The position numbers and the translations under genes are program-made. Of a DNA stretch of 64,000 nt, positions 1-64,000 are shown piece after piece; within the stretch, counting starts at the first letter, position 1, and every line of letters starts with the position of its first letter. Source of the stretch: a virus; IMG/VR virus record IMGVR_UViG_3300036851_000385, positions 1 through 64,000 of that record; one strand, 5' to 3'. The notes beneath the pieces are model-generated. The model saw nothing but the letters and a program-made list of their open reading frames with translations, did not search any database and was not told the origin of the DNA.

Positions 1-4
1 TCCG

Positions 5-229
5 TCACCCCGCCCCTCCCTTCCCCGTCATCAGTAGCGCCATGACCTTCCGTTCCTCCGCCGGCAGCAGCGGCCTCTCCTCGACCGGGACCGCCCGGCG
101 GCAGTGGCAAGGACAGACGCCAGACGCCAGACGCCAGACGCCAGTGAAGTCAAAGACGTACTCCGGCAGTCCCGCCTTCACTGGCGTCTGGCGTCTGGCG
201 TCTGGCGTCTGTCTTCCCGTCTCTCTCAT
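5..229 (-). CDS. Hypothetical small ORF spanning a heptamer fold-back repeat
   Basis: This 74-residue ORF starts with an ATG that overlaps the stop of the sigma-factor gene (ATGA), so it could be translationally coupled. Its first 40 or so residues are only a translation of the repeat at 112-213; the rest (PLLPAEERKVMALL) could be a genuine short helix. No family is recognised. The repeat may simply have landed at the end of the operon, making this a chance ORF. Confidence 0.25.
   Translation of the reverse strand: MRETGRQTPDARRQTPVKAGLPEYVFDFTGVWRLASGVCPCHCRRAVPVEERPLLPAEERKVMALLMTGKGGAG
112..213. repeat. Heptamer fold-back repeat, CAGACGC family, copy 1
   Basis: A perfect 37-bp inverted repeat (112-148 against 177-213). 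Each arm holds four tandem CAGACGC heptamers (or the complement) flanked by matching bases. The 28-nt loop contains GGCAGTCCC, half of the inner palindrome seen in the copies near 36, 39.7 and 42.9 kb. There is no U-tract, so it is not a classical terminator. Confidence 0.9.
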
Positions 230-903
230 GGCGTGACCCCCAGCGCCAGACGCATCCGCGCGAGGGCCTGATCCTTGATCTGCTTCACCCGGCTCTCGCA
301 GATGCCCATGAGGAATCCCTGCCCCTTCAGCGTGCGCTCGCCCATCACGCAGTGCCGGATGACTTCGCGCTCCCGGTCGTGGACCGCGTAGAGCGCACGC
401 TCCACGAGTTCCGCGGTCTCCAGGCGCTCCGGCAGGGAGAGGGTCTCTTCATCTTCGGAGGAGAGCACCTCCCACCAGCGCGCGATGTGCGGCTGCTGGC
501 CGTTCTCCTCATCCTCTTCCAGGAGCCATTCGATCGAGTAGAAGCGGCGCGGAGGCGAGGCGCTGGGGTCATCCACAGTGCTCTCGCGGAAATGGGCGCG
601 CTCCTTGCGGCTCAAAGGATCGGCGCGGCGCAGCGCCTCCAGCACCGCGCCCCGGCATGCGGCGACGAGCCACGTTGTGAGCGCGCCTTTCGCCGGATCG
701 TGGGTAAGGAGAGCGCGCCACCCAGCGGCCAGGGCCTCCCCGAGCAGGTCGTCGTGATCGATTGCCTGATCGCAGTGACGGCGAGGCCAGCGCGCGGCGG
801 TGAGGACCGCGATGCGCCGGACGAGCGACACCTCTTCCTCCGTGACTTCTCGCTCCTCGGCACGCCTGGCGAGCGCCTCAGGGGTGTACTTTTTCGCTGG
901 CAT
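226..903 (-). CDS. RNA polymerase sigma-70 factor, FliA/WhiG-like
   Basis: A 225-residue protein likely to redirect host RNA polymerase to phage promoters. Region 2 lies at about 24-105 and includes DDLLGEALAAGW and the FliA-like LRRADPLSRKER. Region 4 lies at about 165-222, with the helix-turn-helix LMGICESRVKQIKDQAL close to the FliA sequence. The second of two adjacent ATGs is used because GGAGAGG then sits at proper spacing. It is the last well-supported gene of the minus-strand replication block, so it may act on late promoters; that role is inferred. Confidence 0.85.
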   Translation of the reverse strand: MPAKKYTPEALARRAEEREVTEEEVSLVRRIAVLTAARWPRRHCDQAIDHDDLLGEALAAGWRALLTHDPAKGALTTWLVAACRGAVLEALRRADPLSRKERAHFRESTVDDPSASPPRRFYSIEWLLEEDEENGQQPHIARWWEVLSSEDEETLSLPERLETAELVERALYAVHDREREVIRHCVMGERTLKGQGFLMGICESRVKQIKDQALARMRLALGVTP

Positions 904-1150
904 CATCCTCTCCGGGCGCGATGAAGTACGGCTGCCCCTCCCGCACGTCCACCCCGACCTCCTTGCTAAGCACCTGCCGGAGCGTATTCTCCGCCCACCG
1001 CGCCTGATTGGCCCAGTCGAGCAGCGCCTCCGCCTCGTCGGGGGTATAGCCGCGTGGTCCGCGCGAACGGCCCAGGAGCGCGAGTAGGCGAGTGATCTCG
1101 GAGGCGGTGAGGCAGAGATAGAGCTGAGGTTCAGCAAGTGGCGGGGGCAT
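878..1150 (-). CDS. Hypothetical protein
   Basis: A 90-residue protein starting MPPPLAEPQ. It overlaps the upstream gene by 20 nt and the sigma-factor gene by 26 nt, as expected in a compact operon. Helical segments (LTASEITRLLALLG; DEAEALLDWANQARW) and a C-terminal stretch (DVREGQPYFIAPGEDD) look like real coding sequence. No family is recognised. Confidence 0.6.
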   Translation of the reverse strand: MPPPLAEPQLYLCLTASEITRLLALLGRSRGPRGYTPDEAEALLDWANQARWAENTLRQVLSKEVGVDVREGQPYFIAPGEDDASEKVHP

Positions 1151-1547
1151 CGGCTTCCTCCTGTGCCTGCGCGTGTTGGTCGCAGTAGTAGCAGCACTCC
1201 GCCTCCGGGTCGAAGTCAAGGAAGTGGAAGTGATGACCATCGGGACCGCCGGGAAATTCCGTGCATGGTTCGCCGAGAGCGGCGCGAGCGGCTTCGTAGT
1301 GATCCTGGAGATCGCAGGACTGCTCTCCGTCCAATTTCTCCTCGACCGCGAGGCATAAGCGCCGGAGCGCCTTGCGGAGGTCGGCCTCCTGGCGAATGGT
1401 CATCGTGCTGCGGCGGAAGTCATCGAGGTCATCCGAACTGCCGTCTGGCGTCTGGCGTCTGGCGTCTTGTGCCTCGATCTCCTTAAGCAGCAGGGCGTCG
1501 AGCTGCTCCTCCAGGGGGGTGAGCGGCGGCGCGGGGTGGTCGGTCAT
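1131..1547 (-). CDS. Hypothetical protein containing a translated heptamer repeat
   Basis: A 138-residue protein with a charged helical N-terminus and a C-terminal His/Cys cluster (HHFHFLDFDPEAECCYYC) that might bind metal. Residues around 28-36 (DARRQTPDG) are encoded by one arm of the CAGACGC repeat at 1443-1467, in frame, so the gene tolerates the insertion. No family is recognised. Confidence 0.6.
   Translation of the reverse strand: MTDHPAPPLTPLEEQLDALLLKEIEAQDARRQTPDGSSDDLDDFRRSTMTIRQEADLRKALRRLCLAVEEKLDGEQSCDLQDHYEAARAALGEPCTEFPGGPDGHHFHFLDFDPEAECCYYCDQHAQAQEEADAPATC
1443..1467. repeat. CAGACGC heptamer repeat, single arm inside a CDS
   Basis: Three and a half tandem GTCTGGC heptamers with no facing arm. 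It lies inside the reading frame at 1131-1547 and is translated. Same unit as the intergenic fold-backs. Confidence 0.85.
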
Positions 1548-1559
1548 GGCGTCACTCCC

Positions 1560-2060
1560 CTACTTCAGGATCAGGCTCGGAATCTCCGGCGCCTGTCCCC
1601 ACCTGGCGAGCATGTACTCCCGGAGCGCCTTGATCGGCTTGTAATCGTTGGCGAGGGCGATGCAGCGATCGTGCAGGATGCTCTCGGCGTCTTCGTACGT
1701 CCAGAGGCTATACTGCTTCCAGTCGAAGGACGAGTCAGCCGGGGCTCCTATGTAGAAGAGAAGGTCGTCGGGAGAAAGACCAGCCTCGGCCAGGAGCGCC
1801 CCACTGGGCAGGAACCACTCGCCGCGAACACGGTCACCTGCGAATCGCCGATGGAGTTCCGCCTCCAGTTCATGGTCGCCGGGAACGGTTGCCAGGAGAC
1901 ACAGCCGCTCCCCTGTCCCGCACTGAAGTTTCTTGAGGCGATGAGGCGCGGAAGTTGCCACGCCGATCTTGATGAGCCCCAGGCGCGGCGCGAAGATGAA
2001 GTAAACCTGCTTGGTATTGCGCGGTTTCAAAGCCTTGTCTCGTTCAATGTGGACGGTCAT
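1560..2060 (-). CDS. GIY-YIG family protein (T5orf172 / MUG113-like)
   Basis: A 166-residue protein. Residues 18-86 match the T5orf172 form of the GIY-YIG nuclease fold: QVYFIFAPRLGLIKIGVAT, then PHRLKKLQCGT, then the conserved EAELHRRFAGDRVRGEWF with its catalytic-type glutamate and arginine. Members are common in phages and are thought to be DNA nucleases or DNA-binding proteins. The ATG at 2060 overlaps the upstream stop (ATGA), which fixes the start. The C-terminal 80 residues are unassigned. Confidence 0.8.
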   Translation of the reverse strand: MTVHIERDKALKPRNTKQVYFIFAPRLGLIKIGVATSAPHRLKKLQCGTGERLCLLATVPGDHELEAELHRRFAGDRVRGEWFLPSGALLAEAGLSPDDLLFYIGAPADSSFDWKQYSLWTYEDAESILHDRCIALANDYKPIKALREYMLARWGQAPEIPSLILK

Positions 2061-2551
2061 GGTGTCTCCTCCGGAAACCGGCAGGTATCTGCAAGCCGAA
2101 GCAACTTCTCCGCGACGGCAGGCGCGTCTTCGGGAAGGACGAAGATCTGCGAGAACGTTCCGGAATAGCCAGAGCGCTCCTGCTGATACTCCAGGCACAG
2201 GTCGATAACGGCGCTATGCAGTTCCTGGTTGTCCACCCGATAGTCGCAGGTAATGCAGTCCATACGCACCTCGGTGAAACGTCCGAGCGGCCGGGTGTAG
2301 ACGAACGGCTTTCCTTGGGACTCGCAGAAGTAGAACCACAGGTCGCAGAGGCGTTCGTTCTTTTGAGGCAGGACGAGCCAGCCGCACGCCTTGGCTTCTT
2401 CAAAGAGCGGCTGATCTTTTGGCGTCAGGCGAAGAGTCTTGGTTCGCCCTCGCCCGCCGGATTCCATCACGGCGCGGCCGGCGGCGAGGTCTTCAAAGTC
2501 TTCAGGCGTCACGCGCGCAGAGTTGGCGTAGGGGTGCAGGATCTTGGTCAT
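2057..2551 (-). CDS. Hypothetical protein
   Basis: A 164-residue acidic protein starting MTKILHPYANS. It has a central CITCDY pair of cysteines and a Trp-rich segment (CDLWFYFCESQG). It is joined by ATGA overlaps to the genes on both sides, so the start is well fixed. No family is recognised; the position suggests an early accessory function. Confidence 0.65.
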   Translation of the reverse strand: MTKILHPYANSARVTPEDFEDLAAGRAVMESGGRGRTKTLRLTPKDQPLFEEAKACGWLVLPQKNERLCDLWFYFCESQGKPFVYTRPLGRFTEVRMDCITCDYRVDNQELHSAVIDLCLEYQQERSGYSGTFSQIFVLPEDAPAVAEKLLRLADTCRFPEETP

Positions 2552-2634
2552 GGCATCTCTCGCTCTGCCGGCTTGTCCTCGCGGCGACGGTCTCCGACGA
2601 GGATCTCGGCGATTGGCACTTCGTGAACGATCAT
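2548..2634 (-). CDS. 28-residue leader ORF, ParB N-terminus-like
   Basis: A short ORF, MIVHEVPIAEILVGDRRRE and nine more residues. It has a strong Shine-Dalgarno (GGGAGGAG) and ends in an ATGA overlap with the next gene. The VPIAEILVGDRRRE segment resembles the first strand of ParB/Srx-like nuclease domains, but the rest of that domain is absent. It is either a remnant or a translated leader; it is the first ORF after the repeat region at 2.73-2.87 kb. Confidence 0.5.
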   Translation of the reverse strand: MIVHEVPIAEILVGDRRREDKPAEREMP

Positions 2635-2734
2635 CAGGGGCTCTCCTCCCTTGGTGTCTTGTCCCTATGTAAACCAACCGCCTTGAACCTTCCTCTCGCG
2701 CGCATCATGCGCGTGCGCGCGGGCGCGATGCATT

Positions 2735-2873
2735 TGCGCTCCGTTCGCTCCGTTTACTCCGTTCGCTCCGTTTACTCCGTTTGTGCCTGTACAACGCTTG
2801 CTTGCGCTCCGTTTCCCTTGTATTCTTGCCGGAGCGTTCGGAGTATTCGGACCAAACGGAGCGAACGGAGCGA
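2735..2873. repeat. Iteron-like direct and inverted repeats, candidate replication origin or control region
   Basis: About 140 non-coding bases upstream of the 2634 operon and just after the primase-helicase gene. The left half has alternating GCTCCGTTC and GCTCCGTTTACTCCG units (2737-2781). The right half holds the complement, AAACGGAGCGAACGGAGCG (2854-2872), a perfect 19-bp match to 2737-2755. Both flanks carry alternating CG/CA runs (2706-2727 and 2881-2899). Iterons beside a replication gene fit an origin, but a large transcriptional operator is also possible. Confidence 0.5.
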
Positions 2874-2912
2874 TTCTGCTCACGCACGCGCGCGCGCGTA
2901 GACAAGCAACCG

Positions 2913-4874
2913 TCAAAATAGCGTCTCCCGCAAGGCATAGGTGCCCCATGCCTCGCTGACGATGTGTCCGTCGTCCTTCAGTTTCTGGCAGAGCTTCCTC
3001 ACAGCGTCGGGACTCTTGGCAAGCGCATCGGCGATCTGCTTGAGGCGCTTGGGACCGGAGCCGCTCTCCCGAAGGTAGCAGAGTACCTCCTCTTGCTCCC
3101 GGCTGTGGTCGAGTTCGTCGGCATCTCCCAGATCCAGCCAGCTCACCGCCGGACCATCCCACTGCAGCGCGCGCTCCTGCTCCTCGCGGATGCGCCTCCC
3201 GGTGATGAGGAGCGTGGCGCGCGGGTCCTTCCTGGCACGACGGAAGACCCATGCGGTATCGGGCGCGCCGGACATCCCCACGGAGCCGAGGATCTGGTCG
3301 AGCGGGTCTTCTGAGGTCAGCTTCCGCAGGTGGTGCAGCAGAAGGATCGCCACGCCGTAGCGGTCGGCCATCCGCTTCAAGGGATCGCAGACCTCGTAGT
3401 CTTCCTCATACTGCTGGTTGTTGCTGGAGCCGCGCGACCGAGGGCGGATCTTCGTGAGCACGTCGACCATGACGAGGCGCGCGTCTGGCCGTGCCGAAAG
3501 CCACTTCTCGATGTTTTCGAGCCCGCCTTCGTTCGTCCGTCGCCACTCCAGCGCAAACGTGAGCCGTGGCGGCGGCGGCTCTCCCTGCAGGAGGAGGCCG
3601 AGCCGTTCCTGTAGGCTCTCCTCGTTGTCCTCCAGCGCGAGATAGAGCACGTCCCCCTGCTCGACACGGTGCTTACCGAACACCCTGCCGCCGGTGGCAA
3701 CGGCCACGCCGATGCCAAGTGCCGCCCAGCTCTTGCCGGTCTTCGTCTTGCCGGCGAAGATCCCCAGCCCCTCCGGCAGGATGCCAGGGACGGCATACCG
3801 TCGCGGCGGCAGGTTGAGCGCCATCAGCTCTGGTGCGGTGATTAGGATGCGGCGCGGGGCGGGTTGGTCCTCGCCGCCGGTCGCCTGCGGTGGATCCGTG
3901 GGAGGCAAGCCGCCGGGGGGTTCCTCTGCCATCGGCGGCGCGAAGTAGTCCTCTGTCGCCTGCTCCTTTGCTGCCGGCGGCGGATCCGGCGGCGGCACCG
4001 GCGCCTCCCACGTCTTCGGCGTCCACCGATCGCGAACCGGCTTTGCGAACGCCCACGCGAGCGTTCGTTCCATCTCCTTCTGGTGATACGGCGGGAGCTT
4101 GTCGGCCGTCTTGTCCCTGGGCGCCTGATGGACGTAGACCTCTCCGAGCGACTGCGCTTCCGTCTGCGCGAAGCCGTTGTCCTTGGCTTGGATCATCAGC
4201 CACTTGCAGCCGGCGTGCCAGCCGTCAAAGCGCGTGATCTGAATGGCGCGATCGACAAGGTGCATCCCGTCGACGCGGCCGGCCCGCTCGCGCGGTATCT
4301 CGCCGGTTGGCTTCGGTGGCGCGGGCGGCGGCGGAGGGTGGTCGGTGTAAAGCGTCGGATCCAGCCACCGCCCTTCGTGATGGAGCACGAAGTGATCCTC
4401 GGAGCCCGGAGGATGGGACGGGAGGTAGTACATCCGGCACGGATCGATACAACTTGCATCAGACGTGTGCCGCGCCAGTCCCCAGGCCAGCCGCGTCCAT
4501 ATCGGCTTCCACGCCTCGCCGCCCGGCTGCGGATCGGTCAGGGGGAACACAGCGCGCCAGCGAGGAGCCGCCGCTGTGTGTCGATAGCTGGTATGGATCA
4601 CGAACTCAAGATCCGCCCACCGCTCGAGGTACTGCTCCCAGGCATCGCCGCGGTCCATGTCGAGAACGAAGCAGTCGAGGAGGACCGTGTTCTCAATCGC
4701 TCGCGTCGTTCCCGGTTTATAGAGCACAGGGCTCCACAGTTCTCCGTCGCGGTCCTTCCATTCCCGGTGCCGTTTGAGCCGTCGCACCAGCTCCTCCCAC
4801 GTCACTTCGGCGCACTGGCGGGGGAGATTGTCGAAGCGGTTCTGGAAGCTGCAGACGTGAAGTAGGCGGTTCAT
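2913..4874 (-). CDS. Primase-helicase fusion (AEP-like primase plus RepA-type helicase)
   Basis: A 653-residue replication protein. Residues 1-180 look like an archaeo-eukaryotic-type primase: LDCFVLDMD (D72, D74), HTSYRH near 94, and IDPCRMYYLPSHPPG at 143-157. Residues 200-285 fit a primase C-terminal helical part. After a Pro-rich linker (290-345) comes a RecA-fold RepA/AAA_25 helicase: Walker A GKTKTGKSW (375-383), DVLYLALEDNE, Walker B LVMVD (467-471), and LLLHHLRK. The last 60 residues look like a winged helix. It has a GAGGAG Shine-Dalgarno. It probably primes and unwinds phage DNA. Confidence 0.88.
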   Translation of the reverse strand: MNRLLHVCSFQNRFDNLPRQCAEVTWEELVRRLKRHREWKDRDGELWSPVLYKPGTTRAIENTVLLDCFVLDMDRGDAWEQYLERWADLEFVIHTSYRHTAAAPRWRAVFPLTDPQPGGEAWKPIWTRLAWGLARHTSDASCIDPCRMYYLPSHPPGSEDHFVLHHEGRWLDPTLYTDHPPPPPAPPKPTGEIPRERAGRVDGMHLVDRAIQITRFDGWHAGCKWLMIQAKDNGFAQTEAQSLGEVYVHQAPRDKTADKLPPYHQKEMERTLAWAFAKPVRDRWTPKTWEAPVPPPDPPPAAKEQATEDYFAPPMAEEPPGGLPPTDPPQATGGEDQPAPRRILITAPELMALNLPPRRYAVPGILPEGLGIFAGKTKTGKSWAALGIGVAVATGGRVFGKHRVEQGDVLYLALEDNEESLQERLGLLLQGEPPPPRLTFALEWRRTNEGGLENIEKWLSARPDARLVMVDVLTKIRPRSRGSSNNQQYEEDYEVCDPLKRMADRYGVAILLLHHLRKLTSEDPLDQILGSVGMSGAPDTAWVFRRARKDPRATLLITGRRIREEQERALQWDGPAVSWLDLGDADELDHSREQEEVLCYLRESGSGPKRLKQIADALAKSPDAVRKLCQKLKDDGHIVSEAWGTYALRETLF

Positions 4875-4993
4875 GGTATTCTCCTCGAACGGATGATCAG
4901 GAAACGCTCCTCGCTTGCCGATACCATCGAGGAAAATGCACAGGTCGCCGTCGTTCGTGTCGGGGGTGGCGAGAGAATTTTTAGCGCAGACAT
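4871..4993 (-). CDS. Possible 40-residue coupled leader ORF
   Basis: The ORF has a good Shine-Dalgarno (GGGAGG, 6 nt spacing) and ends ATGA on the primase start. Its Ser/Thr/Arg-rich composition looks like an out-of-frame reading. An alternative reading in the primase frame shows a more protein-like peptide over the same bases. Kept as a weak candidate for translational coupling. Confidence 0.2.
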   Translation of the reverse strand: MSALKILSPPPTRTTATCAFSSMVSASEERFLIIRSRRIP

Positions 4994-5277
4994 TCCAGTC
5001 CTCCCGGCGGCAGGGTAATCGTCGCCGTCTCGAACCGCTCCGGCGAGTGGCTCACCTCCACCTCGCCGCGTACCCGCAGACCGAGCAGCGCGATCCTCCA
5101 CGTCAGATCCCGCAGGCCCAGCCGGCCGGCGATCTGGGCAAGGTCCACGGTCGCCCGGCGCGAAGGCCCACACGCGGCCGTGAGCGCCTCCAGAAGCGAG
5201 GTCTCGGCTGCGGCAACTCCGTGGAGCCGCTCGGCGGCAGGCTCTCCGTAGAGGACACGACAGGCGCACTTAGTCAT
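4981..5277 (-). CDS. Hypothetical protein, possible winged helix
   Basis: A 98-residue protein starting MTKCACRVLYGEP. The middle (VDLAQIAGRLGLRDLTWRIALLGLRVRGEVEVSHSPERFETATITL) has the helix-helix-hairpin pattern of a winged-helix domain. It overlaps the upstream gene by 8 nt. One of several small winged-helix-like proteins in this operon; probably a DNA-binding regulator. Confidence 0.6.
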   Translation of the reverse strand: MTKCACRVLYGEPAAERLHGVAAAETSLLEALTAACGPSRRATVDLAQIAGRLGLRDLTWRIALLGLRVRGEVEVSHSPERFETATITLPPGGLECLR

Positions 5278-5458
5278 CCCATCCCTCCGGCGGCGGGCAG
5301 TGGTGTTGGATGAGGCGCGCGAGGGAGTGCGCGGCGTGGGGCGTGAAAGCCAAGACCTTGCCTGCGGCAGTCTCAAGGAACACCCAGACCAGACCGCGCC
5401 GGTCGTTCTCGAAGGTGAGCGTGACACCGCTTTCGATGTCATACCGCAGGTCGGTCAT
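5270..5458 (-). CDS. Hypothetical protein
   Basis: A 62-residue protein with beta-type periodicity (VTLTFENDRRGLVWVFLE). It is coupled to the upstream gene by ATGA and ends 8 nt inside the next gene. No family is recognised. Confidence 0.6.
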   Translation of the reverse strand: MTDLRYDIESGVTLTFENDRRGLVWVFLETAAGKVLAFTPHAAHSLARLIQHHCPPPEGWDD

Positions 5459-5796
5459 CGGGCTGCCTCCGGCTCGAGAAATCTAACTCCCTTCTTCAGC
5501 CGGCGTGCGTAATCAAGTTCTCTGCGCGTGCTGGAGCCGATGTAGCCGTCGACGTTGAGGATGAGCACCTCATCCGCGAGGTCGATCTTCCGGAGGTGTA
5601 GCTCATCGAGCCGCGCCTTGATGCGTTCGATCTCCGCCTCCGGTAGACCGTGCCAGAGTTCGTCGTCGCTCCGCAGGTCGCACCCGATCGATAGCACGAT
5701 GTGCCCGGCAAGGGTTTCGCGGAGGTTCGCCTCGCGGAACGCTTCGGAGAACCGTGTGGAGCCACAGAGGCAAACAACTAAGGGTTTTCTATTCAT
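5455..5796 (-). CDS. Nucleoside 2-deoxyribosyltransferase-like protein
   Basis: A 113-residue Rossmann-like protein. The N-terminus VVCLCGSTRFSEAFREAN is typical of the nucleoside 2-deoxyribosyltransferase superfamily. The later segment KIDLADEVLILNVDGYIGSSTRRELDYARR has the usual acidic residues and the pattern of a helix over the nucleoside site. Phage members are thought to work in nucleotide salvage or modification, although many are uncharacterised. Start fixed by its position and the ATGA overlap with the gene before it. Confidence 0.75.
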   Translation of the reverse strand: MNRKPLVVCLCGSTRFSEAFREANLRETLAGHIVLSIGCDLRSDDELWHGLPEAEIERIKARLDELHLRKIDLADEVLILNVDGYIGSSTRRELDYARRLKKGVRFLEPEAAR

Positions 5797-6077
5797 CGCT
5801 CACCCCTCTGCGCTTCCCACCCCGCCGCCGTCAGCCGCCAGCCAGTGACGAAGTCGCCTTCGATCAGCCCCCGCGCACGCAGGCGCTTGAGCGCCGTCTG
5901 TCCCGTGGAGTGATGCCGGGCGCTACCGGCCGTCGCTTCCGCGAGGCTGCGGCCAGAGAGCCGGCAGTAGGAGGTATCGCTGCACTCTGCCGCGATCCGG
6001 TTGAGGAGGCGCCGGCCGCGGTCGCTGATGTGGCGGGTCCGGCGCGGCTTCGGGAAGGCGTGTAACCGGGCGGTCAT
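5793..6077 (-). CDS. Small winged-helix DNA-binding protein
   Basis: A 94-residue protein. SGRSLAEATAGSARHHSTGQTALKRLRARGLIEGDFVTGWRLTAAG is a recognisable winged helix with the recognition helix followed by the wing. ATGA overlaps join it to both neighbours. Probably a phage transcription regulator; target unknown. Confidence 0.6.
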   Translation of the reverse strand: MTARLHAFPKPRRTRHISDRGRRLLNRIAAECSDTSYCRLSGRSLAEATAGSARHHSTGQTALKRLRARGLIEGDFVTGWRLTAAGWEAQRGER

Positions 6078-6367
6078 CGCGAGGGCCTCCCGCGGCGCAG
6101 GGAGACGCCGAGACGGTGCAGCCGCCGCCGCGTGGTTTCCAGGGGGGCCTTAAGCGCCCGGCTGACGCCCAGCGCTGTGTGGTGCTCCTGGAACGCGCGC
6201 AAGAGCGCCTCGTCGGAAGGGCGAGGGCGCGAGGGCTCCGCGAGCAGCTTGCGCGCCGCCTCGTGGCTCCTGCCGGTCGCTCTCCCGATCTGGCGGTAGG
6301 TGTAGCCCATCGATCGGAGGCTGCGGAACTGCTCGACCTCCAGGGTCGTGATCGGCCGGTTGGTCAT
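6074..6367 (-). CDS. Helix-turn-helix protein
   Basis: A 97-residue basic protein with two HTH-like units: EQFRSLRSMGYTYRQIGRATGRSHEAARKLL at 12-42, and a second at 52-86 (DEALLRAFQEHHTALGVSRALKAPLETTRRRLHRLGV). The pattern resembles resolvase or transposase HTH pairs without a catalytic domain. Operon position suggests regulation. Confidence 0.65.
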   Translation of the reverse strand: MTNRPITTLEVEQFRSLRSMGYTYRQIGRATGRSHEAARKLLAEPSRPRPSDEALLRAFQEHHTALGVSRALKAPLETTRRRLHRLGVSLRRGRPSR

Positions 6368-6678
6368 GGCGACACCTGCTCATCCATCCGCCAGCCCGGC
6401 GTGAGGGCGACGTGCGCGGTCCCGTTGGTGAGGTAGATGAGCTTCGAGAGAACGCGTTTCGTGCGAAGGGATCGGAGGATCCGATCGACGACAGCGGGGC
6501 CGACCCTCGCCCGCACGGCCAGTTCCCCCAGGCTGACCGGCCCCTCTGCCACGCCCTTGCACCAGGTATCGCAGCAGAGGAACACCGCGATCTGGTGCTC
6601 GCGTAGGGAGAGGTGCCGCGCCCAGGCTTCGAGACAGTGAGAGGGAGAGATGCCGACGCGCTCGCCGTTTTGTGTCAT
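6364..6678 (-). CDS. Winged-helix DNA-binding protein
   Basis: A 104-residue protein starting MTQNGERVGIS. The segment VSLGELAVRARVGPAVVDRILRSLRTKRVL followed by a beta hairpin (LIYLTNGTAHVALTPGW) is a winged-helix pattern. It is coupled by ATGA at both ends. Likely a regulator or replication-initiation accessory protein. Confidence 0.65.
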   Translation of the reverse strand: MTQNGERVGISPSHCLEAWARHLSLREHQIAVFLCCDTWCKGVAEGPVSLGELAVRARVGPAVVDRILRSLRTKRVLSKLIYLTNGTAHVALTPGWRMDEQVSP

Positions 6679-6944
6679 GGCGCTTGCCTTGCAAGGGCGT
6701 CCCGGCCGGTGTCGGTGACGAGGAGCGCCGAGTTCAGGAACCCCAGCAGGAAGAGCCTGCCGATCGCGGCTTTGATCTCCGCTACGGGCAGCGCCGTGTG
6801 CCGCGCGATCTCTCGGGCTGTGCGGAACGCCCCGGCATCGACGAGAAGCAGGGAGAGGATCGTATGCTCTGCTGAACTGATAGCAGGCTCGGAACGGACA
6901 ACCGCAGGGCGCAGACCGCCTTGGTCCGCGATACGGAGTGACAC
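6675..6944 (-). CDS. Winged-helix DNA-binding protein
   Basis: An 89-residue protein with a GTG start, placed 8 nt after a GGAGG. TAREIARHTALPVAEIKAAIGRLFLLGFLNSALLVTDTGRDAL is a winged helix. It is the first gene of the tightly coupled 6944-to-4981 run. A TGCAA-N3-TTGCA dyad lies at 7019-7031 upstream and could be its operator. Confidence 0.6.
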   Translation of the reverse strand: MSLRIADQGGLRPAVVRSEPAISSAEHTILSLLLVDAGAFRTAREIARHTALPVAEIKAAIGRLFLLGFLNSALLVTDTGRDALARQAP

Positions 6945-7018
6945 GGTGGATGCCTCCGAATACGTGATCGGGCCACGTCGCCGGCACGGCGCGGAGGGTT
7001 TTTTCTGGTTTCAGGCCT

Positions 7019-7031
7019 GCAAATATTGCAG
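7019..7031. promoter_or_regulatory. Dyad TGCAA-N3-TTGCA, candidate operator
   Basis: A perfect 5-bp dyad with a 3-bp spacer in the 188-bp gap between two minus-strand winged-helix genes. Position fits an operator for the operon that starts at 6944. No other strong signal is seen in this gap. Confidence 0.3.
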
Positions 7032-7132
7032 CCCTGGACTTTTTGCGGTAAGATAGGGGTGACGAATTTTGATTCTTTGATTGGTTGTGCGACGGGTCTA
7101 GCGCCATACCGGGGGCACCAGCCCTTATACCC

Positions 7133-7561
7133 CTAGCCTACCAGGTGCAGCCGGAGCCTCCCCGAGGCCCGGCTCTTTCTTTGTGGACCGGCGCGAGCGG
7201 GCGCGATGCAGCCACGATCGCCCTCGGTCGAGTTCTCCTCGTCAGTGCAAATCGGTTTCAGCTTGTTCGCCTGTCCTCTCCCTTGTCCCTTCCCCCGGTC
7301 CCGCTGGAGGAGCTTCTCGTTCTCCAGTTTGTCGAGCTTATAGCGGACGGTGCGATCCGACACATGCGCCCTTGATGCCATCTCCGGCACCGGCGTCTGC
7401 GGCACCGGCTCCGGCGAGAGCATCGCCGCCGCGTCGGCCAGGATCAGGTCCGCGATCACGAGAGCGGCAGGTCCCCCGGCGGCAAGGACTTGCCGGCGCC
7501 AGCCTTCCACGTCCTCCAGGTCCTCAAGGCGCACAGCGCGTGCCCGGGTCTTCTTAGCCAT
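7133..7561 (-). CDS. Winged-helix DNA-binding protein
   Basis: A 142-residue protein with a basic N-terminus (MAKKTRARAVRLED), a helical middle, and the HTH segment VPEMASRAHVSDRTVRYKLDKLENEKLLQRDRG at 60-92, followed by a basic tail. It resembles MarR- or replication-initiator-type winged helices in phages. It ends 188 bp before the next gene. Confidence 0.6.
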   Translation of the reverse strand: MAKKTRARAVRLEDLEDVEGWRRQVLAAGGPAALVIADLILADAAAMLSPEPVPQTPVPEMASRAHVSDRTVRYKLDKLENEKLLQRDRGKGQGRGQANKLKPICTDEENSTEGDRGCIAPARAGPQRKSRASGRLRLHLVG

Positions 7562-7579
7562 CGCCGCGCCCTCTGGAAC

Positions 7580-8068
7580 TCACGGCATCTCGTCGGCGCG
7601 CGGATAGCGCAGGAGCCGCCAGCCGCGCCGGGTCTCGTCGATCCACCCCTTCTCTTGCATTGCCTGAAGCTCTGCCCGTGCAGAGTCGGCATCCACGGCG
7701 GCCATTCTGACAAGTTCCTTGAGCGACGTGAAGACCTTCATCCGATCGGGCACGCGGCCTTCCTTCCTGGCGCGGACGCTCTCGACGCGCACTCGGAGTG
7801 CGAGGATGCTCCAGAGCGCGTATCGTACCGGGCCGAACCGCTCGATGCTCTCGATGATGCAGTTCGGGATCCAGGTTGCCTCGTCTGGGCCTGCTGGTAT
7901 ATCTGTCGGCCAGAGGATCGGCTCCTCGCCTTCCCCCGTCTCGCCGCCCTTCCTGCCACACACTTGCTCGGGGTGTTGTGTTGTCACTGCCCCGTTGCCC
8001 CTCCCTCCGTCGACCACCGGTCCCTCCACCGCGGTCGTGAGGTGCAGCCCACTGATCCGCTGTCTCAC
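7580..8068 (-). CDS. Hypothetical protein with C-terminal winged helix
   Basis: A 162-residue protein with a GTG start overlapping the upstream stop (GTGA). The N-terminal 50 residues look disordered. The C-terminal half (FTSLKELVRMAAVDADSARAELQAMQEKGWIDETRRGWRLLRY) is a winged helix. It probably pairs with the 7133-7561 protein; partner unknown. Confidence 0.55.
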   Translation of the reverse strand: MRQRISGLHLTTAVEGPVVDGGRGNGAVTTQHPEQVCGRKGGETGEGEEPILWPTDIPAGPDEATWIPNCIIESIERFGPVRYALWSILALRVRVESVRARKEGRVPDRMKVFTSLKELVRMAAVDADSARAELQAMQEKGWIDETRRGWRLLRYPRADEMP

Positions 8069-8298
8069 TCCCCATCGGGTGTCTCCGAGCCGTCCCCCTC
8101 GGCTCCGTGAATGCTCACTACGGCAATGTATTCATCTGCCGCCTCGTCACTGAGGCGGGAACGCCTGCGCCGATGCAGGCCGGCAGTGGTGCGAGCAATG
8201 GAGGTTTTGCACGCCTTGACAGGAACACGGCGACGGGTGTAAAATAGGCACGTATCTCTGTGCGCGGTTTCTTTTCTCACGGCGGCCGGTTCCCTCAA
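8065..8298 (-). CDS. Possible hypothetical protein; start uncertain
   Basis: A 77-residue ORF ending in a GTGA overlap with the next gene, which argues for coupling. The part after about residue 45 (LSDEAADEYIAVVSIHGAEGDGS) looks coding. The first 25 codons run through a strong plus-strand promoter and a hairpin, so the true start is probably downstream of 8298. No family is recognised. Confidence 0.3.
   Translation of the reverse strand: MREPAAVRKETAHRDTCLFYTRRRVPVKACKTSIARTTAGLHRRRRSRLSDEAADEYIAVVSIHGAEGDGSETPDGE
8216..8245 (+). promoter_or_regulatory. Sigma-70-type promoter, plus strand
   Basis: A TTGACA box at 8216-8221, an 18-bp spacer, and TAAAAT at 8240-8245. It points right, against the flanking minus-strand genes, into the hairpin at 8281-8311 and then antisense to the GIY-YIG gene. 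It is the best consensus promoter in the window. Confidence 0.6.
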
Positions 8299-8311
8299 AG
8301 TGCCGGCCGCC
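8281..8311 (+). terminator. GC-rich hairpin, attenuator or terminator-like
   Basis: A 9-bp perfect stem (GGCGGCCGG / CCGGCCGCC) with a 13-nt loop, starting about 30 nt after the predicted start site of the 8216 promoter. It lacks a U-tract. Together with the promoter it could produce a short RNA of about 60 nt. Confidence 0.4.
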
Positions 8312-8403
8312 GCTATGTACCGCCTATTGCTCCCTCGCCGCTTCCTATCCGATGAGTGCTGTTTCGGTGTCCTCCGCCGGTTCCCCTATTCGGATCCCTT
8401 GTC

Positions 8404-8877
8404 TCATCGACGCCGTTCTCGCAGCAGCCTCCGCAGACTGCCGGCTAGAGACATACCCCATTCGTCTGCTAACTCCTCAAGAGACTGCCGTTCGTCAGGG
8501 CTCAGCAAGACCAACAATGAGCAGGTTCTTCGGCAAATCGTGGTCCTGGGGCGTGCTGAAATCAGTCCCCGTGGCCTCCCCTTGGTATTTAGAGGAGGGG
8601 TGAAATGAGCAATCAGAGCGGCCTCGATCTCGTCCAGAAGGGTTACATCCTCGACGAGGAGCCAAGCGATACGTACGTTAGGAAGGTGTTCCACCTGTTC
8701 GGTTCGATGGTGGTTCTTCCACCGCGCCCATAAGGAGATCGCTTTGCCGATGTAGAGAACGACATCCCCTTCGCCCAGCACGAAGTAAACGGCGGCCTCT
8801 TTCGGGAGTGTCTTCCGTTCCGCTAGCGCCTTATGCGGTAGGTTGGCGACGGCGAGTTCGTCGGGTCTTGGGATCAT
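8404..8877 (-). CDS. GIY-YIG endonuclease fused to a ribbon-helix-helix domain
   Basis: A 157-residue protein. Residues 27-90 carry a GIY-YIG domain (EAAVYFVLGEGDVVLYIGKAIS, then LWARWKNHHR with the catalytic-type arginine, then DEIEAALIAHFTPPLN with the glutamate). Residues 118-157 form a ribbon-helix-helix (LVLLSPDERQSLEELADEW, then GMSLAGSLRRLLRERRR). The start ATG lies inside the preceding RHH gene (47-nt overlap). Looks like a nuclease that carries its own DNA-binding domain. Confidence 0.75.
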   Translation of the reverse strand: MIPRPDELAVANLPHKALAERKTLPKEAAVYFVLGEGDVVLYIGKAISLWARWKNHHRTEQVEHLPNVRIAWLLVEDVTLLDEIEAALIAHFTPPLNTKGRPRGLISARPRTTICRRTCSLLVLLSPDERQSLEELADEWGMSLAGSLRRLLRERRR

Positions 8878-9031
8878 CTTCCCGGCGCCTTTCTTGGATA
8901 AGCCGGCGGACGGTGCCCGCCAGCGACAATTTCCAGCCGCTCGCCAGCGCCTCAAGTTCTTCCCGTTCTTCCGGGTCGAGACGAACGAGGACCGGAACCC
9001 TCTGTGATACCGAACCGTTATCATCGCGCAT
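8831..9031 (-). CDS. Ribbon-helix-helix DNA-binding protein
   Basis: A 66-residue protein. VPVLVRLDPEEREELEAL and SLAGTVRRLIQERRRE are the strand and two helices of a CopG/Arc-type RHH. It is closely similar to the C-terminal domain of the overlapping GIY-YIG protein, so the two may co-bind or auto-regulate. A TACACT box sits 6 nt upstream of the ATG, suggesting a leaderless mRNA. Confidence 0.7.
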   Translation of the reverse strand: MRDDNGSVSQRVPVLVRLDPEEREELEALASGWKLSLAGTVRRLIQERRREDDPKTRRTRRRQPTA

Positions 9032-9037
9032 GGCCTG

Positions 9038-9043
9038 AGTGTA
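9038..9043 (-). promoter_or_regulatory. -10 box TACACT of a leaderless promoter
   Basis: Minus-strand TACACT ending 6 nt before the RHH ATG at 9031. Divergent from the TATACT box at 9085-9090. Confidence 0.45.
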
Positions 9044-9084
9044 TCACCTTCCGAGCCTGCTGTGTCCTCTTTTTCTACAACCGT

Positions 9085-9090
9085 TATACT
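9085..9090 (+). promoter_or_regulatory. -10 box TATACT of a leaderless promoter
   Basis: TATACT ends 6 nt before the ATG of the M15 peptidase gene at 9097, and no Shine-Dalgarno is present, so transcription should start at or next to the ATG. Confidence 0.5.
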
Positions 9091-9096
9091 TACCGT

Positions 9097-9891
9097 ATGA
9101 CCGTCAAGACGGCCGACAAGTCGCTCCTTCACCTATACCCACCGTTTCGCGCGAAGCTCGCCCAGGTTCTCAAGGAGACCGAAGCCGCGCTCGGAGAGCC
9201 GTGGGTGGCTACAGAGACCTATCGATCGCCGGAACGTCAGCTCTACCTTTTCGCCCAGGGAAGGACGCGGCCCGGCCCCGTCATCACCTGGTTGAAAAGC
9301 CCGCAGTGGCATGGGGCCGGCCTTGCTGCTGACTGTATGTCGAAGTCCCGCGTCGGAGTCCCAAGCGGCTACCAGGCGCCTCGACTATGGTGGGAGACCT
9401 ATCGCCGGATCTACATGGCGCACGGCCTTGAGAACCCGGCATGGAGCAAGGGGGACCTCGGCCACGTCCAGCTCTCCGACCCCGCCGTCCGCGCCCGCGC
9501 CCTCGTGTGGGTGCGCGCCGGCTTCAAGGAACCAGCCGTGAGCCGTGAGCCGTCAGCCGTAGACCCGGCTACCGGCTTACCGCTACCGGCTATCTCCGTC
9601 ATGGTCGACGGCCAGCCGGTGCCCGACGCCGACGCCTACCTCGACAGCGGTAAGGCGTGGGTGAAGCTCCGACCTGTGACCGACAGCCTGGATCTGGTGA
9701 TCGCGGAGGTCACGGGGAAGGGAGCGACTCGCCTGGCAGTGCTGGTGGACGACAGCGATGAGTGGCGTGTGCCGGTGGCGCTGAAGGAGGGCAGGGCCTA
9801 CGTGAAAGCCACCGACTTGCCGGCGGGGGTCTATTGGGTCGGCGGTGAAAAGTTGCTCTCGATCACGCCGAGGCGGAGGAATGGGCCATGA
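9097..9891 (+). CDS. M15-family peptidase endolysin
   Basis: A 264-residue protein. The zinc site of the M15 (VanY / L-alanyl-D-glutamate peptidase) family is visible: SPQWHGAGLAADC (H72, D79) and DLGHVQ (H123). Such enzymes cut peptidoglycan stem peptides and serve as phage lysins. Residues after about 145 form a linker encoded by heptamer repeats (9534-9592), followed by an extra beta-rich domain (ISVMVDGQPVPDADAYLDSG) like copper-amine-oxidase-type stalk domains, possibly for wall binding. The ATG at 9097 is chosen from the TATACT box just upstream. Confidence 0.85.
   Translation: MTVKTADKSLLHLYPPFRAKLAQVLKETEAALGEPWVATETYRSPERQLYLFAQGRTRPGPVITWLKSPQWHGAGLAADCMSKSRVGVPSGYQAPRLWWETYRRIYMAHGLENPAWSKGDLGHVQLSDPAVRARALVWVRAGFKEPAVSREPSAVDPATGLPLPAISVMVDGQPVPDADAYLDSGKAWVKLRPVTDSLDLVIAEVTGKGATRLAVLVDDSDEWRVPVALKEGRAYVKATDLPAGVYWVGGEKLLSITPRRRNGP
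9534..9592. repeat. Heptamer repeat block inside the endolysin gene
   Basis: Four AGCCGTN heptamers (9534-9561) followed by four CCGGCTA-type heptamers (9565-9592) that are partly complementary. It encodes the linker between the M15 domain and the C-terminal domain. Confidence 0.75.
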
Positions 9892-10139
9892 CGAGCGCGG
9901 AGCGGTTCGTTCTCATCGTGCAGACGGCGGCGGTTGTGGAGGACATCCAGGGAGGCCGGACGCTCGCGGGGGCTGTGGTGTCGCAGGCGGCTCTCCTTGC
10001 GGAGCGGTTCTTCCCCCACGGTACGATCTCGCCGGAGCGCGCGGCCAGCGACCTGATCGAGTGGAATTACGGACGGACGGGGCCTCCTGACTGGTGGACG
10101 CGGGAGGTCGCTGAATGGCTGACGCGCGAGAGCCGGTGA
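9888..10139 (+). CDS. Hypothetical protein of the lysis operon
   Basis: An 83-residue helical protein (ERFVLIVQTAAVVEDIQGGRTLAG..., ending WWTREVAEWLTRESR). It is coupled to the endolysin gene by ATGA. It has no clear membrane segment. Presumed lysis accessory; no family recognised. Confidence 0.6.
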   Translation: MTSAERFVLIVQTAAVVEDIQGGRTLAGAVVSQAALLAERFFPHGTISPERAASDLIEWNYGRTGPPDWWTREVAEWLTRESR

Positions 10140-10363
10140 TGAGGGACCTCGAATCTCTGGCCCGCGCCGAGCAAGCCGCGAGCATCCCACGCGAGAGGGC
10201 GATGGAGCCGCGGCACGATCTGGAGTGGGGGGAAGAGGCGCACCCGTGCGGGTTGTGCGGAAAGCTGACGCCCTACGTCGATTGGACCTTCGTCTGCTTC
10301 CTGTGCCCACATCCCTGCTATCACGGAATGTGGCGCATTTACGTGGAGGCGTGCCGGCGATGA
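10139..10363 (+). CDS. Small zinc-ribbon-like protein
   Basis: A 74-residue protein with HPCGLCGK and CFLCPHPCYH, four or more cysteines that could hold one zinc. I chose the ATG at 10139, which overlaps the upstream stop (TGATG); an ATG at 10115 would add eight residues. No family is recognised. Confidence 0.6.
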   Translation: MRDLESLARAEQAASIPRERAMEPRHDLEWGEEAHPCGLCGKLTPYVDWTFVCFLCPHPCYHGMWRIYVEACRR

Positions 10364-10626
10364 TCGACACCTACACCAAAGCCGTAGCGGAGCAGCAAGC
10401 CGCGGCCGTCCCAGCTCCGGACGGATCGCCTCTCTATTCAGCAGCGCAGCAAGAGCAGTATCGCCGCGCCGCGCTGCATCTGCGGCACGCGGCGGTCTCT
10501 TTGGAGGCGGTGGCGACGGCAACCGACGTGCGGCTGGCGAGGGCGAGTCTGGCCGGGGCGTATCGCTTTCTCAAGGAGGCCAGGAGGCTGGTGGCGGAGG
10601 CGGTGGGCGGGGAGGGCGGCGGATGA
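10360..10626 (+). CDS. Hypothetical helical protein
   Basis: An 88-residue protein starting MIDTYTKAVAEQQ, almost entirely helical and Ala-rich with no membrane segment. Coupled by ATGA on both sides. It could be a cytoplasmic chaperone or regulator of lysis, but this is only by position. Confidence 0.55.
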   Translation: MIDTYTKAVAEQQAAAVPAPDGSPLYSAAQQEQYRRAALHLRHAAVSLEAVATATDVRLARASLAGAYRFLKEARRLVAEAVGGEGGG

Positions 10627-10826
10627 GCGCGGAACTGGGCTACCGAATTGCCGGAGCCGTGGCGGGAACCGTCTGCGGCGTGCTATTGGGTCTGCTGCTC
10701 CTGTGTGGCGGCTTGATCCTCTACCTCGAAATCAAGTACCGGCGCGGGCTACCCTGGCTTCCTCTTGATCCACCGCCATCCCACGAACGCCAGCCCCACC
10801 CCGACCACCGCGAGCTTCAACGGTAG
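10623..10826 (+). CDS. Small membrane protein, holin- or spanin-like
   Basis: A 67-residue protein with one strong transmembrane segment (AGAVAGTVCGVLLGLLLLCG... about 10-36) and a basic cytoplasmic tail. Last gene of the plus-strand lysis operon. Its 3' end overlaps the convergent gene at 10749 by 78 nt. Confidence 0.5.
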   Translation: MSAELGYRIAGAVAGTVCGVLLGLLLLCGGLILYLEIKYRRGLPWLPLDPPPSHERQPHPDHRELQR

Positions 10827-10964
10827 CGGGATGGCAGCGCCTGCGATCAGGTTGCCAAGGGTCGAGGTCGCGACACTCGTAGCCGCCTCGCCGGGAGTGG
10901 GCAGAGCCCGGCGGATGTCCTCCGCCAGGCCCTGCACCTGCGCCTGCCGCTCCTCCTCGGTCAT
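10749..10964 (-). CDS. Small membrane protein
   Basis: A 71-residue protein with an acidic helical N-terminus, a hydrophobic segment near residues 38-65 (PLPLKLAVVGVGLAFVGW) and a basic C-terminal tail (RWIKRKPG). Coupled by ATGA to the gene upstream. Holin- or antiholin-like by size and context. Confidence 0.6.
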   Translation of the reverse strand: MTEEERQAQVQGLAEDIRRALPTPGEAATSVATSTLGNLIAGAAIPLPLKLAVVGVGLAFVGWRWIKRKPG

Positions 10965-11137
10965 GGCTTCCGCCGGCTCCGCAACAAGGCGGCGGTCACG
11001 CCCGACAGCACGAGGCCGCTCACGACGGCACCGATGACCAGTCGGCGGGAGCGGCGCTGGAGCCAGGAGGACCGGCCGAAGCCGCTCTCCTGGGCCGTGT
11101 CCTCGTGACTCACCAGGGTCCCGACGTGTTCGCTCAA
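10961..11137 (-). CDS. Small membrane protein, TTG start
   Basis: A 58-residue protein with a C-terminal transmembrane segment (LVIGAVVSGLVLSGVTAALL). I chose the TTG at 11137 because it overlaps the upstream stop by 4 nt (TTGA), as neighbours do. A GTG at 11113 or a longer form to 11194 are possible. Function unknown; part of the lysis/envelope set. Confidence 0.5.
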   Translation of the reverse strand: MSEHVGTLVSHEDTAQESGFGRSSWLQRRSRRLVIGAVVSGLVLSGVTAALLRSRRKP

Positions 11138-11355
11138 CTGATCGCTTTCGGTTCCTCGGCGTGGAGGATCTCCAGGATCAGGGTGGCCCGGCACGTCCGG
11201 CCCCCGAGCTTGAAGCCGACCGCCCCCTCTGTCTTGATCCCCTTCTCGATGAAGTCGTCGAAGGTGCCCGCGAGCGTGTTGGTGATCGCCGCCGTTGCCG
11301 CCACCGCTTCCTTGGCGGTGCCCGTTACGACTCCGGTGACTTCTTTGACTGGCAT
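11134..11355 (-). CDS. Hypothetical protein
   Basis: A 73-residue protein starting MPVKEVTGVVTGTAKEAVAA, with an amphipathic Ala-rich helix and no obvious membrane span. It has an AAGGAAACC-type upstream purine run. No family is recognised. Confidence 0.5.
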   Translation of the reverse strand: MPVKEVTGVVTGTAKEAVAATAAITNTLAGTFDDFIEKGIKTEGAVGFKLGGRTCRATLILEILHAEEPKAIS

Positions 11356-11368
11356 GGTTGGTTTCCTT

Positions 11369-11506
11369 TCAGGTGTCGCGGTCCTTGATCTGCTGATCGA
11401 GGTCCGCAAGCTCTCTGTTGATCTGTCTGATCCGCGTCCAACAGTACCCGACGACCAGGCCCGCGAGGAAGCCCATGCCGAAGGTAAAGAGAAAGTCGTA
11501 GGTCAC
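11369..11506 (-). CDS. 45-residue membrane protein with coiled-coil tail
   Basis: A GTG-started short ORF (VTYDFLFTFGMGFLAGLVVG, then TRIRQINRELADLDQQIKDRD). The first 22 residues are a transmembrane helix and the rest a coiled coil, a shape like phage i-spanins. The GTG overlaps the upstream stop (GTGA), which supports translation. Confidence 0.6.
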   Translation of the reverse strand: MTYDFLFTFGMGFLAGLVVGYCWTRIRQINRELADLDQQIKDRDT

Positions 11507-12435
11507 AGGCGCACCACTGACATCCTAGCGAACCCTCGGTTGCCCGTGCGCCGCCGCGCAACATATCCGGCAGAAGAGGAGGTACCGACGGTCCAGCCGC
11601 CGCCTACCGAGATTTCGCAGTGCCCGATGCGATTTCTGGACTTCCAGAAAAACAAGTAATCTCCCCTGCGCCAGTAAGGATACCACGGAGCATATCGTGT
11701 GCTTGCTTTAGAGGCCACAAGGCGACCGCCGCGCCTTCGTAGCTGCGAATATTGCGCGTGGGCGCCGAAGCTGAGGCCCGGCCTCCCGCACTTCCTTGCA
11801 CAGTAAGCAGTAAAGGCCGCGCACGCTATTCTAGGATTGCGATAGAACGCACGGTTCCTTGTTCGTGCGTTCCCCTGGATCACCGCGTGCTTTCCGGCGC
11901 AGACGCCGAGCTTCGTCTGGAGCGCCTTCGGAGCAACGAGCTTCAACTCCCTGATCGGGATCGTTACCTCTTTGCGGGGGAGCCGGAGCGTGATCGTGTC
12001 CTTCCCGTCGATCGAGGTGACGATCGGCGCCGCGGGTTCGGTGAAGTCGGTACCGCCGACCGTGAAGCTCGGCACGACCGCTCTCTCCTTGTCTACCTGC
12101 TTCGCCGAAACTGCCTGCGTGCCCATCGGCACCTCCGGCGGCGGCGGCATCTCCTTGCGCGGCGGAACAGGAGGACCGGAAGGGCGCCGAGCACCAGGCG
12201 CCGAGCGCCGAGCAGGGATCGGGCTCGGCGCTCGGCGCCTGGTGCTCGGCGCTATCCCCGGTTTCGCGCGCTCCTCCTCTCCTGCTGGCCACAGCGCCAC
12301 CACGAGCCCGTAGACGCTGGCGATGGCGACCGCGAGCAGGAAGAGACCGATCCCCCACCCCAGCCGCCGGCAGCCGCGCTCCTGTCTGCGCTCTTCCGGT
12401 GTCGGACCGGCAGGCGGAGAGGAGTAGTCGTTCAT
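11503..12435 (-). CDS. Membrane-anchored NlpC/P60- or CHAP-like cysteine hydrolase
   Basis: A 310-residue protein. A transmembrane helix at about 25-49 is followed by a Pro/Arg-rich linker, a beta-rich middle, and a C-terminal cysteine-peptidase-like domain. In that domain PRIACAAFTAY holds the likely nucleophile (C205), and RRGDYLFFWKSRNRIGHCEISVG holds the likely histidine (H272). Such domains cut peptidoglycan, so this may be a second, signal-anchored lysin. Residues 61-84 are encoded by a perfect 30-bp fold-back of heptamers (12184-12252). The start overlaps the upstream stop (ATGA). Confidence 0.7.
   Translation of the reverse strand: MNDYSSPPAGPTPEERRQERGCRRLGWGIGLFLLAVAIASVYGLVVALWPAGEEERAKPGIAPSTRRRAPSPIPARRSAPGARRPSGPPVPPRKEMPPPPEVPMGTQAVSAKQVDKERAVVPSFTVGGTDFTEPAAPIVTSIDGKDTITLRLPRKEVTIPIRELKLVAPKALQTKLGVCAGKHAVIQGNARTRNRAFYRNPRIACAAFTAYCARKCGRPGLSFGAHAQYSQLRRRGGRLVASKASTRYAPWYPYWRRGDYLFFWKSRNRIGHCEISVGGGWTVGTSSSAGYVARRRTGNRGFARMSVVRL
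12184..12252. repeat. Perfect 30-bp heptamer fold-back inside a CDS
   Basis: Arms 12184-12213 and 12223-12252 are exact complements with a 9-nt loop. Each arm is built from GCGCCGA heptamers with one GCACCAG unit. It is translated as part of the linker of the NlpC/P60-like protein. Confidence 0.9.
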
Positions 12436-12680
12436 GAGGCGGCATCCTTCTCCATGCCCCACACGAGGCAGTAGAGCCACCACGCGCCAAGCGCCACGAG
12501 GGAGCCGAAGGAGCAGACCATCCACCAGGGGTTAACACTGTGGATCGCCGTCTCTTGACCGTATCTGTTCACCGTGGCGATCATATTGGCGCGATAGGTC
12601 ATGAACACCGCGAGCGAAGTCAGCAGGAGGAACAGGCCTCCGCCGATCACTGTGAGGAGTGCCGCCCGCCGGACGCTCAC
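12432..12680 (-). CDS. Two-helix membrane protein, holin-like
   Basis: An 82-residue protein with two transmembrane segments (LLTVIGGGLFLLLTSLAVFM; WWMVCSFGSLVALGAWWLYCLVW) and short charged ends, which fits a class II holin. Joined by ATGA to the hydrolase gene that follows and to the gene before it. Confidence 0.6.
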   Translation of the reverse strand: MSVRRAALLTVIGGGLFLLLTSLAVFMTYRANMIATVNRYGQETAIHSVNPWWMVCSFGSLVALGAWWLYCLVWGMEKDAAS

Positions 12681-12973
12681 CGGGGCTTCCCCAGCGGCTC
12701 CGGCGACGGGATCGGCACCGGCCCTCCCGGCATCTTCTGCTCGATTTTGTCAAGCCGCGCTTCGATCGCCGTAAGGCGCGCGAGGATCTGCTCCGCCGTT
12801 TTCCTCGGAATGGCGTCCAAGAGATCCCGCAGCTTGATCTGCACCGTCTGCTCCGGCGGCTTCGGTATCGGTGCGGCCGTCGCCGTGTCGATCCGCCACA
12901 GGTAGAGGATACACGCGACGACCGCGAGCCAGAACACGAACAAGACGCGGTTGGAGATGCCCTCGGTTCTCAT
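12677..12973 (-). CDS. Membrane protein with periplasmic coiled coil
   Basis: A 98-residue protein: N-terminal transmembrane helix (VLFVFWLAVVACILYLW), Pro-rich hinge, then a coiled coil (LRDLLDAIPRKTAEQILARL...IEARLDKIEQK) and a Pro-rich end. The build resembles an i-spanin or a membrane anchor for the neighbouring enzymes. Coupled by ATGA. Confidence 0.55.
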   Translation of the reverse strand: MRTEGISNRVLFVFWLAVVACILYLWRIDTATAAPIPKPPEQTVQIKLRDLLDAIPRKTAEQILARLTAIEARLDKIEQKMPGGPVPIPSPEPLGKPR

Positions 12974-14730
12974 TGTCCTCGCCTCGTGCCGAAAACTTGT
13001 ACCCAGTACGCTCCGTCCTTCGCGATGCCGATCTCCTTGAAAGCCGGGTTCAGGATGTTCGCGCGGTGGCCGGGGCTTGCCATCCAGGCTCTCATAACTG
13101 ATTGAGCAGTAGGGTAGCCAGCGGCCACGTTCTCCCCCCAGTTGATCGCCTGGTAGCCGGTGCGCGCGATCCGCTGCCCCGGAGTGCTGCCGTCGGATCC
13201 GGTGTGGGTCATCTGGTTTCGCGCTCGCATGTCGGCCGCGTGCGTCGTCGCCGCGAGCAGCAGGTACGGGTGCAGGATAAGCACCCCCGCGCCGGCCGCG
13301 CGCCGCTCGTTGTTGACGATCGAGAGCACTTCCGCCACGACCGCATCCGCCCCCGGATCCGGGGGCGGCACAGGGATCGGCGGCTCCGGCACCGGCACCG
13401 GCGGCCCTGGGCCGGGAGGTTGAGGGCTTCCCCCCGGCCCTGCCGCCCGCTCGCAGGCCGCGGCCGCGTTCACGCAGCCGGCGCCGTACTGCACGTCGAC
13501 GCCTTTAGGTCCCAGATCGGTCGCCGTGCCCATCAGTAGCAACTTCAACTCAGGTCGCGTGATCGAGGGCCGGAGACTTTTGACCAGGGCCGCAACACCC
13601 GTGACCATCGGCGCGGCCATCGAGGTCCCGCTGAACCAGAAGTACCCGGTCCCTTTCTTGTTGAACGTCTGCTGGAGGATTTGAACCCCCGGCGCCACGA
13701 TCCCCAGTCCCGGCCCGTACTGTGAAAACGCGGCGCGGCTGCCGTTCTCCTCGATCGCCCCCACCGAGAGCGTCTCCGAATACGCGGCCGGATAGGTGAT
13801 GGAGGCGTTCCCGCCGTTCCCGGAGGAGCACACCAGGAGCACGTTTTTGGAGGTGGCGTAGGCGACCGCGTCTTTCAAGGTCTGGCTGGGGCTGCCTCCC
13901 ACCGAAAGATTGATGATCGAGCATCCCTGATCGACCGCATAGCGGATGGCCGCGCCGATGGTAAAATTCGTGCCCCGGCCGTTAAGATCCAGGGCCTTGA
14001 CCGAGAGGATTTTCGCGGCAGGGGCGGTGCCTGCCGTTCCCATCCGGTTGTCGGTCGCCTGGGCGATCGTGCCCGCGACGTGAGAGCCGTGCCCGTTGTC
14101 GTCGGTGCCCCCGACTCTTCCGGTGATCGCGTTGTAAGGAGGCAGGAACCGGGTGCCCGCGAGATCCGAGAGCCCCTGCCGGATCCCTGAGTCCACGATG
14201 CCCACGGTGACGTTTGCGCCGCGGCTGTACCGCCGGGCGAGCGGCAGCCGGATTCCCACACCCTGGTCCATCATCCCCCACTGGTGACTCCAGTAGGTGT
14301 CGTTGGGGATAGAAGGCTGCGGGGGTATCTGCTGGCGAGCCGGCGCCTGCGCGGAGGTGCCGGAGGCCGGCTCGCCGATGCTGCGCCTCGTCCTCCGTGA
14401 TACCCCGTGAGCACGGAAGGCCATCACCTGCGCCGGCCGAATGCTGTACATCCAGATTTCCGGCTCGACGTACTTGACGAGCGTTTTTAGAGGGGCGGGG
14501 AGGACGAACCGGCGGGCCCTGGGGGTAACGACCAGATAGGGGCTGACCTTGCCCCCCTTGCGGTACTGCCCTTCCAGGTGATCCCGGATCCGCAGGAGCC
14601 GGGGCGGCGGCGGCGTCTCTTTCAGGCGGATGATATACCGGCCGGTGTGGTTGGAAGAGCCAGGAGCGGCGGAGCCGGGCGCGCCCAGTCCGACGAGCGC
14701 GAGGGCAAGCAGAAGAGTCGAAGTTCTCAT
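12970..14730 (-). CDS. Secreted subtilase (S8) with C-terminal CAP/SCP domain
   Basis: A 586-residue protein with a signal peptide (1-22). A propeptide-like region spans 30-100. The subtilase domain spans about 145-430 with all catalytic residues present: D180 (GIVDSGIR), H214 (DNGHGSHVAGT), N305 (SSGNGG) and S370 (SGTSMAAP). A Pro/Gly linker (430-460) leads to a bacterial CAP/YkwD-type domain (462-586: VNNERRAAG, MTHTGSDGSTPGQR, WGENVAAGY, SPGHRANILNP, IGIA). Both domains look intact. A secreted protease is rare in phage lysis regions; it might attack host surface proteins, or be a moron gene. Confidence 0.9.
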   Translation of the reverse strand: MRTSTLLLALALVGLGAPGSAAPGSSNHTGRYIIRLKETPPPPRLLRIRDHLEGQYRKGGKVSPYLVVTPRARRFVLPAPLKTLVKYVEPEIWMYSIRPAQVMAFRAHGVSRRTRRSIGEPASGTSAQAPARQQIPPQPSIPNDTYWSHQWGMMDQGVGIRLPLARRYSRGANVTVGIVDSGIRQGLSDLAGTRFLPPYNAITGRVGGTDDNGHGSHVAGTIAQATDNRMGTAGTAPAAKILSVKALDLNGRGTNFTIGAAIRYAVDQGCSIINLSVGGSPSQTLKDAVAYATSKNVLLVCSSGNGGNASITYPAAYSETLSVGAIEENGSRAAFSQYGPGLGIVAPGVQILQQTFNKKGTGYFWFSGTSMAAPMVTGVAALVKSLRPSITRPELKLLLMGTATDLGPKGVDVQYGAGCVNAAAACERAAGPGGSPQPPGPGPPVPVPEPPIPVPPPDPGADAVVAEVLSIVNNERRAAGAGVLILHPYLLLAATTHAADMRARNQMTHTGSDGSTPGQRIARTGYQAINWGENVAAGYPTAQSVMRAWMASPGHRANILNPAFKEIGIAKDGAYWVQVFGTRRGQ

Positions 14731-15117
14731 CTACTTTAGCGGCGCCTTCTGCCACCTGGGGGCGGGGATCACAACGAGCGCGGAGCGGGCCATGGGAGCC
14801 GCGCCCATCACCACCTCGGGTTCCACGTAGGCGATGAGACGGGAGCGCCTCTGTACCTCCTCCAGCGTCTCCCCGCGGCGCAGGAGGACCAGCGTGTTCG
14901 CGCCGATCGGTGCCATCTGCACGATGCGGTTCCCGAACGTGCGCCGAAGCTCTTTGACCACGGCCGGCGTGAGCGGACCTTTCAACCCCACCACCAACCG
15001 GGCTGGAGGTTCCTTCGGCGCGGCGGTGCTCGTCGGCACGCCGCTGCCCTGTCCCACGATCACCCCTACGATAAGCCCGAAAACCAGTGAGTTAATCCGC
15101 GCGCGATGGAGTGCCAT
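14731..15117 (-). CDS. Subtilase propeptide (I9)-like secreted protein
   Basis: A 128-residue protein with a signal peptide (LVFGLIVGVIVGQGSG). The middle, from ARLVVGLKG through GNRIVQMAPIGANTLVLL to SRLIAYVEPEVV, follows the beta-alpha-beta pattern of subtilisin propeptides and I9 inhibitors, ending in the usual YVEP. Its stop abuts the subtilase ATG directly. It may act in trans as a chaperone or inhibitor of that protease; this is inferred from fold and position. GGAGG sits 5 nt before the ATG at 15117. Confidence 0.7.
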   Translation of the reverse strand: MALHRARINSLVFGLIVGVIVGQGSGVPTSTAAPKEPPARLVVGLKGPLTPAVVKELRRTFGNRIVQMAPIGANTLVLLRRGETLEEVQRRSRLIAYVEPEVVMGAAPMARSALVVIPAPRWQKAPLK

Positions 15118-15175
15118 GACAACCTCCGGCAAAGGGCGCGCCCGCAGGATACTATACCGATCTAACTGCCTCCTG

Positions 15176-15189
15176 ATTGGTCGACCAAT
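15176..15189. promoter_or_regulatory. Perfect 14-bp palindrome ATTGGTCGACCAAT, candidate operator
   Basis: Lies between the divergent protease operon (start 15117) and the plus-strand ORF at 15371. A TATAGT box on the minus strand lies between it and 15117. Position and symmetry fit a repressor or activator site. A degenerate 10-bp repeat (GTCTGGA-type, four copies) lies nearby at 15269-15308. Confidence 0.45.
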
Positions 15190-15370
15190 GGCGCCCTTGC
15201 CTATCCTAGCACTGCCCGGATCCGGGGTCGGTTAAACCTCTTTCGTCCGACCTATTTTCTAGTAGGAGGGTCTGGAAGCGTCTGGAGGGGCCTGGAGGTG
15301 TCTGGCGGAAGCCGCCGCCGGCGGGTCCGGCGACTGGAGGAAAGCCCCTCGACCTGCCGACTGAGATCCT

Positions 15371-16228
15371 GTGGACAGTACCAAGCACTCCCCACCACCG
15401 CCCACGGATCCGCCGGCAGAGGGCCGCTGGCTCACGCTTGCCGAGGCGTGCGCCCACTACGGGAAAGCGGAGCGCACTCTCCGGATCTGGCTCGGCTCCG
15501 GCAGGCTCCACGGCTACCAGGAGCCGCAGAAGGGGAGGGTGGAGTGGCGCATCTGGAGCATCGAAGGGGAGACGCCAGACGCTCCTGGCTCTTCGCTCTT
15601 GGCGCTTGGCCCGAACCAGGAGCCAGGAGCCAGGAGCCAGGAGCCGGAGCGCAGCGACGTTGTAACGATCGCTCGCGAGCAGTTCCACGAGTTGCTCTCC
15701 CGCCACGAGCTGGCTTGCCGGAGGATCGGGGCGTTGGAGGAGGCGCTGCGCGAACGGCTGCCGGCGCTGGAGGAGGAGCACCGAGCCCAGAGCGCCGAGC
15801 GCCGAGCGGGAGAAGCGCGTCTTGAGGAGAATTGCTCGGTGCTCGGTGCTCGGTGCTCGGTGCTCGAAGGCGAGCGGCGGTGGATCCGGGGGCGGCAGAA
15901 GGCGCTCACAGCAGGGGGAACCGTCTTGGCCGTGCTCCTGGCCCTACTGGGCGCGCTGGTGCTGCAGGACCGAACGGCAGGACGAGGACCGGGATCCCCC
16001 GCTTCTTCGCCATCTCGATCGTCGCCGCAGTACCCCGGCTTAAATGATCCCAGTACGCGACCAGGCAATGAGCCGCCTCCACCATCTCCCGGTTCCGGAT
16101 CATCTCCGCGCGACCGCGAACGCCTCCGTGTTCCTGGTAGTTCGGCAGATAACGGCGGAACGGAACCTCTCGCGCCTGCGCCCACGCCTCCGCGAACTGA
16201 TCTGCCCCGCGCGCCCCGCCCGAGATGA
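15371..16228 (+). CDS. HTH-membrane protein with heptamer-repeat linker
   Basis: A 285-residue ORF. Residues 20-62 are a MerR/excisionase-like HTH (LTLAEACAHYGKAERTLRIWLGSGRLHGYQ). Two heptamer fold-backs (15581-15645, 15781-15866) encode linkers, and a transmembrane segment follows (TAGGTVLAVLLALLGALVL, about 180-200). The last 90 codons lie antisense over the DUF2493 gene and are low-complexity, so the functional part probably ends near the membrane helix. Possibly a membrane-tethered regulator. Confidence 0.5.
   Translation: MDSTKHSPPPPTDPPAEGRWLTLAEACAHYGKAERTLRIWLGSGRLHGYQEPQKGRVEWRIWSIEGETPDAPGSSLLALGPNQEPGARSQEPERSDVVTIAREQFHELLSRHELACRRIGALEEALRERLPALEEEHRAQSAERRAGEARLEENCSVLGARCSVLEGERRWIRGRQKALTAGGTVLAVLLALLGALVLQDRTAGRGPGSPASSPSRSSPQYPGLNDPSTRPGNEPPPPSPGSGSSPRDRERLRVPGSSADNGGTEPLAPAPTPPRTDLPRAPRPR
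15581..15645. repeat. Heptamer fold-back, AGGAGCC family
   Basis: Degenerate GCTCCTG/GCTCTTC units (15581-15610) face four AGGAGCC units (about 15617-15645). Translated within the ORF at 15371. Confidence 0.75.
15781..15866. repeat. Heptamer fold-back, CCGAGCG / GCTCGGT family
   Basis: CCGAGCG-type heptamers at 15781-15808 face four GCTCGGT heptamers at 15834-15866 across a 25-nt loop, with C/T differences between the arms. Translated within the ORF at 15371. Confidence 0.75.
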
Positions 16229-16346
16229 TCGTGACCTCCGCTCCCGTGCCGAAGTCCTCGCGGATCGCCTGCCGGATCTCATCCAGGTCGGCGAAGAGTT
16301 GCTCGAAATCAGTGAACGTGCGGCTGCCGACGACGGCGACGATCAT
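15906..16346 (-). CDS. DUF2493 / SLOG-family Rossmann protein
   Basis: A 146-residue protein. MIVAVVGSRTFTDFEQLFADLDEI, split by the family motif ISGGARGADQFAEAWA and ending in VEAAHCLVAYWDHLSRGTAATIEMAKKRGIPVLVL, is the DUF2493 (YAcAr, SLOG-like) pattern, thought to bind a nucleotide-type ligand. AAGGAG lies 5 nt before the ATG at 16346. Its 3' 323 nt overlap the convergent ORF at 15371-16228. Confidence 0.75.
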   Translation of the reverse strand: MIVAVVGSRTFTDFEQLFADLDEIRQAIREDFGTGAEVTIISGGARGADQFAEAWAQAREVPFRRYLPNYQEHGGVRGRAEMIRNREMVEAAHCLVAYWDHLSRGTAATIEMAKKRGIPVLVLPFGPAAPARPVGPGARPRRFPLL

Positions 16347-16429
16347 GGCATCTCCTTGGCGGCGGCAGGTGGTGCAGGCGGTGCTGGTGGTGCTTTCGCT
16401 CCTGCTGGCGGCGGCTTCTGGGATGGTGC

Positions 16430-16684
16430 TCACCAGTAGCTCCGCGCGAGAAGCCGTTCCCACCACTGCCGCCACGGGAAGCGCCAGAGGTTCCGCGCCT
16501 GCCCCGCCACGAGCGGCGCCGAGAGCGCCAGCCGCACCCACAGGGCCGGCGCGTGGTTTCCCTCGTCCGTGATCCACAGCGCGAGGATCCACGGCAGCGG
16601 CCACAGCGCGAAGAGGAGACGGACATCCTCCTTGGTCTCGCGCCAGCCTTCGCGGATCTGCTCCTGCAGCCAGCGGCGGCTCAT
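16430..16684 (-). CDS. Small membrane protein
   Basis: An 84-residue Trp-rich protein. LLFALWPLPWILALWI and LWVRLALSAPLVAG are likely membrane segments. ATG at 16684 overlaps the HNH stop by one base (TGATG). No family is recognised. Confidence 0.5.
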   Translation of the reverse strand: MSRRWLQEQIREGWRETKEDVRLLFALWPLPWILALWITDEGNHAPALWVRLALSAPLVAGQARNLWRFPWRQWWERLLARSYW

Positions 16685-17025
16685 CAACCCTCCAGCGGCA
16701 GCGCCAGACTCTCCCCCTCGCGGCTCGCGGCGAACACCTTCTGGCGGCGGTTCCGTTCGTGGATCACGCGGTCCGTCTCAAGGTGGCAACGGCCGCATAG
16801 CGTGACCAGGTTCGCTGTCCGGCAATCCGAGGGTCTGTGATTGCGGTGGTGCACCTGGAGCGCAACCTTCTTACCCGTCACCGGATGCGGCTCTCCTTGG
16901 GCCGCGCGGCAATTCGGGTAGCGCAGGGTGCCTTCGCACCGGTAGCTAGCACGCGCAAGAGCGGCGGCTCGGATTTCCGCCCAGTTCTTTGGATAGAGCT
17001 TCTTGCGGTGTTCCGGCACGGGCAC
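16684..17025 (-). CDS. HNH endonuclease
   Basis: A 113-residue protein with the compact HNH fold: YRCEGTLRYPNC, then VHHRNHRPSDCRTANLVTLCGRCH. The HH pair, the asparagine and the four cysteines of the structural zinc are all present. GTG start. Similar small HNH proteins lie near terminase genes in other phages and can aid packaging; here it is in the early operon, so a homing or recombination role is also possible. Confidence 0.8.
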   Translation of the reverse strand: MPVPEHRKKLYPKNWAEIRAAALARASYRCEGTLRYPNCRAAQGEPHPVTGKKVALQVHHRNHRPSDCRTANLVTLCGRCHLETDRVIHERNRRQKVFAASREGESLALPLEG

Positions 17026-17029
17026 GGCA

Positions 17030-17245
17030 CTATCCCTTCGCGAACTTCCAGGCCCGCGTCTTGATCCACTCCAGCGCCGACCGGCTCCAGCGTGCCATAA
17101 TCGCCCGGTTGACCTGGCCCCAGTCGGTCGGCCAGGAGGAGCGCAGCGCCAGTCCGTAGGTCTGCGCCACGTCCTTGCGCTTCATCGCAGGGTCCGCGAT
17201 CTCTCGCAAAAGCGTGTTCGTTGTGTCGGTCAGCTCAAACGACAT
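17030..17245 (-). CDS. Hypothetical protein
   Basis: A 71-residue protein starting MSFELTDTTNTLLREIADPAMKRKDVAQTYGLAL, which reads like an HTH start, followed by a Trp-rich basic tail. It overlaps the PadR-like gene by 11 nt. No family is recognised. Confidence 0.55.
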   Translation of the reverse strand: MSFELTDTTNTLLREIADPAMKRKDVAQTYGLALRSSWPTDWGQVNRAIMARWSRSALEWIKTRAWKFAKG

Positions 17246-17549
17246 TGTGTTCCTCCAGCGCGGCCTCCCCCAGCCGCGTGATGCAGTAGTACCGCTTCCG
17301 CCTGCCGCCGCGTTCCTCCGTCGCCTCCCCCCAATGAGAGGTGACGAGGTTTCGCTCCTCCATGCTCTCCAGCGCCACATAGATCGCGCCGAGGCTCGGC
17401 TCCTTGAACCAGTGGAGGAAGAGGCGGAACCGGCTTCGCCTGGTGCTCTCCGGCATCGGCGGCGAGAGCGCCTTGAAGATCGTCACGCCGTAGGCGTTGC
17501 CGCCGAGGTCTCGCACGGCGGAGAGCACCCGGCGGTCAAAGGGCTTCAC
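17235..17549 (-). CDS. PadR-like winged-helix regulator
   Basis: A 104-residue protein. The PadR N-terminal pattern is visible: DLGGNAYGVTIFKAL, then PSLGAIYVALESMEERNLV, then the wing GRRKRYYCITRLGEAAL. GTG start overlapping the upstream stop (GTGA). Probably represses phage or host promoters; the ligand is unknown. Confidence 0.75.
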   Translation of the reverse strand: MKPFDRRVLSAVRDLGGNAYGVTIFKALSPPMPESTRRSRFRLFLHWFKEPSLGAIYVALESMEERNLVTSHWGEATEERGGRRKRYYCITRLGEAALEEHNVV

Positions 17550-17719
17550 GGCTCCTCCAGCGGCAGTTCCCGCAGAGCCTCCCGCTCCGCTTTATCCCGA
17601 GAATGATGGCACGGACACTTACAGGGCACCTGCCCATCGGGGGAGTGCCGGAACCGACCCGCGCACTCACGCGAGGGGGTGGGATCGCAGCGGCAGAGGA
17701 GGGCCGCGCGGCGGCTCAT
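17546..17719 (-). CDS. Small Cys/His-rich protein
   Basis: A 57-residue protein with CRCDPTPSREC and CKCPCHH, enough ligands for one or two zinc sites. Joined by ATGA upstream and GTGA downstream, so start and stop are well supported. No family is recognised. Confidence 0.6.
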   Translation of the reverse strand: MSRRAALLCRCDPTPSRECAGRFRHSPDGQVPCKCPCHHSRDKAEREALRELPLEEP

Positions 17720-18363
17720 CGTGGCTCCTGCGGCGCGTATCCCGAGCAGACCTTGCAGCACTTCGCTTGCGGCTCCAGATCGCCCCGGTTCCGCAGCCGG
17801 TAGCCATACTGCCAGCGCCCGCACGCGGACCAGCCGGCGCGGCTCCGGCGCGACCAGTAGTGCGCCGAGCGTGCCCCGGCCGGGATTGCCCACCCGGCTT
17901 CCTCTCCCGCGAAGGGGCGATCCTGTCTCGTCTTCTCCTCCTCTATCTCCATAGCAGCAGCACAGCCGCCCTCGGCAGCCGCGGCCGGGGGGCGGGGGAA
18001 CACGGTGACGACGACCTCCTCGCGGCCCTTCCAGCACCGCGCGATCTCCTGCCGTATCTCCCCGTAGGTGATCCAGTGATCCGAGTCGTCCGGCGTGATC
18101 CTGCCCACAAAGAGCCCGTCCTCCACCCACTTATACCCGCCGATGCAGGCATGGGGATCCAGTCTTCGCGCCCGCCGGATCGTCAGGTCGACGCGCACCG
18201 GCACGTTGAGCACAGGGCAGCCGGCCTCTCGCCACGCCTTTCCTGCGGCAACCTTGGCGACCATCGCGACGTTCCGGCGCTGCTGCCACACCATCCGGTT
18301 GACCCGGTTCGGTGTGAGCCTTCCGACATCGAAAGCCACTGTAATCGTCAGCGGCTCGGTCAT
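17716..18363 (-). CDS. rusA: RusA-like Holliday junction resolvase
   Basis: A 215-residue protein. The N-terminal 125 residues fit the RusA family: TPNRVNR near the start, VDLTIRRARRLDPHACIGGYKWVEDGLFVGRITPDDSDHW divided as the D-P pair, the helix with WVEDGL and the final DDS, the acidic residues that bind metal. The C-terminal part adds a Cys cluster (CCKVCSGY) outside the family. It would resolve branched DNA during replication or before packaging. Confidence 0.7.
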   Translation of the reverse strand: MTEPLTITVAFDVGRLTPNRVNRMVWQQRRNVAMVAKVAAGKAWREAGCPVLNVPVRVDLTIRRARRLDPHACIGGYKWVEDGLFVGRITPDDSDHWITYGEIRQEIARCWKGREEVVVTVFPRPPAAAAEGGCAAAMEIEEEKTRQDRPFAGEEAGWAIPAGARSAHYWSRRSRAGWSACGRWQYGYRLRNRGDLEPQAKCCKVCSGYAPQEPR

Positions 18364-18617
18364 GGCTCCCTCGCGCGATCCGGCTCGATGTGGCTGGAGA
18401 GGATGCACGCTGGATGGCCGTCCACCCATCCGACGAGCTGGTTGCAGACGACGGAGTAGGGCGCGCGGATCCGTCCTCGCTGTCCCTTTCCTAGCCGCTC
18501 CCCTGTCCAATAGGTGCAGGGCGTTCCCACAGGCGCGATCTCGTTCATCGTGTCCGCGAGGTGTGCCAGGAACTCCCCCATGCTCTCCGAACTCTCCAGC
18601 CACTCTCGTAGGCTCAT
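18360..18617 (-). CDS. Hypothetical protein
   Basis: An 85-residue protein starting MSLREWLESSESMGEFLAHLAD, with a mixed alpha/beta C-terminal half (PCTYWTGERLGKGQRGRIRAPYSVV). Coupled by ATGA to RusA. No family is recognised. Confidence 0.55.
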   Translation of the reverse strand: MSLREWLESSESMGEFLAHLADTMNEIAPVGTPCTYWTGERLGKGQRGRIRAPYSVVCNQLVGWVDGHPACILSSHIEPDRAREP

Positions 18618-19033
18618 CGCCGCCTCCGCCGCAGGCAAAGCCTTTTGCACAACCGTCCGATCATCCGCCGAGCTGCCGGCGGCGGATCCGCCACCGCCTC
18701 CAGTCCCGCCGCCGCCGCTTCTTCGCCGGTTGCGTAGAGGTCTATCGGGCACGGCGCGTCGACCTGTTCCCCCGTCACCCGCCCCTGGATCAGCAGGACC
18801 CGCACTGCCGGGCTGTCGCGCTCCACCGTGAGCCAGCCGCGGCAGAGTGTCTTCCGCCCGAGAGCGTGCGTCTGGTGGCAAAGGAAAGGAGAGAGGCAGG
18901 GAACCCGCCAGCCGTCGGTCGTGAACTCGCGCAGCTTCTCGTACTCCGAGGCGTGCCACACTCCTGCCGGGGTGTCGCGCCGGTATGGGCAACTGCTGCA
19001 CGGAGCCGGCGCACAGTCCAGTAGATTGCTCAT
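18614..19033 (-). CDS. DUF6283-like cysteine-rich protein
   Basis: A 139-residue protein. The pattern CSSCPYRRDTPAGVWHASEYEKL, broken by the family spacing and followed by FLCHQT and CRGWLTVE, matches DUF6283, widespread in actinophages and other phages and of unknown function. The cysteines may bind metal. Coupled by ATGA on both sides. Confidence 0.7.
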   Translation of the reverse strand: MSNLLDCAPAPCSSCPYRRDTPAGVWHASEYEKLREFTTDGWRVPCLSPFLCHQTHALGRKTLCRGWLTVERDSPAVRVLLIQGRVTGEQVDAPCPIDLYATGEEAAAAGLEAVADPPPAARRMIGRLCKRLCLRRRRR

Positions 19034-19197
19034 CGCCGCCCCCTCCGCAGATACAGCAGCCCTCCGAGCCGCCCCAGCGCCCTGCCCACCGCCTTGTTCC
19101 ACAGCCGCCGCCCCCAGGCGTTGGGATCGAGGCTGAACGCCGCCTCGCAGTCGCGCAGGAGGACGGCGAGGCGGCGGAGGCGGCGGGAGGCGGTCAT
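19030..19197 (-). CDS. Small basic protein
   Basis: A 55-residue Arg-rich helical protein starting MTASRRLRRLAVLLRDCE. ATGA overlaps at both ends support translation. It could bind nucleic acid; no family is recognised. Confidence 0.5.
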   Translation of the reverse strand: MTASRRLRRLAVLLRDCEAAFSLDPNAWGRRLWNKAVGRALGRLGGLLYLRRGRR

Positions 19198-19448
19198 GGT
19201 GTCTGCTCCCGCTCCTCTCGGAGTTCCGAGATAATGCCCAACCAGGTAACGCACAGGACGGTCAGGCACACGAATACGATAGCCATGAGCCAGGGATGGC
19301 CTTTCGTCGTGACGGTGCGCCCATCGGTGGCGCCGTGGTAGATGATACTCCCCGAGTTGAGCGACATGAAAACTCCGAGGGAGGCCAACCCCACAATCAA
19401 CACGGCGCCCCCGATGGTGATAATCCGGGCGCGGAGCTTGCTGCTCAC
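19194..19448 (-). CDS. Two-helix membrane protein, GTG start
   Basis: An 84-residue protein with two transmembrane segments (IITIGGAVLIVGLASLGVFM; LMAIVFVCLTVLCVTWLGII). GTG overlaps the upstream stop (GTGA). Possibly superinfection exclusion or holin-like; the position among DNA-metabolism genes gives no firm clue. Confidence 0.6.
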   Translation of the reverse strand: MSSKLRARIITIGGAVLIVGLASLGVFMSLNSGSIIYHGATDGRTVTTKGHPWLMAIVFVCLTVLCVTWLGIISELREEREQTP

Positions 19449-20131
19449 GACACCTCCGCCGCCAGCGCGTCGGCCTGTGCTGCCATCTCTGCCTCCACCT
19501 TCGCCGCCTTGATCTCTGCGGCGAGCATCTCCGCGAGCGCGAACAGCTCTTTGTTCGGCGTCTTCTCCAGGTCGCGCACGGGTACCGCGCACCCCAGCGC
19601 CTTCGCCTGCTCCATCCGCTTCCTGGTGCCTGCGATCAGCTCCTCGCGCGTGTAGTGCCGCGTGCCGGCCTCGCCATAGGTCGCCTCGAAGCCGGTCTTC
19701 GCAGGCACGCCGGCGGCGGATCCGGCGGCGGTCTCTCGTGCGCGTGCGGCAGCGTGGGGGGTCCGGTGCCCATTGGCGGCTGTGGCTTCCTCCAGATCCG
19801 GAAGCTCCTCGAACATCGCGACCCCCACGTTTACGGCATCCCTGAGTGCCCGCCCCTTCGCGCGAGTCAGGGCCATCCGAATCAGCGCAGTGGCGATCCG
19901 CGCGCCGACGTTCCGGGGGTTGGCGTCCCCGTGCTCCTCGAAGTAAGAGCCGTCCTTCATCCGCACAACGGCACGCGCAACTGCCGTGTGTCCGTTCTCC
20001 TCGGTCGGCAGTTGCAGAACTTGCGTCTCGATCGCTAGAAGTCCGCGCTCGTGCGCTTCGGAAAGCAAGCCGGCATAGACAACGTGGTCTTTGCCAGACA
20101 GGTTCACGATGAATTGCTTGTCAATCGCCAT
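19445..20131 (-). CDS. Candidate recombination / ssDNA-annealing protein
   Basis: A 228-residue protein. The N-terminal 110 residues (FIVNLSGKDHVVYAGLLSEA; VVRMKDGSYFEEHGDANPRN; RMALTRAKGRALRDAVNVGV) match a family seen in many Gram-positive and thermophile phages. The layout, a beta sheet ending in an R-x-A-x-TRAKGRALR helix, recalls Rad52-type single-strand annealing proteins. The C-terminal part is helical. It is near RusA, fitting a recombination role, but the assignment is from pattern only. Confidence 0.45.
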   Translation of the reverse strand: MAIDKQFIVNLSGKDHVVYAGLLSEAHERGLLAIETQVLQLPTEENGHTAVARAVVRMKDGSYFEEHGDANPRNVGARIATALIRMALTRAKGRALRDAVNVGVAMFEELPDLEEATAANGHRTPHAAARARETAAGSAAGVPAKTGFEATYGEAGTRHYTREELIAGTRKRMEQAKALGCAVPVRDLEKTPNKELFALAEMLAAEIKAAKVEAEMAAQADALAAEVS

Positions 20132-20414
20132 CGCTTTTCCGCTCCTCCTGTACGCGCCCGACCTCCGCCGCAAGCTGCTCCGTGATGAGAGCCGGCCAAC
20201 CGCCTTCCTCTGCCTCCGCCGGATCCGCCGCCTGCAGCGCGCTCTGCACGACCTCTGCCTCCCGCTCCTCGCGCACAGTGCTGCGCTCCTCGGCAAGAAC
20301 AACAATCAGTTTGACCCCGACCGACATGATGTCCGGCTCGCGGCTGCGTTCGGAAAGAGCATCCAGCGCGGCGAGGGCTTCCTCCAGGGTCAACTCAACG
20401 GATAGCAATCCCAT
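20121..20414 (-). CDS. Hypothetical helical protein
   Basis: A 97-residue acidic protein starting MGLLSVELTLEEALAALDALSERS, with long helices (EERSTVREEREAEVVQSAL). It overlaps the next gene by 11 nt. Perhaps a partner of the candidate annealing protein; no family is recognised. Confidence 0.55.
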   Translation of the reverse strand: MGLLSVELTLEEALAALDALSERSREPDIMSVGVKLIVVLAEERSTVREEREAEVVQSALQAADPAEAEEGGWPALITEQLAAEVGRVQEERKSDGD

Positions 20415-20628
20415 CTCGATCCTCCTCCACCGCCGCCAGCACACACCGCACCACCTCCGCGACCTCCTCGGCCATCGCCGCCGCGACTGTCTCCGGGAAC
20501 CATCGCGGCACGAACAGCGCCCGGCGCTCCCCTCGTACGATGAAGACGATCTGCCACCAGCCGCCGCCCCTGGGCTCGGTGACGACGCGCCAGGGGGCGG
20601 ATCCGGGGGCGGTCTCAAGGGCGCTCAT
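20395..20628 (-). CDS. Hypothetical protein
   Basis: A 77-residue protein with a beta hairpin (WWQIVFIVRGERRALFV) and a C-terminal helix (TVAAAMAEEVAEVVRCVLAAV). The ATG at 20628 gives a 14-nt overlap; an alternative start at 20637 adds three residues. Confidence 0.5.
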   Translation of the reverse strand: MSALETAPGSAPWRVVTEPRGGGWWQIVFIVRGERRALFVPRWFPETVAAAMAEEVAEVVRCVLAAVEEDRDGIAIR

Positions 20629-20800
20629 GGCTCTCATCGTCCGCTAGAAGCCGAACACTCTCCCACAGAAATCGACCGTCCCGCCGTACCGTGGCGCTCC
20701 GGCAAACGCGGTATGCGGCCGACCACTCCACACCGGAAACGAGGATCTCGGTCTTCTCGTCTCGCGTCGCTTCTACTCGGTAGGTGCGCCTGATTGCCAT
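20615..20800 (-). CDS. Hypothetical protein
   Basis: A 61-residue beta-rich protein (RRTYRVEATRDEKTEILVSGVEW). It has a purine-rich upstream stretch (AGGAGAAGCG). No family is recognised. Confidence 0.5.
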   Translation of the reverse strand: MAIRRTYRVEATRDEKTEILVSGVEWSAAYRVCRSATVRRDGRFLWESVRLLADDESHERP

Positions 20801-20839
20801 CGCGCTTCTCCTGAGGAGTAGTACAGCCTCCCCGCGCCG

Positions 20840-21169
20840 TCAGTTATACAGCAGATCCCACTTCGCACATTCGGCGTCCGTCATCAGCGGCAGCCCGCTC
20901 CCCTTGGGCTTCGCGGCCGGCGGCGGCGCTTCCGTCAGCATCTTCAAGGCGAGTGCGGTCTGGTGCTTACAGATCGTGCCCGTTCGGCTGCCGCGGTGCT
21001 TCCAGTCAGGGCAGGAGCAGAAGCCGTCGCCGACCTGGTAGCAGCCTCCTGGCGTGGTTACGGTCCACCCCAGCGGGCCTAAAGTCCAGGTCATCTCACT
21101 GCTCTCGGTGATCGCTCGTGTAACCCGCGCTTCCTGCTCTTCCGTATAACCTTCGACCATCCGCTCCAT
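20840..21169 (-). CDS. SWIM zinc-finger protein
   Basis: A 109-residue protein. CYQVGDGFCSCPDWKHRG followed by ICKHQTALALKM gives the CxC-xn-CxH signature of SWIM zinc fingers. It has a GGGGAGAG Shine-Dalgarno, and a TATACT box with TATAAC next to it about 40 nt upstream, so it probably starts its own transcript. SWIM proteins bind DNA or proteins; partner unknown. A second SWIM gene lies at 51698. Confidence 0.75.
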   Translation of the reverse strand: MERMVEGYTEEQEARVTRAITESSEMTWTLGPLGWTVTTPGGCYQVGDGFCSCPDWKHRGSRTGTICKHQTALALKMLTEAPPPAAKPKGSGLPLMTDAECAKWDLLYN

Positions 21170-21265
21170 TGTTCTCTCCCCGTAAACTGTATGGCTTCTT
21201 GCTTCTGTTATAAGTATATCCGATCCTGTGCCTGGTGTCACATTTTCTACGGCTAATTATGAAGA

Positions 21266-21598
21266 TTACTGGTCTTTTTCTGCCCCGGTCTCCTTGACCC
21301 ACCGCCACACCGTTTGATAGGAAACGCCCAGGATCTGCGCTGCCTGCCGGAGCGACTTGCCCTCATCCTTAAGCTGCCGCGCTGCCGCGCTCCGGTGCTG
21401 TGCAAGGATCCGGCGCAGCCTCCGATAGCTCCGGACATCAAGCCCTTTGACCGCCGCCAGATCCGCTGGCGGTACCGCAGCCACCTCCCCCAGCGTGTTA
21501 TACCCGGCGGCGGTCAGAGCGCGCAGGGCTCCGGCGGAGAGGGCCAGAGACGTGAGGGGGAGGGAATGCCACGGGAGGCGCGGCTCCGGTTCGCTCAA
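21266..21598 (-). CDS. Alpha-CTD-like helix-hairpin-helix protein fused to an HTH
   Basis: A 110-residue protein with a TTG start overlapping the upstream stop (TTGA). Residues 10-65 (SLALSAGALRALTAAGYNT; LGEVAAVPPADLAAVKGLD; SYRRLRRIL) follow the RNA polymerase alpha C-terminal domain pattern. Residues 70-105 are an HTH of the resolvase/transposase type (KSLRQAAQILGVSYQTVWRW). It might bind DNA like alpha-CTD while contacting polymerase, but HhH repeats also occur in nucleases and helicases. Confidence 0.65.
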   Translation of the reverse strand: MSEPEPRLPWHSLPLTSLALSAGALRALTAAGYNTLGEVAAVPPADLAAVKGLDVRSYRRLRRILAQHRSAAARQLKDEGKSLRQAAQILGVSYQTVWRWVKETGAEKDQ

Positions 21599-21810
21599 AG
21601 GTCGTAGTCCTCCAACGCATCCGCTATTGCACGGGCGCAGTCCAGGCAGACGCAGCCATAGAACGCCAGGCAGTGATCCATCCGCACGCGCAGGCACCGG
21701 ACCGCCTCGGAGCCTTCGCCGAAGTCGCTCTCGCACACAGAGCAGATTGCCTCTATCGTCTCCCATGCAGGGTTGACGCCCTCGCCGCTCGATCGATAGC
21801 CGGGGCTCAT
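21595..21810 (-). CDS. Zinc-ribbon protein
   Basis: A 71-residue protein with ICSVCESDFGEGSE and HCLAFYGCVCLDCARAI, two CxxC-type pairs for one zinc. Coupled by ATGA upstream and TTGA downstream. No family is recognised. Confidence 0.6.
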   Translation of the reverse strand: MSPGYRSSGEGVNPAWETIEAICSVCESDFGEGSEAVRCLRVRMDHCLAFYGCVCLDCARAIADALEDYDL

Positions 21811-22049
21811 GGCTCCTCCGTCTTCTCCTCGACCTCCGGCTCGTCGCCCAGCCACACGCGCAGCTCTGCCGCGCACTTCCCGCAGAGCCAGCCGGCCGAG
21901 CAGCGCGTATCGGAGAGGCTCCAGGGACGCAGCGTGATGGCGACAGCATCCTTCGCTCGTTCTCTGCAATGATCGCAGGTGTATGCCGGCTGGCAGTCGT
22001 CGTCTCTGTCCGGCAACTCGGCGGCCGCGCGGAAACTGGCTTGGCTCAT
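21807..22049 (-). CDS. Zinc-ribbon protein
   Basis: An 80-residue protein with YTCDHCRERAKDAVAITL and GWLCGKCAAEL, a treble-clef or ribbon-type zinc site, followed by an acidic tail. Resembles many phage-encoded small zinc proteins. It is the first gene downstream of the IS605-like insertion. Confidence 0.6.
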   Translation of the reverse strand: MSQASFRAAAELPDRDDDCQPAYTCDHCRERAKDAVAITLRPWSLSDTRCSAGWLCGKCAAELRVWLGDEPEVEEKTEEP

Positions 22050-22199
22050 GGTCGCTCTCCTTCTTCAGGCACGCAACTTCCGATAATGCGATCTATGTCG
22101 GTTATGCGAGAGTTTTCCGTGCCTAACTCTATGCTCGCCGCTCGGCGGGAGGGACATTCCGCTTGTGGCGTTTACCAAAAGAACCTTCTGCCAACGACG

Positions 22200-22508
22200 G
22201 CATAGAAAGCCTCCCGCTTTAGCGGAGAGGATGAATTTGTCCCTCGCGTGAGAAGGAAACAGCCTCTCGCCTGTCGAACTGTTTCTCGGCCTGGCGGAGT
22301 AACACACCCTGGGCTGCCCGCCTGATCTAAGGCGAGGCCGCACTTTGGCAAGAAGACGGTAAGGAGTTGGCCGCCCAAACTCTCGGCGGTCGTAAAACCG
22401 GTTGAGTGTCTGCATTTGGTGCAACACTAGAAGGGTGTGGGGCTGCACACCCTGGGTGCGAATCCCTAGATGCCCCTCCCTTTAGGGATGGGGAGCAGTC
22501 ACCACCAG
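22200..22508 (+). mobile_element. IS200/IS605-type end with omega-RNA-like scaffold, no tnpB
   Basis: This holds a large part of the 465-bp gap 22050-22514, which has no gene. A CCTCCCGC-TTTA-GCGGAGAGG hairpin lies at 22210-22230. Near the right end come GGGTGTG/CACACCC (22433-22452), then GTGCGAATCCCTA, then CCCCTCCC-TTTA-GGGATGGGG (22473-22493) and GGAGCAGTCA. The last parts have the form of the 3' end of IS605-family TnpB guide RNAs. The bases between show no intact transposase; a short open stretch ending near 22403 could be a tnpB relic. Whether the guide RNA is still made is unknown. Confidence 0.55.
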
Positions 22509-22514
22509 GAAAGC

Positions 22515-22772
22515 CTACTCCTCGTAGAACGCAGCAGCCTCCTCGGTTTCGCTCGTTGCCTCGAACTCGTCCATCTCCAGCAGCCGATAGGTGACGCCGT
22601 TTCCGTGAACGGCCGACTCGAACGCCACGCGCGGGTCCGGCAGAAAAGTCTCGTAACCGAGGTGGATCTCGGTGACGTTGCGCAGCACCAGCGCCGGAAT
22701 GCGATCGAACAGGGAGAACGCCGCATTGAACCGGATCGCCACACGCATCCCGAGCGGTGGAGTATCGCTCAT
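22515..22772 (-). CDS. Hypothetical protein
   Basis: An 85-residue protein starting MSDTPPLGMRVAIRFNAAF, beta-rich with an acidic C-terminus (EMDEFEATSETEEAAAFYEE). Coupled to the next gene upstream by ATGA. The IS605-type end sits only about 10 bp past its stop. No family is recognised. Confidence 0.55.
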   Translation of the reverse strand: MSDTPPLGMRVAIRFNAAFSLFDRIPALVLRNVTEIHLGYETFLPDPRVAFESAVHGNGVTYRLLEMDEFEATSETEEAAAFYEE

Positions 22773-23104
22773 GGCCCCGGCTCCGGCAGAAAGCCCCGCG
22801 CCCTCGCCGTGTCTATCAACCGCAGCGTTGCGGCGTTCCGCGCCTCCGCGTCGTCAAAGTCAACCTCTTCGAGGAAGTACGCCAGCCGCCGGATATTCTC
22901 CGGCACCGTCATCCCCTTGGCGACGAGCAGGAGCATCGGCTTATCGAGGACCACGGCGAGACCCAGCTGCATCAGCACGATCGGATCGTGCCGGCAGCCG
23001 GGTGTGAAGAGGGAGAGACAGACGACGCTCTGGTCGATCATCGCTGCGTTCCGGCGTGCGGCATCTTTCAAGAGGAGCATCTCTTCCGGGTCGAAGTCGC
23101 TCAC
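22769..23104 (-). CDS. Rossmann-like protein, deoxyribosyltransferase/TIR-like fold
   Basis: A 111-residue protein. VVCLSLFTPGCRHDPIVLMQLGLAVVLDKPMLLLV with its break into helix and strand recalls the nucleoside deoxyribosyltransferase-like or TIR/SLOG fold, where a protein senses or cleaves nucleotides (the DP-x-x-LMQLG segment and DKP loop). GTG start at 23104 overlaps the previous mini-ORF. Family assignment is tentative. Confidence 0.5.
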   Translation of the reverse strand: MSDFDPEEMLLLKDAARRNAAMIDQSVVCLSLFTPGCRHDPIVLMQLGLAVVLDKPMLLLVAKGMTVPENIRRLAYFLEEVDFDDAEARNAATLRLIDTARARGFLPEPGP

Positions 23105-23154
23105 TCGCTGCCTCCTTGGATATCAATGAACTGCTTGAGCGCCTCCCTGGTCAT
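23101..23154 (-). CDS. 17-residue coupled mini-ORF
   Basis: MTREALKQFIDIQGGSE, joined at both ends by 4-nt overlaps with its neighbours. It may only pass ribosomes from one gene to the next, since it carries the GGAGG used by the following gene. Confidence 0.35.
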   Translation of the reverse strand: MTREALKQFIDIQGGSE

Positions 23155-23360
23155 TCGCTGTCTCCTTCTTCGAGCAACTGCAGCAGGTCGGCGCGCTTGA
23201 TACGCCACCGTCCGAACACCTTCTGTGCCGGTATCCTGCCCTGCGCGCACAACCGGACGACGGTCTCGGTGGACATCCGTAAATAACGCGCCACCTCTCG
23301 CGGCGTGAGGAGATCGGGGACTTCCCGGCTTGAAAGCAGCTCCTCTTCCCACCAGCTCAT
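23151..23360 (-). CDS. Excisionase-like HTH protein
   Basis: A 69-residue protein. LTPREVARYLRMSTETVVRLCAQGRIPAQKVFGRWRIKRADLLQLL is split into the HTH and wing of the MerR/excisionase (HTH_17) family. No integrase is present in the window, so it may be a regulator and not a true excisionase. Paralog of the next gene. Confidence 0.7.
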   Translation of the reverse strand: MSWWEEELLSSREVPDLLTPREVARYLRMSTETVVRLCAQGRIPAQKVFGRWRIKRADLLQLLEEGDSE

Positions 23361-23566
23361 CCGGCACTTGCTCTCTCGATGAACTCTGTCAGATCCTCCC
23401 GTGCCACGCGCCACTCGTCCAGGATCTTGGTCGCCTTGATCTTGCCGTCCCGGCACAGCGATGTCACCGTGTATCGCTGGAACCCCAGGATCTCCGCAAC
23501 TTGTCGCGTATTCAGCATCGGCGGCATCAGCGTTGTCCTCTTCAACTCTTTGTTGTCCACAGGCAC
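23357..23566 (-). CDS. Excisionase-like HTH protein
   Basis: A 69-residue protein. LNTRQVAEILGFQRYTVTSL and KATKILDEWRVAREDLTEFI form the HTH and wing of the same family as its neighbour. GTG start. It is the first gene of the long minus-strand operon and lies back to back with the plus-strand regulator at 23684. The 117-bp gap contains two tandem TTTCTGTGGG units (23612-23633) that could be its operator. Confidence 0.7.
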   Translation of the reverse strand: MPVDNKELKRTTLMPPMLNTRQVAEILGFQRYTVTSLCRDGKIKATKILDEWRVAREDLTEFIERASAG

Positions 23567-23611
23567 TCTCTAAACCTCCCTGGCTTCGCGTAGATACGCC
23601 TAAATCTTCGT

Positions 23612-23633
23612 GGCTTTCTGTGGGTTTCTGTGG
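23612..23633. promoter_or_regulatory. Tandem TTTCTGTGGG repeat, candidate operator
   Basis: Two copies of TTTCTGTGGG in the divergent region between the early operon and the late-region regulator. Tandem direct repeats are typical of excisionase-type or activator binding sites; function unproven. Confidence 0.35.
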
Positions 23634-23683
23634 GCTTACCTCCTTCATTCGACACTTGCCGAATTTTCCCTATTTGTGCCAAA

Positions 23684-24160
23684 ATGAAGGACATGCAAGG
23701 CGTGCGGTTCAAGGCTGATCATGCAGGAGACGAGTGGCAGGACCAGACCGACCTCGCGAAACTGTGTGAGGGTGCAGGGCTGACCGTGCTGCAAGCGGAG
23801 GTGGTCCGCCTCACCGCGATGAAGTGCGATACGGACCAGACGGCCGCGCATCTGGACCTGCCCAGATCCCAGGTGAGAGCGATTGCCGCAAGCAGTGAGA
23901 ACCGGCTGAAGAAGTCGCAGTCGTGGTTACGTGGCGCCCTCTACCGCGAGATCCGAACGTGGCATGAGTGCCGGCGGAACAAGAACTGCAAGCCGCGACC
24001 TGACATTTTCCGAAAGGTGCCCGGCGGCTATGACCGCGCGGCGTTCTCTGCCCGGCCGCACGGGGAGGCGCCGGAAGATTTGATCGAGGAGCGGGATCGG
24101 CTCCTCCGCACTCTCCCCCGCCTGCTGGAAGGCCGGCGCGAGGAGGCGGCAGTGCCGTAG
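23684..24160 (+). CDS. HTH regulator at the head of the late region
   Basis: A 158-residue protein with a sigma region-4-like HTH (LTVLQAEVVRLTAMKCDTDQTAAHLDLPRSQVRAIAAS, broken into two helices plus a third). A basic region follows with an H-x5-C pair (HECRRNKNC). The position before the terminase genes is that of ArpU/RinA-type late regulators, so it may activate the structural operon. ATG at 23684 has a weak TATTTG box 7 nt upstream. Confidence 0.55.
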   Translation: MKDMQGVRFKADHAGDEWQDQTDLAKLCEGAGLTVLQAEVVRLTAMKCDTDQTAAHLDLPRSQVRAIAASSENRLKKSQSWLRGALYREIRTWHECRRNKNCKPRPDIFRKVPGGYDRAAFSARPHGEAPEDLIEERDRLLRTLPRLLEGRREEAAVP

Positions 24161-24282
24161 AGGCATGGCCGCGTTCCGGGGATGGGTGGATAGCGGGTAG
24201 TTCTTCGCCTTCTTGATGTTTGGCTGCTCGCGTGCGTGGGTAGAACAGCAGTACTCCAGAAAACCCAGTAACCAGAACCGAC

Positions 24283-24311
24283 GAGCCGCGAGAGGTTATC
24301 TCTCGCGGCTC
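24283..24311 (+). terminator. Intrinsic terminator-like hairpin
   Basis: A perfect 12-bp stem (GAGCCGCGAGAG / CTCTCGCGGCTC) with loop GTTAT, followed by GTTCCTTCG. It separates the regulator gene from the methyltransferase/terminase operon within a 248-bp gap. Confidence 0.6.
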
Positions 24312-24352
24312 GTTCCTTCGTGGCAGGCAGGGCGGGGGTGGCTCTCCGATAG

Positions 24353-24364
24353 GTTAGCTAACTC
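24353..24364 (+). promoter_or_regulatory. Element GTTAGCTAACTC, copy 1
   Basis: Contains the 10-bp palindrome GTTAGCTAAC. It lies 44 nt before the methyltransferase ATG. An identical 12-mer occurs at 33071-33082, before the prohead protease gene, and both follow a strong hairpin. Confidence 0.4.
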
Positions 24365-24408
24365 TCCGTCCCCTCGGTAGCCCGCCCTTTGCCTGCCGCG
24401 CATCCCCT

Positions 24409-25617
24409 ATGAAGATCACCGAAGCCTCCATCGACAGCGTGTCCCCCGATCCGCGAAATGCGAACACCGGGACCGACCGCGGCAGGGAGGCGCTGCGCCA
24501 TTCTCTCGCGAGCTACGGGGCTGGGCGCTCGATCCTGCTGGATCGCCACTCCCGCGTGATCGCGGGGAACAAGACGCTTTCCGCCGCCGCCGGCCTGGGG
24601 CATGAAGACCTCCTCATCGTGGACACGGACGGCTCAAAGCTCGTGGCCGTCCGGCGCACCGACCTCGACCTCGATGAACCGGAGGCGCGCGAACTCGCAC
24701 TCAGTGACAACAGAATTGCCGAGTTAGACCTCTCCTGGTCGGCGGAAGCGATCGATGAGGCGCTGAAGGATGGGCTGGCCCTCTCGGCGCTGTGGACCGG
24801 CGATGAGCTGGAGGAGCTGCTGGCGAGTCTCTCGCCTGCTGGGGGGCTGATAGAGGAGGCGGACCCGGATTTCGTACCGGAGGCGGTGGAGCCGAGGTGC
24901 AAGCTGGGCGAGCTGTGGGCGATGGGGCCGCATCTGCTGTATGTCGGCGACTGTACGGATACCGATGCGATCCGGCGGCTGTGGGGCGACGAGAAGGCCG
25001 AGATCATCCTGACCGATCCGCCCTACTGCTCCGGCGGCTTTCAGGAGGCAGGGCGTACGAAGGGCAGCACCACCTCACAGAAGAAGGGTGCGGCGCTGCT
25101 CCGAGACCACCTCACGACCGAGGGTCTCGAAACTCTCATCGAACGCGCGATCGGTCGTATCCCTGCGGTCGGCTGCTGCTACGTGTTCTGTGATTGGCGG
25201 CAACTCTTTGCCATCCGCCGCGCGGTGGAACCTCTTGGCTATCAGTACCGTGCGCTCCTCGTCTGGGACAAGCAGACACCGGGGATGGGCGGGCCGTGGC
25301 GGCACCAGCACGAGTTGATCTACTTCGGCACACGGCGGAAAGAAGCCGCGACCGGGAACTCCGGTGATGTGCTGCAAGTCACGCGGACCGGCAACGATCT
25401 GCACACGACGCAGAAGCCGGTGAAGTTGATTGCGCGGATCCTTGAGAACTCCGAGGGCAACGTCGTTGCCGATCCCTTCGCCGGTAGTGGAACTACGCTG
25501 ATTGCCTGCGAACAGGTCGGCCGAACGTTCCGAGGCTGTGAACTTGATCCGCACTACGCAGACACGATCGTCACTCGCTGGGAAGCCGCCACGGATCAGT
25601 CTGCCCGCCGTCTCTGA
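24409..25617 (+). CDS. ParB-domain DNA methyltransferase
   Basis: A 402-residue protein. Residues 1-110 form a ParB-like domain (ISPDPRNAN-type start, then RVIAGNKTLSAA). Residues 160-395 form an adenine- or cytosine-N4-type methyltransferase with DPPYCSGG (catalytic motif IV) and, near the end, DPFAGSGTTLIACEQ (AdoMet site), i.e. class beta order. This fusion is common in phages and prophages near the terminase genes, where it may protect phage DNA from host restriction. Confidence 0.88.
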   Translation: MKITEASIDSVSPDPRNANTGTDRGREALRHSLASYGAGRSILLDRHSRVIAGNKTLSAAAGLGHEDLLIVDTDGSKLVAVRRTDLDLDEPEARELALSDNRIAELDLSWSAEAIDEALKDGLALSALWTGDELEELLASLSPAGGLIEEADPDFVPEAVEPRCKLGELWAMGPHLLYVGDCTDTDAIRRLWGDEKAEIILTDPPYCSGGFQEAGRTKGSTTSQKKGAALLRDHLTTEGLETLIERAIGRIPAVGCCYVFCDWRQLFAIRRAVEPLGYQYRALLVWDKQTPGMGGPWRHQHELIYFGTRRKEAATGNSGDVLQVTRTGNDLHTTQKPVKLIARILENSEGNVVADPFAGSGTTLIACEQVGRTFRGCELDPHYADTIVTRWEAATDQSARRL

Positions 25618-25686
25618 TCCTCTCTCTCTATCAGCAGAGCAGTCCAGCCGCCCTCGCAGCCGTGGCCGCGTAACCGAAAGACAGCC

Positions 25687-25830
25687 GTGGGACGCAAGAG
25701 CAAGCTGACGACGCAACAGGTTCGCGATTACATCGAGCGTATGAAGGCAGCCACGGCTGAGCAGGCAAGGCTTGATGCCATCGCGCGGCGGGAGTCGGAG
25801 CGGCGTGCGCGGGATCGCTGGATCGACTGA
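25687..25830 (+). CDS. 47-residue protein sharing the terminase small-subunit N-terminus
   Basis: A GTG-started short ORF, MGRKSKLTTQQVRDYIERMK... ending RARDRWID. Its stop overlaps the TerS ATG (TGATG). Its first eight residues (MGRKSKLT) are identical to those of TerS, and both the protein and the DNA suggest a partial duplication of the TerS start. The rest is a charged helix. Confidence 0.55.
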   Translation: MGRKSKLTTQQVRDYIERMKAATAEQARLDAIARRESERRARDRWID

Positions 25831-26261
25831 TGGGACGCAAGAGCAAACTGACCCCCGACACCCAGAAGCGCCTCCTCGACCTCATCCGCGCCGGCGTGCC
25901 CAGGAAGCGCGCGGCCGAGGCGTGTGACATCGGCGAGTCCACGTTCTGGGAGTGGATGGCCGAAAAGCAGAGTTTCCGGAGTGGGGTAGAAAAGGCGTAC
26001 GGCGAGTGCGTGGCGTCCAAGGTGCTTCGTGTCCGAAAGGCGGAAGACGGTGCGTGGCAGGCGGCGGCGTGGTGGCTGGAGCGGATGGAATGGCAGGACT
26101 TCGGTCGGCGTGATCGCGTGGAGAACACCGGCCCCGGCGGCGGTCCGATGCAGCACGAGCACGCGGTGGACCTGAAGGCCCTCCCCACCCACGACCTGAA
26201 GGAGCTGCGCCGTATGCAGCTCGCGGCAACCAAGAACGGCGATGGCAGCGGCGGCGGTTGA
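25830..26261 (+). CDS. terS: Terminase small subunit
   Basis: A 143-residue protein. The HTH (RLLDLIRAGVPRKRAAEACD; GESTFWEWM) and the following helices (VEKAYGECVASKVLRV; WQAAAWWLERMEWQDFGRRD) are typical of phage small terminases that recognise the packaging site. The end overlaps the large-subunit gene by 20 nt. Confidence 0.85.
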   Translation: MGRKSKLTPDTQKRLLDLIRAGVPRKRAAEACDIGESTFWEWMAEKQSFRSGVEKAYGECVASKVLRVRKAEDGAWQAAAWWLERMEWQDFGRRDRVENTGPGGGPMQHEHAVDLKALPTHDLKELRRMQLAATKNGDGSGGG

Positions 26262-27654
26262 TCTCTTCTCCCCGGAGCGGATCGAAGAGACGAGGCAGAT
26301 CCTCCTCACGCGAGACTTCCGCTTCTTCGTGGAGGAGGTGCGTCCCCGGTTCATCTGGTACCCGCACTGCGAGCGGATTGCAGGCGTCTTGCAGCGAGTA
26401 GCCGACGGCGAGCTGCGGCGCGTGATGATCTTCTGCCCGCCCCGGCACTCCAAGAGCGAGACCGTCTCCCGCCTGTTCACCGCCTACTACCTGAACCGAT
26501 ACCCGGAGCGGTTCGTCGGCCTCAACTCCTACGCTGCGGACCTGGCGTATACGTTCAGCCGGGCGGCACAGGAGAACTATCGCGCGGCCGGAGGACCGAT
26601 CAACAAGGACTCGATGGCGCTGGGCCATTGGGAGACCGGCAAGGGCGGCGGGATGTGGGCCGCCGGCGTCGGTGGTCCGATCATGGGCAAGGGCTTTCAC
26701 CTGGGCGTGATCGATGACCCGATCAAGAACGCCGAGGAAGCATCCTCCGAGGTTGTGCAGGGCCGGCAGCAGGAGTGGTATCAGTCCACCTTCCTCACCC
26801 GCGAGGAGCCCGGCGGCGCCGTGGTTATAATCCAGACAAGGTGGCATGAAAGAGACCTCTCCGGCTGGTTGCTCGAGGAAGAGGTCGGCGGCGAGTATCC
26901 GGAAGGATGGCATATCGTCAACCTGGCGGCCATCCGTGACGAGGATCCGGAGGTACCGCCCTCCTGCACCCTGGAGCCGGACTTCCGAAGCACTGGGGAG
27001 GCGCTGTGCCCCGAGCGATATGACGCGGACAGGCTCACGAAGATCAAGGAGCGCGTGGGGGGATATTTCTTCGCTGCGCTGTTCCAGCAGATGCCCCGCC
27101 CCAAAGAGGGCAACCTCTTCAAAGATTACTGGTTCAAAGAGCCGCTTCCGGCGCGGCCGGCGCTAGGCGCCCGCGTGCGTGCCTGGGACCTGGCGGCGAC
27201 GGAAGGCGGCGGCAAGTTCACCTGTGGTCTCCTGATGAGCCGGACTCCCGAGGGTCAGTATGTGATTGAGGATGTCAAGCGCGGGCAATGGTCCGTCGGT
27301 AAGAGAGACCAGATCATCCTTGACACCGCGAGAGACGACGGCGCTGCTGTGGCCGTGTGGCTTGAGGAAGAGCCGGGATCCGCCGGCAAGTCGCAGACCT
27401 TCACGCTCGTTCGCAAGCTCGAAGGGTTTCCGGTCCGTGCCGAACGGCCTACCGGCGACAAGGAAGTTCGCGCGCGGCCGCTGGCGGCGCAGATGGAAGT
27501 CGGGAACGTCTTGTGGGTGAAAGGCGATTGGAACCGGGCGCTGAAGGAGGAGTACAAGAGCTTCCCCACCGGCACGTTCAAAGATCAGGTCGACGCAGGG
27601 AGCCTCGCCTTCAACAAACTGGCCGCCACCGTCACCGGAGCGTTCCTCTTCTAA
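26242..27654 (+). CDS. terL: Terminase large subunit
   Basis: A 470-residue packaging motor. ATPase: Walker A-type CPPRHSKSE (65-73), Walker B LGVIDDP, coupling motif IQTRWHERDLSGWL. RNase H-like nuclease: RAWDLAATEGG with the first aspartate, then further acidic residues (VWLEEE). It cuts concatemers and pumps DNA into heads. Length is normal for the Terminase_6 group. Confidence 0.93.
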   Translation: MAAAAVDLFSPERIEETRQILLTRDFRFFVEEVRPRFIWYPHCERIAGVLQRVADGELRRVMIFCPPRHSKSETVSRLFTAYYLNRYPERFVGLNSYAADLAYTFSRAAQENYRAAGGPINKDSMALGHWETGKGGGMWAAGVGGPIMGKGFHLGVIDDPIKNAEEASSEVVQGRQQEWYQSTFLTREEPGGAVVIIQTRWHERDLSGWLLEEEVGGEYPEGWHIVNLAAIRDEDPEVPPSCTLEPDFRSTGEALCPERYDADRLTKIKERVGGYFFAALFQQMPRPKEGNLFKDYWFKEPLPARPALGARVRAWDLAATEGGGKFTCGLLMSRTPEGQYVIEDVKRGQWSVGKRDQIILDTARDDGAAVAVWLEEEPGSAGKSQTFTLVRKLEGFPVRAERPTGDKEVRARPLAAQMEVGNVLWVKGDWNRALKEEYKSFPTGTFKDQVDAGSLAFNKLAATVTGAFLF

Positions 27655-27815
27655 TGGCCCCCTACACGCCTCCGTTCGATGGCTGGGCGCTTTTCGGCCT
27701 CGGCGTCGGCCTCGCCGGCAGCGTGCTGGTCGTTGGCCTGGCGGCCCTCACCGTCTATGGTCTCTGGCTGGCCCTGCTGGGCTGGGCGGGAGGCGTCCGT
27801 GCGCGGCCTTTCTAG
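27654..27815 (+). CDS. 53-residue membrane protein
   Basis: One transmembrane segment (GLGVGLAGSVLVVGLAALTVYG). The ATG overlaps the terL stop (TAATG). It contains FDGWALFG, echoed by MDGWALLC at 30606 and MEAWALAA at 30224. Its TAG overlaps the stop of the convergent HNH gene (CTAG). Function unknown. Confidence 0.55.
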   Translation: MAPYTPPFDGWALFGLGVGLAGSVLVVGLAALTVYGLWLALLGWAGGVRARPF

Positions 27816-28435
27816 CCGACGTGCTTCCAGCCTTTGCCGCGGGTAATCCCGCCGACGCATGTCTGTGTGACCCCGTATTCGGCGGCGAGGGCTTTCTGTG
27901 TGATGCCGCCTTCGGAGTAGCGCCTGCGGATCTCGCGGACTTGGTCCTCGGTTAGCTTGCTCTGGTGGTTGCGCTCTCCCGGCATCCGGCACTTTTCCGG
28001 CTTGGTATAGGCTCCGCTTCGGATACCCGTGGCGAGCCTGCCTTTCCTCATGCAGTCGTGGGTATTCTCTTTGGGAGTTCCGAGGAACAGATGATCCGGC
28101 CGGACACAGGCGCGATTGTCGCAGTGATGACAGACGAACAAGCCTTCAGGGATGGGGCCGTAGTGAAGCTCCCAGGAGACGCGATGGGCAGGGACGCCAT
28201 TGCCCGAGACGCTCATCTGCCCGTAGCCGCGGACGAGGGCGCCTGTCCACTCCCAACACGTTTTTGTTTTCTTGATGTAGTGCCAGAAGCGCTTGGGGAT
28301 TGGTGTCGGTTTGTCCTTCCAGTAGCAAGCGTGGGAACAGTATTTCCCTTTGCCTACGTTCGCTTCTCCCACGGTGATGAGAAAGCGTTTGCCGCATTGA
28401 CGACAGGAACGGGGAATGGTAGGGTAGACGGGCAT
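27812..28435 (-). CDS. HNH homing-type endonuclease
   Basis: A 207-residue protein. An N-terminal zinc finger (CRQCGKRFLI...YCSHACYW) precedes the HNH domain: CWEWTGALVRGYGQ, then HRVSWELHYGPIPEGLFVCHHCDN split at its HH, then NRACVRPDHLFLG. A C-terminal HTH (LTEDQVREIRRRYSEGGITQ; AEYGVTQTCVGGI) helps site recognition. It is antisense between terL and the portal gene, as typical of a free-standing homing gene. GGAG lies before the ATG at 28435. Confidence 0.88.
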   Translation of the reverse strand: MPVYPTIPRSCRQCGKRFLITVGEANVGKGKYCSHACYWKDKPTPIPKRFWHYIKKTKTCWEWTGALVRGYGQMSVSGNGVPAHRVSWELHYGPIPEGLFVCHHCDNRACVRPDHLFLGTPKENTHDCMRKGRLATGIRSGAYTKPEKCRMPGERNHQSKLTEDQVREIRRRYSEGGITQKALAAEYGVTQTCVGGITRGKGWKHVG

Positions 28436-28502
28436 CGAGAATCTCCTTTCTCGGTGCGAAAGCCTCGGGGTGTGGTCAGCACTCCGGGGCTCTTTGTTGC
28501 TG

Positions 28503-28514
28503 CTTAATTGTATC
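28503..28514 (-). promoter_or_regulatory. Promoter element GATACAATTAAG (minus strand), copy 1
   Basis: Minus-strand 12-mer with a TACAAT -10-like box about 68 nt before the HNH ATG at 28435. Identical to the element before the HNH gene at 32067. Confidence 0.45.
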
Positions 28515-28554
28515 GCAACGTGCCATTCGACTACACTCTTTCTACTCGTAGAAC

Positions 28555-29964
28555 ATGAACCTAGTTGCTTCGCTTCGTGAGAACATCGGCCGGGGAGCAA
28601 GCAAGGGTTTTCGCTTCCCGAACTCGGCCAGCGGTGGTGGCTACGGCTCCGGCTACGGTTACGGATGGGGAAGCGGCTTTGGCCTCCTGCCGGGGACGGA
28701 TTACGATTACGTGAAGGCCAGCGGAATTTGCTGGCACAACGGCATCGTCATGACCGCGCTCGGTTGGATCTGCGGCGCCTTCCCCGAGGCGAAGCTGGTC
28801 ATCCACCGGCCGCGGAAGAACGACAAGCCGGAAGTCATCACCGACCACCCGGCGCTCGATCTCATCGCCACGCCTAACGCCGACTACGATGACGTGGTGC
28901 TCTTCGGGGGCCTCTTGCTCTCGATGATCGGCGGCAACGGCAACGGCTACCTGTTCAAGCAGCGCGCCGGCATGACGAACGTCCGGGGCCTCCAGTATAT
29001 CCCGCACTACATGATCCGGCCGCAGTATCCCAGCGATGGCACCGACTACATCCGAGGCTATCTCTACCAGACGGACGGCAAGCAGTTCCTCTACCCCGAG
29101 AGCGAGGTCGTCCACCTGAAGAACCCGCGCTGGCCGATGGACCCGGCCAACACGCGCATGGCGATGCACCCGCTGCTCGGCGAACTGCGCTCCGTCGCCA
29201 ATGACAACGAGGAGCGCAGCTTCTCCGCGGCGATGCTGCGGAACATGGGCTGGCCGGGGGCGCTGCTCTCGCCGAAGAATCCCGAGCAGTCGTTCACCGC
29301 CGAGCAGAACGAGCAACTAAAATCCGGGTGGAAGAGCCGAGTGTCGGGCGACAACCGGGGGATGCCCTTCGCCTCCACCATCCCGATCGACGTTCATGCG
29401 TTCGCCTTCAGCCCGGAGCAGCTCGCCACCGACAAGCTGGCGCGGATGAACATCGCGAGGATCTGCGCGATCATCGGAATTGATCCTCTCGCCCTGGGTC
29501 TGCCGTCTGACACGAAAACTTACTCGAATGTCGAGCAAGCCAGAAAGGCGGCGTATCAGAATATGCTGATGCCGCTTCAGGCGGCGATGGCCTCGCAGCT
29601 CACCCGCCAGCTCATCAAGACGAACGACCTGCTTTCGTGTCCGGATACCGATCGCTTTGGCTGGGACTATTCGGAGGTGGCCTGCCTTCAGGAATCGATC
29701 GACGAGCAGTATAAGCGTCTCTCGGAGGCTGTGAAGGCTGGGTGGATCTCGCCGAATGACGCTCGGATCCAGGTGGGGCTCGAGGAAATCGAAGGCGGCG
29801 ACGAACTCCGCCCAGCCCCTGGAATGGGCGGCGGCATGGGCCAGGAGGGACAACCCCCTGTCCCTCGCGCCGCCTCGCTCTCGCCCAAGCAGGCGGCCAT
29901 CGCGGAAAGATGGCAGGTGCGGGCGGAGGAGCGGCGGCAGCTTGCTCTGAACGGACACTCATGA
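28555..29964 (+). CDS. Portal protein, HK97 family
   Basis: A 469-residue protein. The HK97/phage_portal pattern is clear: NGIVMTALGWICGAFPEAKL, HPALDLIATPN, GNGYLFKQR, EVVHLKNPR, FSPEQLATDKLARMNIARI and CAIIGIDPLALGL. A Gly/Tyr-rich N-terminal stretch (20-45) is unusual. Forms the ring through which DNA enters. Confidence 0.92.
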   Translation: MNLVASLRENIGRGASKGFRFPNSASGGGYGSGYGYGWGSGFGLLPGTDYDYVKASGICWHNGIVMTALGWICGAFPEAKLVIHRPRKNDKPEVITDHPALDLIATPNADYDDVVLFGGLLLSMIGGNGNGYLFKQRAGMTNVRGLQYIPHYMIRPQYPSDGTDYIRGYLYQTDGKQFLYPESEVVHLKNPRWPMDPANTRMAMHPLLGELRSVANDNEERSFSAAMLRNMGWPGALLSPKNPEQSFTAEQNEQLKSGWKSRVSGDNRGMPFASTIPIDVHAFAFSPEQLATDKLARMNIARICAIIGIDPLALGLPSDTKTYSNVEQARKAAYQNMLMPLQAAMASQLTRQLIKTNDLLSCPDTDRFGWDYSEVACLQESIDEQYKRLSEAVKAGWISPNDARIQVGLEEIEGGDELRPAPGMGGGMGQEGQPPVPRAASLSPKQAAIAERWQVRAEERRQLALNGHS

Positions 29965-30224
29965 GCGATTTCACCGGTACCCAATGGTTCGTGCTCCTGA
30001 TGGCCCTCATTATGCTTGTGGGCTACGGCCTGCACCTGGCATTCCGAGCCGAAAAGGAAGTCAAGAAGGAGCGGACGACGGTCGAGGAGTGGATGAATCT
30101 TCCACAAAACCGGAATTCTCCGACACCGCTGCTCTGGGGCTATCGCGCGGAGGAAGAGCGACCGGAGGACGCAGTCGCGCCCACCGAGAGCGGTGTTCCG
30201 CCGAAACTGCCGGCTGATCGCTGA
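29961..30224 (+). CDS. Small membrane protein
   Basis: An 87-residue protein with an N-terminal transmembrane helix (WFVLLMALIMLVGYGLHLAF), a charged helix and a disordered end. ATGA overlap with the portal gene. No family is recognised. Confidence 0.55.
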   Translation: MSDFTGTQWFVLLMALIMLVGYGLHLAFRAEKEVKKERTTVEEWMNLPQNRNSPTPLLWGYRAEEERPEDAVAPTESGVPPKLPADR

Positions 30225-30265
30225 TGGAAGCCTGGGCGCTTGCGGCGGCGAATGGACACAGTTGA
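30224..30265 (+). CDS. 13-residue mini-ORF
   Basis: MEAWALAAANGHS. TGATG overlap with the gene before and TTGA overlap with the TTG start of the gene after. Probably relays ribosomes between the two genes. Confidence 0.25.
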   Translation: MEAWALAAANGHS

Positions 30266-30606
30266 GCGCGACCGAGCTGCTCGTCTGGGGGGTCGTGGCG
30301 CACCTGATAGCCGATTGGTTGCTACAGAACGAATGGATGGCGCTCAACAAGGTCTCGATTCACCACGCGGCGGCCTGGGTTCACGCGGACATTCACCTTG
30401 TGGCGTTGCTCCTTGTCTTCCCTGTCCAGGTCGCCGCCATTCTCGCCTTCGTCCATCTCCTGATCGACACGCGGATCCCGCGGGCCTGGTGGGCGAAAAC
30501 GTTCCGGCAGACGACTGAGGGCGAGATGGGCGTTCATGTTGCGATCTGGGCGGATCAGGTCATGCACGTCGTGTGCATCGCCGTGGCGGCGGCCTGGTGC
30601 GCCTGA
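30262..30606 (+). CDS. DUF3307-like membrane protein
   Basis: A 114-residue protein with three or four membrane segments. LLVWGVVAHLIADWLLQNEW, then HAAAWVHADIHL and FVHLLIDTR, match the DUF3307 pattern (H, D, Q and H residues in helices). These are phage or plasmid membrane proteins of unknown role. The TTG at 30262 is used because it overlaps the previous stop by 4 nt. Confidence 0.65.
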   Translation: MSATELLVWGVVAHLIADWLLQNEWMALNKVSIHHAAAWVHADIHLVALLLVFPVQVAAILAFVHLLIDTRIPRAWWAKTFRQTTEGEMGVHVAIWADQVMHVVCIAVAAAWCA

Positions 30607-30695
30607 TGGACGGCTGGGCGCTCCTGTGCATCTTCCTCGGCGTGATCGCGCTGGCGTACTGGGCGCACCGCAATATGCCGCCGCCGGGAGGATGA
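30606..30695 (+). CDS. 29-residue membrane peptide
   Basis: MDGWALLCIFLGVIALAYWA and ten more residues; a single membrane segment. TGATG overlap with the DUF3307-like gene. Similar in start to the 27654 protein (GWAL). Confidence 0.45.
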   Translation: MDGWALLCIFLGVIALAYWAHRNMPPPGG

Positions 30696-30698
30696 CTG

Positions 30699-30902
30699 AT
30701 GGCGAGTGAAGTTTCAGCAGCGCTCTCTGGGTACACAAACGCATACCTCCTCCGCGACATGCGCGACGGCGAGGAGGTCGGCAGCGTGCAACTCTTCCAG
30801 CCGAAGGCCGGTGACGGGGTTTCGATTTCGCTTTCTCCACAGGAGGCGCGTGTGCTGGTCCGGCTCCTCTCCCTGGCCGGCTATGACCGTCCCGCAGACT
30901 AG
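30699..30902 (+). CDS. Hypothetical protein
   Basis: A 67-residue protein with a beta-rich core (AYLLRDMRDGEEVGSVQLF) and a C-terminal helix (SPQEARVLVRLLSLAGY). GGGAGG upstream. No family is recognised. Confidence 0.55.
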   Translation: MASEVSAALSGYTNAYLLRDMRDGEEVGSVQLFQPKAGDGVSISLSPQEARVLVRLLSLAGYDRPAD

Positions 30903-30916
30903 GGATTGCTTGCAGC

Positions 30917-31540
30917 GTGCCGAAAGTCCAGACGAAGGCGGAGGCCCTCACCGCGCACGAGCAATTCGCCGCCCTTCACGCGGACACCGCCGACCGCCTC
31001 GCCACCCTCGCACACGAATGGGCAGCCGGCGAGTGGTCCTCCGGCACCTGGGCGGCGGAGATGGATGCCATTCTCCTCGACGCCCACACCCAGGCAGTCG
31101 TGATCGGCCGTAGCCACGCGGGAGACGATGCGCCGGAAGAGGCGGATGACCGGGAGTTCGCGCGTCCGATCGTGGAGAGCGAGCACGCATTCCTCCAGCC
31201 GTTCGTTGACCAGATGGAGGCAGGCACGTTCACGAGTGAGGACGGCACGCGGGACGGGGAGGCGGTGGCGGCGCGGGCGGTTCTGTACAGCGGTAGGCTG
31301 ACGGGAACCGCGAATCAGGCGTTCACGGCCACGCTGCCGCCGGAGGCCGAGGTCTGGTGGATCCTCGGCGCAGAGGATGACTCGAACTGCGAATCCTGTC
31401 CGGCGATTGCTGACGGTTCGCCCTACCCGGCGTCGAGCTTCGACATCTGGCCGGGCAGCAATTCAACGCCATGCTTATCCTCGTGTCGCTGTCGGTTGGA
31501 AACGGCAGACGGAGTGCGAGGCTTTCAAACACCCGATTGA
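30917..31540 (+). CDS. Phage head morphogenesis protein, Mu gpF-like
   Basis: A 207-residue protein, shorter than full-length relatives. The C-terminal signature of minor head proteins is present: WWILGAEDDSNCESCPAIAD, then PCLSSCRCRL, with the paired cysteines. GTG start. It probably sits on the inside of the head near the portal. The last 16 nt overlap the convergent HNH gene. Confidence 0.75.
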   Translation: MPKVQTKAEALTAHEQFAALHADTADRLATLAHEWAAGEWSSGTWAAEMDAILLDAHTQAVVIGRSHAGDDAPEEADDREFARPIVESEHAFLQPFVDQMEAGTFTSEDGTRDGEAVAARAVLYSGRLTGTANQAFTATLPPEAEVWWILGAEDDSNCESCPAIADGSPYPASSFDIWPGSNSTPCLSSCRCRLETADGVRGFQTPD

Positions 31541-32067
31541 CCCTTCAAAGGTCGGGGGCGGTGCATCTTCCGCATTGCACGGGCGCGCTCGGAGGACATA
31601 TGATGCTTTCTGTGCTCCTCGGGCGGTTTCAGTTCCAGGTTTTCTAGCCGATCGTCGCTGCAATCTTCGTTTCGATGGTGGATCTCCATGCCCTCTGGGA
31701 TAGGACCGTTTGCTTGTTCCCAGCGCCAGCGGTAGCGATAGGCGTATCGATAAGAGGCGGAGGCATCGTCCCAGTACTTCGCATAGCGGCGGCCGTCAGC
31801 TTTGGCGAGGGTGAACTTTTCCTCCGTCAGGTCTGCGTAGCGGCCCTTCCGCGCATCGTGGGCTGCGGTAAGTCCCTCGTGGATACGCTGCCGCTGCTCG
31901 GGATCAGCCCACTGGGCTTTTGCCTTCCTCCGCATTCCGCAGCTCATGCACTCGACCGCTCGATGATCTTTGGCTGCTCCACAGTGGCAGATACACGAAC
32001 AGACTTGGCACAGATTGCTCTTGCGCCCTGCGTAAAGTCTGGTTGAACAACGTTCACATTCTCGCAT
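31525..32067 (-). CDS. HNH homing-type endonuclease
   Basis: A 180-residue protein. The N-terminus has a Cys-rich zinc part (CERCSTRLYAGRKSNLCQVC; CICHCG; CMSCG). The HNH domain follows: RWEQANGPIPEGMEIHHRNE, then CSDDRLENLEL and HRKHH. The ATG at 32067 is 5 nt after TACAAT, so the mRNA is probably leaderless. Antisense at the 3' edge of the head gene. Confidence 0.85.
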   Translation of the reverse strand: MRECERCSTRLYAGRKSNLCQVCSCICHCGAAKDHRAVECMSCGMRRKAKAQWADPEQRQRIHEGLTAAHDARKGRYADLTEEKFTLAKADGRRYAKYWDDASASYRYAYRYRWRWEQANGPIPEGMEIHHRNEDCSDDRLENLELKPPEEHRKHHMSSERARAMRKMHRPRPLKGQSGV

Positions 32068-32080
32068 ACTTAATTGTATC
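32065..32080 (-). promoter_or_regulatory. Promoter element GATACAATTAAG (minus strand), copy 2
   Basis: The 12-mer lies directly before the HNH ATG. A second near-copy of its GATACAAT part lies 14 bp further upstream (GATACAATGACAATGATACAA arrangement, written here in parts). Same element as at 28503-28514. Confidence 0.45.
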
Positions 32081-32161
32081 ATTGTCATTGTATCATCGGC
32101 AGTTATCCTCATGTAGGCGCTCCTTACAGACAAGCGAGGGGTTAACAGGGTTCACGACGCC

Positions 32162-32599
32162 ATGAGCATCCCAGAAGTTCCGGCTGACAAATGCACGGTC
32201 GCGGAGCGGCTCGGCAACTGGGTGCGGCAGATCGTCATGGCGCCGAACTCCGAGACGGAGCTTGGCGCGGAGCTTGCGGTGAGTGCCGGCCAGTCGTATG
32301 AGCGGTTCGTCTACCATGTCCCCTGCGGCAAGCCGGTGTTCTACGAGGGGCTGGAGAGCCAGCTCGTGGAGTGCTCGGCCTGCGGTAAGCGGTGGTTGCT
32401 GCGGATCGTGCCGGAGGTGGTGGGCACCATGACCGAGTGGAAGACCGGCGATAAGGTCTGGGCGGCTGGCGAAGAAGCCCAGGTGCTGGAGCACGACGCG
32501 CGTGAGGGTACCTACCGCGTCAAGCTGCTGACCTCGAACCGCGAGGTCTGGATGGACGCGAAGCTCGTCTTTGCCAAAAAGCCCTCCTCCGCGCCGTAG
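32162..32599 (+). CDS. Hypothetical protein with a zinc-ribbon
   Basis: A 145-residue protein. YHVPCGKPVFYEGLESQLVE followed by CSACGKRWLLRIV gives a possible zinc ribbon. The C-terminal 50 residues (WKTGDKVWAAGEEAQVLEHD) look like an SH3-type barrel. No family is recognised. Confidence 0.55.
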   Translation: MSIPEVPADKCTVAERLGNWVRQIVMAPNSETELGAELAVSAGQSYERFVYHVPCGKPVFYEGLESQLVECSACGKRWLLRIVPEVVGTMTEWKTGDKVWAAGEEAQVLEHDAREGTYRVKLLTSNREVWMDAKLVFAKKPSSAP

Positions 32600-32646
32600 A
32601 GGGAACCGACCGTTCCTGCGATAAACTACTTGCCAAGGAGAATATC

Positions 32647-32868
32647 ATGCAAGAGTTGATCGCACAGTTGGTCGAGGCGCTGAAGGAGTGGCGAGAGGCG
32701 CAGAGGTCCTCCGGAGAAGCGCACAAGGTTTACGAGGTTGCCGAGAAACGGCGCGAGATCGCCTACCGCCGTGTCGGGGCGCTCCAGATCGAGTTAGGCG
32801 CCGAGATCCGTTCCCTCGCCGGATACTCGGCCGAAGACATCGCCTCGTATAAGGAGCAGACTCTGTAG
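32647..32868 (+). CDS. Hypothetical coiled-coil protein
   Basis: A 73-residue protein with a long charged helix (LVEALKEWREAQRSSGEAHK). AAGGAG is 5 nt before the ATG. It is followed by 235 bp without a gene, which hold the terminator at 33025 and the element at 33071. Confidence 0.55.
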   Translation: MQELIAQLVEALKEWREAQRSSGEAHKVYEVAEKRREIAYRRVGALQIELGAEIRSLAGYSAEDIASYKEQTL

Positions 32869-33024
32869 TCTTTCCGCCGGGCTCGGAGGTAGGAGGTCCC
32901 CGGCCGCCTGTCGTCCGACGCGGGTCATGCCCGCCGCCCGGCATCTAAGGCGGCCTGGGTTCCCTTCACCGCCTTAGAGCACCACATAGCGATGCGTGAT
33001 TGCTTACTCCTCTCCCTCTAGTGG

Positions 33025-33058
33025 AGCCGCCTCGTCTGCGACGAGGCGGCTTTCTTTT
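33025..33058 (+). terminator. Rho-independent terminator
   Basis: A perfect 12-bp GC-rich stem (AGCCGCCTCGTC / GACGAGGCGGCT), loop TGC, then TTCTTTT. It separates the packaging block from the capsid operon. Confidence 0.85.
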
Positions 33059-33070
33059 CGCCATTTACCC

Positions 33071-33082
33071 GTTAGCTAACTC
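33071..33082 (+). promoter_or_regulatory. Element GTTAGCTAACTC, copy 2
   Basis: Identical to 24353-24364. It lies 21 nt before the prohead protease ATG and 12 nt after the terminator T-run, so it may mark a late promoter or activator site. Confidence 0.4.
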
Positions 33083-33103
33083 CTCAACCGACCGGAGACG
33101 CCC

Positions 33104-34147
33104 ATGAGACTTCAGCATAAGTCCTTCCCCACCGTCGACTTCAAGGTACTCGACGAAGCTCAAGGCCTGGTTGAGGCTTATGTAAGCGTGTTCCATGTAA
33201 CGGATGCGGCCAACGAGCGCGTCATGCCAGGATTCTTCTCCAAGAGCCTGGAGACGCGGCTGCCAAAGGTCGTGTTCGCGCACGATTGGAACCGGCCGAT
33301 CGGCAAGACGATCTCCGGCACAGAGGAGCGGCACGCTGGAGATTCACGGCTGCCGGTAAATCTCCGGCAGTATGGCGGTCTCTACTGTCTGATGCAGTTG
33401 AACCTGGACGTTCAGGACGGCAAGGACACTCTCTCGCACCTCCGTTTTGGTTCCCTTGATGAATTCAGCTTCGGCTATGACGTGACGCGCGCCACGAACG
33501 CGAAGGACGGCGTCCGCGAGCTGCACGAGGGGACCACCTACGAGGTTTCTCCGGTGCTCGTCGGCTGCAATCCGGCCACGCAACTTGTAGGCGTGAAGGA
33601 CCTGCCGGCAGACCTCTTCGATGTGCCGCAGTCTCTCGCCGATCTTTGCGCCGTCTCCGATGCCCTCTACGCGAGCAAGCTCTGCTCCATCCTCTTTGAA
33701 GGACACCACAGCGACGAGGAGCGCTCACAGCAACTCGAAGCCGCCTTCTCCGAATTCCACCAGGCCGGCGTGGCCTCTCTGAAGGCCCTGATGAACGCCG
33801 CGGGAGACGAGGACGCCAGGGCCGATCTGGAAGCCGAGTACAAGCAGATTTTCTCCGTGCCGGCGCGCACTGCCGGCCGGTTCGACGCACAGCTCCTCGC
33901 TCTGCTTACAGAGGTCGAGGGCGCAAAGACACGGGCTGAAGGCTTGATCGCGATCCGCAAGGAGCAGGGACGCCTGCCCTTCTCACCGGAGCGCCGCGAG
34001 CAACTCAAAGCCCTCTCCGAGGCACTCATCCGCCTCGTCGAGATCACGGCGCCGACGCCCCCTCTCGACCTCACCCTCTTGCAGATGAAAGCGAGCGCCC
34101 GGCGCCGTCGACTATTGGCGCTGGGCGATGGAGCCATTCCCTCATGA
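33104..34147 (+). CDS. HK97-type prohead protease with long C-terminal extension
   Basis: A 347-residue protein. Residues 1-170 fit the U35/HK97 protease family: GLVEAYVSVFHVTDAANERVMPGFF (written across the strand and loop), PKVVFAHDWNRPIG with the catalytic-type His, and SLDEFSFGYDV with the Ser region. The remaining 170 residues are helical, which may serve as a built-in scaffold. It matures the capsid. Confidence 0.82.
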   Translation: MRLQHKSFPTVDFKVLDEAQGLVEAYVSVFHVTDAANERVMPGFFSKSLETRLPKVVFAHDWNRPIGKTISGTEERHAGDSRLPVNLRQYGGLYCLMQLNLDVQDGKDTLSHLRFGSLDEFSFGYDVTRATNAKDGVRELHEGTTYEVSPVLVGCNPATQLVGVKDLPADLFDVPQSLADLCAVSDALYASKLCSILFEGHHSDEERSQQLEAAFSEFHQAGVASLKALMNAAGDEDARADLEAEYKQIFSVPARTAGRFDAQLLALLTEVEGAKTRAEGLIAIRKEQGRLPFSPERREQLKALSEALIRLVEITAPTPPLDLTLLQMKASARRRRLLALGDGAIPS

Positions 34148-35538
34148 ACCCACGATTGAAGGAGCTGCTCGAGACCCTGCGCGCGAAGCAGGCCGAGCAG
34201 GATCTTCTCCTGGCAAAACAAGAGCCGCTCTCCGAAGAGGAAGCCGCTCGTGTCAAAGCCCTGGAAGCCGAACTCTCCAGCCTGGAGGCCGACATCGCCC
34301 AGGCCAAAGAGTTCGCCGACATCGAGCAGAAGGCCGCCCAGCGGCGCGCCCTCGTGACCGTGCCCGTCACCTCCCTCCCGCACCCTTCCGGCAATCCTGA
34401 CGCCCCGGCCGCGAAGGCGTGGGCGCTCCCCCGGATGGGCAAGGCGCGCTACTTCAAGGACGATCCCCACGGTACCCCGGACTGGCGCAGCGCCGAAGAG
34501 AAAGCCTATGGCTTTGGCTGCTGGATCGCCGCCACGCTCGGGAAGAGCAGACGAGCGGCGCAGTGGTGCGACGATAACGGCATTGGCTACAAGGCGCAGC
34601 AGGAAGCCGTCAACGAGGATGGGGGGTTCATCGTGGCCCCTCAGTTTGAACAAACGCTCATCGACCTCCGGGAGACCTACGGCGTCTTTCGACAGTACGC
34701 CAACAACTGGCCGATGGGGACCGATCAGCTCTTCATCCCCCGGCGCGAGGGGGGCGTCACCGCCTACTGGGTCGCGGAAGGCGCATCCATCACCGAGTCC
34801 GATCCGGCATGGGGGCAGGTCGGCCTCGTCGCCAAGAAGCTCGCGGCCAATTCCCGGATGAGTTCGGAGTTGTCCGAGGACGCCTTCATCAACGTCGGCG
34901 ACCACACGGCCAATGAGATCGCCTATGCCTTTTCGATCTCCGAGGACGATGCGGGCTGGAACGGCGACGGCACCGACACCCACGGCGGCATCACCGGCGT
35001 TCTGGTGAAGCTCCTGAACCTCTCGGCAACACGCGCGAACATCGCCGGTCTGGTCGTCGGATCCGGCAACCTCTGGAGCGAGCTGGATCTCGTGGACTTC
35101 CACGCAGTCATCGGCAGGCTTCCGGTTTACGCGAGGAACAACCGCGCTCGCTGGTTTTGCTCCGCGCCCTTCTATCACACCGTGATGGAGCGGCTCATGT
35201 TCGAGGCGGGTGGCGTGACCGCCGCGGAGGTCCGCGCCGGCGCACTCACCCCCAACTTCCTCGGCTTTCCCGTCGTGCTCTCGCAGAAGATGCCGATGGT
35301 GGAGGCGAACGACGCCATTCCCGTGGTGCTCGGCGTGCTCGACATGGCGGCGGCGTTTGGCGATCGGCGGATGACCACCATCCGCTTCTCCGAACACATT
35401 TACTTCAACTCCGACCAGATCGGTATCCGAGGGACCGAGCGGCTGGATATCAACGTACATGATTTAGGAAACGTGTCCGCAACGGCGTCTCTGCGCGTGC
35501 CCGGCCCCGTCGTCGGCCTGGCGACTGCGGCGAGCTGA
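34144..35538 (+). CDS. Major capsid protein, HK97 fold
   Basis: A 464-residue protein. The N-terminal 85 residues form a charged coiled coil (delta/scaffold domain). The HK97 fold begins near QEAVNEDGGFIVAPQFEQ and continues with ANNWPMGTDQLFIPRREGG, AYWVAEGASITESDPAWG, AFSISEDDAGWNGDGTD, WFCSAPFYHTVMERL and MTTIRFSEHIYFNSDQIGIR (given in parts). ATGA-coupled to the protease that probably removes the delta domain. Confidence 0.9.
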   Translation: MNPRLKELLETLRAKQAEQDLLLAKQEPLSEEEAARVKALEAELSSLEADIAQAKEFADIEQKAAQRRALVTVPVTSLPHPSGNPDAPAAKAWALPRMGKARYFKDDPHGTPDWRSAEEKAYGFGCWIAATLGKSRRAAQWCDDNGIGYKAQQEAVNEDGGFIVAPQFEQTLIDLRETYGVFRQYANNWPMGTDQLFIPRREGGVTAYWVAEGASITESDPAWGQVGLVAKKLAANSRMSSELSEDAFINVGDHTANEIAYAFSISEDDAGWNGDGTDTHGGITGVLVKLLNLSATRANIAGLVVGSGNLWSELDLVDFHAVIGRLPVYARNNRARWFCSAPFYHTVMERLMFEAGGVTAAEVRAGALTPNFLGFPVVLSQKMPMVEANDAIPVVLGVLDMAAAFGDRRMTTIRFSEHIYFNSDQIGIRGTERLDINVHDLGNVSATASLRVPGPVVGLATAAS

Positions 35539-35551
35539 TAGGAGGCCCCTC

Positions 35552-35992
35552 ATGATCATGACTCAAGGCCTGAAGTTCCAGCAGGTGCTCGCGCCGATCA
35601 GCATCAACGGGACGGCCGCGACCACGCTCTCGATCGACACCAAGGGGTACGATCATCTCGACGTGGTGGTTCAGTTCGGCGTCGTCGGCGCGGCGGCGTT
35701 TGACGCCTTCGCGCTCCAATCCAGCAACACCGACGCCAGTTACGCCGCCGTGACCGGACTCACCGCCTCCGGCTCGACCGGGGCGAACCGACTCCCCCAG
35801 GCGACCGACGACGCGAAGATGGCGCATTTCGGCGTGAACCTGATGGGCCACAAGCGGTTCTTCTCCCTCGTGGCCGATCCCGGCGCCGTCGATTGTCTCG
35901 TCTCGGCGGTTGCGGTCCTCTCGCGCGGCGAAGAGACCCCCAACTCGATGGCCGATCGCGGCTTCGACATCGAGTTCCTGCTGCCGGCATAG
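35552..35992 (+). CDS. Head-associated structural protein, probable decoration protein
   Basis: A 146-residue beta-rich protein that follows the capsid gene with AGGAGG 7 nt before its ATG. SISTN-type strands (INGTAATTLSIDTKGYDHLD) and a C-terminal strand (GFDIEFLLPA) fit small head or decoration proteins. Family not recognised with certainty. An internal ATG at 35558 is possible. Confidence 0.5.
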   Translation: MIMTQGLKFQQVLAPISINGTAATTLSIDTKGYDHLDVVVQFGVVGAAAFDAFALQSSNTDASYAAVTGLTASGSTGANRLPQATDDAKMAHFGVNLMGHKRFFSLVADPGAVDCLVSAVAVLSRGEETPNSMADRGFDIEFLLPA

Positions 35993-36009
35993 AAAGCAGA
36001 CGCGGAAAG

Positions 36010-36110
36010 CAGACGCCAGACGCCAGACGCCAGACGCCAGTAGGGAGAGACTGCCGGTATACGGGCACTCCCGCCTTTACTGGCGTCTGGCGTCTTACGT
36101 CTGGCGTCTG
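36010..36110. repeat. CAGACGC fold-back repeat, copy 2
   Basis: Four heptamers (36010-36041) face four with one variant (CTTACGT, 36078-36110). The loop carries GACTGCCGG...CGGGCACTCCCG. It fills the gap between two structural genes and ends about 15 nt before the next ATG. Confidence 0.9.
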
Positions 36111-36125
36111 GGAGCGATAGCGACC

Positions 36126-36323
36126 ATGGCACACACCTTCAAAGACGGCGACGCGGTGGAGGTTCCGGGCTACGGCTCCGGCACCGTCTACGATGTCGGG
36201 CAGGATGCAAACGAACACGCCGTGCGCGTGAAACTGGACGACGGCCGCGGCTCCGTGCGCGTGGACGTTCGGAACCTGAAGAAGGCGGTTCAGGATAAGG
36301 CGGTGCGCGGCCCCCGCGAGTAG
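36126..36323 (+). CDS. Hypothetical small beta-barrel protein
   Basis: A 65-residue protein. GDAVEVPGYGSGTVYDV and AVRVKLDDGRGSVRVDV are typical of an SH3-like barrel. Start preceded by GCGATAGCGACC, identical to that of the gene at 36795. Sits between two heptamer fold-backs. Confidence 0.55.
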   Translation: MAHTFKDGDAVEVPGYGSGTVYDVGQDANEHAVRVKLDDGRGSVRVDVRNLKKAVQDKAVRGPRE

Positions 36324-36340
36324 GACAGAAAGGCAGTTTA

Positions 36341-36431
36341 CAGACGCCAGACGCCAGACGCCAGTGGGGAAGGGAGGGACTGCCGGCAGTCCCGCCTTCA
36401 CTGGCGTCTGGCGTCTGGCGTCTGGCGTCTG
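36341..36431. repeat. CAGACGC fold-back repeat, copy 3
   Basis: Three heptamers (36341-36365) face four (36400-36431). The loop holds a perfect palindrome, GGGACTGCCGGCAGTCCC (36376-36393), so almost the whole element can fold into one hairpin. Confidence 0.9.
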
Positions 36432-36459
36432 CTGTGCGCGCCTGGAGGCGTAGCCGACC

Positions 36460-36789
36460 ATGAGCTACCAGAAGACATTGATGCAAGACGCGGCCGGAGC
36501 TACTGGGAACGGCACGACGATGGGAGTCAAAGAGCGCGGCGGCGCGATCCACTTCGAGAATATCGGCTCGCCGGTGGGCACGGTCACATTCGAGGGGGCG
36601 TTGAACGCTGCGGAGGACGCCTTCATTGCCGTGCCGCTGGAGACGGCGACCGGAACGCTGGTGACCTCGACCACGACGCCGGGGTACTTCCGGCTGCCCT
36701 TGAACCACGGCCTGGCGGTCGTCCGCGCGCGTATCTCGGCGTTCACCAGCGGTGCTTTTTCGATCCACGGCGCGACCACGAGGCGATAG
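36460..36789 (+). CDS. Structural protein, hypothetical
   Basis: A 109-residue beta-rich protein (GGAIHFENIGSPVGTVTFEG; VVRARISAFTSGAFSIHG). Preceded by GGAGGCGTAGCCGACC, a variant of the shared leader. Probably a head or neck decoration protein; no family is recognised. Confidence 0.5.
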   Translation: MSYQKTLMQDAAGATGNGTTMGVKERGGAIHFENIGSPVGTVTFEGALNAAEDAFIAVPLETATGTLVTSTTTPGYFRLPLNHGLAVVRARISAFTSGAFSIHGATTRR

Positions 36790-36794
36790 CGACC

Positions 36795-37703
36795 ATGCTC
36801 AAGCTACCGAGTGAGCTTGTCATCCACAACACCTATATCGAGTTCGATAACCCGTCGGGGAAGACGTTTGGGGTGGCGCCGGCCGGAAAGGTGCGGATGC
36901 ACGCAAACTCGGCGGGGACGGCGGTCCTTCAGTCGATCTCCGGGTCGGCTTACGGAGCGGTAGGCGCCGCCCCCATGCTCCTTACCGCATTAGTCGCGAG
37001 TGAGGTGCCCCTCACCATCCAGGCGCACACGTCGCAGTCGGCGGATATGTTCGTCGCAAAAGCCGTCGGCAACAACAACGGGTTTCGCGTCCAGAAGGGC
37101 ACGGGCGACAACTTTTACCCGGCGGCCTACGGCGACGACAACGATAAGGTTTTTGCCGCACACAACACCTCGGCGAGTGACGCCGAGCAGTTCGTGATTC
37201 TCCAGGAGAGCGCGGATACGACGTTCCGCAACATGCGGGGCGTGACGAACTTCAATCGGTCGGGAGCGTTTGAAACGACGCTCAACGTGAAGGCCACCGC
37301 AGGCCAGTCGTCCTCCCTTCAGCTTGTCAGCGGCACCCTCGGCACCGGCCAGGCGATCCTGCGCTTCGTGGAAGCGACGACCTCCCAGTGGCAGATTTAC
37401 AAGATCGGGAGCGACGCGAATCTCTACTTCCGCGATACGGTCAACGGCCGCATGATCCTGACGATGGGACAGGGCGCCTCCGCTGCCGCCACGCTCTGTA
37501 CCTTCGACAGCCGCGTGAAAACTCTGGGACGGCTCTACATGAACACGCCGGCCGATGCGCCGACCGACGGCGACCTCTCCAACAATTCGGCATCCGTCTG
37601 GATCGACGAGGCAACGCCCGCCGTCAAGATGCGGATCCGCAAGACCGACGGCACCTATCTGACGCTCACGATCACCAACGGCGCTTCTCCGACCCTGGCC
37701 TAA
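36795..37703 (+). CDS. Head-fibre or tail-fibre-like structural protein
   Basis: A 302-residue beta-rich protein. Repetitive strands with N/G turns, FGVAPAGKVRMHANSAGTAV, and a C-terminal portion (LYMNTPADAPTDGDLSNNSA, then VWIDEATPAVKMRIRKTDGT) resemble shaft and end domains of fibres. Its position after the capsid suggests a head fibre. Leader GCGATAGCGACCATG. Confidence 0.5.
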   Translation: MLKLPSELVIHNTYIEFDNPSGKTFGVAPAGKVRMHANSAGTAVLQSISGSAYGAVGAAPMLLTALVASEVPLTIQAHTSQSADMFVAKAVGNNNGFRVQKGTGDNFYPAAYGDDNDKVFAAHNTSASDAEQFVILQESADTTFRNMRGVTNFNRSGAFETTLNVKATAGQSSSLQLVSGTLGTGQAILRFVEATTSQWQIYKIGSDANLYFRDTVNGRMILTMGQGASAAATLCTFDSRVKTLGRLYMNTPADAPTDGDLSNNSASVWIDEATPAVKMRIRKTDGTYLTLTITNGASPTLA

Positions 37704-37710
37704 CCTTTCG

Positions 37711-37944
37711 ATGAACGAACTCCTGGCGACTGCCGCCGAGCCTGTCCAGCTTGGCGAGCCGGATCTCGCCTATTACCTCGCCCTTCGCGCCCGCCTGGAC
37801 GAGGCAAAGGCGCAGGTCGCTCTCTGGCAGCAGGCACTCGAGGCGATCGTTCCCGTCCTGGCCGCGCGCCACGGCATCGAAGGGCACCTCCTGATCGATT
37901 CGGCCGGCTTCTATACGACGGCGCCCGAGGAAGACGACGGCTGA
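37711..37944 (+). CDS. Hypothetical protein
   Basis: A 77-residue mostly helical protein (DLAYYLALRARLDEAKAQVALW). TGATG overlap with the next gene. No Shine-Dalgarno is seen. No family is recognised. Confidence 0.5.
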   Translation: MNELLATAAEPVQLGEPDLAYYLALRARLDEAKAQVALWQQALEAIVPVLAARHGIEGHLLIDSAGFYTTAPEEDDG

Positions 37945-39455
37945 TGACGAGGGTTATTGCCCAGGATGAACTCTGGATCCGCTCCGGCAAGATCCGGTTT
38001 TCGGGTGGATCGGGTCCGCGTGGCGTGGCCCCCTCGGACGGGGCCGATCTGATCTACGATCCCACGCGGGGGGCGCTGGTCCTCTCCGTCGATGGGCGGC
38101 CCTATCGCCCGGTGGGAACCGCGCTGGTCTCCGACGTGCAGGCGGATTTTGGCGCGAAAGGTGACGGAAGAACGGTTACCGACGGCGCAATGACCTCCGG
38201 CTCGGCCGTGGTCACCTCGGCCACCGCAGCGTTCACAGCAGCGGACGTTGGCAAGTTCATCAGCGTCCGAGGGGCGAACACGGCGGTGGGCGGGGAGACG
38301 CTCGTCGGCACGATCGCGACCTACATCTCCGCCACGCAGGTAACGGCATCGATCGCCGCCAACGCCACCGTCTCCTCAAAGCGCGTCGTCTGGGGCACGA
38401 TCGATACTCTCGCCATCCAGGCGGCGCTGGACGCGGTAGCGGCCGCGCGGCGCGGCGTGGTGTACCTGCCTGTCGGTATCTACCTGATCGACGCGCAGCT
38501 TTTGCTCTCCGGCGTCTCCGACGACGATCCGATCCGGGGAGCGACCGTGTGCGGAGAGAAAGGGGCAACGCTCTGGGCGGCGGATGTCAATATCCCGTAC
38601 ACGGGAGGGGTGACCGGGAGCCTCCTGGCCTCGATCTACGCCGAGGACGTGACCTTTCGTGATCTGATTTTCCAGGGAACGGGCACGGGCTTTACCGGCC
38701 CCCGGCTCTGCGCGCTGCGGATGACCGGCAAGGGGCTGAACACCGTCTATCACAATCTGACCTTCAACGATTTCAAGGGGGCCATCCCGCTTGACTACTC
38801 CGGCACCCAGCGCGCGGTGATCGACACCTGCTACGTGGACGCCTGCGACTACGGCATCGTTCAGAGCAACCTCGACGGCTCGGCGTCGATCGTGAATTGC
38901 CAGGTGACGAACCCAAGCCAGGCGGATACCCTCGTGCCCGGCATCTGCGTCTCCGGGCGCGATAACCGGATCTCGAAGAACTACATCGAGACGCCGGCCG
39001 AAACGTTTTCCATCTGGATCGGCGACACCAGCCAGGACGCCTGTGTGATCGGCAACACGATCAAGGGACCGGGGACGACCACCTCGTCGGGCATCCGCAT
39101 CCACGCCGATACCGGGGGGGATTGCGTGATCATGGGCAACCAGATCGACGGCTGCGGGACCGCGATCGTCTTAAACGGCACCTCGATCACGGTGACCGGC
39201 AACCAGATCCGGGGCGGGGGCGTGGGTTATACCGGGATCGCCACCTTCTACGACGGCAACCCCGCATCCGAGGTCTCCATCACCGGCAACGCCTTCGCCA
39301 ACTGTGCCAAGGGCATCGACGGCGGCACGCTGGCTTCCGGCTACGTGACCGTCACCGGCAACATCTTCCCTGCCAGCGTGACCGACCCCATCGCGGGCGA
39401 GGGCTCATGGACCAACTCGAAAGGCGTCGGGAACGCGGGCCTGGCGGACTTCTAG
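37944..39455 (+). CDS. Right-handed beta-helix (pectate lyase-like) structural protein
   Basis: A 503-residue protein. VQADFGAKGDGRTVTDGAM is the hallmark start of pectate-lyase-type beta helices in phage spikes. Short repeats of N-x-hydrophobic strands follow (ITVTGNQIRGG, VSITGNAFANC, VTVTGNIFP). Such proteins often degrade surface polysaccharide as tail spikes; here it lies in the head-gene block, so it may be a head or collar spike. Confidence 0.75.
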   Translation: MTRVIAQDELWIRSGKIRFSGGSGPRGVAPSDGADLIYDPTRGALVLSVDGRPYRPVGTALVSDVQADFGAKGDGRTVTDGAMTSGSAVVTSATAAFTAADVGKFISVRGANTAVGGETLVGTIATYISATQVTASIAANATVSSKRVVWGTIDTLAIQAALDAVAAARRGVVYLPVGIYLIDAQLLLSGVSDDDPIRGATVCGEKGATLWAADVNIPYTGGVTGSLLASIYAEDVTFRDLIFQGTGTGFTGPRLCALRMTGKGLNTVYHNLTFNDFKGAIPLDYSGTQRAVIDTCYVDACDYGIVQSNLDGSASIVNCQVTNPSQADTLVPGICVSGRDNRISKNYIETPAETFSIWIGDTSQDACVIGNTIKGPGTTTSSGIRIHADTGGDCVIMGNQIDGCGTAIVLNGTSITVTGNQIRGGGVGYTGIATFYDGNPASEVSITGNAFANCAKGIDGGTLASGYVTVTGNIFPASVTDPIAGEGSWTNSKGVGNAGLADF

Positions 39456-39487
39456 AGGCAGGCAAAAAGCGCCGGAGCGCAGCGGCC

Positions 39488-39742
39488 ATGACATTTACGA
39501 TCACGGGGACGATCACCCGGTGCGCCGGGCTCAACCACTACCAGGTGCCGGTGGAGCTGGGCAACGGGGTCACGGGCACCCTCCACATCATGAAAAGCGA
39601 GCTGGAGTATGAGCCGGCATCGGACCTGATCGAGACGCGGGAGCGGATGGTGGCGCGGATGGTCTCCGCGGGCAAGGAATTGAACGCCGTGACCTTTGCC
39701 CAGTGGCGCACGGCCCTGGAGTTGAAGACGTTCAAGCTTTAG
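39488..39742 (+). CDS. Hypothetical protein
   Basis: An 84-residue protein starting MTFTITGTITRCAGLNHYQV, beta-rich N-terminus and helical C-terminus. The leader GGAGCGCAGCGGCC is another variant of the shared start context. It is followed by a heptamer fold-back. Confidence 0.55.
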   Translation: MTFTITGTITRCAGLNHYQVPVELGNGVTGTLHIMKSELEYEPASDLIETRERMVARMVSAGKELNAVTFAQWRTALELKTFKL

Positions 39743-39746
39743 GAGG

Positions 39747-39848
39747 CAGACGCCAGACGCCAGACGCCAGACGCCAGTAAAGGCGGGACTGCCGGGAGAC
39801 GGGCACTCCCTCCCCAACTGGCGTCTGGCGTCTGGCGTCTGGCGTCTG
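39747..39848. repeat. CAGACGC fold-back repeat, copy 4
   Basis: Four heptamers (39747-39778) face four (39817-39848). The loop contains CGGGACTGCC...GGGCACTCCC, nearly the same as copy 5. Lies between two structural genes. Confidence 0.92.
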
Positions 39849-39863
39849 GGCGCGTAGCGACCT

Positions 39864-40892
39864 ATGGCCTACCAGAATGAGAGCTTCTGCCAGTATCCGT
39901 GGCTGGACCTTCCCACGTCGAACCTGACCGTGCTGACGCTGGATGCTTCGGGAGAGAAGGCGGCAGGCGTCTTCCGGGTAGCGAAGACGGGATCGATACA
40001 GAAGATCCACTTCTTGCTCTCGACGGTGACGACGGGACAGACGCTGAAAGCCTCGCTTCAGGATGTGGATCTGGCGACGGGGGATCCGGACGGAACGATT
40101 GACCAGTCGGGGACGGTCGCGGTCGCCGATGGGGACGATAACACATGGAAGACAGTGACGCTTGGGGCTGTCCGTGCGGTTTCGCGAGGCGATCAGTTGT
40201 CGGTCGTCTTTGAGTTCGATGCGACCATTGGGAACCTGCAGATTGTCTCGGGGAGCGCGATTCCGGTCATGAATGTCTACACGGACCTTTATACGGGGAC
40301 GTGGGCCAAGCAGGCACGGTGTCCGCTTTTCATTCTGGAGTATGACGATGCGTCGATTGTGCCGATCCCAGGTGTCCTCTATGGTCTGGGCACGTCGCTC
40401 GACTTCAATTCCGGCTCGGCCGCGGACGAGGTGGCGCTGCGCTTCTCGCTGCCCTTTCCGGTGAGAGTGATGGGGCTCGGGCTGTATGGCCGGGTGTCGG
40501 GTGATGTCGATCTGGTGCTTTACTCAGGTACCACGGCGCTTGCCACGACCTCCCTGGACAAGGAGGTGCGTCAAACGTCGACGGACGGCATGAACGTTGG
40601 CCTGTTCTCTGCGGCCCAGGAATGTGCGAAGGATACGGTCTACCGGGCGGCGGTCAAGCCCACATCGGCAACGAGCGCGAGGGTCATTTATAACGATGTG
40701 TCTATCGCTGCCCATCTGGACGCGGCGCCGGGCGGTCGGGAGCTGCACTATTCGAGCCGGGTGGACGGGGGCGCCTGGAGCGATACCACCACGCGGCGCC
40801 CCTCGATCGTGCTCCTGATCGAAGGGTTCGATGACGGCGTGAGTGCCGGGGGTCTGATCGGCGCCGGCAGCATTCGCGGGGGCTTCCAGTAG
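39864..40892 (+). CDS. Structural protein, fibre- or collar-like
   Basis: A 342-residue beta-rich protein (LTVLTLDASGEKAAGVFRVA; WKTVTLGAVRAVSRGDQLSV). It looks like two similar jelly-roll-type halves (about 1-160 and 165-330), as found in carbohydrate-binding or fibre proteins. No catalytic motif is seen. Starts GCGTAGCGACCTATG. Confidence 0.5.
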   Translation: MAYQNESFCQYPWLDLPTSNLTVLTLDASGEKAAGVFRVAKTGSIQKIHFLLSTVTTGQTLKASLQDVDLATGDPDGTIDQSGTVAVADGDDNTWKTVTLGAVRAVSRGDQLSVVFEFDATIGNLQIVSGSAIPVMNVYTDLYTGTWAKQARCPLFILEYDDASIVPIPGVLYGLGTSLDFNSGSAADEVALRFSLPFPVRVMGLGLYGRVSGDVDLVLYSGTTALATTSLDKEVRQTSTDGMNVGLFSAAQECAKDTVYRAAVKPTSATSARVIYNDVSIAAHLDAAPGGRELHYSSRVDGGAWSDTTTRRPSIVLLIEGFDDGVSAGGLIGAGSIRGGFQ

Positions 40893-40895
40893 CTG

Positions 40896-42905
40896 ATGGA
40901 TTCCATCTTCAAAGGCTCCACGGATGTCACGCTTTACTTCGTGCTCGTCGATTCCACGACCGGTCTTCCGGAAACCGGAGTCGCGCACACGTCGGTTACC
41001 GGGAGCTACGTCCGGAACCGGGGGACGCGTACCGCGATCAGCATGGTGAACCTCGCGGCGCCGGACTCCGCGCATTCCGACGGCGGTTGGGAGGAAGTCG
41101 ACAGCACCAATCAGCCGGGGCTTTACCGGTTCGACATCCCAGACGCGGCCTTTGCAACCGGCGCCGATAAGGTGATCGTCTCCGTGGTCGTCACCGGCGT
41201 GAAGACGGAGCACCAGCTCATCCCGCTCTCCGACTGGAACACGCAGGTAGCGGCGATCCCAAACGCCGCGGCAGCCGCCGCGGGGGGCCTCTTCACCCGC
41301 GGCACCGGGGCGGGGCAGATCAACCAGGCGGCGGATGGGATGATCGATGTGAGCGTCGTGCGCCTGGCAAACGTCGCGCAGAGCTTGACCGATCTCAAGG
41401 ATTTCGCCGACGACGGATACGACCCCATCACGAACAAGGTGCAGGGGGTGGTGCTCACGGACACCCTTACGACCTACACCGGGAACACCCCACAGACGGG
41501 AGATTCCTTCGCGCGCCTGGGCGCTCCGGCAGGCGCTTCCGTCTCAGCCGACATCGCGGCCATCGAAGGCCAGACCGACGACATCGGGGCGGCGGGCGCG
41601 GGCCTCACGGCCGTTCCCTGGAACGCGGCGTGGGACGCGGAGGTAGAGAGCGAGGTCGCGGATGCCCTCGCTGCCTATGACGCCGCGACCGGAGGCGACG
41701 TCACCACTGCCGCTGCCTCCGTCACCGTCACCGGTATTGCCACCAATACGATCGGCTCGGGGGCGCTGGATCAGACCGCGATCACCGAGATCCGATCGCT
41801 CTTTTCCGGGACCGCCGACTCGGGCACGACGACGAGCCTGACGGATGCGGATTTGAACCAGGTCGACGCGGACTTCTGGAAGGGGCAGATCCTTCTCATC
41901 ACGTCGGGGAGTACGATCAACCAGTCGCGCACGATCACCGGCTTCAACCCGGCGACGGACACTCTGACCGTCGACCGCGCCTTCACGCAGGCGATAACCA
42001 CCAACACCTACGAGATCCTTCCCGCAGGGGCGGCGCTTGTGGCCGCGGATGCCGTGACAGAGATCCAGGCCGGGCTGGCCACCGCCGCGGCGGTGGCCAC
42101 GGTGCAGGCGGATACCGACGACATCCAGACACGCCTCCCGGCCGCCCTCGTCTCCGGTCGGATCGACGCGAGCGTGGGAGCCGCCGCGGCGAACACGATC
42201 ACGGCATCTGCGCTCGCCACCGATGCCGTCACTGAGATCCAGGCAGCCGTGGCGGCGGGCTCCGTGGCCTCGGTGACCGGCTCAGTCGGCTCAGTGGTCG
42301 CAGGTGTCACGCTCGCCGCCTCGGCCGTCCAGGCGATCTGGGACGCGCTCACTTCGGCGCTCACGACCGCCGGCTCGATCGGCAAGCTCCTCGTCGACAA
42401 CATCAACGCCACGATCAGCAGCCGCCTGGCCACCGCTGGCTACACCGCGCCGCCCACGGCCGCGGCGAACGCCGATGCCGTGTGGGATGAGACCCTCGCC
42501 GACCACCTGACGGCGGGGTCGACCGGCTCGGCATTGAACGCGGCAGGCTCCGCCGGTGATCCGTGGAACACCGCCCTTCCCGGCGCCTACGGGGCAGGGA
42601 CGGCCGGCAAGATCGTCGGGGACAACATCAACGCCACGGTCAGCTCGCGCGCCACGCCCGCCCAGGTGAACGCCGAGGTGCTCGACGTGCTGACCGTCGA
42701 TACCTTCGCCGAACCTCTGGCGATACCGGATGCGACTTCGAGCCTGAAGGACAAGCTTTCGATGCTCTTCATGGCGCTTCGCAACAAGGTGCGGCAAACG
42801 GAGACCGCCCAGGAAATCTGGAACGACGCCGAGGATACGCCGGTAGCGACAGCCACGGTGTCCGACACGGGCGACGAAACGGTCCGGAGCAAGTTCGAGA
42901 GCTAA
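40896..42905 (+). CDS. Large repetitive structural protein
   Basis: A 669-residue protein. Residues 1-110 form a beta domain typical of phage head-fibre or upper-collar proteins (FKGSTDVTLYFVLVDSTTGL; YRFDIPDAAFATGADKVIVS). The rest is an Ala-rich repeat shaft (TDDIGAAGAGL, TAVPWNAAWDAEVESEVADA, repeated VTEIQAG units), and ends ETVRSKFES. It looks like a fibre shaft with a trimer end; likely attached to head or neck. Confidence 0.6.
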   Translation: MDSIFKGSTDVTLYFVLVDSTTGLPETGVAHTSVTGSYVRNRGTRTAISMVNLAAPDSAHSDGGWEEVDSTNQPGLYRFDIPDAAFATGADKVIVSVVVTGVKTEHQLIPLSDWNTQVAAIPNAAAAAAGGLFTRGTGAGQINQAADGMIDVSVVRLANVAQSLTDLKDFADDGYDPITNKVQGVVLTDTLTTYTGNTPQTGDSFARLGAPAGASVSADIAAIEGQTDDIGAAGAGLTAVPWNAAWDAEVESEVADALAAYDAATGGDVTTAAASVTVTGIATNTIGSGALDQTAITEIRSLFSGTADSGTTTSLTDADLNQVDADFWKGQILLITSGSTINQSRTITGFNPATDTLTVDRAFTQAITTNTYEILPAGAALVAADAVTEIQAGLATAAAVATVQADTDDIQTRLPAALVSGRIDASVGAAAANTITASALATDAVTEIQAAVAAGSVASVTGSVGSVVAGVTLAASAVQAIWDALTSALTTAGSIGKLLVDNINATISSRLATAGYTAPPTAAANADAVWDETLADHLTAGSTGSALNAAGSAGDPWNTALPGAYGAGTAGKIVGDNINATVSSRATPAQVNAEVLDVLTVDTFAEPLAIPDATSSLKDKLSMLFMALRNKVRQTETAQEIWNDAEDTPVATATVSDTGDETVRSKFES

Positions 42906-42911
42906 TGAAGA

Positions 42912-42995
42912 CAGACGCCAGACGCCAGACGCCAGACGCCAGTGAAGGAGGGACTGCCGGGAGACGGGCACTCCCTCCCCACTGGCGTCTGGCGT
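42912..42995. repeat. CAGACGC fold-back repeat, copy 5
   Basis: Four heptamers (42912-42943) face three (about 42971-42995). The loop GGGACTGCCGG-GAGACGGGCACTCCC (split here) is almost the same as in copy 4, which suggests recent duplication. Confidence 0.92.
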
Positions 42996-43017
42996 CTGGC
43001 GTCTGGGAACTGCCCTG

Positions 43018-43281
43018 ATGGCACTCGACACACAGAACCGGCGTATGGCCGCACTCGGCGCGAGCCTTCTCTTTCGCGTCGTGCCCCCCGTACCGGACAA
43101 TACGATCGGACCCCTCGACCGGCTGCAGCTTCTCGCGCTCTTCCGATTCGGCCTTGAGGCGGGTGGCGGCGGCGGGGAGGGCGAAGGCGTCGTGAACCCG
43201 ATCGGCATCTTGCTCACGACGATGAATCCGATCGGCGTGCTCTTTGAAGACACCCTCCAGCCCATCGGAATAATTGAATGA
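43018..43281 (+). CDS. Hypothetical protein
   Basis: An 87-residue protein with NPIGILLTTMNPIGVLFEDT, a repeat of NPIG(I/V)L at the end, and LQPIGIIE. ATGA-coupled to the next gene. It could be a small structural or assembly protein; no family is recognised. Confidence 0.5.
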   Translation: MALDTQNRRMAALGASLLFRVVPPVPDNTIGPLDRLQLLALFRFGLEAGGGGGEGEGVVNPIGILLTTMNPIGVLFEDTLQPIGIIE

Positions 43282-43649
43282 TCCCTCGCTATTCCCTGGA
43301 ACTCACGCACAAGGCGCAGAACCAGTTCCGGTTCAATGTCACGCGCGCAGGGATCGCCGAGGACCTCTCGACGTGGAGCAACCTGTGGTTTGCGGCAAAA
43401 AGGCGGGCAACCGATCCGGATGACCGGGTGATCTTCGAGAAGGTGCTCTTTGCCGGCGTAGAGATCATCGACGCGCCTACCGGATTGGTCGAGGTGACGC
43501 TTGAGCCGACTGACGGCGACGACCTCACGGAAGGCTCCCGCTACAACCTCCACGGCGATGTGGGCGGCACGGACGGCGACCTCAAGGTGTGGCAGTTGTT
43601 CACGCTGGCAATCACGCTCTATCCGCGCATCCGCCGGAGTAGCTTCTAG
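43278..43649 (+). CDS. Structural protein, hypothetical
   Basis: A 123-residue beta-rich protein: YSLELTHKAQNQFRFNVTRA, then LWFAAKRRATDPDDRVIFEK, then EVTLEPTDGDDL. This pattern recalls small phage proteins with an Ig-like fold placed before connectors. TAGTG overlap with the next gene. Confidence 0.5.
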   Translation: MIPRYSLELTHKAQNQFRFNVTRAGIAEDLSTWSNLWFAAKRRATDPDDRVIFEKVLFAGVEIIDAPTGLVEVTLEPTDGDDLTEGSRYNLHGDVGGTDGDLKVWQLFTLAITLYPRIRRSSF

Positions 43650-44350
43650 TGTCGAAGCCCGAGTACCCCAGCGGCGCGGATGTCGAGCAGGTCATCGAGG
43701 GCCTGCGACTGTTCGACGTGGCCGACCTCGCCGAAGTGTTCGAGTTCATCGACACGGACGCCCTGGCGCTCGCCGCCGTCCACCAGTGGGAGACCGAGAC
43801 CGGCTGGATCCCGTTCCTCGCCGACGTGGACGACGACAACCCGGATCAGACGCGCTACTTCGATCCGCCCGGCCCAAATTCCCGCGGCGAAAGCATAGGC
43901 GGCGGCAACCACCTGATCCTCGACTGCGGCATCGTGGAACTCGTCACCGTACATACCGGTTGGTCTCCCACGTTTGCCGGCACGGCGGCCCTCGCCGGCA
44001 CCGACTTTCGCCTCTGGCCATACAACGCGGACCCCCTCGATCGTCCGTGGACGGAGCTTCGGTTCAAAGTGCCCCAGTGGGGGCAGCCGCAGTCCATCAA
44101 GATCGTGGGGAGGTTCGGGTATGCGGCGACCGTGCGGGAGGACGTGTGGTTGGCGATCCTCCATCAGGGGGTGACGCTCGCGCTGCCGGAGGTGGCGACG
44201 AGGGTTACGGGGGGCATGGTCGAATGGAAAGAAGCCGATGCCTCCGAGCGGTACGGCGAGGCGTTCCTCTTCGGCGATAAGGGCGTGGGGAGTGCCTGGG
44301 GCCTTGAATGGTCTCGGACTGTGAATCGCTACCGCCGCGTGGTGATCTGA
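43649..44350 (+). CDS. Head-tail connector-like protein
   Basis: A 233-residue protein with a GTG start. The C-terminal half (WTELRFKVPQWGQPQSIKIV; RFGYAATVREDVWLAILHQG; ALPEVATRVTGGMVEWKEAD) resembles gp6-type connector (adaptor) proteins that sit below the portal, including the usual helix after GRFGY. The N-terminal part is larger than in the usual 100-residue members. Confidence 0.55.
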   Translation: MSKPEYPSGADVEQVIEGLRLFDVADLAEVFEFIDTDALALAAVHQWETETGWIPFLADVDDDNPDQTRYFDPPGPNSRGESIGGGNHLILDCGIVELVTVHTGWSPTFAGTAALAGTDFRLWPYNADPLDRPWTELRFKVPQWGQPQSIKIVGRFGYAATVREDVWLAILHQGVTLALPEVATRVTGGMVEWKEADASERYGEAFLFGDKGVGSAWGLEWSRTVNRYRRVVI

Positions 44351-44772
44351 TGGCGTTGACCCCAAGACAGCGGATCCTCTACACGCACCGCGCGAACCTC
44401 TGGGCCAACACGCGCGCGAAGGACGCGCAGGGGCGGATCACCGGCCATAGCTGGGCGCTCGTCGCCTCCAACATCCCTTGCTATTTCGTCTTTCGGCAGA
44501 GCACCGAAGCCCCCTCCGTGGCCGGAGGACTGGAGGCAGACAATTTTTTCAGCCGGGATGAAATCCACGTCGACGGAACGCTCGCGATCGACTCCGATAT
44601 GGTGCTGAAGAACGTTACCCTTGACGCAGACGGCAGTCAAAGCGCGGCGTACGGGCGTTTCTGGGTTGTCGCCGGCCAGCCGCAGGCGGTGAGTAACCAG
44701 GGGCGGCGCAAGGCCCGCATGAAGGTCGTTCAGGCTGTCCAGATCGAGACGCCTCCGGTAGGGGTGAGCTGA
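44350..44772 (+). CDS. Head closure / head-tail joining protein
   Basis: A 140-residue protein starting MALTPRQRILYTHRANLWAN. The beta-barrel pattern (IPCYFVFRQSTEA; DEIHVDGTLAIDSDMVLKNV; FWVVAGQPQAVS) is typical of the stopper group (gp16/SPP1-like). TGATG-coupled on both sides. Confidence 0.6.
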   Translation: MALTPRQRILYTHRANLWANTRAKDAQGRITGHSWALVASNIPCYFVFRQSTEAPSVAGGLEADNFFSRDEIHVDGTLAIDSDMVLKNVTLDADGSQSAAYGRFWVVAGQPQAVSNQGRRKARMKVVQAVQIETPPVGVS

Positions 44773-45224
44773 TGGCGTTTGACCTCAATCTCATGATCTC
44801 TGAGATCAAGGAGGTCATGGCCGATACCTGGACGGACACGGCACCGCCGGCCGGCGGGATCTGGGAAATCGATCAGCTTGCCTCCGTCTCGTTTGAAGAG
44901 GTTGGCGGGTTCCCGTACGGCGTGGTCGAGATCCCGCCGTCGGAAGATGCGGATTGGGGCCTGAGTAACGACGCGCAAGAAGTGGACGCTTCTTTTCACT
45001 ACGTGGCGCGCGAAGACGCGGACCTCTCCACGCTCCGCGATCGGCTGGAAGAGCTGAAGTCGGCGCTCTTCGTCGCGACCTTTACCGGAATGAACGTGCT
45101 CCGGCGCTCCGGGACCGATTGGAGTGCGCGCCATCCGGCGAACCAGATCTTCATGGCGAAGAAGGTGCCGTACCGCGCCGGATCGCTGGTGATGCGGCTG
45201 AACTTCGGGGAGTCGGCGCTGTAG
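44772..45224 (+). CDS. Tail completion-like protein
   Basis: A 150-residue alpha/beta protein (FDLNLMISEIKEVMADTWTD; YGVVEIPPSEDADWGLSN; VPYRAGSLVMRLNFGES). Fold pattern and position fit tail completion or tail terminator proteins. Its TAG is directly followed by the next ATG. Confidence 0.55.
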   Translation: MAFDLNLMISEIKEVMADTWTDTAPPAGGIWEIDQLASVSFEEVGGFPYGVVEIPPSEDADWGLSNDAQEVDASFHYVAREDADLSTLRDRLEELKSALFVATFTGMNVLRRSGTDWSARHPANQIFMAKKVPYRAGSLVMRLNFGESAL

Positions 45225-45752
45225 ATGGGGCCGATCCTTGGCAGGGCGTTGGTCACTGCGGCAACGCAGGCGCTGCGAACCGCAGGGCGACGACGGATTA
45301 CCGTGGCGTTCCGGCGGCGGCTCTATCTCAAGCTGGCCCAGGGTGTCGCGAAGAAAGCGCAGCAGCTTGATCGCGGCGTCAGGGAAGCGGAAGCCAAGAG
45401 CGCGGATGAGGCCCTTCGGATCGCTCGGGAACTCTCGTCCGGGCGCTTCTCCTTGGCACAACTGGCCCGGATGGGCCATCCCTACAGAATCGGCGGCGTG
45501 CCTCCGCAAGACGCCGCGATCGTGAACAAGCAAACAGGCGCTTTCTATCGCGGCTGGAGAGTCATCGGTCCTCGACAGCGCGGTGGCGATCTGGCGACAA
45601 AGTTGGTCAATGATTCCCCCCAGGCCGAGCGATTAAGCCGGGGCACCTCCCGAATGATTGCAAGACCTATCCTCACGCGCATCCGCGAGCGCGTCGAGGG
45701 CAAACGGCGCGCTCTCTACAAGGCTTCGATCCGCAAGGCACTTCGCTCCTAA
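45225..45752 (+). CDS. Neck/tail component, HK97 gp10-like
   Basis: A 175-residue basic helical protein. Position between connector and tail tube and the KAQQLDRGVREAEAKSADEA helices fit the HK97-gp10 group of neck proteins, but the sequence match is weak. Confidence 0.45.
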   Translation: MGPILGRALVTAATQALRTAGRRRITVAFRRRLYLKLAQGVAKKAQQLDRGVREAEAKSADEALRIARELSSGRFSLAQLARMGHPYRIGGVPPQDAAIVNKQTGAFYRGWRVIGPRQRGGDLATKLVNDSPQAERLSRGTSRMIARPILTRIRERVEGKRRALYKASIRKALRS

Positions 45753-45758
45753 ACCACC

Positions 45759-46277
45759 ATGGCGATCCCTAACTGGCTGCTGGGCCGTCACGTTACGGCC
45801 GTACAGGCGCACGTCCAGACCTTAAACGAGTCGACGGGAGCGCTTGCCGACGTGACAACGCCAACCGCGAACGACCTGGCGAACGTCGTGCTGACGACCG
45901 GCTCCCATTCCTCCGGCACCATCGCCTTCACGACCGGGCTCTTGAACGACATTCGCCTTGTGTCGGACAAGGAGTCGGACAACATTGCCTCCGTCAACAT
46001 GACGACTGCGCACCACGTAGGAATCAAAGTCGGGTATACGATCACCTGCTCCGAAGTGCTCCGCTCCACCGCCGCCGCCTGCCTTCTTGCCAACATCTGG
46101 CACAACGGAACCAGCCGATACATTCGCTTTGACTACGCCCGCGGCGGCAACAAATGGCGGGACTGGTACCTGATGGTTTCCTACTCCGAGACGACTGTTC
46201 GCGGAAAGAACGTCGGGACCATGACCCTTCAAAGCGTCGACAACGGCGGCGGCACCTACACCGCCGCTGACCGGTAA
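45759..46277 (+). CDS. Major tail (tube) protein candidate 1
   Basis: A 172-residue beta-rich protein starting MAIPNWLLGRHVTAVQAHVQ. Alternating strands and helix (IKVGYTITCSEVLRSTAA) fit the tail-tube fold. It is paralogous to the next gene (IPNWLLGRHVT versus IPLWLIGRNVT; ARGGN versus TRGGN; VRGKNVGTMTL versus QKGKSVARITL). Confidence 0.55.
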   Translation: MAIPNWLLGRHVTAVQAHVQTLNESTGALADVTTPTANDLANVVLTTGSHSSGTIAFTTGLLNDIRLVSDKESDNIASVNMTTAHHVGIKVGYTITCSEVLRSTAAACLLANIWHNGTSRYIRFDYARGGNKWRDWYLMVSYSETTVRGKNVGTMTLQSVDNGGGTYTAADR

Positions 46278-46284
46278 CGCGGCA

Positions 46285-46743
46285 ATGGCAACCATTCCCC
46301 TCTGGCTGATCGGGCGCAACGTGACCTCTGTCGTCATCACTCCCCTGGTGGCCGATTCTGCCGGGCTCCTCTCGGCGGCGGCCCTCGGCGCCCAGACGGT
46401 GACGGCGATCGTGGATGAGATCCAGTACTCCGGTGCGACGACCACCCAGGAGATTTCAGCCCTCACTTCGCGCAGGCGCAATGAAGTACCCCTCGAACGC
46501 GACGACCAGCTCGTTTTTACGGAAATCTGTCGGAGCGCTGCCGGATCGGTCATCGCCGCCGCGATCTGGACGGCGGCCGATCTGCCTGATTGGGCGTTGT
46601 TCCAGGCGACCCGTGGCGGCAACTCCGTGGCTTTTTACGGACTTGCCACCCGGTACGAAGAAGACGTTCAGAAGGGGAAGAGTGTGGCGCGGATCACCCT
46701 CCGGATCGTAAACGCCGCCGTCACCAATCCCGCCTACACCTGA
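46285..46743 (+). CDS. Major tail (tube) protein candidate 2
   Basis: A 152-residue paralog of the preceding protein: MATIPLWLIGRNVTSVVIT at the start and LVFTEICRSAAGSVIAAAIW, FQATRGGNSVAFYGLA and KGKSVARITLRIV later. One copy may be a tube protein and the other a tail-end or minor tail protein. Confidence 0.55.
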   Translation: MATIPLWLIGRNVTSVVITPLVADSAGLLSAAALGAQTVTAIVDEIQYSGATTTQEISALTSRRRNEVPLERDDQLVFTEICRSAAGSVIAAAIWTAADLPDWALFQATRGGNSVAFYGLATRYEEDVQKGKSVARITLRIVNAAVTNPAYT

Positions 46744-46744
46744 T

Positions 46745-47242
46745 ATGCAGAAGATCAACCCTTATGATCTCCCCCGGCCATCGCGGCCTGTGGAAGAGCG
46801 AGTCTTCGATGCCGATGGCGTCTCCGTGGTGATCGCCTTCCGCCGGCCCGACGCCGCCGATATGAACATGGCGGCCGAGGTCGCCAAGCGGCTCACGAAG
46901 GACTACATCACCGGCTATCCGGAGGAAGGTACGCCGCCGGCCGAGTTCTTCGATGGGATCAAGGTCTCCGAAGCGCTCTTCATGCTGGCCGCCACCGGCC
47001 AGGAGATGCAGCCGCCGGAAAAGAAGGTCTACACTGCCGAGGAGTTCGTGATGCTCATGGACCGCCTGGAGACAGACGGCGTTCGCATCGCGCGCTGGAT
47101 CAACGAGAAGCAGCAGGATTGGCGGCGCCACCAGGGAAACGGGTCCGGAGCGCCTACGGAGACCTCCTCCGAAGCGCGCTCCGCCTCCACCCCGAGCATC
47201 CCGAGATCACCTTCCGCCGCGACCACCTCCTCCGAAGCCTGA
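46745..47242 (+). CDS. Tail assembly chaperone (gpG-like)
   Basis: A 165-residue protein in the position of lambda G, directly before the tape-measure gene. Helical core (AEVAKRLTKDYITGYPEEGT; AEEFVMLMDRLETDGVRIAR) and a Ser/Thr-rich tail read past the frameshift site. At codons 131-132 (47135-47140) ribosomes can slip -1 to make the 222-residue GT form. Both forms guide tape-measure and tube assembly in known systems. Confidence 0.75.
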   Translation: MQKINPYDLPRPSRPVEERVFDADGVSVVIAFRRPDAADMNMAAEVAKRLTKDYITGYPEEGTPPAEFFDGIKVSEALFMLAATGQEMQPPEKKVYTAEEFVMLMDRLETDGVRIARWINEKQQDWRRHQGNGSGAPTETSSEARSASTPSIPRSPSAATTSSEA

Positions 47243-47412
47243 ACCTTCGCATGGGTGCCTGGCTCACCGCAGAGGGCGTTGAGGACCCCGGTGCCGATAT
47301 CGACCCCCTCACCCCCGACTATCTCTCCGAACTCCTGGCCTTCAACGAGGTCGACGCCGAAGAGATCGACAACCGCCCGCCTCCGTCCATGACCGTCCCA
47401 TCCGAGGAGTAG
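47119..47412 (+). CDS. Tail assembly chaperone GT extension (-1 frameshift product)
   Basis: A second reading frame, -1 relative to the G gene. It has no ATG or Shine-Dalgarno near its start. From the slip site at 47134-47140 it adds 90 residues (RVRSAYGDLLRSALRLHPEH, and later YLSELLAFNEVDAEEID). The expected product is 132 + 90 = 222 residues from 46745. It stops directly before the tape-measure gene, as in lambda GT. Confidence 0.75.
   Translation: MAAPPGKRVRSAYGDLLRSALRLHPEHPEITFRRDHLLRSLNLRMGAWLTAEGVEDPGADIDPLTPDYLSELLAFNEVDAEEIDNRPPPSMTVPSEE
47134..47183 (+). promoter_or_regulatory. Programmed -1 frameshift site with downstream stem-loop
   Basis: The slippery heptamer G-GGA-AAC (47134-47140) is in the correct X-XXY-YYZ phase for the 46745 frame. 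After 5 nt comes CGGAGCGC (47146-47153), which pairs perfectly with GCGCTCCG (47176-47183); the loop can fold further (CGGAG / CTCCG). Confidence 0.85.
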
Positions 47413-48252
47413 ATGGCCGAGCGCTTTGAGATCGACCTGGGCGTGGCCGACGTTCTGCGCGACTTCGCCCAGCTGCGCGATGTCCTGGGATCCTCATCGT
47501 CGACCGCCGGGGAGTTGTCGCTCTTGGGCGGGGGCTTAGGGATAGGAGACATCCGCGGCGCGGCAGAGGCCCTCCATCGCGCCACTCTCTCCGGCCAGGG
47601 GATGGCGACCGCCGCGCGTTTTGGTCTCCAGATCCGGCCCAACGAAATCGGCTTCGCCACGGATCGCGGCGCGATGCTCATGCAAGCGCTGGAAGGACTG
47701 CGCGCCACAGCGCGCGGACCGGGCGGAATGAGTGCGGCCATCGCCGACGCGCGCAACCTGAACCTTGAGGATTGGCTGGGCGTGGTCTACCTGATGGACG
47801 AGCAATTCCAGCGGATCAAGGAGGAGGCGCTTGCCACGGCAGACATTTACTCCCCCGACCGGATCGCCGCGGCAACAATGCTCAACTTCGAGACCGCGAG
47901 ACTGAACATGGCCTGGAAGGATCTCACGGTGACGATCGGCAGCCTCGTCGTGCCGGTTCTCGCCGACTTCGTGGGCTGGCTCGCCGACATCGCCCGCTGG
48001 GGCTCCTCCGTGGGGAACGAGGCCACCGGCGCGTCCACGAGTGGAGGTTCTCTTTCGCAGTCGATGAACAACCTCGGTCGCGCCATCGATCGGAACACCT
48101 CCGTGCTTCGGCAGACTGCCGGAATGTGGGGGGGCGGTCCGCGCGCGGCCGGCGCGATCCCCGGCGCGTTTGGTCCTGGCCGGGGCTTTATGATCGACGA
48201 CAACATCCGCGCCCTCGCCAAAGGGCTGGGCGCCTACTCCGTGAACTTCTGA
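47413..48252 (+). CDS. Tape-measure protein candidate, unusually short
   Basis: A 279-residue protein in the tape-measure position (after G/GT, before tail-tip genes). It has helices with QFQRIKEEALATADIYSPDR and FETARLNMAWKDLTVTIGSL, then hydrophobic VVPVLADFVGWLADIARWG, as in tape-measure proteins. Siphophage tape measures are usually over 600 residues, so the tail would be very short if this is the only ruler. Confidence 0.6.
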   Translation: MAERFEIDLGVADVLRDFAQLRDVLGSSSSTAGELSLLGGGLGIGDIRGAAEALHRATLSGQGMATAARFGLQIRPNEIGFATDRGAMLMQALEGLRATARGPGGMSAAIADARNLNLEDWLGVVYLMDEQFQRIKEEALATADIYSPDRIAAATMLNFETARLNMAWKDLTVTIGSLVVPVLADFVGWLADIARWGSSVGNEATGASTSGGSLSQSMNNLGRAIDRNTSVLRQTAGMWGGGPRAAGAIPGAFGPGRGFMIDDNIRALAKGLGAYSVNF

Positions 48253-50933
48253 TGTCCTCCGCAGCACACACGATTGGCGCGCTCACACGCCACAGAACCA
48301 CCTCAGTCCGTTGGGACGTGGCCGAAACGGTGCTGGTCGAAACGGCCAACATCTGGCGCCGGGAAGGGAAGGAGATATTCCCCGAGGATCTGGAAAACCT
48401 GGAGAAGCTAGGAAGCGGTGTCTGGGTTATCAGACCAGAAAACGACCTGGCTTTCCTCCACGAGCGAGAGAGCGCGCACCAGTACATCATGAGGTTGGAG
48501 CAGTTCAATGCGAGCCCTCTCCTCGTGGAGTATCCGGCGCAGCGTGTTGCGAGCGAGCTCCTCGATGTGGACGCCTCCGCCGATGTCGCCGCTTCCGGAG
48601 ACTGGTACATCACGAAGCGGATTCCGGCCGGAGAGAGCTGGGAGCAGCCCCTCTCTCCGGTCGAAGCCGGCCCCGTCGTGAACTCCCCGCACTACCCTCT
48701 CGACACGATGATGATGGGACCGCGAACGGGCTCCCTGGAACCCAATTCCGGATTCATTATCAAGGTTTTGATCCCTGGCGGCTTCCTACAAACAGGCGAT
48801 TACTTGTTCTCTTTTCGATTTGGCGGCGAATTGATTGGTTCCGCCTCCCCTCCGCTGAACACCGGCTTCGGGCGCTTTGAGATGATCCTCTCCGGCTCGG
48901 GGACGATCTTCCTGTATGAGAAGATCTCAGGAAGCTGGGAGAAGGTCGCTGAGTGGCAATCCTCCGCCTACAAAGACCTCTCCGGCTCCGCTCTGATTTT
49001 CCGCGTGTTGCCGCACTTCCCACGCTACATCGAATTTCGCACCTTCGCTTCCGTGGGTGTCCAGTCCAGTCTGCAGGAACTCCACGCGCCCGGCATCATC
49101 GGCGCCATCGCCACCACCGGCCGTCACATCACGATCCATGAGCACACTCACATCGTCGAGAACCGCGGCTCGCAGGCGACCTTCGGCGGCAGCGTGTTCC
49201 TGCGCCCTATCACCGGCGAAGGACCGATCGTCATCCGCGTCAGGAGGGATTTACGCCTAGCCTGGCAGGTTGCTAGATTGGCATTTAGGCAGCAGGGGGT
49301 TTTGACCGACAGGGCGTTCCGGGTACCGTACGGCGTGGCCGACGCGAAGATCCTGCGGATCCACGCCAAGGGCTACAATCAGCAAGTCTCCATCGATCCG
49401 TCGACGGCGCTGACCACTATGACGGCGATCGTGGAGGAAGCGGACGGAACAGCGCTCACACCCGCGAGCGAATCGGTAACGCTGAACGGCCAGAGTTTTG
49501 CCTTCACGGGATTCTTTCCGCCGGGAGGGAGCAACAAATGCCGCGCCGTGATAACGCTCACCTCGCTGCAGGTGGCAGGAGCGCGCTGGCACTCTCCGGC
49601 GCTGGAAGCGTATCACGTCGTCCGGAACCCGCACACGGTCACGCTCACGACGACGGAGAACACCAACGGCGAGGTGCAATCGGTCTCGATCCAGGGCGCC
49701 GGCTATCATCCAGAGCATGAGGCGGCCACCCTGGTTGTCGATGACCCCCGGAACCTGCTCACGACGGTCCGGAACCGCAAGACCCCAGTCATCATCGAAA
49801 CGACTTATAACTCCGGAGGGGTAGACAAAAGCATCATCTTCCGCGGCTATACGGGGCGCGTCACAGCCTCGCAGCGCGGCAAGATCGGTACGACCTATCC
49901 CTCCCCCGACTGGCGACAGTTGAACTGTGAGCTGGTCGGTATGTGGGATCGGCTCTCCGCAAACCGCTTCTGGCATCAGCAGATCAACCTGGCCGACGCG
50001 ACGACCTCGCTTCGTGGCGGTGTGGGGAACTCCCGCGTGCCCTGGTACGTCACGGATTTTATCCGCGAGGCCATCTGGATGAGCGGGTTTCCTGACGCCC
50101 AGATCAACGTGCCCCACGTCGACCTGCGCTTCTTCCTGCCGAAGAACTCGGACACCACCGACGGCTTCGTGATCCCACCAGGAACCAATCTTGCGGAGCT
50201 ACTCGTCTCCGTCGCGAGAGACTACCTCAACCATTATTTAGTGTTCTGTCCGAATGCAGGGGCTGACGGGCAGTGGAGATTACTCTCGCCGCCTACCGGC
50301 GCGGAGACCCCGCTGTGGACGTTCACGCTGGAGGCCGCAGCCGCAGGGAAGCTCGCGCACCTGGCCGCCTCCTACGGATCGAATATCTCCCCCATCCTAT
50401 CAATCGAGGGCTCGGATTATCGCAGTTTTACCGTTCCGCCGGAGGGAAACGCGCTCACTGTGACGGGTCGGACCCAACCCGCGAGCCAGGGTGCGCTTGA
50501 AGCGCTCCAGCAGCAAGACATGAATTTCCGCTCGTTCCGCGCGCCCGGCTTCACCTCACAAGCCGATCCGACCTCGATTGATTGGCTAGGTTACATAAAG
50601 CCGATTGAATACTCCGATCCGACGTTGGAGACGCAAGGTGCGGTCAATTTCGTTACCCGCAGAATCGCAAATTTAGCACTGTACGGACGGCGGATGCACA
50701 GCTTCACCGCACAGGCCGTACTTGTGAACGCCGCGGCGGTGGAGCCCACCGTCTACACAACGCGGACCCACCGGCCGCTGCGTGCCGGCGACGTGTGCGG
50801 CTTGAAGGACCGGGCCGGCACAACCACAAAATGCGTGATTCACTCCGCAAACATCTACTATGAAAAATCGCACGCGATGAGCGCCTTCTATGAAATGGAA
50901 GAGCTTCGCGTCGGAGCGACGATCCCCAGATGA
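48252..50933 (+). CDS. Large tail-tip / baseplate protein
   Basis: An 893-residue protein. The ATG at 48252 overlaps the previous stop (TGATG). The N-terminal 340 residues are beta-rich; around 500-750 it resembles hub-type proteins (VVRNPHTVTLTTTENTNGEV; SIIFRGYTGRV; GVGNSRVPWYVTDFIREAIW). It probably combines distal tail and hub functions, as in phages with compact tips. No enzymatic motif is seen. Confidence 0.6.
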   Translation: MSSAAHTIGALTRHRTTSVRWDVAETVLVETANIWRREGKEIFPEDLENLEKLGSGVWVIRPENDLAFLHERESAHQYIMRLEQFNASPLLVEYPAQRVASELLDVDASADVAASGDWYITKRIPAGESWEQPLSPVEAGPVVNSPHYPLDTMMMGPRTGSLEPNSGFIIKVLIPGGFLQTGDYLFSFRFGGELIGSASPPLNTGFGRFEMILSGSGTIFLYEKISGSWEKVAEWQSSAYKDLSGSALIFRVLPHFPRYIEFRTFASVGVQSSLQELHAPGIIGAIATTGRHITIHEHTHIVENRGSQATFGGSVFLRPITGEGPIVIRVRRDLRLAWQVARLAFRQQGVLTDRAFRVPYGVADAKILRIHAKGYNQQVSIDPSTALTTMTAIVEEADGTALTPASESVTLNGQSFAFTGFFPPGGSNKCRAVITLTSLQVAGARWHSPALEAYHVVRNPHTVTLTTTENTNGEVQSVSIQGAGYHPEHEAATLVVDDPRNLLTTVRNRKTPVIIETTYNSGGVDKSIIFRGYTGRVTASQRGKIGTTYPSPDWRQLNCELVGMWDRLSANRFWHQQINLADATTSLRGGVGNSRVPWYVTDFIREAIWMSGFPDAQINVPHVDLRFFLPKNSDTTDGFVIPPGTNLAELLVSVARDYLNHYLVFCPNAGADGQWRLLSPPTGAETPLWTFTLEAAAAGKLAHLAASYGSNISPILSIEGSDYRSFTVPPEGNALTVTGRTQPASQGALEALQQQDMNFRSFRAPGFTSQADPTSIDWLGYIKPIEYSDPTLETQGAVNFVTRRIANLALYGRRMHSFTAQAVLVNAAAVEPTVYTTRTHRPLRAGDVCGLKDRAGTTTKCVIHSANIYYEKSHAMSAFYEMEELRVGATIPR

Positions 50934-51169
50934 GAAGCCATCAACTCTTAAGGCGAGTCGTTCAGGAGGAGACGCGCGCGGCGCTCGGGATCAATCCGGC
51001 CGGCGAGCGGCGGTTCCTGTCGCAGTCCCACGCCGCGCCGCTGGATGCCCAGGTTGCGCGCCTGCCAGTGAACATCACGGAGCTGGATCCCCTGCGTGAT
51101 TACGCAACGGGGATCTGGTTCGCCATGTTCGATTTCAGCCAATTCGACGGTTCGGATATTTTTGCCTAA
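50930..51169 (+). CDS. Small tail-associated protein
   Basis: A 79-residue protein (LLRRVVQEETRAALGINPAG; YATGIWFAMFDFSQFDGSD). ATGA-coupled to the large tail protein, so likely part of the tail tip. Its 3' end overlaps a convergent membrane-protein gene by 4 nt. Confidence 0.55.
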   Translation: MRSHQLLRRVVQEETRAALGINPAGERRFLSQSHAAPLDAQVARLPVNITELDPLRDYATGIWFAMFDFSQFDGSDIFA

Positions 51170-51456
51170 CTGGGAGAGCGGAGCAGGAAGGCGACGACCA
51201 CGAACAGCACGAAGGCGACGACGAGGCCGGCCAGCCAACCGGTGAGCGCCCACATCAGACGCAAGCCGCCTACGCCAGGCAAGGGCTCTCCGGCGCGGTC
51301 TTCCATCCGCCGGGCGTCTTCGAGGTAAAGATAGTTCGCGACGAGCCCAGGGAACCACAGGAAGCAGTACAGCACCATCACCACGACGCAGGCGAATGTG
51401 TAGGAGTGCTGTCGAGCGAGGGCGCGGTCGAGATCATAGGGCGGCAGGTTGCTCAT
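51166..51456 (-). CDS. Two-helix membrane protein
   Basis: A 96-residue protein with two strong transmembrane helices (FACVVVMVLYCFLWFPGLVA; LTGWLAGLVVAFVLFVVVAF). Its own TATAAT-type promoter ends 7 nt before the ATG. A lone minus-strand gene in the late region is typical of a moron, for example superinfection exclusion; function unknown. Confidence 0.6.
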   Translation of the reverse strand: MSNLPPYDLDRALARQHSYTFACVVVMVLYCFLWFPGLVANYLYLEDARRMEDRAGEPLPGVGGLRLMWALTGWLAGLVVAFVLFVVVAFLLRSPS

Positions 51457-51463
51457 ACCACCT

Positions 51464-51469
51464 ATTATA
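51464..51469 (-). promoter_or_regulatory. -10 box TATAAT of a leaderless promoter
   Basis: Minus-strand TATAAT with 7 nt to the ATG at 51456. A TTGTTG/CAACAA dyad lies at 51485-51502 upstream and could be an operator. The remaining gap to 51697 shows no further gene. Confidence 0.5.
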
Positions 51470-51697
51470 GCACTTCGGCTCGCTTGTTGTTCAGGCAACA
51501 AACTATCGAAAATTATGTGAAAACATTCTGAAAATAGGCGCGTTTTAGGGGAGAATGGAGGAGGAGCGACCACGCGAGGGGGCGAACTGTCCACCAGACC
51601 CCAGACAGAGGCACGGCTCTCTGCCGGGTACGGCAAACGGCCGACGTGGAGATGGCGTCTCCCCGCCGGCCAGTGTGTAGTCGAATGGAGCGACCAC

Positions 51698-52096
51698 ATG
51701 GCACATGTTCCCTCTCCCGAGGCAGCGATTCCTCCGCCCGCCTCCTCCTTCCGCTTCGCCCTGTACCACGACGGGGCCTTCCTGTGCGAGCCTACGGCCG
51801 GGGGCCGGGGGCTCTACATCGTTCACGAGACCGGCTGCTCCTGCAGCGCCTGGCACTCCGGCGAGCGCCCCTGCTGTCACCAGATCCAGCTTGGGATCCA
51901 GCTCATCACCGAAGGCATGAAGCTGGTCAACCGGGGTCTCTCGCTGACCGGCGACGACGAGGACATCCCGATCGTACTGGCCGGCAGTAGCGAACCGGCA
52001 TCGCGCTGTCCCAGGTGCGCCAGCAGGCTCTACGAGTATCCCGATGCCGTCCGGTGTCAAGGGGAGGCGTGCGGCTACTGGAGGATCCTGCGATGA
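51698..52096 (+). CDS. SWIM zinc-finger protein with C-terminal zinc ribbon
   Basis: A 132-residue protein. GCSCSAWHSGERPCCHQIQL gives the CxC-xn-CxH SWIM signature, and residues 104-125 (CPRCASRLYEYPDAVRC) add a ribbon. Follows a leader with TGGAGCGACCAC, similar to that of the structural genes. Related in type to the early SWIM gene at 20840. Confidence 0.7.
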   Translation: MAHVPSPEAAIPPPASSFRFALYHDGAFLCEPTAGGRGLYIVHETGCSCSAWHSGERPCCHQIQLGIQLITEGMKLVNRGLSLTGDDEDIPIVLAGSSEPASRCPRCASRLYEYPDAVRCQGEACGYWRILR

Positions 52097-52440
52097 GCCG
52101 CAGCCTCATGGACGAGCTGGGGAAGATCATCCTGCTGGGCTACCTCCCCGCCAAGATCGGCACCCTGATCCCGAAGGTGGAGGCGCTCTCCCGGCGCCTG
52201 CCCACGATCACGACGCAAGAGCTAGCCGGCGAGCTGGAGCAGATCACGCGGACGCTGGAAGCCTTCCGCGCCCTGGAGTATGACCTCGCCGACCTGAACC
52301 TCTCGGTCGAACCGGAGGAGGACGCGGATGCGGCGCGGCCGGTACGGCGTCCTCTGGAAGCCCGAAGCGGCATGGGGAAGCGCCGCCCCCTGGACCTCGA
52401 TCTCCCGGCCCCGCGCGTTGCGCGGGGCCGGGGCTGCTAG
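52093..52440 (+). CDS. Hypothetical protein
   Basis: A 115-residue protein, helical (ELGKIILLGYLPAKIGTLIP; LAGELEQITRTLEAFRALEY) with a basic, low-complexity end. ATGA-coupled to the SWIM gene. Could be its partner; no family is recognised. Confidence 0.5.
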   Translation: MSRSLMDELGKIILLGYLPAKIGTLIPKVEALSRRLPTITTQELAGELEQITRTLEAFRALEYDLADLNLSVEPEEDADAARPVRRPLEARSGMGKRRPLDLDLPAPRVARGRGC

Positions 52441-52451
52441 AGGGCGGCGGC

Positions 52452-53999
52452 GTGACCGCCTTGCTTGCACATCTGCAACCCCCCTTGCCGAAGGCGACGG
52501 AAGGGGTCGTGTACCTCTACACGCTCCAACATCCCATAACCCTGGAAACACGATATATCGGCCGGGCGCGGGATCCGCGCCAAAGGCTAAACGGGCATTT
52601 TAACCAGACCGCGGCCCCGTGGCCGTGCGCGCGATGGGTCGGAAAACTCCGCAGTCAGGGCCTCAAGCCCATAATGGTGGTCATAGAGGTTTCAAGCGAG
52701 GAGCATTGGGAAGAGGCAGAGCGGAGTTTGATCGCCGGTTATCGCGCTGCTGGAATCCGGCTTCTGAACGTGGCCGAGGGAGGATACAGCGTTCAGCATA
52801 GGAGAGAGCCCCGCACAGGAATGTTTCCTTCTGGGAACTGTAAGCGATGGGAGGGCCTGTTCGATCCTTCCGGTCAACCCATGCCCCCGATAATAGACGG
52901 GCTCCCCGCGTGGTGTAAAGAACGAGGGCTTCACATCCCAGCCCTTGCGAAGGTTCTGAAAGGCCAGGTTCGCTCCTACAAGGGGTACACCTGTCCAGCC
53001 GCCCGCGAACAGGTGCGCGTGGATGCAGTGAAGCCCGATCACACTCCGGAGGCCATCGAGAGGATGCGCGCCGCGGCCGCGCGTCGGCTGGAGAGAGAGG
53101 CGGCCGGAGGGAGGATCTGGGACGCGATTGTTGATCCGGCCGGAAAAGCGTGGTTGGGTGTCCAAAGCCTCAGAGCGTTTGCAAGAGAGCAAGGAGTGGA
53201 CTACGAATTACTCCTTAGCGTCTGCCACGGGCAAAGGCGCTCTCATAGAGGGTACACATGCCCCTCCGCCTGGGAGCGAACGCATCCGGATTGGAAGCCA
53301 GGGTACCGGAGTCCAGAGGCCGTCGAAAACATACGAGCCGGCGCGAAAAAGAGAGCCCGGGATCCTGGCTTTCGCGAAAAGATGCGTGAAGCCGCCCAGG
53401 CTCGTGAAGCCGCTCGTCGGGAAGCCAGGCGGCTTGCAAAGAACGAAAAGATAGCGGCCGCAGCAAGGGCTCGCTACGAACGTGGGGAAGGGATTCCTTC
53501 TCCCGAGACTCGTGCGAGAATGACTGCGGCTGTTATTGCTGCAAACTCGAAGGTCTTTGAAGGGTTCTGCGATCCCTTCGGCAACGCAGTCGGCGAAGTC
53601 TTCAACTTAGACGCGTTCTGCCGGGAGCGGAATCTTTCTCGCTCGGCTATGTGCTATGTCTATTACGGCAAGCAGCACGCACACAAGGGGTGGACCAACA
53701 CGCGCCCGGAAGCACAGGAAGCCCTCCGGTTGAAGCCGCCGAAGAAACCGCGAAACCAGAGTGAGGGGAGCCGCCGAAAGCTGAGCGAGAAGATGATGGG
53801 GAGGCCGGGCACGAGGAATGGAGCGAAACACAGCGCCGAAACTATCGCGAGGATGAAAGCAGCCCAGAGCACCCCGGAAGCGATAGCGAGAAAGCAGCAG
53901 ATGCGCGGCTACAAGCACTCTGAAGAAGCGATTCAGAAGATGCGGGCCGCCCGCGAAGCCGCTAAACGCGCCGCCCGCCAGCCGGAGTTAGACCTATGA
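52452..53999 (+). CDS. GIY-YIG homing endonuclease with NUMOD3 repeats
   Basis: A 515-residue protein with a GTG start. The N-terminal GIY-YIG nuclease domain (VVYLYTLQHP...RYIGRARDPRQRLNGHF, with E near 80 in HWEEAERSLIAGY) precedes three repeats of about 50 residues centred on DPSGQ, DPAGK and DPFGN and ending in YKGYTC, HRGYTC and HKGWTN. NUMOD3-type DNA-binding segments follow (SETRARM-like, HSAETIARMKAAQST, HSEEAIQKMRAA). Looks intact, and lies free-standing between two small late genes. Confidence 0.85.
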   Translation: MTALLAHLQPPLPKATEGVVYLYTLQHPITLETRYIGRARDPRQRLNGHFNQTAAPWPCARWVGKLRSQGLKPIMVVIEVSSEEHWEEAERSLIAGYRAAGIRLLNVAEGGYSVQHRREPRTGMFPSGNCKRWEGLFDPSGQPMPPIIDGLPAWCKERGLHIPALAKVLKGQVRSYKGYTCPAAREQVRVDAVKPDHTPEAIERMRAAAARRLEREAAGGRIWDAIVDPAGKAWLGVQSLRAFAREQGVDYELLLSVCHGQRRSHRGYTCPSAWERTHPDWKPGYRSPEAVENIRAGAKKRARDPGFREKMREAAQAREAARREARRLAKNEKIAAAARARYERGEGIPSPETRARMTAAVIAANSKVFEGFCDPFGNAVGEVFNLDAFCRERNLSRSAMCYVYYGKQHAHKGWTNTRPEAQEALRLKPPKKPRNQSEGSRRKLSEKMMGRPGTRNGAKHSAETIARMKAAQSTPEAIARKQQMRGYKHSEEAIQKMRAAREAAKRAARQPELDL

Positions 54000-54145
54000 C
54001 CCCGCGCCCCACCCCACCCCTCGCAGCCATCCAGCGGCAGCAGGAGCGGCTCCTGCAGCGCCTCTTCGGCGCCGACTGGGAGCGCGCCGCCGACCGCATC
54101 GCGGCCATCGAAGCCGCCAAGGCGCGCCGGGGAGGTGTCCGCTAA
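53996..54145 (+). CDS. 49-residue hypothetical protein
   Basis: A short ORF coupled by ATGA to the endonuclease gene. Pro-rich start then a single helix (IQRQQERLLQRLFGADWERA). It resembles small host-take-over or structural proteins but has no recognised family. Confidence 0.5.
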   Translation: MTPRPTPPLAAIQRQQERLLQRLFGADWERAADRIAAIEAAKARRGGVR

Positions 54146-54163
54146 CCGACCGTTCAACGTTTG

Positions 54164-54235
54164 CATCGGCGCGGTTTCTGGCTCCGCGCCGATGCCCAAG
54201 CAACCAAAGCCGCCCCGGCCGCGCGGCCGGGGCGG
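54164..54235 (+). terminator. Two successive GC-rich hairpins, terminator-like
   Basis: The first is CATCGGCGCGG / CCGCGCCGATG (54164-54194, 11 bp). The second is CCGCCCCGGCC-GCGC-GGCCGGGGCGG (54210-54235, 11 bp), followed by TCCTC. Both are perfect; the second looks like a terminator with a weak tail. Confidence 0.55.
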
Positions 54236-54240
54236 TCCTC

Positions 54241-54645
54241 AGTCAACTACCGCCGGCTAAAGCCGACGGCTTGGCCCTGCCGCGCAGCGTCCCCCGATCC
54301 CTCGGAGGGCTGGAGTAGCGCAGATGTCTACCCTGGAGCGGGACATTCAACGGGAGCCATCGCTCTCACGCCTAGTGGGATTTCCACCCACGCGCCGGTT
54401 GACGTTACGTGCCTGGTTGAGCGGCCGACGCATCACCCTCGGGAGCGGCCTCACCATCCCTTGCGGCAGTCGAGGAGGTCAACGCCTCCCGCCCGTGCCG
54501 CAGCCGCAGGGCCTCGCGACCCTCCTGCCCTCGGGGCAAGGTATCCGGACCCGCTATCGCGGTCGGCAGCCATCTACACAGAGATCAACCGGAAACTCCG
54601 GCGACCGTTGGCGTGAAACGTGGCTGCGCGGTAATTGGATAACAG
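54241..54645 (+). mobile_element. IS200/IS605-like end remnant (low confidence)
   Basis: Part of a gap of more than 500 bp. It starts AGTCAACTACCGCCGGCTAA, in which CCGCCGGC-TAAA-GCCGACGG is a subterminal hairpin of the type found at IS605-family ends. The following 380 bp (to about 54640) have no convincing gene; the 195-codon frame over it has shadow-like composition. The other end is not clear. Confidence 0.3.
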
Positions 54646-54666
54646 TTCGGCACACGCTTGCCGAAC
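54645..54666. promoter_or_regulatory. Perfect 8-bp hairpin GTTCGGCA / TGCCGAAC
   Basis: A dyad with a 6-nt loop, 25 nt before the GTG at 54691. It could be an operator or a leader hairpin for the next operon. Confidence 0.35.
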
Positions 54667-54690
54667 TCCTTCTCAAGGAAGGAAAAAGGA

Positions 54691-54978
54691 GTGGCGCTCT
54701 ACTGTCAGCTAAAGCAGACAGTCGCCGCGTCACGAACTTCTTATGCGATGATGGAAGCGTTGGAGTTCTTTTCCCGAGGCCGGAAGATCACGCTCTCGGC
54801 GGAAGGGCGCGAGACGGTGCGCGCGTGGCTTCCCGCCGCGGCGCCGCCGCTACTGCCGGAGGACGAGGCAGAGATCCTGGTTGCCTGGCACCTGCGGATA
54901 AACGGTAGCCGCGCGCACCTCTGGTTTCTGGAACAGCGCGACGGGGTGCTGGAGAAGGCGCGAGCAAGGCGACGATGA
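54691..54978 (+). CDS. Hypothetical protein
   Basis: A 95-residue protein; the GTG at 54691 is chosen because of the AAGGAAAAAGGA just upstream, but ATG at 54748 is possible. Helical with GRKITLSAEGRETVRAWL and HLRINGSRAHLWFLEQ. ATGA-coupled to the next gene. Confidence 0.5.
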   Translation: MALYCQLKQTVAASRTSYAMMEALEFFSRGRKITLSAEGRETVRAWLPAAAPPLLPEDEAEILVAWHLRINGSRAHLWFLEQRDGVLEKARARRR

Positions 54979-55208
54979 CCGGAGCCGAGCGACTGCAAGC
55001 CCTCCTCGATCGCCTGCTGGAAATGACCGATGGTGAGATCATTCAGCGCCTCGGAGACATCACGCAGCGCGGGAAGGTGGATGCGCTCCTCTGGGCGCTG
55101 CTCCTTGCCGCGCAGGAGTGCCGCGCGCAGCTTCATGACGAGTGGGAGCCGGGGATCGAGGCGATGCTGGTTCAAGCGGCGACCGGCTGGGAGCGCGTGC
55201 TCTGGTGA
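54975..55208 (+). CDS. Hypothetical protein
   Basis: A 77-residue helical protein (LQALLDRLLEMTDGEIIQRL; LLWALLLAAQECRAQLHDEW). ATGA overlap before, GTGA overlap after. No family is recognised. Confidence 0.5.
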   Translation: MTGAERLQALLDRLLEMTDGEIIQRLGDITQRGKVDALLWALLLAAQECRAQLHDEWEPGIEAMLVQAATGWERVLW

Positions 55209-55609
55209 CCGCTCGGCTCTACATCTTCACGCTGACGTTGGTGTTCGCAAGCGGTGCCGCGACCGGCTGGGGGCTCTCCCACCTCTACGGAGAGATCGAG
55301 TTCCCGGCGAGACCTGAGCCGCTCACCGCACCCACGCGCTTGCAGGCGGATGGGATGGCCGAGGCGGACCCTCCGCCCCTGGTCAAGCTCGGCAGCCAGG
55401 GCAGCGCCGTCGTCGTCCTCTACGCCGACCTCCAGGCGTTCGACGCGGTAGACGAGAGGGGCACGCTCACGGTTCCGGCAGGCACGTATGCCAGGATCGA
55501 GGAATACTATCCCTGGAACGACTCCGCGTTCGTCCGGATCGCCACGGGTCCGGTCAAAGGGCGCGCGGGCGTGACCCTGCGGACCAACCTGCGGAAGCTC
55601 TCCCGCTAA
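55205..55609 (+). CDS. Exported or membrane-anchored SH3-like protein
   Basis: A 134-residue protein with a GTG start. An N-terminal signal or anchor helix (LYIFTLTLVFASGAATGWGL) is followed by a beta-rich domain (GSQGSAVVVLYADLQAFDAV; GTYARIEEYYPWNDSAFVRI) that resembles a bacterial SH3 domain. It may bind the cell wall. Confidence 0.55.
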   Translation: MTARLYIFTLTLVFASGAATGWGLSHLYGEIEFPARPEPLTAPTRLQADGMAEADPPPLVKLGSQGSAVVVLYADLQAFDAVDERGTLTVPAGTYARIEEYYPWNDSAFVRIATGPVKGRAGVTLRTNLRKLSR

Positions 55610-55657
55610 CGCCGCCGCGGCTGCTTTTCACGCGGCTGTCCTGCTTGCTTTCCTGAT

Positions 55658-55837
55658 ATGCAGAACAAACCTGCCGATCCCTTTCCTCTCCCACCGCAGA
55701 AGTGCGGCCTGTGCGGCACTCTCTTGATCCCAGTGCGGACGCCGGAGGGGAATTTCCGCCTGTGGTGTTGTAATCCCAAATGTCCCAAGAGCCGCGAGGA
55801 GTTCGACGACGACGACGAGCTGGAGGAGACCTCATGA
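55658..55837 (+). CDS. 59-residue zinc-ribbon protein
   Basis: A short ORF with KCGLCGTLLIPVRT and CCNPKCPK, a clear zinc ribbon, then a run of acidic residues. Its TGA overlaps the next ATG (ATGA). Part of a run of small zinc proteins from 55.7 to 59.7 kb. Confidence 0.6.
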   Translation: MQNKPADPFPLPPQKCGLCGTLLIPVRTPEGNFRLWCCNPKCPKSREEFDDDDELEETS

Positions 55838-55992
55838 TCCCCACTCCCACCCCACCCGGCCGGTGCTTTACCTGCGGCGCGGCGCTGACACCGACGACCT
55901 TCTCACCGTGTGTCTGGACCTGTCCTCGGCCGGAGTGTGCTGCTTACTACAGGCTGATCGAGGCGAAGCGGCAGCCGGGGGCGAAGCCATGA
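55834..55992 (+). CDS. 52-residue zinc-ribbon protein
   Basis: RCFTCGAALTPTTF and CPRPECAAYY give four cysteines for one zinc. Coupled by ATGA on both sides. Confidence 0.6.
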   Translation: MIPTPTPPGRCFTCGAALTPTTFSPCVWTCPRPECAAYYRLIEAKRQPGAKP

Positions 55993-56216
55993 GCGAGCGC
56001 GACTATCCCCCGCTAGAGGTGCTCTGTTCCTGCGGCAAGACGACCGTGATGCGCTGGGACGGCCGGAAGTGGGAGGCCGATGATCCGGCCTGGGTCTACG
56101 GAGCCAGGCCGGAGGGCAGTGGCGCGGTAGAAACCCTCTGGTCCTGCGGAGAGCCCGGTCACTGGCAGAGGAACGTGCGAGGGATGCGGGAGCCGGCGGA
56201 GGCGAGGAAGCCGTGA
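55989..56216 (+). CDS. Small Cys-containing protein
   Basis: A 75-residue protein: VLCSCGKTTVMRWDGRKWE and LWSCGEPGHWQR give a possible zinc site. Coupled by ATGA before and GTGA after. Confidence 0.6.
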   Translation: MSERDYPPLEVLCSCGKTTVMRWDGRKWEADDPAWVYGARPEGSGAVETLWSCGEPGHWQRNVRGMREPAEARKP

Positions 56217-56506
56217 TCGAGGAGAGGACGCGCGCGATCATTGCAGTTCTGCGCCGGGACTTCGCGCTTTCGCTGCGTGTCTCTTCGGCAATCGATCCGA
56301 ATTCCCACCGGGACATCCTCCGCGCCTTTGACTGCGCCGTCTTGATGGCACTGGATCCCGAGGAGTGGGAGCGGCTGCACCGGGAGGCTGTCGTCACGTT
56401 TGCCGGTCCTCCGAAGATGACGGCAACAGCGGATCCGCTGTCGGGCGAGTGTACCGGCATCACGATCGACTTTAGCGAGGGGGAGCCGGAGGCGGCGAAG
56501 CCATGA
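56213..56506 (+). CDS. Hypothetical protein
   Basis: A 97-residue protein with a GTG start. Helices (RTRAIIAVLRRDFALSLRVS; FDCAVLMALDPEEWERLHRE) followed by a beta C-terminal end. No family is recognised. Confidence 0.5.
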   Translation: MIEERTRAIIAVLRRDFALSLRVSSAIDPNSHRDILRAFDCAVLMALDPEEWERLHREAVVTFAGPPKMTATADPLSGECTGITIDFSEGEPEAAKP

Positions 56507-56751
56507 GATTGCCAGGGCTGCCGTTCCGCTTCCTCGGACTGGAGATCGAGGAGCACCAACGCGCGTGGACGTGCTGCATCTACTGTGCCATCAAGACGCG
56601 GCGGCAATACACGGCGGAGCGGCACTCATTCACCGGGGTAGGGTCGACGCCACTGCACGCCTTCGTCAACAGCATTCTGCTGGCAGGGCAGCAGGCGAGG
56701 ATGACGCGGCAGTGCTCTGATGGCCCTCATTCGCTGGGCGGGTATTACTAG
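56503..56751 (+). CDS. Hypothetical protein
   Basis: An 82-residue protein starting MRLPGLPFRFLGLEIEEHQR, with TCCIYCAIKTRR. Coupled by ATGA. It ends 3 nt before the next large structural gene. Confidence 0.5.
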   Translation: MRLPGLPFRFLGLEIEEHQRAWTCCIYCAIKTRRQYTAERHSFTGVGSTPLHAFVNSILLAGQQARMTRQCSDGPHSLGGYY

Positions 56752-56754
56752 GAC

Positions 56755-59031
56755 GTGGCACAGCTTGCGCCGGGGCACATAGACACCGGAACCTCTGCCA
56801 CCCATACGCTCTCCTTCGACATCTCCGTTCGCGCCCAGGTGCCGAGCGGAGATATCTTGGCCGATTTTCCTAATACCCTCACCGTCGTCCGGCTCTACAC
56901 CGAAGCCGTCACCGCCCTGCACGGCCGGAGCGATCTGGGGGCGGGGATCGACACCGCCGACACGATCCGGCTGGCGCTGGAATATGGACCGGGGCCGACC
57001 ATCGTCATCCTGGAGACGCTCGGCTCCATTCCGAATAGCGGGGAGCCGCCGCTGTTTGCCGACGTGACCGTGAGCCGGACGGATGCGGGCCTGCGGCTGG
57101 GGGTCACGATCGACGGGAACGACCATCTGCGGTATGAGTGGTGGCAGGACAGTTCCACAACGGCCACGATCACGGTGGGAGGCAACACGGTCGAGGCGTG
57201 GACGAAGAGCGAGCCCCCGGTCTCGCTTGGCGGCGGTGGCCGGCTGATGTGGTACACCCTGATCGACGCGGCGGCCACTGCGACCTACTACCGCGCGAGG
57301 TTCAAAGACTTCACCTTCGGCGCGGGCAGCCTGCCGTTTGGGCCCTACGAGTTCTTCGAGGAGGGGACCATCCGGAACTTCGGTGCGCCGTGGGCGTACA
57401 CCGTGGATGCGCGGGTGATCGACGCGGACGGCACGACGGTTGCCGGCGTCGACCTCCTGCACCAGGGGAGCCCCCAGACCTCCGGGACATGGACACTCTC
57501 GGCGCAGCAGGACAACGAGCACACCGGACCGCTCCCGCCGGATGGCATTGCGCTAGTGACGCACCGGGTCGAGCCGGCGAGCCTGGAGGACCCCTGGCTC
57601 TCGGCGCAGACCGTGCGGCCGTATCCCACCGACCTGGAGTGCCGGTTCGCTGGGAACGCGCCGAAGTCGCCAGGGGACGCCTCCCCTACCGATTACTCCG
57701 TGGGCACGCTCACGATCGCGCCGTCCGTCTCCATCCTCCAGTCGAGTGAGGCGTGGGTGATCGACAGCGGGTCCGGCTCGGTCGGCGGGACATCCACAGT
57801 CCCGGTGTTCACGATCACCTCGGGACCTGCCACCGTTCGCCGGCCGCTTAAGGAGTCATGGACCGATTGGAATGACAGCGGCTCGCCGGACTTTGAGCCC
57901 ACGGACAATTGGACGACGACCGATTCCGACTTCTACGCATCCGGTGCCGGCGACGACCGATGGGGCGTGGGTCTCTACGCGCTGATGGATCTGGATCTGA
58001 CGGTCCCGGCCGGGCCGAATACGCAAGTAGCGGTCGCCATCACCTACGCAGTCGCCCAGGCCGAGGACACGATCGAGGTCACGTACTCCACGGACGTGGC
58101 CGGGAACCCGATCACGTTCCCGGCCGGCGGCAGGAGCACCCAGCGCATCGACCTGATGTTCCCGGTGGAGATCGACAGCCGGCCCCTCTACGGCGAGCGG
58201 ATCGCCGAAGTTCGGATCATCGGTCTGCTGGCCGGCGTCACGACGGTTCACGAGCTCGCGGTCGTGGCCGACGAGCAGGCGTATATCACCCTCTCCGGGC
58301 GCCGGGACGTGCTGGCCGATGACACGATCGCTTACAGCGGCATCGTCATCGCGCAGGACGGGCAGGCGCCGTCGCTCCTGTGGGGAACCGACACGCCGCT
58401 GATCCCTGCCGCCGACCGGGACCTCGACGGCCGCACCGACCAGCACGGCGACCATCAGAACGGAGTGTTCACGCTCGACGGCGTGACAACCGCGTTCCTG
58501 GGGGAAGCGCCGGGCATGGCGCAGGCAACTCTTTCAGACACGTTTACCGAGCTCTCGCGGATGGAGGGGCTGACCTCCGTCTACTCCAGCGCGGCACTTG
58601 ATGCGGCCCTCTCCGACGCCTTCGGTGAGATCGGCATCGACGGGGCGGGGGCGGCCTCGCCGGTCGTGCGCGCCTCCACCTGGTTCAAGCCGATCCGGCC
58701 GGCGGATCGGATGACGGCAGGGGCGGCCTATACGGTGCTCGCCCGCGTCGTCGTGACCGATGTCCTCGTGCCGGCAGGGCGAACGTCCGGGCAGGTGGTC
58801 GTGTTTCAACGGAACTACCTGGGGATGCTGCTGGAGGGGTTGGCGACCGACGCGGCGTATAACAGGCACGGTGCTGCTGTGACGGTGACGGCGCGGGGGT
58901 ATACAGGCGGGGCGCCGGCGCCGGGGGATACGGTGCTGGGGAGCGACACGACGGACGCCTCGGGCTTCGCTCTGGTGCCGATCCGCACCGGCACTCTCTC
59001 CGGCAGCCAGTTCTCGGCGTACTTATCCTGA
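56755..59031 (+). CDS. Large beta-rich structural protein, receptor-binding candidate
   Basis: A 758-residue protein with a GTG start. The N-terminal 190 residues resemble a concanavalin-like lectin fold (DVTVSRTDAGLRLGVTIDGN; YYRARFKDFTFG). Ig-like beta modules follow. The last 80 residues (AAVTVTARGYTGGAPAPGDT; VLGSDTTDASGFALVPI) look like a carboxypeptidase-regulatory/Ig-type end. Likely a host-binding fibre or adhesin. Confidence 0.6.
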   Translation: MAQLAPGHIDTGTSATHTLSFDISVRAQVPSGDILADFPNTLTVVRLYTEAVTALHGRSDLGAGIDTADTIRLALEYGPGPTIVILETLGSIPNSGEPPLFADVTVSRTDAGLRLGVTIDGNDHLRYEWWQDSSTTATITVGGNTVEAWTKSEPPVSLGGGGRLMWYTLIDAAATATYYRARFKDFTFGAGSLPFGPYEFFEEGTIRNFGAPWAYTVDARVIDADGTTVAGVDLLHQGSPQTSGTWTLSAQQDNEHTGPLPPDGIALVTHRVEPASLEDPWLSAQTVRPYPTDLECRFAGNAPKSPGDASPTDYSVGTLTIAPSVSILQSSEAWVIDSGSGSVGGTSTVPVFTITSGPATVRRPLKESWTDWNDSGSPDFEPTDNWTTTDSDFYASGAGDDRWGVGLYALMDLDLTVPAGPNTQVAVAITYAVAQAEDTIEVTYSTDVAGNPITFPAGGRSTQRIDLMFPVEIDSRPLYGERIAEVRIIGLLAGVTTVHELAVVADEQAYITLSGRRDVLADDTIAYSGIVIAQDGQAPSLLWGTDTPLIPAADRDLDGRTDQHGDHQNGVFTLDGVTTAFLGEAPGMAQATLSDTFTELSRMEGLTSVYSSAALDAALSDAFGEIGIDGAGAASPVVRASTWFKPIRPADRMTAGAAYTVLARVVVTDVLVPAGRTSGQVVVFQRNYLGMLLEGLATDAAYNRHGAAVTVTARGYTGGAPAPGDTVLGSDTTDASGFALVPIRTGTLSGSQFSAYLS

Positions 59032-59042
59032 TCGTAGAGACT

Positions 59043-59246
59043 ATGACAAGCGAAGAGTTCTTCGAGAACGAAACCAGTTATCGGTTCTACGACAGCACCG
59101 CGCGACAGTGTACCGTGCGAGGCTGCACGAAGCAATGCGTGAAAGAGTGCCATGCGTGCTGGCGGAACGGACAAGATGAGGTGATCTGGCTGTGCGAGGA
59201 GCACTTCGCGGAGTTCCGGAGCCGGTTCAAGGTTCCGGTCTCGTAG
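59043..59246 (+). CDS. Small cysteine-rich protein
   Basis: A 67-residue protein: CTVRGCTKQCVKECHACWRN and WLCEEHF give six or more metal ligands, similar to treble-clef domains. No family is recognised. Confidence 0.55.
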   Translation: MTSEEFFENETSYRFYDSTARQCTVRGCTKQCVKECHACWRNGQDEVIWLCEEHFAEFRSRFKVPVS

Positions 59247-59425
59247 GCGCCCTCTGCAGCGCCTGCCACCTGCCGCTGGCCGCCAACGCGCGCGAGAACC
59301 TCGCCGCGGAGACCCTGGGACAGCGAATGCGTGCCGGCAAGACGGAGCACGACGTATCCTGCTGGACGTGCGAGGCGTGCGGCCTGCCGGCGTGGGGGTG
59401 GGACTGGGACGACGATGGCGAGTGA
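59192..59425 (+). CDS. Small zinc-ribbon protein; start uncertain
   Basis: A 77-residue ORF with LCSACHLPLAAN and SCWTCEACGLPAWG. The GTG at 59192 gives a 55-nt overlap with the preceding gene; no closer ATG, GTG or TTG is in frame. Confidence 0.45.
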   Translation: MRGALRGVPEPVQGSGLVGALCSACHLPLAANARENLAAETLGQRMRAGKTEHDVSCWTCEACGLPAWGWDWDDDGE

Positions 59426-59672
59426 TAGTCCGCTAGTCTGCAGCCTCTGCGGCGCGCCCAAGGGGCACGACCACTCGGCCGGGGATTGCTTGTGGAACCT
59501 GCGGGAGCAGCTTCGCGAGGCGCATCGGGAGCGGGACGAGGCACGGCAGAAGGCGCGAGAGTATTACGATGCGCTGGCGTCCGGTACGATGGGCGAGTAT
59601 CTGTTCCAGAAGCACTACTGGAACGAGACGACCGAATGCCCGTGGCTCATCCAAAAGCCGCCTGAAAAGTAG
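59415..59672 (+). CDS. Small zinc-finger and helix protein
   Basis: An 85-residue protein with CSLCGAPKGHDHSAGDC at the start, then a long helix (LREQLREAHRERDEARQKAR) and WLIQKPPEK. It overlaps the preceding ORF by 11 nt. Confidence 0.55.
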   Translation: MASDSPLVCSLCGAPKGHDHSAGDCLWNLREQLREAHRERDEARQKAREYYDALASGTMGEYLFQKHYWNETTECPWLIQKPPEK

Positions 59673-59675
59673 CCC

Positions 59676-60662
59676 GTGGCACTCCTCTCCTCCTTCGCCT
59701 ACACCCGCACCCGCGTTCGCCAGGGCAAGACGGGTCAACGGGTACGCCTCGCGGCGGTGGTGGACGCGGCCTCGGTCGGAGCGGTCTTCAACCTCACCCA
59801 CAGGGTCGGGAACTACGGGAGAACTTCACAACGAGCCGGCACGCCCTACTTCGCATGGAGCAACTATCCAAACGGCCCGCCCTTCGAGCACGACACGGCC
59901 GTCAGTTCGCCGGCTTGCACGGACGCGCGCTTCGCCTGGGATAGTCGCAGATCGATCCTCCTGACGTGCCTGGATGACACAACGGTGCTTGTCCGGCGGA
60001 GCGACGACGACGCCCTATCGTTCAACACAGAGACCTCTCTGTTCACCGGAGCCTCGTGGCCGGATATCACCGCCTCGCGCGAAGGGCTCATTCTCTACGC
60101 AGCGCGTGTGTCGGGGGCCTTGTCGATCCGGCGGCAGTATCCGGGAGACGCCGCGCCCGCTGCGGCCTTCGACGCCGAGGACGACACCGCCACACCGCTC
60201 GCCCTAACCGACGATAGCTTCCGCCTGGTCTACGATTCGCGCGGCTGGCTTCTGCTTCACGCGCGCCTTGGCGCCGGAGCCTCCACGTCGCTGCTCCAAT
60301 CCTACGATGACGGCGAGACGTTCGAGAGCGTGTCGGGGGCAGTCACAGGGATCAGCGGGGGCTCCCACCCCGGCGCGTGCGTGGGAGCCGATGGGACCGC
60401 ATACGCCTACGCGAGGCTCTCCGGCGGGGAGATCAGCCTGACGCGCCGCGCGCCGGGAGACACGGCGTGGACCACCCCGGCAGTTGTCGTCGATGAGGCG
60501 TCGGCGGATCTTCTGATCGAGGACTTCAGTTTTTCGATGGCCGAGGGGTTCGAGGGGAGTCGTCGTCTTGTGCTCGTTGCGATCTTCGACGGCGAGAGCC
60601 TTCCCCAGGAGAGGTACAGCGCGGACGACGGGGAGAGCTTCGCGGCGTTCCCTGGAACGTAG
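59676..60662 (+). CDS. BNR/Asp-box beta-propeller structural protein
   Basis: A 328-residue protein with a GTG start. Asp-box motifs are visible (SYDDGETFES near 210; SADDGESF near 318; SDDDALSFN near 110), in a repeated beta pattern that fits a sialidase-type propeller. Catalytic residues cannot be placed with confidence. Probably a receptor-binding or glycan-acting tail protein. Confidence 0.6.
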   Translation: MALLSSFAYTRTRVRQGKTGQRVRLAAVVDAASVGAVFNLTHRVGNYGRTSQRAGTPYFAWSNYPNGPPFEHDTAVSSPACTDARFAWDSRRSILLTCLDDTTVLVRRSDDDALSFNTETSLFTGASWPDITASREGLILYAARVSGALSIRRQYPGDAAPAAAFDAEDDTATPLALTDDSFRLVYDSRGWLLLHARLGAGASTSLLQSYDDGETFESVSGAVTGISGGSHPGACVGADGTAYAYARLSGGEISLTRRAPGDTAWTTPAVVVDEASADLLIEDFSFSMAEGFEGSRRLVLVAIFDGESLPQERYSADDGESFAAFPGT

Positions 60663-60666
60663 GGGA

Positions 60667-60694
60667 GGCCGCCGGCTGGGACCGGGCGGCCTCA
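60667..60694 (+). terminator. Terminator-like hairpin after the propeller gene
   Basis: A GAGGCCGCC / GGCGGCCTC-type stem directly after the stop, loop GGCTGGGACC-like. It has only a weak T-run (CATCGTTG). Confidence 0.5.
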
Positions 60695-60730
60695 TCGTTG
60701 ACCGTTCTTCTCTCTGAAGGGAGAACCTTC

Positions 60731-60967
60731 GTGGGGGACTGTTCACTCTGCGAAGACGTTCTTCCTCCCGTACAGCAGAATGGGCAGCCCTCTTTCGGTG
60801 TCTGCCCCCACCAAAAGGTTGCCGCCCATCCCTATCCCGCAGTCTGCCCAGCCGCGGGAGTTCTGGCGCCCGGTTCGCCGCAGTCCGCACGGCTTCCTGC
60901 TGGCGAAAGAGAAAAGGGCGGTGCCGGAGATTGCTGCAGCGAACCTCCGGCACCTCTGCCCGGCTGA
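60731..60967 (+). CDS. Possible zinc-ribbon ORF, 5' part of a split gene
   Basis: A GTG-started frame with CSLCEDVLPPVQQNGQPSFG and VCPH, a good zinc ribbon, that turns into low-complexity Pro/Gly sequence after residue 45. The next ORF in another frame looks coding from the same point on, so an indel may have split one gene. Confidence 0.35.
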   Translation: MGDCSLCEDVLPPVQQNGQPSFGVCPHQKVAAHPYPAVCPAAGVLAPGSPQSARLPAGEREKGGAGDCCSEPPAPLPG

Positions 60968-61187
60968 CGGCTGTTCACCGAACCCCGAGCATTGCGTCGA
61001 TTCAGTCGAGGCCGGACAGGACTGCTCGCAAGCCGACCTCCTGCCCGCGCGCTATCCCAATAGCCGGCCAGGTATCGCTAACGCGGACATGCTTTCAAAT
61101 TTGGTGCAGGGGGCAGCGGCTGCGTCTGCCGGCGCCCCTGCCTCGCTTTCCGCCGGCGCCGTCTGCCGGGCGTCGTCTGCCCCGTAG
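60780..61187 (+). CDS. Hypothetical protein, possible 3' part of a split gene
   Basis: A 135-residue ORF without a Shine-Dalgarno. From about residue 27 it looks coding: EFWRPVRRSPHGFLLAKEKR, HLCPADGCSPNPEHCVDSVE, MLSNLVQGAAAASAGA. The first 25 residues look out of frame with the overlapping ORF, supporting a frameshift. No family is recognised. Confidence 0.45.
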   Translation: MGSPLSVSAPTKRLPPIPIPQSAQPREFWRPVRRSPHGFLLAKEKRAVPEIAAANLRHLCPADGCSPNPEHCVDSVEAGQDCSQADLLPARYPNSRPGIANADMLSNLVQGAAAASAGAPASLSAGAVCRASSAP

Positions 61188-61278
61188 GTGGGGGAAGCCC
61201 TGGGGGTTCTTTAGCCGCCGGACGCCTCCGGAAGCCGTCTCCCCCTCTCCGTGTATGACGGACTTTCTATGAAATTGG

Positions 61279-61340
61279 TGCGGGCGGGACGGAGTAGCTG
61301 GCAGTCCCGTTTCGCTCACTTTGGCTCCGTGAGCCCCGCA
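61279..61340 (+). ncRNA. Possible three-way-junction RNA structure
   Basis: TGCGGG (61279-61284) pairs with CCCGCA (61335-61340). Inside are CGGGAC/GTCCCG (61285-61309) and CTCAC/GTGAG (61315-61333). A further stem follows at 61345-61382. It lies in a 226-bp gap with no gene. It does not match a tRNA, since the T-loop consensus is missing. Could be part of a 3' end or a regulatory RNA. Confidence 0.25.
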
Positions 61341-61413
61341 AGGGCGCCTGCTACCCCGGCCGCGGGGCCGGATCGTAGGCGCAAGGGTAGTGTATCCCCT
61401 GGCCGCGCGGCTG

Positions 61414-61623
61414 TCAATCCTGCGAAACCCCTAGCATGGCGCCTGCTGCCCAGAACCCGCACGACCATGCCTGCACGACCGCGCCTGCTGCCATGAGGCA
61501 CATGCCCCACTCGCCCAGGGTGTCCGGCCAGATCGCAAGCCATACCGCCGCAAGCATGACGAGCGGCAGCGCCACAGTCCACACGGGGATGCGGCGCAGA
61601 TACGGCAGATGCTTCGCTAACAT
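61414..61623 (-). CDS. Small membrane protein, holin-like
   Basis: A 69-residue protein with two membrane segments (VALPLVMLAAVWLAIW; LMAAGAVVQAWSCGFWAAGA). It lies head to head with the small membrane gene at 61636. GGAG-type leader unclear. Confidence 0.5.
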   Translation of the reverse strand: MLAKHLPYLRRIPVWTVALPLVMLAAVWLAIWPDTLGEWGMCLMAAGAVVQAWSCGFWAAGAMLGVSQD

Positions 61624-61635
61624 TGGAGGTTCCTC

Positions 61636-61785
61636 ATGAACATCTCATGGCCCCCGCCCGGAGTCGGCTGGCTGATTGCCGTGGTGGTCCTCATCTTGCT
61701 AATCCTGTTACTGATCTTGGGCAACCTGTCCGTGCAAATCCTCGCGTGGTGTGTTGTGGCGCTGGCGATTGCTCGCTTGATCTAG
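61636..61785 (+). CDS. 49-residue membrane peptide
   Basis: A short ORF with GGAGG 6 nt before the ATG. Two hydrophobic segments (WLIAVVVLILLILLLILG; VQILAWCVVALAIARL) cover most of the protein, a shape that fits a small holin or pinholin. Confidence 0.55.
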   Translation: MNISWPPPGVGWLIAVVVLILLILLLILGNLSVQILAWCVVALAIARLI

Positions 61786-61824
61786 CGGCCGGCAGGGTGG
61801 CCACAGGCGCAGGCGGGGAGGGTA

Positions 61825-62871
61825 TCAGTCATCGGGACGTGCCTGAAATCGAAAGCGTAAAAAGACTTCGCCCCTGCCATCAGCCCAAGCCGAAACTGTC
61901 TGGTCTATCCCGGAGATGATAAATCCGGCTTGTTCGACCGCCTTCAGCATTTCCCCCACGTGTGTGGAGAAAAGCGTTGCGGCGAGGCCCTTGACCACAG
62001 CCTTCTCTCGTGCAATAGCTTTCGGGGACCTCCCCTCCGAGTGGATACCGACAGTGGTTTCGTCGCCGGAACTCGGTTCGCATGCGCTCCGCTGGCCGGG
62101 TGGTGTGGGCGGACTCATGGCACGGTCCATGCCCCACCCATCTTTCAATCTCCGACTCAGTAGCGCGTGTGAAATCCCTGCCTCCTCTGCCCAGAGCGCG
62201 AGCGTCTGCGTCCGGCCCTCATGAGTGATAAGCCGACTGCCCCGGCGGTTGTTAGCCTGCTCCTTTTGGGTAGCCCAACGACAATTTTCGGGGCTGTAGC
62301 CCTGTTCCGGATCGATTCGGTCCAGGCTATGCTTCTGCGACGGGCGCGGACCCATATCACCGATGAATGTCTGGAATGACTTCCAGCGCTCGCATACTCG
62401 GATCCCGCGACCGCCATAGTTCATCCAGGAAACATTATTGGGGTTGTTACATCGCGAGTGCATCCCTCGCCAGACTTTGTACTCGGGGTGAGGATCCTTC
62501 CGCATTGCGCCCCCGTGAATCGTAGGCCGGGGACGGCGGTGGCTACACTCCAGACAGCACGTGGAATGTCCGTTTTTGAGATTCTGAAGCAAGACGGACT
62601 TCTCGGCTCCACATGAGCAGCGACAGAGGATGAAATGCTGCCTGGGGTTTTTGTCCGATTGCGTATGGGAGTATCGAAGAACCACCCACTCGCCATAGGT
62701 ATCACCAGACTTGGGACAATTCTCGGATTCGAACCACTTCCGTTTGAGGTTTTCTCTATGGCACTTCTGGCTACAGAAGTGGCTCGCGCGAGGGCGTAAC
62801 GGAATGAATCCGACGCCACAGAACTGACAAATACAAGGAGCATTCGCTGGGTCAGGGAGAATATGTGCCAT
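61825..62871 (-). CDS. HNH/AP2-type homing endonuclease
   Basis: A 348-residue protein. The N-terminus has zinc fingers (CICQFCGVGFIPLRP...FCSQKCH; CRCSCG; CCLECSH). The HNH/AP2-like core is complete: YKVWRGMHSRCNNPNNVSW, then YGGRGIRVCERW, then SLDRIDPEQGYSPENCRWAT. A C-terminal HTH (QTLALWAEEAGISHALLSRR) aids site choice. Antisense just before the tail-fibre gene. It probably moves by homing; the target would be the sequence around 62.9 kb. Confidence 0.88.
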   Translation of the reverse strand: MAHILPDPANAPCICQFCGVGFIPLRPRASHFCSQKCHRENLKRKWFESENCPKSGDTYGEWVVLRYSHTQSDKNPRQHFILCRCSCGAEKSVLLQNLKNGHSTCCLECSHRRPRPTIHGGAMRKDPHPEYKVWRGMHSRCNNPNNVSWMNYGGRGIRVCERWKSFQTFIGDMGPRPSQKHSLDRIDPEQGYSPENCRWATQKEQANNRRGSRLITHEGRTQTLALWAEEAGISHALLSRRLKDGWGMDRAMSPPTPPGQRSACEPSSGDETTVGIHSEGRSPKAIAREKAVVKGLAATLFSTHVGEMLKAVEQAGFIISGIDQTVSAWADGRGEVFLRFRFQARPDD

Positions 62872-62996
62872 GTTCGCGTCTCCTTGTAGGCGCGGGCCGG
62901 ATGCCGGGAGGCTGCAACCTCGCCGGCATCATTGCTGTACAGCACTTATAAGTTCCCCAACTCACCCTCGAATGCCTTCCCTTCGAGAGGTAAATC

Positions 62997-64000
62997 GTGC
63001 CTGTTACGCTCAACGCCACGGCTGTTCCTGTTCCGAAAACTTGGAGCGGCATCCATGACCCTGTGGCTTCGGGACCGATTACCACTACTGCGGTGGTGCA
63101 GGGGGGTACCATATCGGCATCGGGCACGAACGAGCGCTCCGGACGTGCTGACCTCATCGCTCGGTATGGCGGCGGGGCCTATGGCATCGTCACCGGGCTT
63201 GCGCTCTCAACCGCCAGCGGATTGACGCTCGACATTGCGGCGGGGCACGCGATGTGCGACGGTCCCGTACCAAGAACCGCGACGAGCATCGTCCTGACGG
63301 ACAACCAATCAAGGGTCTATATCTATTTGTCACAATCGGGCTCCGTCACGGCCGTGAATTCCAGCCTGACGCCGCCGGCAGGTGCTCAGGTGTTCCTCGG
63401 TTCCTGCGTAACCAATAGTCCCGCTGGCTCGGTCACTGGCATCGATCAGTCCGGCGTGATGTATCTCTCGCCCTTCCCCTGGCGGGCCACGGCCGACGCA
63501 GGTCCCTCCGCTCCCGGCGACAGCGCCTCTCTCCCGACCACGATCATGTTCCTCCACAAAGGAGCGAACGACACCTGGCTGTGGGACGGCCCGGCCGGGG
63601 TCTACAAACACTTCTCCGGGGGCTCCTCCGGCACGGCCGCCATCGCCGACGGCGGCACCGGTGCCACGACGGCCGCCGATGCGCGCGTCAACCTGGGCGT
63701 GCCCCTGGTTGATGTCATTACAATCAACCCGGCTAATGGAACCAACACCGTCTCCGCCACCGACTCCCAGGCATCCACGATCCTCCTGACCGGCGGCACG
63801 GCCTCGGCCGAGTTCACGTTGGAGTTGACGACGAACGGCTCTCCCCTGGTTCGCGACGGCCACGAGTGGACGATCATCAATAAGACCTCGTACGGCGTCA
63901 AGATCATCCGGAACGGCTCCGGCCTGGGCTCCTGCTGGCTCGGCCAGGGGAGCGCGAACGATCAGCGCGGGCACTTCGTTTTCGAGCGGGACGGCTCGGG
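62997..64000 (+). CDS. Tail fibre / receptor-binding protein, partial (runs off the right edge)
   Basis: 334 codons are open to the end of the window from a GTG with GAGAGG 6 nt upstream. The N-terminus is beta-rich (AGHAMCDGPVPRTATSIVLT). The classical fibre junction IADGGTGATTAADARVNLG occurs at about 221-239, followed by fibre-type strands. The C-terminal tip, which would bind the host, is missing. The 125 bp before it, up to the HNH gene, hold no other gene. Confidence 0.75.
   Translation, partial: MPVTLNATAVPVPKTWSGIHDPVASGPITTTAVVQGGTISASGTNERSGRADLIARYGGGAYGIVTGLALSTASGLTLDIAAGHAMCDGPVPRTATSIVLTDNQSRVYIYLSQSGSVTAVNSSLTPPAGAQVFLGSCVTNSPAGSVTGIDQSGVMYLSPFPWRATADAGPSAPGDSASLPTTIMFLHKGANDTWLWDGPAGVYKHFSGGSSGTAAIADGGTGATTAADARVNLGVPLVDVITINPANGTNTVSATDSQASTILLTGGTASAEFTLELTTNGSPLVRDGHEWTIINKTSYGVKIIRNGSGLGSCWLGQGSANDQRGHFVFERDGS

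Follow-up and report, generated by a model that had tools for sequence, protein, structure and literature searches.

A phage-lineage pro-subtilase fused to a CAP domain and preceded by a gene for a propeptide-like putative inhibitor

Stand-alone propeptide-like inhibitors of subtilases are established for SUB1-ProM of Plasmodium, TgMIC5 of Toxoplasma, and Pleurotus, yeast peptidase B and Arabidopsis; SUB1-ProM is reported to have a signal sequence and to be encoded beside subtilase genes, and other subtilases can be inhibited by subtilisin propeptides as well as by proteins of the stand-alone propeptide-like kind (PMC6993865). A second point of reference, DalA, is a lipoprotein of about 18 kDa that is reported to bind peptidoglycan non-covalently (PMC10470522). 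The locus analysed here lies in a 64,000-nucleotide stretch (the window; positions 1 to 64,000 of IMG/VR record IMGVR_UViG_3300036851_000385) and pairs a gene for a putatively exported, CAP-fused pro-subtilase with a gene for a small I9-like protein (Table 1).

Table 1 Features of the protease locus and its surroundings (window positions)
Feature	Position	Strand	Basis or remark
Endolysin-like protein	9004..9891	+	phrog_6523 (endolysin), E 3.7e-10
NlpC/P60-like putative wall hydrolase, membrane-anchored	11503..12525	-	Pfam, orthologue
82-aa protein, two hydrophobic segments	12432..12680	-	holin-like by size/topology only
98-aa protein, one N-terminal TM segment	12677..12973	-	start overlaps protease stop
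Pro-subtilase-CAP protein, 586 aa	12970..14730	-	ORF, Pfam, alignment, model
Its signal segment, residues ~1-25; cis I9-like propeptide, 28-104, then linker
Its peptidase S8 domain, ~141-430 (D180, H214, S370); Pro-rich linker, 432-460; CAP domain, 462-586
CAP domain, residues 456-586	12973..13365	-	Pfam, orthologue conservation
Propeptide + catalytic domain, residues 30-431	13438..14643	-	superposes on unprocessed pro-Tk-subtilisin
I9-like protein with signal segment, 128 aa	14731..15117	-	TAG stop abuts protease ATG, same frame
Divergent HTH protein, one TM segment	15371..16228	+	Pfam

Tailed-phage identity of the record is backed by phage core genes, and a second phage record (63,946 bases, of uncertain completeness) is largely collinear with it (MCP, portal and TerL 50.5%, 43% and 38% identical, respectively). 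Because this related phage carries an orthologue of the protease-CAP gene (locus L147, 45% identity over about residues 29–580) in the same gene setting, the gene belongs to the phage lineage. The concern of the initial annotation that the region might be a host-derived insertion in a non-viral contig, or that the catalytic residues might vary among relatives, was allayed by the phage core genes and the collinear orthologue and by conservation of the triad, respectively; its suggestion of a role in lysogeny drew no support from a tyrosine integrase (no PF00589 match in the record; serine integrases lay outside this search). Host searches with a capsid-protein alignment at E 1e-20 gave distant matches only, 1 in 400 Chloroflexota genomes and 3 in 396 Actinomycetota genomes, and we make no host call.

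The 586-residue ORF is real and its catalytic triad intact, with D180, H214 and S370 invariant across a 42-row S8 alignment (window row included) and a Pfam S8 match (PF00082) over residues 171–418 (E 4e-58; 197 bits against a cut-off of 21.8). The CAP domain is likewise intact (PF00188, residues 470–571, E 4e-17; 63.5 bits against 21.1), and its residues H497, H509, E533, H555 and E566, which we take to be the putative conserved His/Glu site of the family, are also conserved in the orthologue. Hydropathy alone places an N-terminal hydrophobic segment at residues 4–22, in keeping with the signal peptide first described. Among NCBIfam models, the CAP part matches DalA (NF052539, E 4e-24; 85 bits against a cut-off of 200) and YkwD (TIGR02909, E 9e-22), both below the curated cut-offs, and the protease scores 208 bits where membership of the mycosins (T7SS proteases) begins at 278.75. 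The CAP domain shares 68 of 133 residues with a Chloroflexota CAP protein (L132) and 69 of 130 with that of the related phage; Chloroflexota being the only phylum searched, the former is a lead on the host and nothing more.

An envelope and lysis gene setting for the protease is supported, and the lysin- and holin-like neighbours originally named stand in part: an endolysin PHROG is matched within the window, whereas the Pfam NlpC/P60 match is weak (E 0.15 for the window copy; E 2.8e-4 and 21.3 bits against a cut-off of 23 for its orthologue) and the small transmembrane proteins near the protease match no holin family. In the related phage the NlpC/P60-like orthologue directly follows the protease-CAP gene and the HTH protein has a counterpart on the same side; scanning with the NlpC/P60-like pair returned the known relative and no further phage. 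A possible, if somewhat unlikely, alternative to lysis is that the protease modifies host surface or secreted proteins during infection, in superinfection exclusion, defence or signal processing. It would suit the lack of a recognised holin adjoining the protease, the membrane-anchored HTH gene that diverges from the operon in both phages, and distant PADLOC matches of the S8 domain (subtilase, E 5e-30; IetS, E 1.6e-7), but the likeness to defence proteases is at the domain level only, five neighbours scanned gave 0 PADLOC matches, and a wall-hydrolase-like gene follows in both phages. A role in lysis, which we prefer, is what this gene neighbourhood suggests.

In the model, the protease carries a cis propeptide of its own, docked in the canonical position, a domain that the initial annotation had missed. 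Model confidence (pLDDT) is 65–93 per 10-residue block across residues 31–100 and 85–98 in the core (141–430), and the top structural matches are unprocessed pro-subtilisins such as 3wiu_C (Z 48.3), which superposes on model residues 30–431 over 349 residues at 2.1 Å, whereas the best match to an isolated catalytic domain covers 277; among the 50 matches listed, Z to subtilisins is 42–48. Input alignments for this model and that of the upstream protein both contained propeptides. A profile built from 73 pre-S8 segments (71 bacterial genomes and 2 viral contigs, with the upstream ORF excluded) ranks the upstream ORF first among 508 window ORFs of at least 50 aa (E 1.3e-5), recognises the cis domain weakly (E 0.038) and misses the cis propeptide of the orthologue at E 0.05. 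We class the upstream protein as I9-like and not as a Pfam I9 member, PF05922 matching neither it nor the cis domain. Because the protease already has a cis propeptide, the upstream protein is a second propeptide domain. We therefore depart from the original proposal of a propeptide supplied in trans, and consider it unlikely that the upstream protein is a folding chaperone acting in trans, or the real propeptide of a protease whose cis domain is degenerate: the upstream domain does fit the canonical profile better, but the model gives the cis domain the topology of a propeptide and docks it on the catalytic domain, the cis domain is conserved in the orthologue, and no stand-alone I9 was found in the 63,946 bases of the related phage’s record.

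That a secreted I9-like gene directly abuts the protease gene was correctly noted from the outset, the upstream TAG being followed at once by the protease ATG. Agreement of the upstream ORF with propeptides extends to hhalign (E 9.5e-6) and to its model, which has the expected six-element propeptide topology from an input alignment of propeptides, the fold itself being the common ferredoxin-like one. In Foldseek, the first three matches of the model are to small chains in entries for Aspergillus alkaline protease, which their length and numbering identify as the prodomain, and the model matches POIA1 bound to subtilisin (1v5i_B) at Z 7.1; the best Foldseek E is just 0.011, however, unrelated proteins tie propeptides near Z 7, and the highest-Z match is itself unrelated. 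Searching viral contigs for homologues, as the initial annotation had advised, recovered the protease-CAP orthologue but no close homologue of the upstream protein (21 pattern stretches, 0 confirmed). Matches to the latter in 22 of 400 Chloroflexota genomes (E 0.0018–0.0092) were noise-like and were set aside.

The origin of the upstream domain was examined by local alignment, in which it scores 68 against the cis propeptide of the orthologue, at best 49 against 121 other pre-S8 segments (83 bacterial, 11 from Chloroflexota loci and 27 viral) and 39 against the cis propeptide of its own neighbour (shuffle z 3.0). The motif EPE[VIL]xM occurs in all three phage domains (upstream, cis and orthologue cis) and in 0 of the 121 others, one of which has EPE[VIL] alone; a smaller set of 84 segments (82 bacterial, 2 viral) gave the same outcome. 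Because it is closest to the orthologue’s cis propeptide and shares this exclusive motif, the upstream protein is most simply read as a paralogue of the phage lineage’s own propeptide. It is more likely an added inhibitor that arose via duplication, although, the likeness to the neighbouring propeptide being weak, it may have come from elsewhere than a direct tandem duplication. The pair of protease and stand-alone I9 is known from one phage. It seems improbable that the upstream protein instead targets secreted subtilases of the host, shielding phage envelope proteins or virions, with its adjacency merely operonic; the cross-inhibition of other subtilases noted above and the lack of any special closeness to the neighbour’s propeptide are compatible with such a target, but the genes directly abut and the shared motif is common to both phage cis propeptides and absent from all 121 other segments.

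The upstream gene starts at an ATG of its own behind a ribosome site, encodes a signal segment and ends in a stop codon, and so is predicted to yield a separate product. That only one of the two phage records carries it might mark it as a non-functional leftover of duplication, a reading with little probability given an intact frame, GGAGG ahead of its ATG at 15117, GC at codon positions 1–3 of 0.70/0.49/0.83 that resembles the protease’s 0.64/0.55/0.82, a codon score of 0.24 (the protease, which the training set included while the ORF was left out of it, scores 0.27) and an intact predicted fold. Very improbable is a single gene read through the TAG by recoding or suppression into a 715-aa protein with two propeptides, for although the frame is shared, the TAG lies directly ahead of the ATG and a second TAG at 40890 is followed at once by a long in-frame ORF, the second part has its own ATG and signal segment, the orthologue has a single propeptide, the window yielded no tRNA gene (the record’s last 6 kb lay outside the scan), and window-wide coding signal on both sides of a stop, seen at 3 TAG sites only against 1 TGA and 0 TAA, leaves TAG recoding unsupported.

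Taken whole, the locus is best explained, in a judgement we hold with even confidence, as a secreted protease targeted to the wall and, linked to it, a stand-alone inhibitor of the propeptide-like kind. The phage-lineage gene would encode an exported pro-subtilase whose cis I9-like propeptide, as its modelled fold and docking suggest, would first fold the catalytic domain and then inhibit it for a time in the canonical way, with processing presumed, while the C-terminal CAP domain (YkwD/DalA-like) probably holds the enzyme at peptidoglycan, by analogy with DalA. A propeptide copy with its own signal segment, by its similarity probably a product of duplication, forms, as the sequence shows, a separate in-frame gene directly ahead of the protease with a strong ribosome site; its export would keep pace with that of the protease, whose active-site face it would most likely bind in trans. 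Proteolysis in the envelope would thereby be delayed and would begin, for instance at lysis, once the inhibitor has been diluted, degraded or out-titrated; the likely substrates are proteins of the host envelope or the wall hydrolase encoded nearby. More speculatively, and as a rather doubtful extension, the jobs of the propeptide may be split, the cis copy folding the enzyme and the exported copy serving as a stoichiometric timer that keeps the wall-tethered protease inactive until egress; phage and host would then offer a counterpart to the SUB1/SUB1-ProM pair that serves egress in malaria parasites. In such a scheme the membrane-anchored HTH protein of the two phages might detect proteolysis in the envelope and link it to transcription. 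Phage exit from cells is usually attributed to holins, endolysins and spanins; the mechanism, if true, would add a timed proteolytic step to envelope breakdown and show a protease-inhibitor pair arising through propeptide copying, and the gene pair is testable by co-expression and simple protease assays.

The view that a secreted phage protease is unusual in itself proved overstated: among 116 viral S8 loci, counted without de-duplication, 29 (the orthologue included) have an N-terminus that is long, hydrophobic or furnished with a propeptide. The other 87 of the 116, again not de-duplicated, are of a short kind (short N-terminus, no signal or propeptide), presumably the intracellular-subtilisin kind, unlike the window protease with its signal segment and propeptide. 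What is rare is the CAP fusion together with the stand-alone I9. Outside S8 ORFs, no stand-alone I9 other than the window’s own was found in 6,658 ORFs of 120 loci and the window, nor in 6,478 ORFs of 116 viral loci, both locus sets having been gathered non-randomly by S8 similarity and with a profile that would miss diverged copies because it misses the orthologue’s cis propeptide. An S8-CAP fusion was found in 0 of 117 S8 loci (L002–L118), in 1 of 80 viral loci (the orthologue) and, in 301 Chloroflexota genomes, as at least one spanning match (G207), with up to 4 candidates scored per genome; a second candidate there (G252) had no CAP match on inspection. Of 39 records searched for a separate CAP gene, 37 are S8 records, and 4 of these 37 have one. 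No S8 gene was found in 47 capsid-related phage records, many of them fragments (the other 33 of the 80 loci, one being the orthologue’s own record, lay outside this count), or in the single terminase-related record. Open-licence literature yielded neither a subtilase-CAP protein nor a propeptide-like inhibitor from a phage, though either may exist in print; the inhibitor principle is known from eukaryotes, and none was found in the other phages examined.

Secreted bacterial pro-subtilisins (pro-subtilisin E, 3whi; pro-Tk-subtilisin, 2e1p/2z2z) likewise have a signal segment, a docked I9-type cis propeptide and the triad; the window protease differs in being phage-borne and CAP-fused and in having a further, free I9-like gene ahead of its own. 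Phages BSP14, SP-15, PJN02, Goe8 and vB_BcoS-136 (Bacillus) and MTATph1 (Moorella) have S8 proteins 30–42% identical to the window’s, but annotated at 282–375 aa these six are too short for its layout. A Chloroflexota I9-S8-CAP-(...)-CAP protein (L131:4186-7962, 1259 aa) has propeptide, S8 and CAP in the same order, but is larger, has two CAP domains and belongs to a bacterial genome; since both phage S8 domains fall in a 21-member clade (support 0.983) that excludes the Chloroflexota one, which first joins them in a 58-member group, the fusion probably arose separately in the two. At its size DalA could not also accommodate a subtilase domain, and the window CAP domain stays below both the DalA and YkwD cut-offs. 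The closest parallels to the upstream protein are SUB1-ProM, TgMIC5 and the other stand-alone inhibitors, each likewise the product of a small separate gene with a propeptide fold; those are eukaryotic, whereas the window gene lies directly ahead of a phage protease and encodes an apparent propeptide paralogue, a putative inhibitor.

The window belongs to a virus record of 70,136 bases with genes for terminase, portal, prohead protease and major capsid protein, so this is a phage region rather than a host-derived insertion, in line with the initial annotation. A protease comprising a signal-like segment, a peptidase S8 (subtilase) domain (E = 4e-58) and a CAP domain (E = 4e-17) is encoded here behind a gene for a stand-alone protein resembling I9, the subtilase propeptide/inhibitor family. 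The protease ATG comes directly after the TAG stop of the upstream gene, in the same frame; GGAGG stands before the upstream ATG, and in codon-position GC and codon score the upstream gene resembles this phage's other genes. The triad D180, H214 and S370, earlier described as intact, is invariant across a 42-row alignment of the protease and 41 relatives from bacterial genomes. The observations of that annotation thus hold, but its interpretation, a propeptide supplied only in trans, has to be corrected, because the protease is modelled with a cis propeptide of its own. Prediction from an alignment with the 41 relatives, their propeptides included, gave an N-terminal domain with the topology of a propeptide (65–93 pLDDT per block); the catalytic domain reached 85–98 pLDDT, and the CAP part was modelled poorly because aligned relatives are wanting there. 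Unprocessed pro-subtilisins are the best structural matches (3wiu_C: Z 48.3, 349 aligned residues, 2.1 Å, residues 30–431; best match to a catalytic domain alone, 277 aligned residues), so the modelled cis domain occupies the place of the subtilisin propeptide.

Features of the window, the related phage (L147) and Chloroflexota loci (L131, L132)
Feature	Position	Strand	Remarks
Upstream I9-like gene	15117-14731	-	128 aa, ATG at 15117
S8-CAP protease gene	14730-12970	-	586 aa
HTH + one TM segment, window phage	15371-16228	+	31% identity to related phage's copy
HTH + one TM segment, related phage	L147:1660-2196	-	31% identity to window's copy
I9-like + S8 + CAP + second, C-terminal CAP	L131:4186-7962	+	1259 aa, Chloroflexota genome
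CAP protein	L132:4909-5988	+	Chloroflexota
Second TAG stop with long same-frame ORF almost at once after	40890-40896		342 aa, then 669 aa
ParB-like N-terminal region + DNA methyltransferase (PHROGs, Pfam N6_N4_Mtase)	24409-25617	+	relative in other phage, 40%
RNA polymerase alpha-CTD-like domain + C-terminal HTH	21266-21949	-	one protein
Pectin-lyase-like + tail-spike PHROGs matched	37944-39455	+	

The product of the upstream gene adds a second propeptide-like domain. Against a profile of 73 segments preceding S8 domains, 71 of them taken from bacterial genomes and 2 from viral contigs, built without it, it ranked first of 508 window ORFs (E = 1.3e-5; cis domain, 0.038), and hhalign matched it to propeptides at E = 9.5e-6; the Pfam I9 model matched neither it nor the cis domain. 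We take its structure model, which has the topology expected of a propeptide, as consistency, not proof, because the fold is widespread, unrelated proteins reach similar scores and the alignment supplied was made up of propeptides. Local-alignment scores were 68 between this free copy and the orthologue's cis propeptide, 39 with the window protease's own and 79 between the two cis propeptides (shuffle z, slightly different trimming: 7.1, 3.0 and 11.0), against at most 49 with any of 121 further pre-S8 segments (83 bacterial, 11 Chloroflexota and 27 viral); the motif EPE[VIL]xM occurs in all three phage domains and in none of those 121. With domains of ~65 residues, too short for a firm tree, the simplest reading of these sequences is that the free copy is a duplicate of the propeptide of this lineage and has retained ancestral features, the window's cis copy having drifted.

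The orthologue, in IMGVR_UViG_3300036851_000534, was the one full-length relative among the best 80 loci of a viral-contig scan with an S8 alignment; it is 45% identical over about residues 29–580, with S8 and CAP each above cut-off, and a stand-alone I9 sought in its record was not found. The two phages have many genes in common, arranged in the same order (capsid 50.5%, portal 43%, terminase 38% identity), and since the protease is about as diverged as these core genes, it looks like a gene of the lineage rather than a recent acquisition. An NlpC/P60-like gene (47% identical) lies downstream in both, directly after the protease in the related phage; in the window, two small TM genes lie between them. 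Divergent from both operons is a gene for an HTH protein with a single TM segment, a putative membrane-anchored regulator beside the secreted protease.

Of 116 viral S8 loci gathered here, with several records entering twice, 87 start with a short N-terminus that lacks signal and propeptide, and the other 29 are longer and often secreted; CAP is fused to S8 in the orthologue only, and a stand-alone I9 beside an S8 gene was seen in none. Six annotated phage S8 genes inspected span 282–375 aa, and 0/47 records with a related capsid protein hold an S8 gene. Viral contigs L148–L163, L167, L172, L202 and L203 encode propeptide-bearing, apparently secreted S8 proteases with no fused CAP. A bacterial fusion exists in a Chloroflexota genome, sharing the I9-S8-CAP order of the phage protease but unlike it in its second CAP at the C-terminus. 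In a tree of 142 S8 sequences the window's protease and its orthologue group together (support 0.999) within a 21-member clade (0.983) that excludes the Chloroflexota domain, and the phage fusion therefore probably arose separately. A further Chloroflexota CAP protein (L132) matches the window's CAP domain at 68/133 identical residues, about as closely as the related phage's does (69/130), a possible hint at the host.

Overall, the domain architecture, the tandem gene order and the conservation are established, as is the cis propeptide by modelling, and the pair is a predicted secreted phage pro-subtilase with a CAP domain plus a duplicated free propeptide. The protease would be exported and autoprocessed, and its CAP domain may target it to the wall by analogy with DalA, described as a peptidoglycan-binding lipoprotein (PMC10470522), which it resembles at E = 4e-24, yet below the DalA cut-off. 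The upstream gene is like that of SUB1-ProM, which lies next to subtilase genes and is described as coding for a free-standing, propeptide-like protein that inhibits a protease of malaria egress (PMC6993865): by this analogy the free copy would inhibit the protease in trans and the pair could time egress, and a gene order with the inhibitor first and joined to the protease start fits a brake supplied before the enzyme.

Follow-up and report, generated by a model that had tools for sequence, protein, structure and literature searches.

Heptamer-armed fold-backs between the late genes of a phage

Inverted pairs of heptamer arrays have been described in Xanthomonas, where two genomes carry 186 and 183 arrays of the GGGAATC type (Rehm et al. 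2015, PMC4692102) and where 70 and 75 convergent GGGAATC pairs occur in the X. campestris and X. axonopodis genomes (PMC4692102). Four units are the commonest array length, 89-93% of the arrays are intergenic, and their mean distance behind the upstream ORF is 28 nt (PMC4692102). Few inverted heptamer pairs are on record for Nostoc PCC 7120 (PMC4692102), and the cyanobacterial short tandemly repeated repetitive (STRR) heptamers include some inside RNase P RNA (Vioque 1997, as listed in PMC2858038). According to work quoted in PMC4679880, no long simple repeat is commoner than the heptamer in many bacteria, and polymerase contact over 7 nt has been proposed to favour slippage. Paired heptamer hairpins are therefore already known, if little studied, in bacterial chromosomes such as those of Xanthomonas; their 7-nt unit, their inverted pairing and their location at gene ends all lack explanation.

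Here we describe fold-backs built from the heptamer CAGACGC in a phage genome. The window, meaning the whole stretch of DNA under study, comprises positions 1-64000 of an IMG/VR virus record 70,136 nt long. An earlier note on this DNA had likened the elements to cyanobacterial STRR and had found long paired heptamer hairpins unfamiliar as gene spacers in a phage. The unit length makes that comparison apt, but the paired form had already been reported in Xanthomonas (PMC4692102).

Five CAGACGC fold-backs in one phage genome

The two ends of the record have an exact 127-nt repeat in common, so the phage genome most likely forms a 70,009-nt circle, with a GC content of 64.6%. Its genes include those for terminase, portal, protease and major head protein. 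The nearest match to the major head protein had 41% identity and lay in one 10-kb contig, and the nearest terminase match had about 39% identity. No close relative of the phage was found in the collections searched, and the best matches, being without synteny, offered no empty site that would attest an insertion.

All five CAGACGC fold-backs that the earlier note had listed, each with a core followed by inverted heptamers, are present. The complete hairpin pattern occurs five times in the phage (expected: 0.00), and a search with CAGACGCCAGACGC gave 35 matches where 1.5 were expected. Perfect inverted repeats of at least 14 nt number nine in the real genome and 0-1 in 20 shuffled genomes, and no shuffled genome contained a fold-back of the CAGACGC type. 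According to tandem repeat analysis (TRF, period 7), the arms comprise 3.4-4.6 heptamers each. RNA folding of copies 1-5 yielded energies of -77.4 to -94.2 kcal/mol (z -10.4 to -14.6).

Copy 1 (112..213; core orientation minus) has 4.4+4.4 heptamers, and its arms are indeed perfect, over 38 bp rather than the 37 bp first given. Copy 2 (36010..36110; 4.4+4.6 heptamers) has two altered bases in the right arm (GACGTAAGACGC), and its outlying left heptamer was added by a 13-bp tandem duplication at 35992-36016. Copy 3 (36341..36431; core orientation minus) has 3.4+4.4 heptamers with the inner perfect pair GGGACTGCC/GGCAGTCCC. Copy 4 (39747..39848; core orientation plus) has 4.4+4.6 heptamers, and copy 5 (42912..43006; core orientation plus) has 4.4+3.6; the end at 42995 proposed earlier for copy 5 truncates its right arm. 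An unpaired half element of four CAGACGC heptamers lies at 1438..1469 on the minus strand, within ORF 1131-1547(-).

The core of ~43 nt consists of two inverted half-sites, AAGGCGGGACTGCCGG and GGGGAGGGAGTGCCC, which are related and non-identical. When the cores are read in a common direction, AAGGCGGGACTGCCGG or a near variant is found in all five copies. Copies 1 and 3 are oriented one way and copies 4 and 5 the opposite way, with copy 2 intermediate. Since the copies have a core 16-mer in common and occur in two core orientations, the five fold-backs are relatives of one another and did not arise independently.

The ends of the contig fall inside copy 1, which could raise the suspicion that the repeats were produced by assembly or sequencing. 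We regard this as negligibly probable, because the copies, at 102 nt or less, are shorter than the 127-nt overlap, so that k-mers can span them, and because no two copies agree in their core variants and flanking sequence. Moreover, the exact 127-nt end repeat is what a closed circle is expected to give, and the same plan recurs in independent genomes (see below).

Placement between the late genes

As had been stated for four of the five copies, a gene map drawn with a simple codon model places copies 2-5 between a stop and the next start. Copy 2 begins 17 nt after a stop and ends 15 nt before the next start; the corresponding distances are 17 and 28 nt for copy 3, 4 and 15 nt for copy 4, and 6 and 11 nt for copy 5. 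In the late block (33104-47242), gaps make up 187 of 13,750 nt (1.4%) once the elements are subtracted, and yet all four late copies lie in gaps, which has a probability of ~3×10−8 under random placement. This shows that the placement of copies 2-5 reflects selection or targeting, the two not being distinguished by it. The neighbours had been described as head or fibre genes: the genes of a protease, of the major head protein and of a tail-spike/pectin-lyase-like protein can indeed be recognised near the late-block fold-backs, but most of the directly adjacent genes matched no protein family. The next ribosome-binding site lies at the foot of the stem in copy 2 (GGGAG) and shortly behind it in copy 3 (GGAGG).

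Copy 1 differs in its setting. Its 102 nt (34 codons) probably lie in frame within a short ORF, 5-229(-), of 74 aa, the start of which overlaps the stop of a phage sigma-factor gene.

Very stable, GC-rich hairpins directly behind stop codons could be transcription terminators or attenuators that dispense with a U-tract and grade late expression. However, the 12 nt downstream of copies 2-5 on the transcribed strand contain only 1-3 T and no T-run, which bears out the earlier observation that U-tracts are lacking and led us to reject an intrinsic terminator; furthermore, four terminators in succession within one late block would cut off the genes downstream. We therefore rate this explanation as improbable.

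Repeated, near-identical sequence between modules would also be a substrate for homologous recombination, and the earlier note had offered homing or recombination joints for the swapping of structural genes. We found no support for this proposal: GC and GC3 of the flanking genes are uniform, with no change at the elements, no endonuclease was found at the element sites, and the exact stretches that the copies share are only about 31 nt long. Such joints appear highly improbable.

Other heptamers and other genomes

The phage also contains fold-backs built on other units, which the earlier note had missed: three clear ones beginning at 12184, 15581 and 66761, and weaker ones at 9533 and 15761. 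The fold-back at 12184..12252, of the GCGCCGA/GCACCAG type, has 30-bp perfect arms in which mixed units are mirrored, and it lies within the gene 11503-12435(-). A CCAGGAG/CTCCTGG fold-back at 15581..15644 is preceded by GACGCCAGACGC. At 66761-66830 of the full record, GGTAGCC/GGCAGCC units form a fold-back of 23 perfect bp, again with mixed units mirrored. Two further fold-backs are degenerate: one of GAGCGCC/TGCTCGG at 15761..15880, missed by the stricter detector, and the other of AGCCGTG/CCGGCTA at 9533..9597, within the gene 9097-9891(+). The sole unit that is not a heptamer is a 9-mer (CGCTCCGTT), whose fold-back occupies 2735..2874 in a 361-nt gap.

Across the 70-kb phage, our fold-back detector reported eight fold-backs at period 7, one at period 9 and none at periods 5, 6, 8, 10, 11 and 12. 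Twenty shuffles yielded no fold-back, and neither did 228 kb of other viral loci or four reference phages (44-50 kb each, 194 kb total), the control phage DNA amounting to 422 kb in total. Given eight fold-backs at period 7 and a near-absence at other periods, the heptamer register looks like the property of a process and not of one sequence.

Such a process could be neutral. The fold-backs would then be selfish or slippage-born palindromes without a function, found between genes only as insertions elsewhere were lost. That several unrelated heptamers fold back in one genome, two of them inside genes, and that ORFs also contain copy 1 and the half element would suit this reading, as would the commonness of heptamers and the suggested 7-nt polymerase contact in the work quoted in PMC4679880. 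On the other hand, all four late copies have kept near-perfect stems of 30-45 nt and abut the ribosome-binding site of the next gene. We consider a purely neutral origin the less likely case, although a serious one.

The earlier note had suggested looking for the CAGACGC core in related phage and host genomes; searches of phage and bacterial contigs turned up no CAGACGC fold-back outside this phage. The exact hairpin pattern gave nothing in viral contigs or in GTDB genome contigs, and a looser version requiring one and a half heptamers retrieved only isolated single-heptamer inverted repeats, among them one with a 27-bp stem (L012). The core 16-mer had 11 matches in viral contigs, none with surrounding heptamers. 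CAGACGC tandems in viral contigs were single arms, mostly within coding-like sequence; none occurred in 299 Pseudomonadota genomes, and in 399 genomes from the order to which G001 belongs there was one single-arm array (G589), with relatives in G054 and G630. Pieces of 20 kb sampled from G589 and G054 held no fold-back by the strict detector, which indicates that fold-back density varies. BLAST searches with the element hit unrelated plasmids solely through tandem CAGACGC pieces and hit no phage. The exact unit and core occur as a fold-back in none of the other records searched, none of which therefore points to a host source. The known GGGATTC fold-back was likewise absent from the viral contigs, so carriage of the known type by phages is not common.

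In bacterial chromosomes, a strict paired pattern was present in 10 of 200 genomes from the order of a Xanthomonadales metagenome-assembled genome. These copies have 3-4 GGGATTC units per arm (CCGGGATTC-type), a core palindrome AAGAGC...GCTTTT and inverted units; several of them have a stop upstream and a start downstream, each within a few bases. At the border between pth and ychF, element-free genomes have gaps of 26-52 nt, and other genomes have fold-backs of GTGAGTA, GAAAAGG, GGGATTC or degenerate AAGACGC/CAGATGT. The unit that fills this one border thus changes from genome to genome. Mirror symmetry of the outer units in the Xanthomonadales copies was weak (149 of 238, versus 137 when shuffled), 449 of 10,000 shuffles being as good.

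Possible origin and relation to known systems

We suggest, as the reading that we think rather probable, that the element is a dispersed heptamer-armed palindrome which is kept at gene borders and acts in late mRNA. It would be a small dispersed palindromic repeat of 3-5 direct heptamers, a core of ~43 nt and inverted heptamers, presumably mobile. Slippage in 7-nt steps would lengthen and shorten its arms, whose complementarity may be kept through fold-back copying or through selection on the stem. The fold-backs at 12184 and 66761, with their mirrored mixed units, would fit fold-back copying, but the mirror test in the Xanthomonadales copies was weak. Copies would survive where no gene is broken, that is, between a stop and a start. 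A host-derived type of mobile repeat, which the earlier note had envisaged, remains live and draws support from bacterial chromosomes, in which the architecture is identical.

An intercistronic stem of 30-45 bp would hinder 3' exonucleases and would be a good substrate for RNase III. At each copy, the late polycistronic mRNA is predicted to fold into a hairpin of 30-45 bp between two cistrons, while the next ribosome-binding site would stay free at the stem foot. The likeliest effect would be post-transcriptional, with the predicted hairpin serving as a barrier to 3'-5' decay, as an RNase III site at which late cistrons are parted, or as both. The RNA-processing sites proposed earlier may be such hairpins, and that reading remains live; for copies 2-5, we put an RNA-level function as barrier or processing hairpin forward with some reserve, as a possibility suggested by the folding predictions.

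More tentatively still, heptamer fold-backs may be a general, sequence-independent class of gene-border elements. Slippage in a 7-nt register together with fold-back copying would make palindromes of any heptamer, borders would be reoccupied across lineages by different units because a long intercistronic stem would be useful there, and phages would use the class between late genes. With several independent fold-backs of this kind, including four in the gaps of the late genes, a small phage genome offers a compact system in which both their origin (slippage, fold-back copying or insertion) and their effect (mRNA decay, processing or cistron isolation) could be put to a direct test.

Several known systems share single traits with the element. 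Phage T7 mRNA has RNase III processing hairpins between genes; the phage fold-backs resemble these as strong intercistronic hairpins in phage mRNA, in our case a predicted stem, whereas the T7 sites are not heptamer repeats. Like REP and REPIN sequences, the element is a short, dispersed, extragenic palindrome, often at gene ends, but REP/REPIN have no heptamer arms and come with a RAYT transposase. RAYT (Y1_Tnp, PF01797) had no matches in the phage, the control genomes being positive, and we rejected a REP/REPIN identity on that ground, although a transposase supplied by the host could act in trans. Flanking direct repeats longer than 3 nt were not found, nor was there an excess over random pairs, so that the element lacks the target-site duplication of a MITE. 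Rfam gave no match for the element at gathering score, and a known Rfam RNA family was accordingly rejected. With cyanobacterial STRR the phage shares multicopy heptanucleotide tandem repeats, but STRR are mostly single-arm direct repeats. Elhai et al. reportedly described in 2008 small dispersed repeats (SDR) of 21-27 nt in Nostoc, which are said to be tiny, foldable and often embedded in heptamer arrays, and which by that description are like the phage element.

The closest likeness is to the inverted pairs of Xanthomonas. Like them, the phage element is made of 7-nt units, commonly four to an arm, and has convergent arms that can fold; copies 2-5 are intergenic, lie just behind a stop and have an inner core palindrome, as the Xanthomonas and Xanthomonadales pairs do. 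Copy 1, within an ORF, is the exception to this placement. The sequence itself is different: the unit is CAGACGC instead of GGGATTC/G, the core is another one, and the element is not of the G-quadruplex type, its unit being neither GGGAATC nor the G-quadruplex-capable GGGANTN. Fold-back density is about 11 per 100 kb in the phage and roughly 1.4 per 100 kb in X. campestris pv. campestris (Xcc; 70 pairs, genome size about 5 Mb). Its architecture and placement very probably put the phage element in the class of inverted heptameric pairs, whereas its unit and core set it apart from the Xanthomonas sequence family. What is new is the build-up of such hairpins in one phage, with several different heptamer units.

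Further repeat structures in the phage

The phage also carries a fold-back built from the 9-mer CGCTCCGTT (window 2735-2874), which lies inside a 361-nt gap and could be an origin or a regulatory region. Copy 2 of the CAGACGC fold-backs has a 13-bp tandem duplication, GAAAGCAGACGCG, on its left margin (window 35992-36016), a sign of recent slippage.

Phage genes and their domain content

Directly before copy 1, on the minus strand, the phage encodes a sigma-70-like factor with regions 2 and 4 (window 226-1197). Another minus-strand gene codes for a phage protein in which a CAP domain is fused to a subtilase (S8) (window 12970-14730). In the full record, a DNA methylase gene at 66963-69164 (minus strand; L009:6964-9165) is interrupted by an insert of ~450 aa with a LAGLIDADG_3 domain, and this split gene is likely to encode an intein-bearing methyltransferase.

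Heptamer repeats outside the phage

An unrelated virus contig (L012:558-612) contains a near-perfect 27-bp stem with a single CAGACGC on either side. In the bacterial genome G630, several different short tandem units, CAGATGC x4 among them, follow one another at about 75180-75207 of contig C2 (L088). At the border between pth and ychF in genomes of the order Xanthomonadales (L046-L070), the fold-backs are built from different heptamers depending on the genome, and some genomes are without any.
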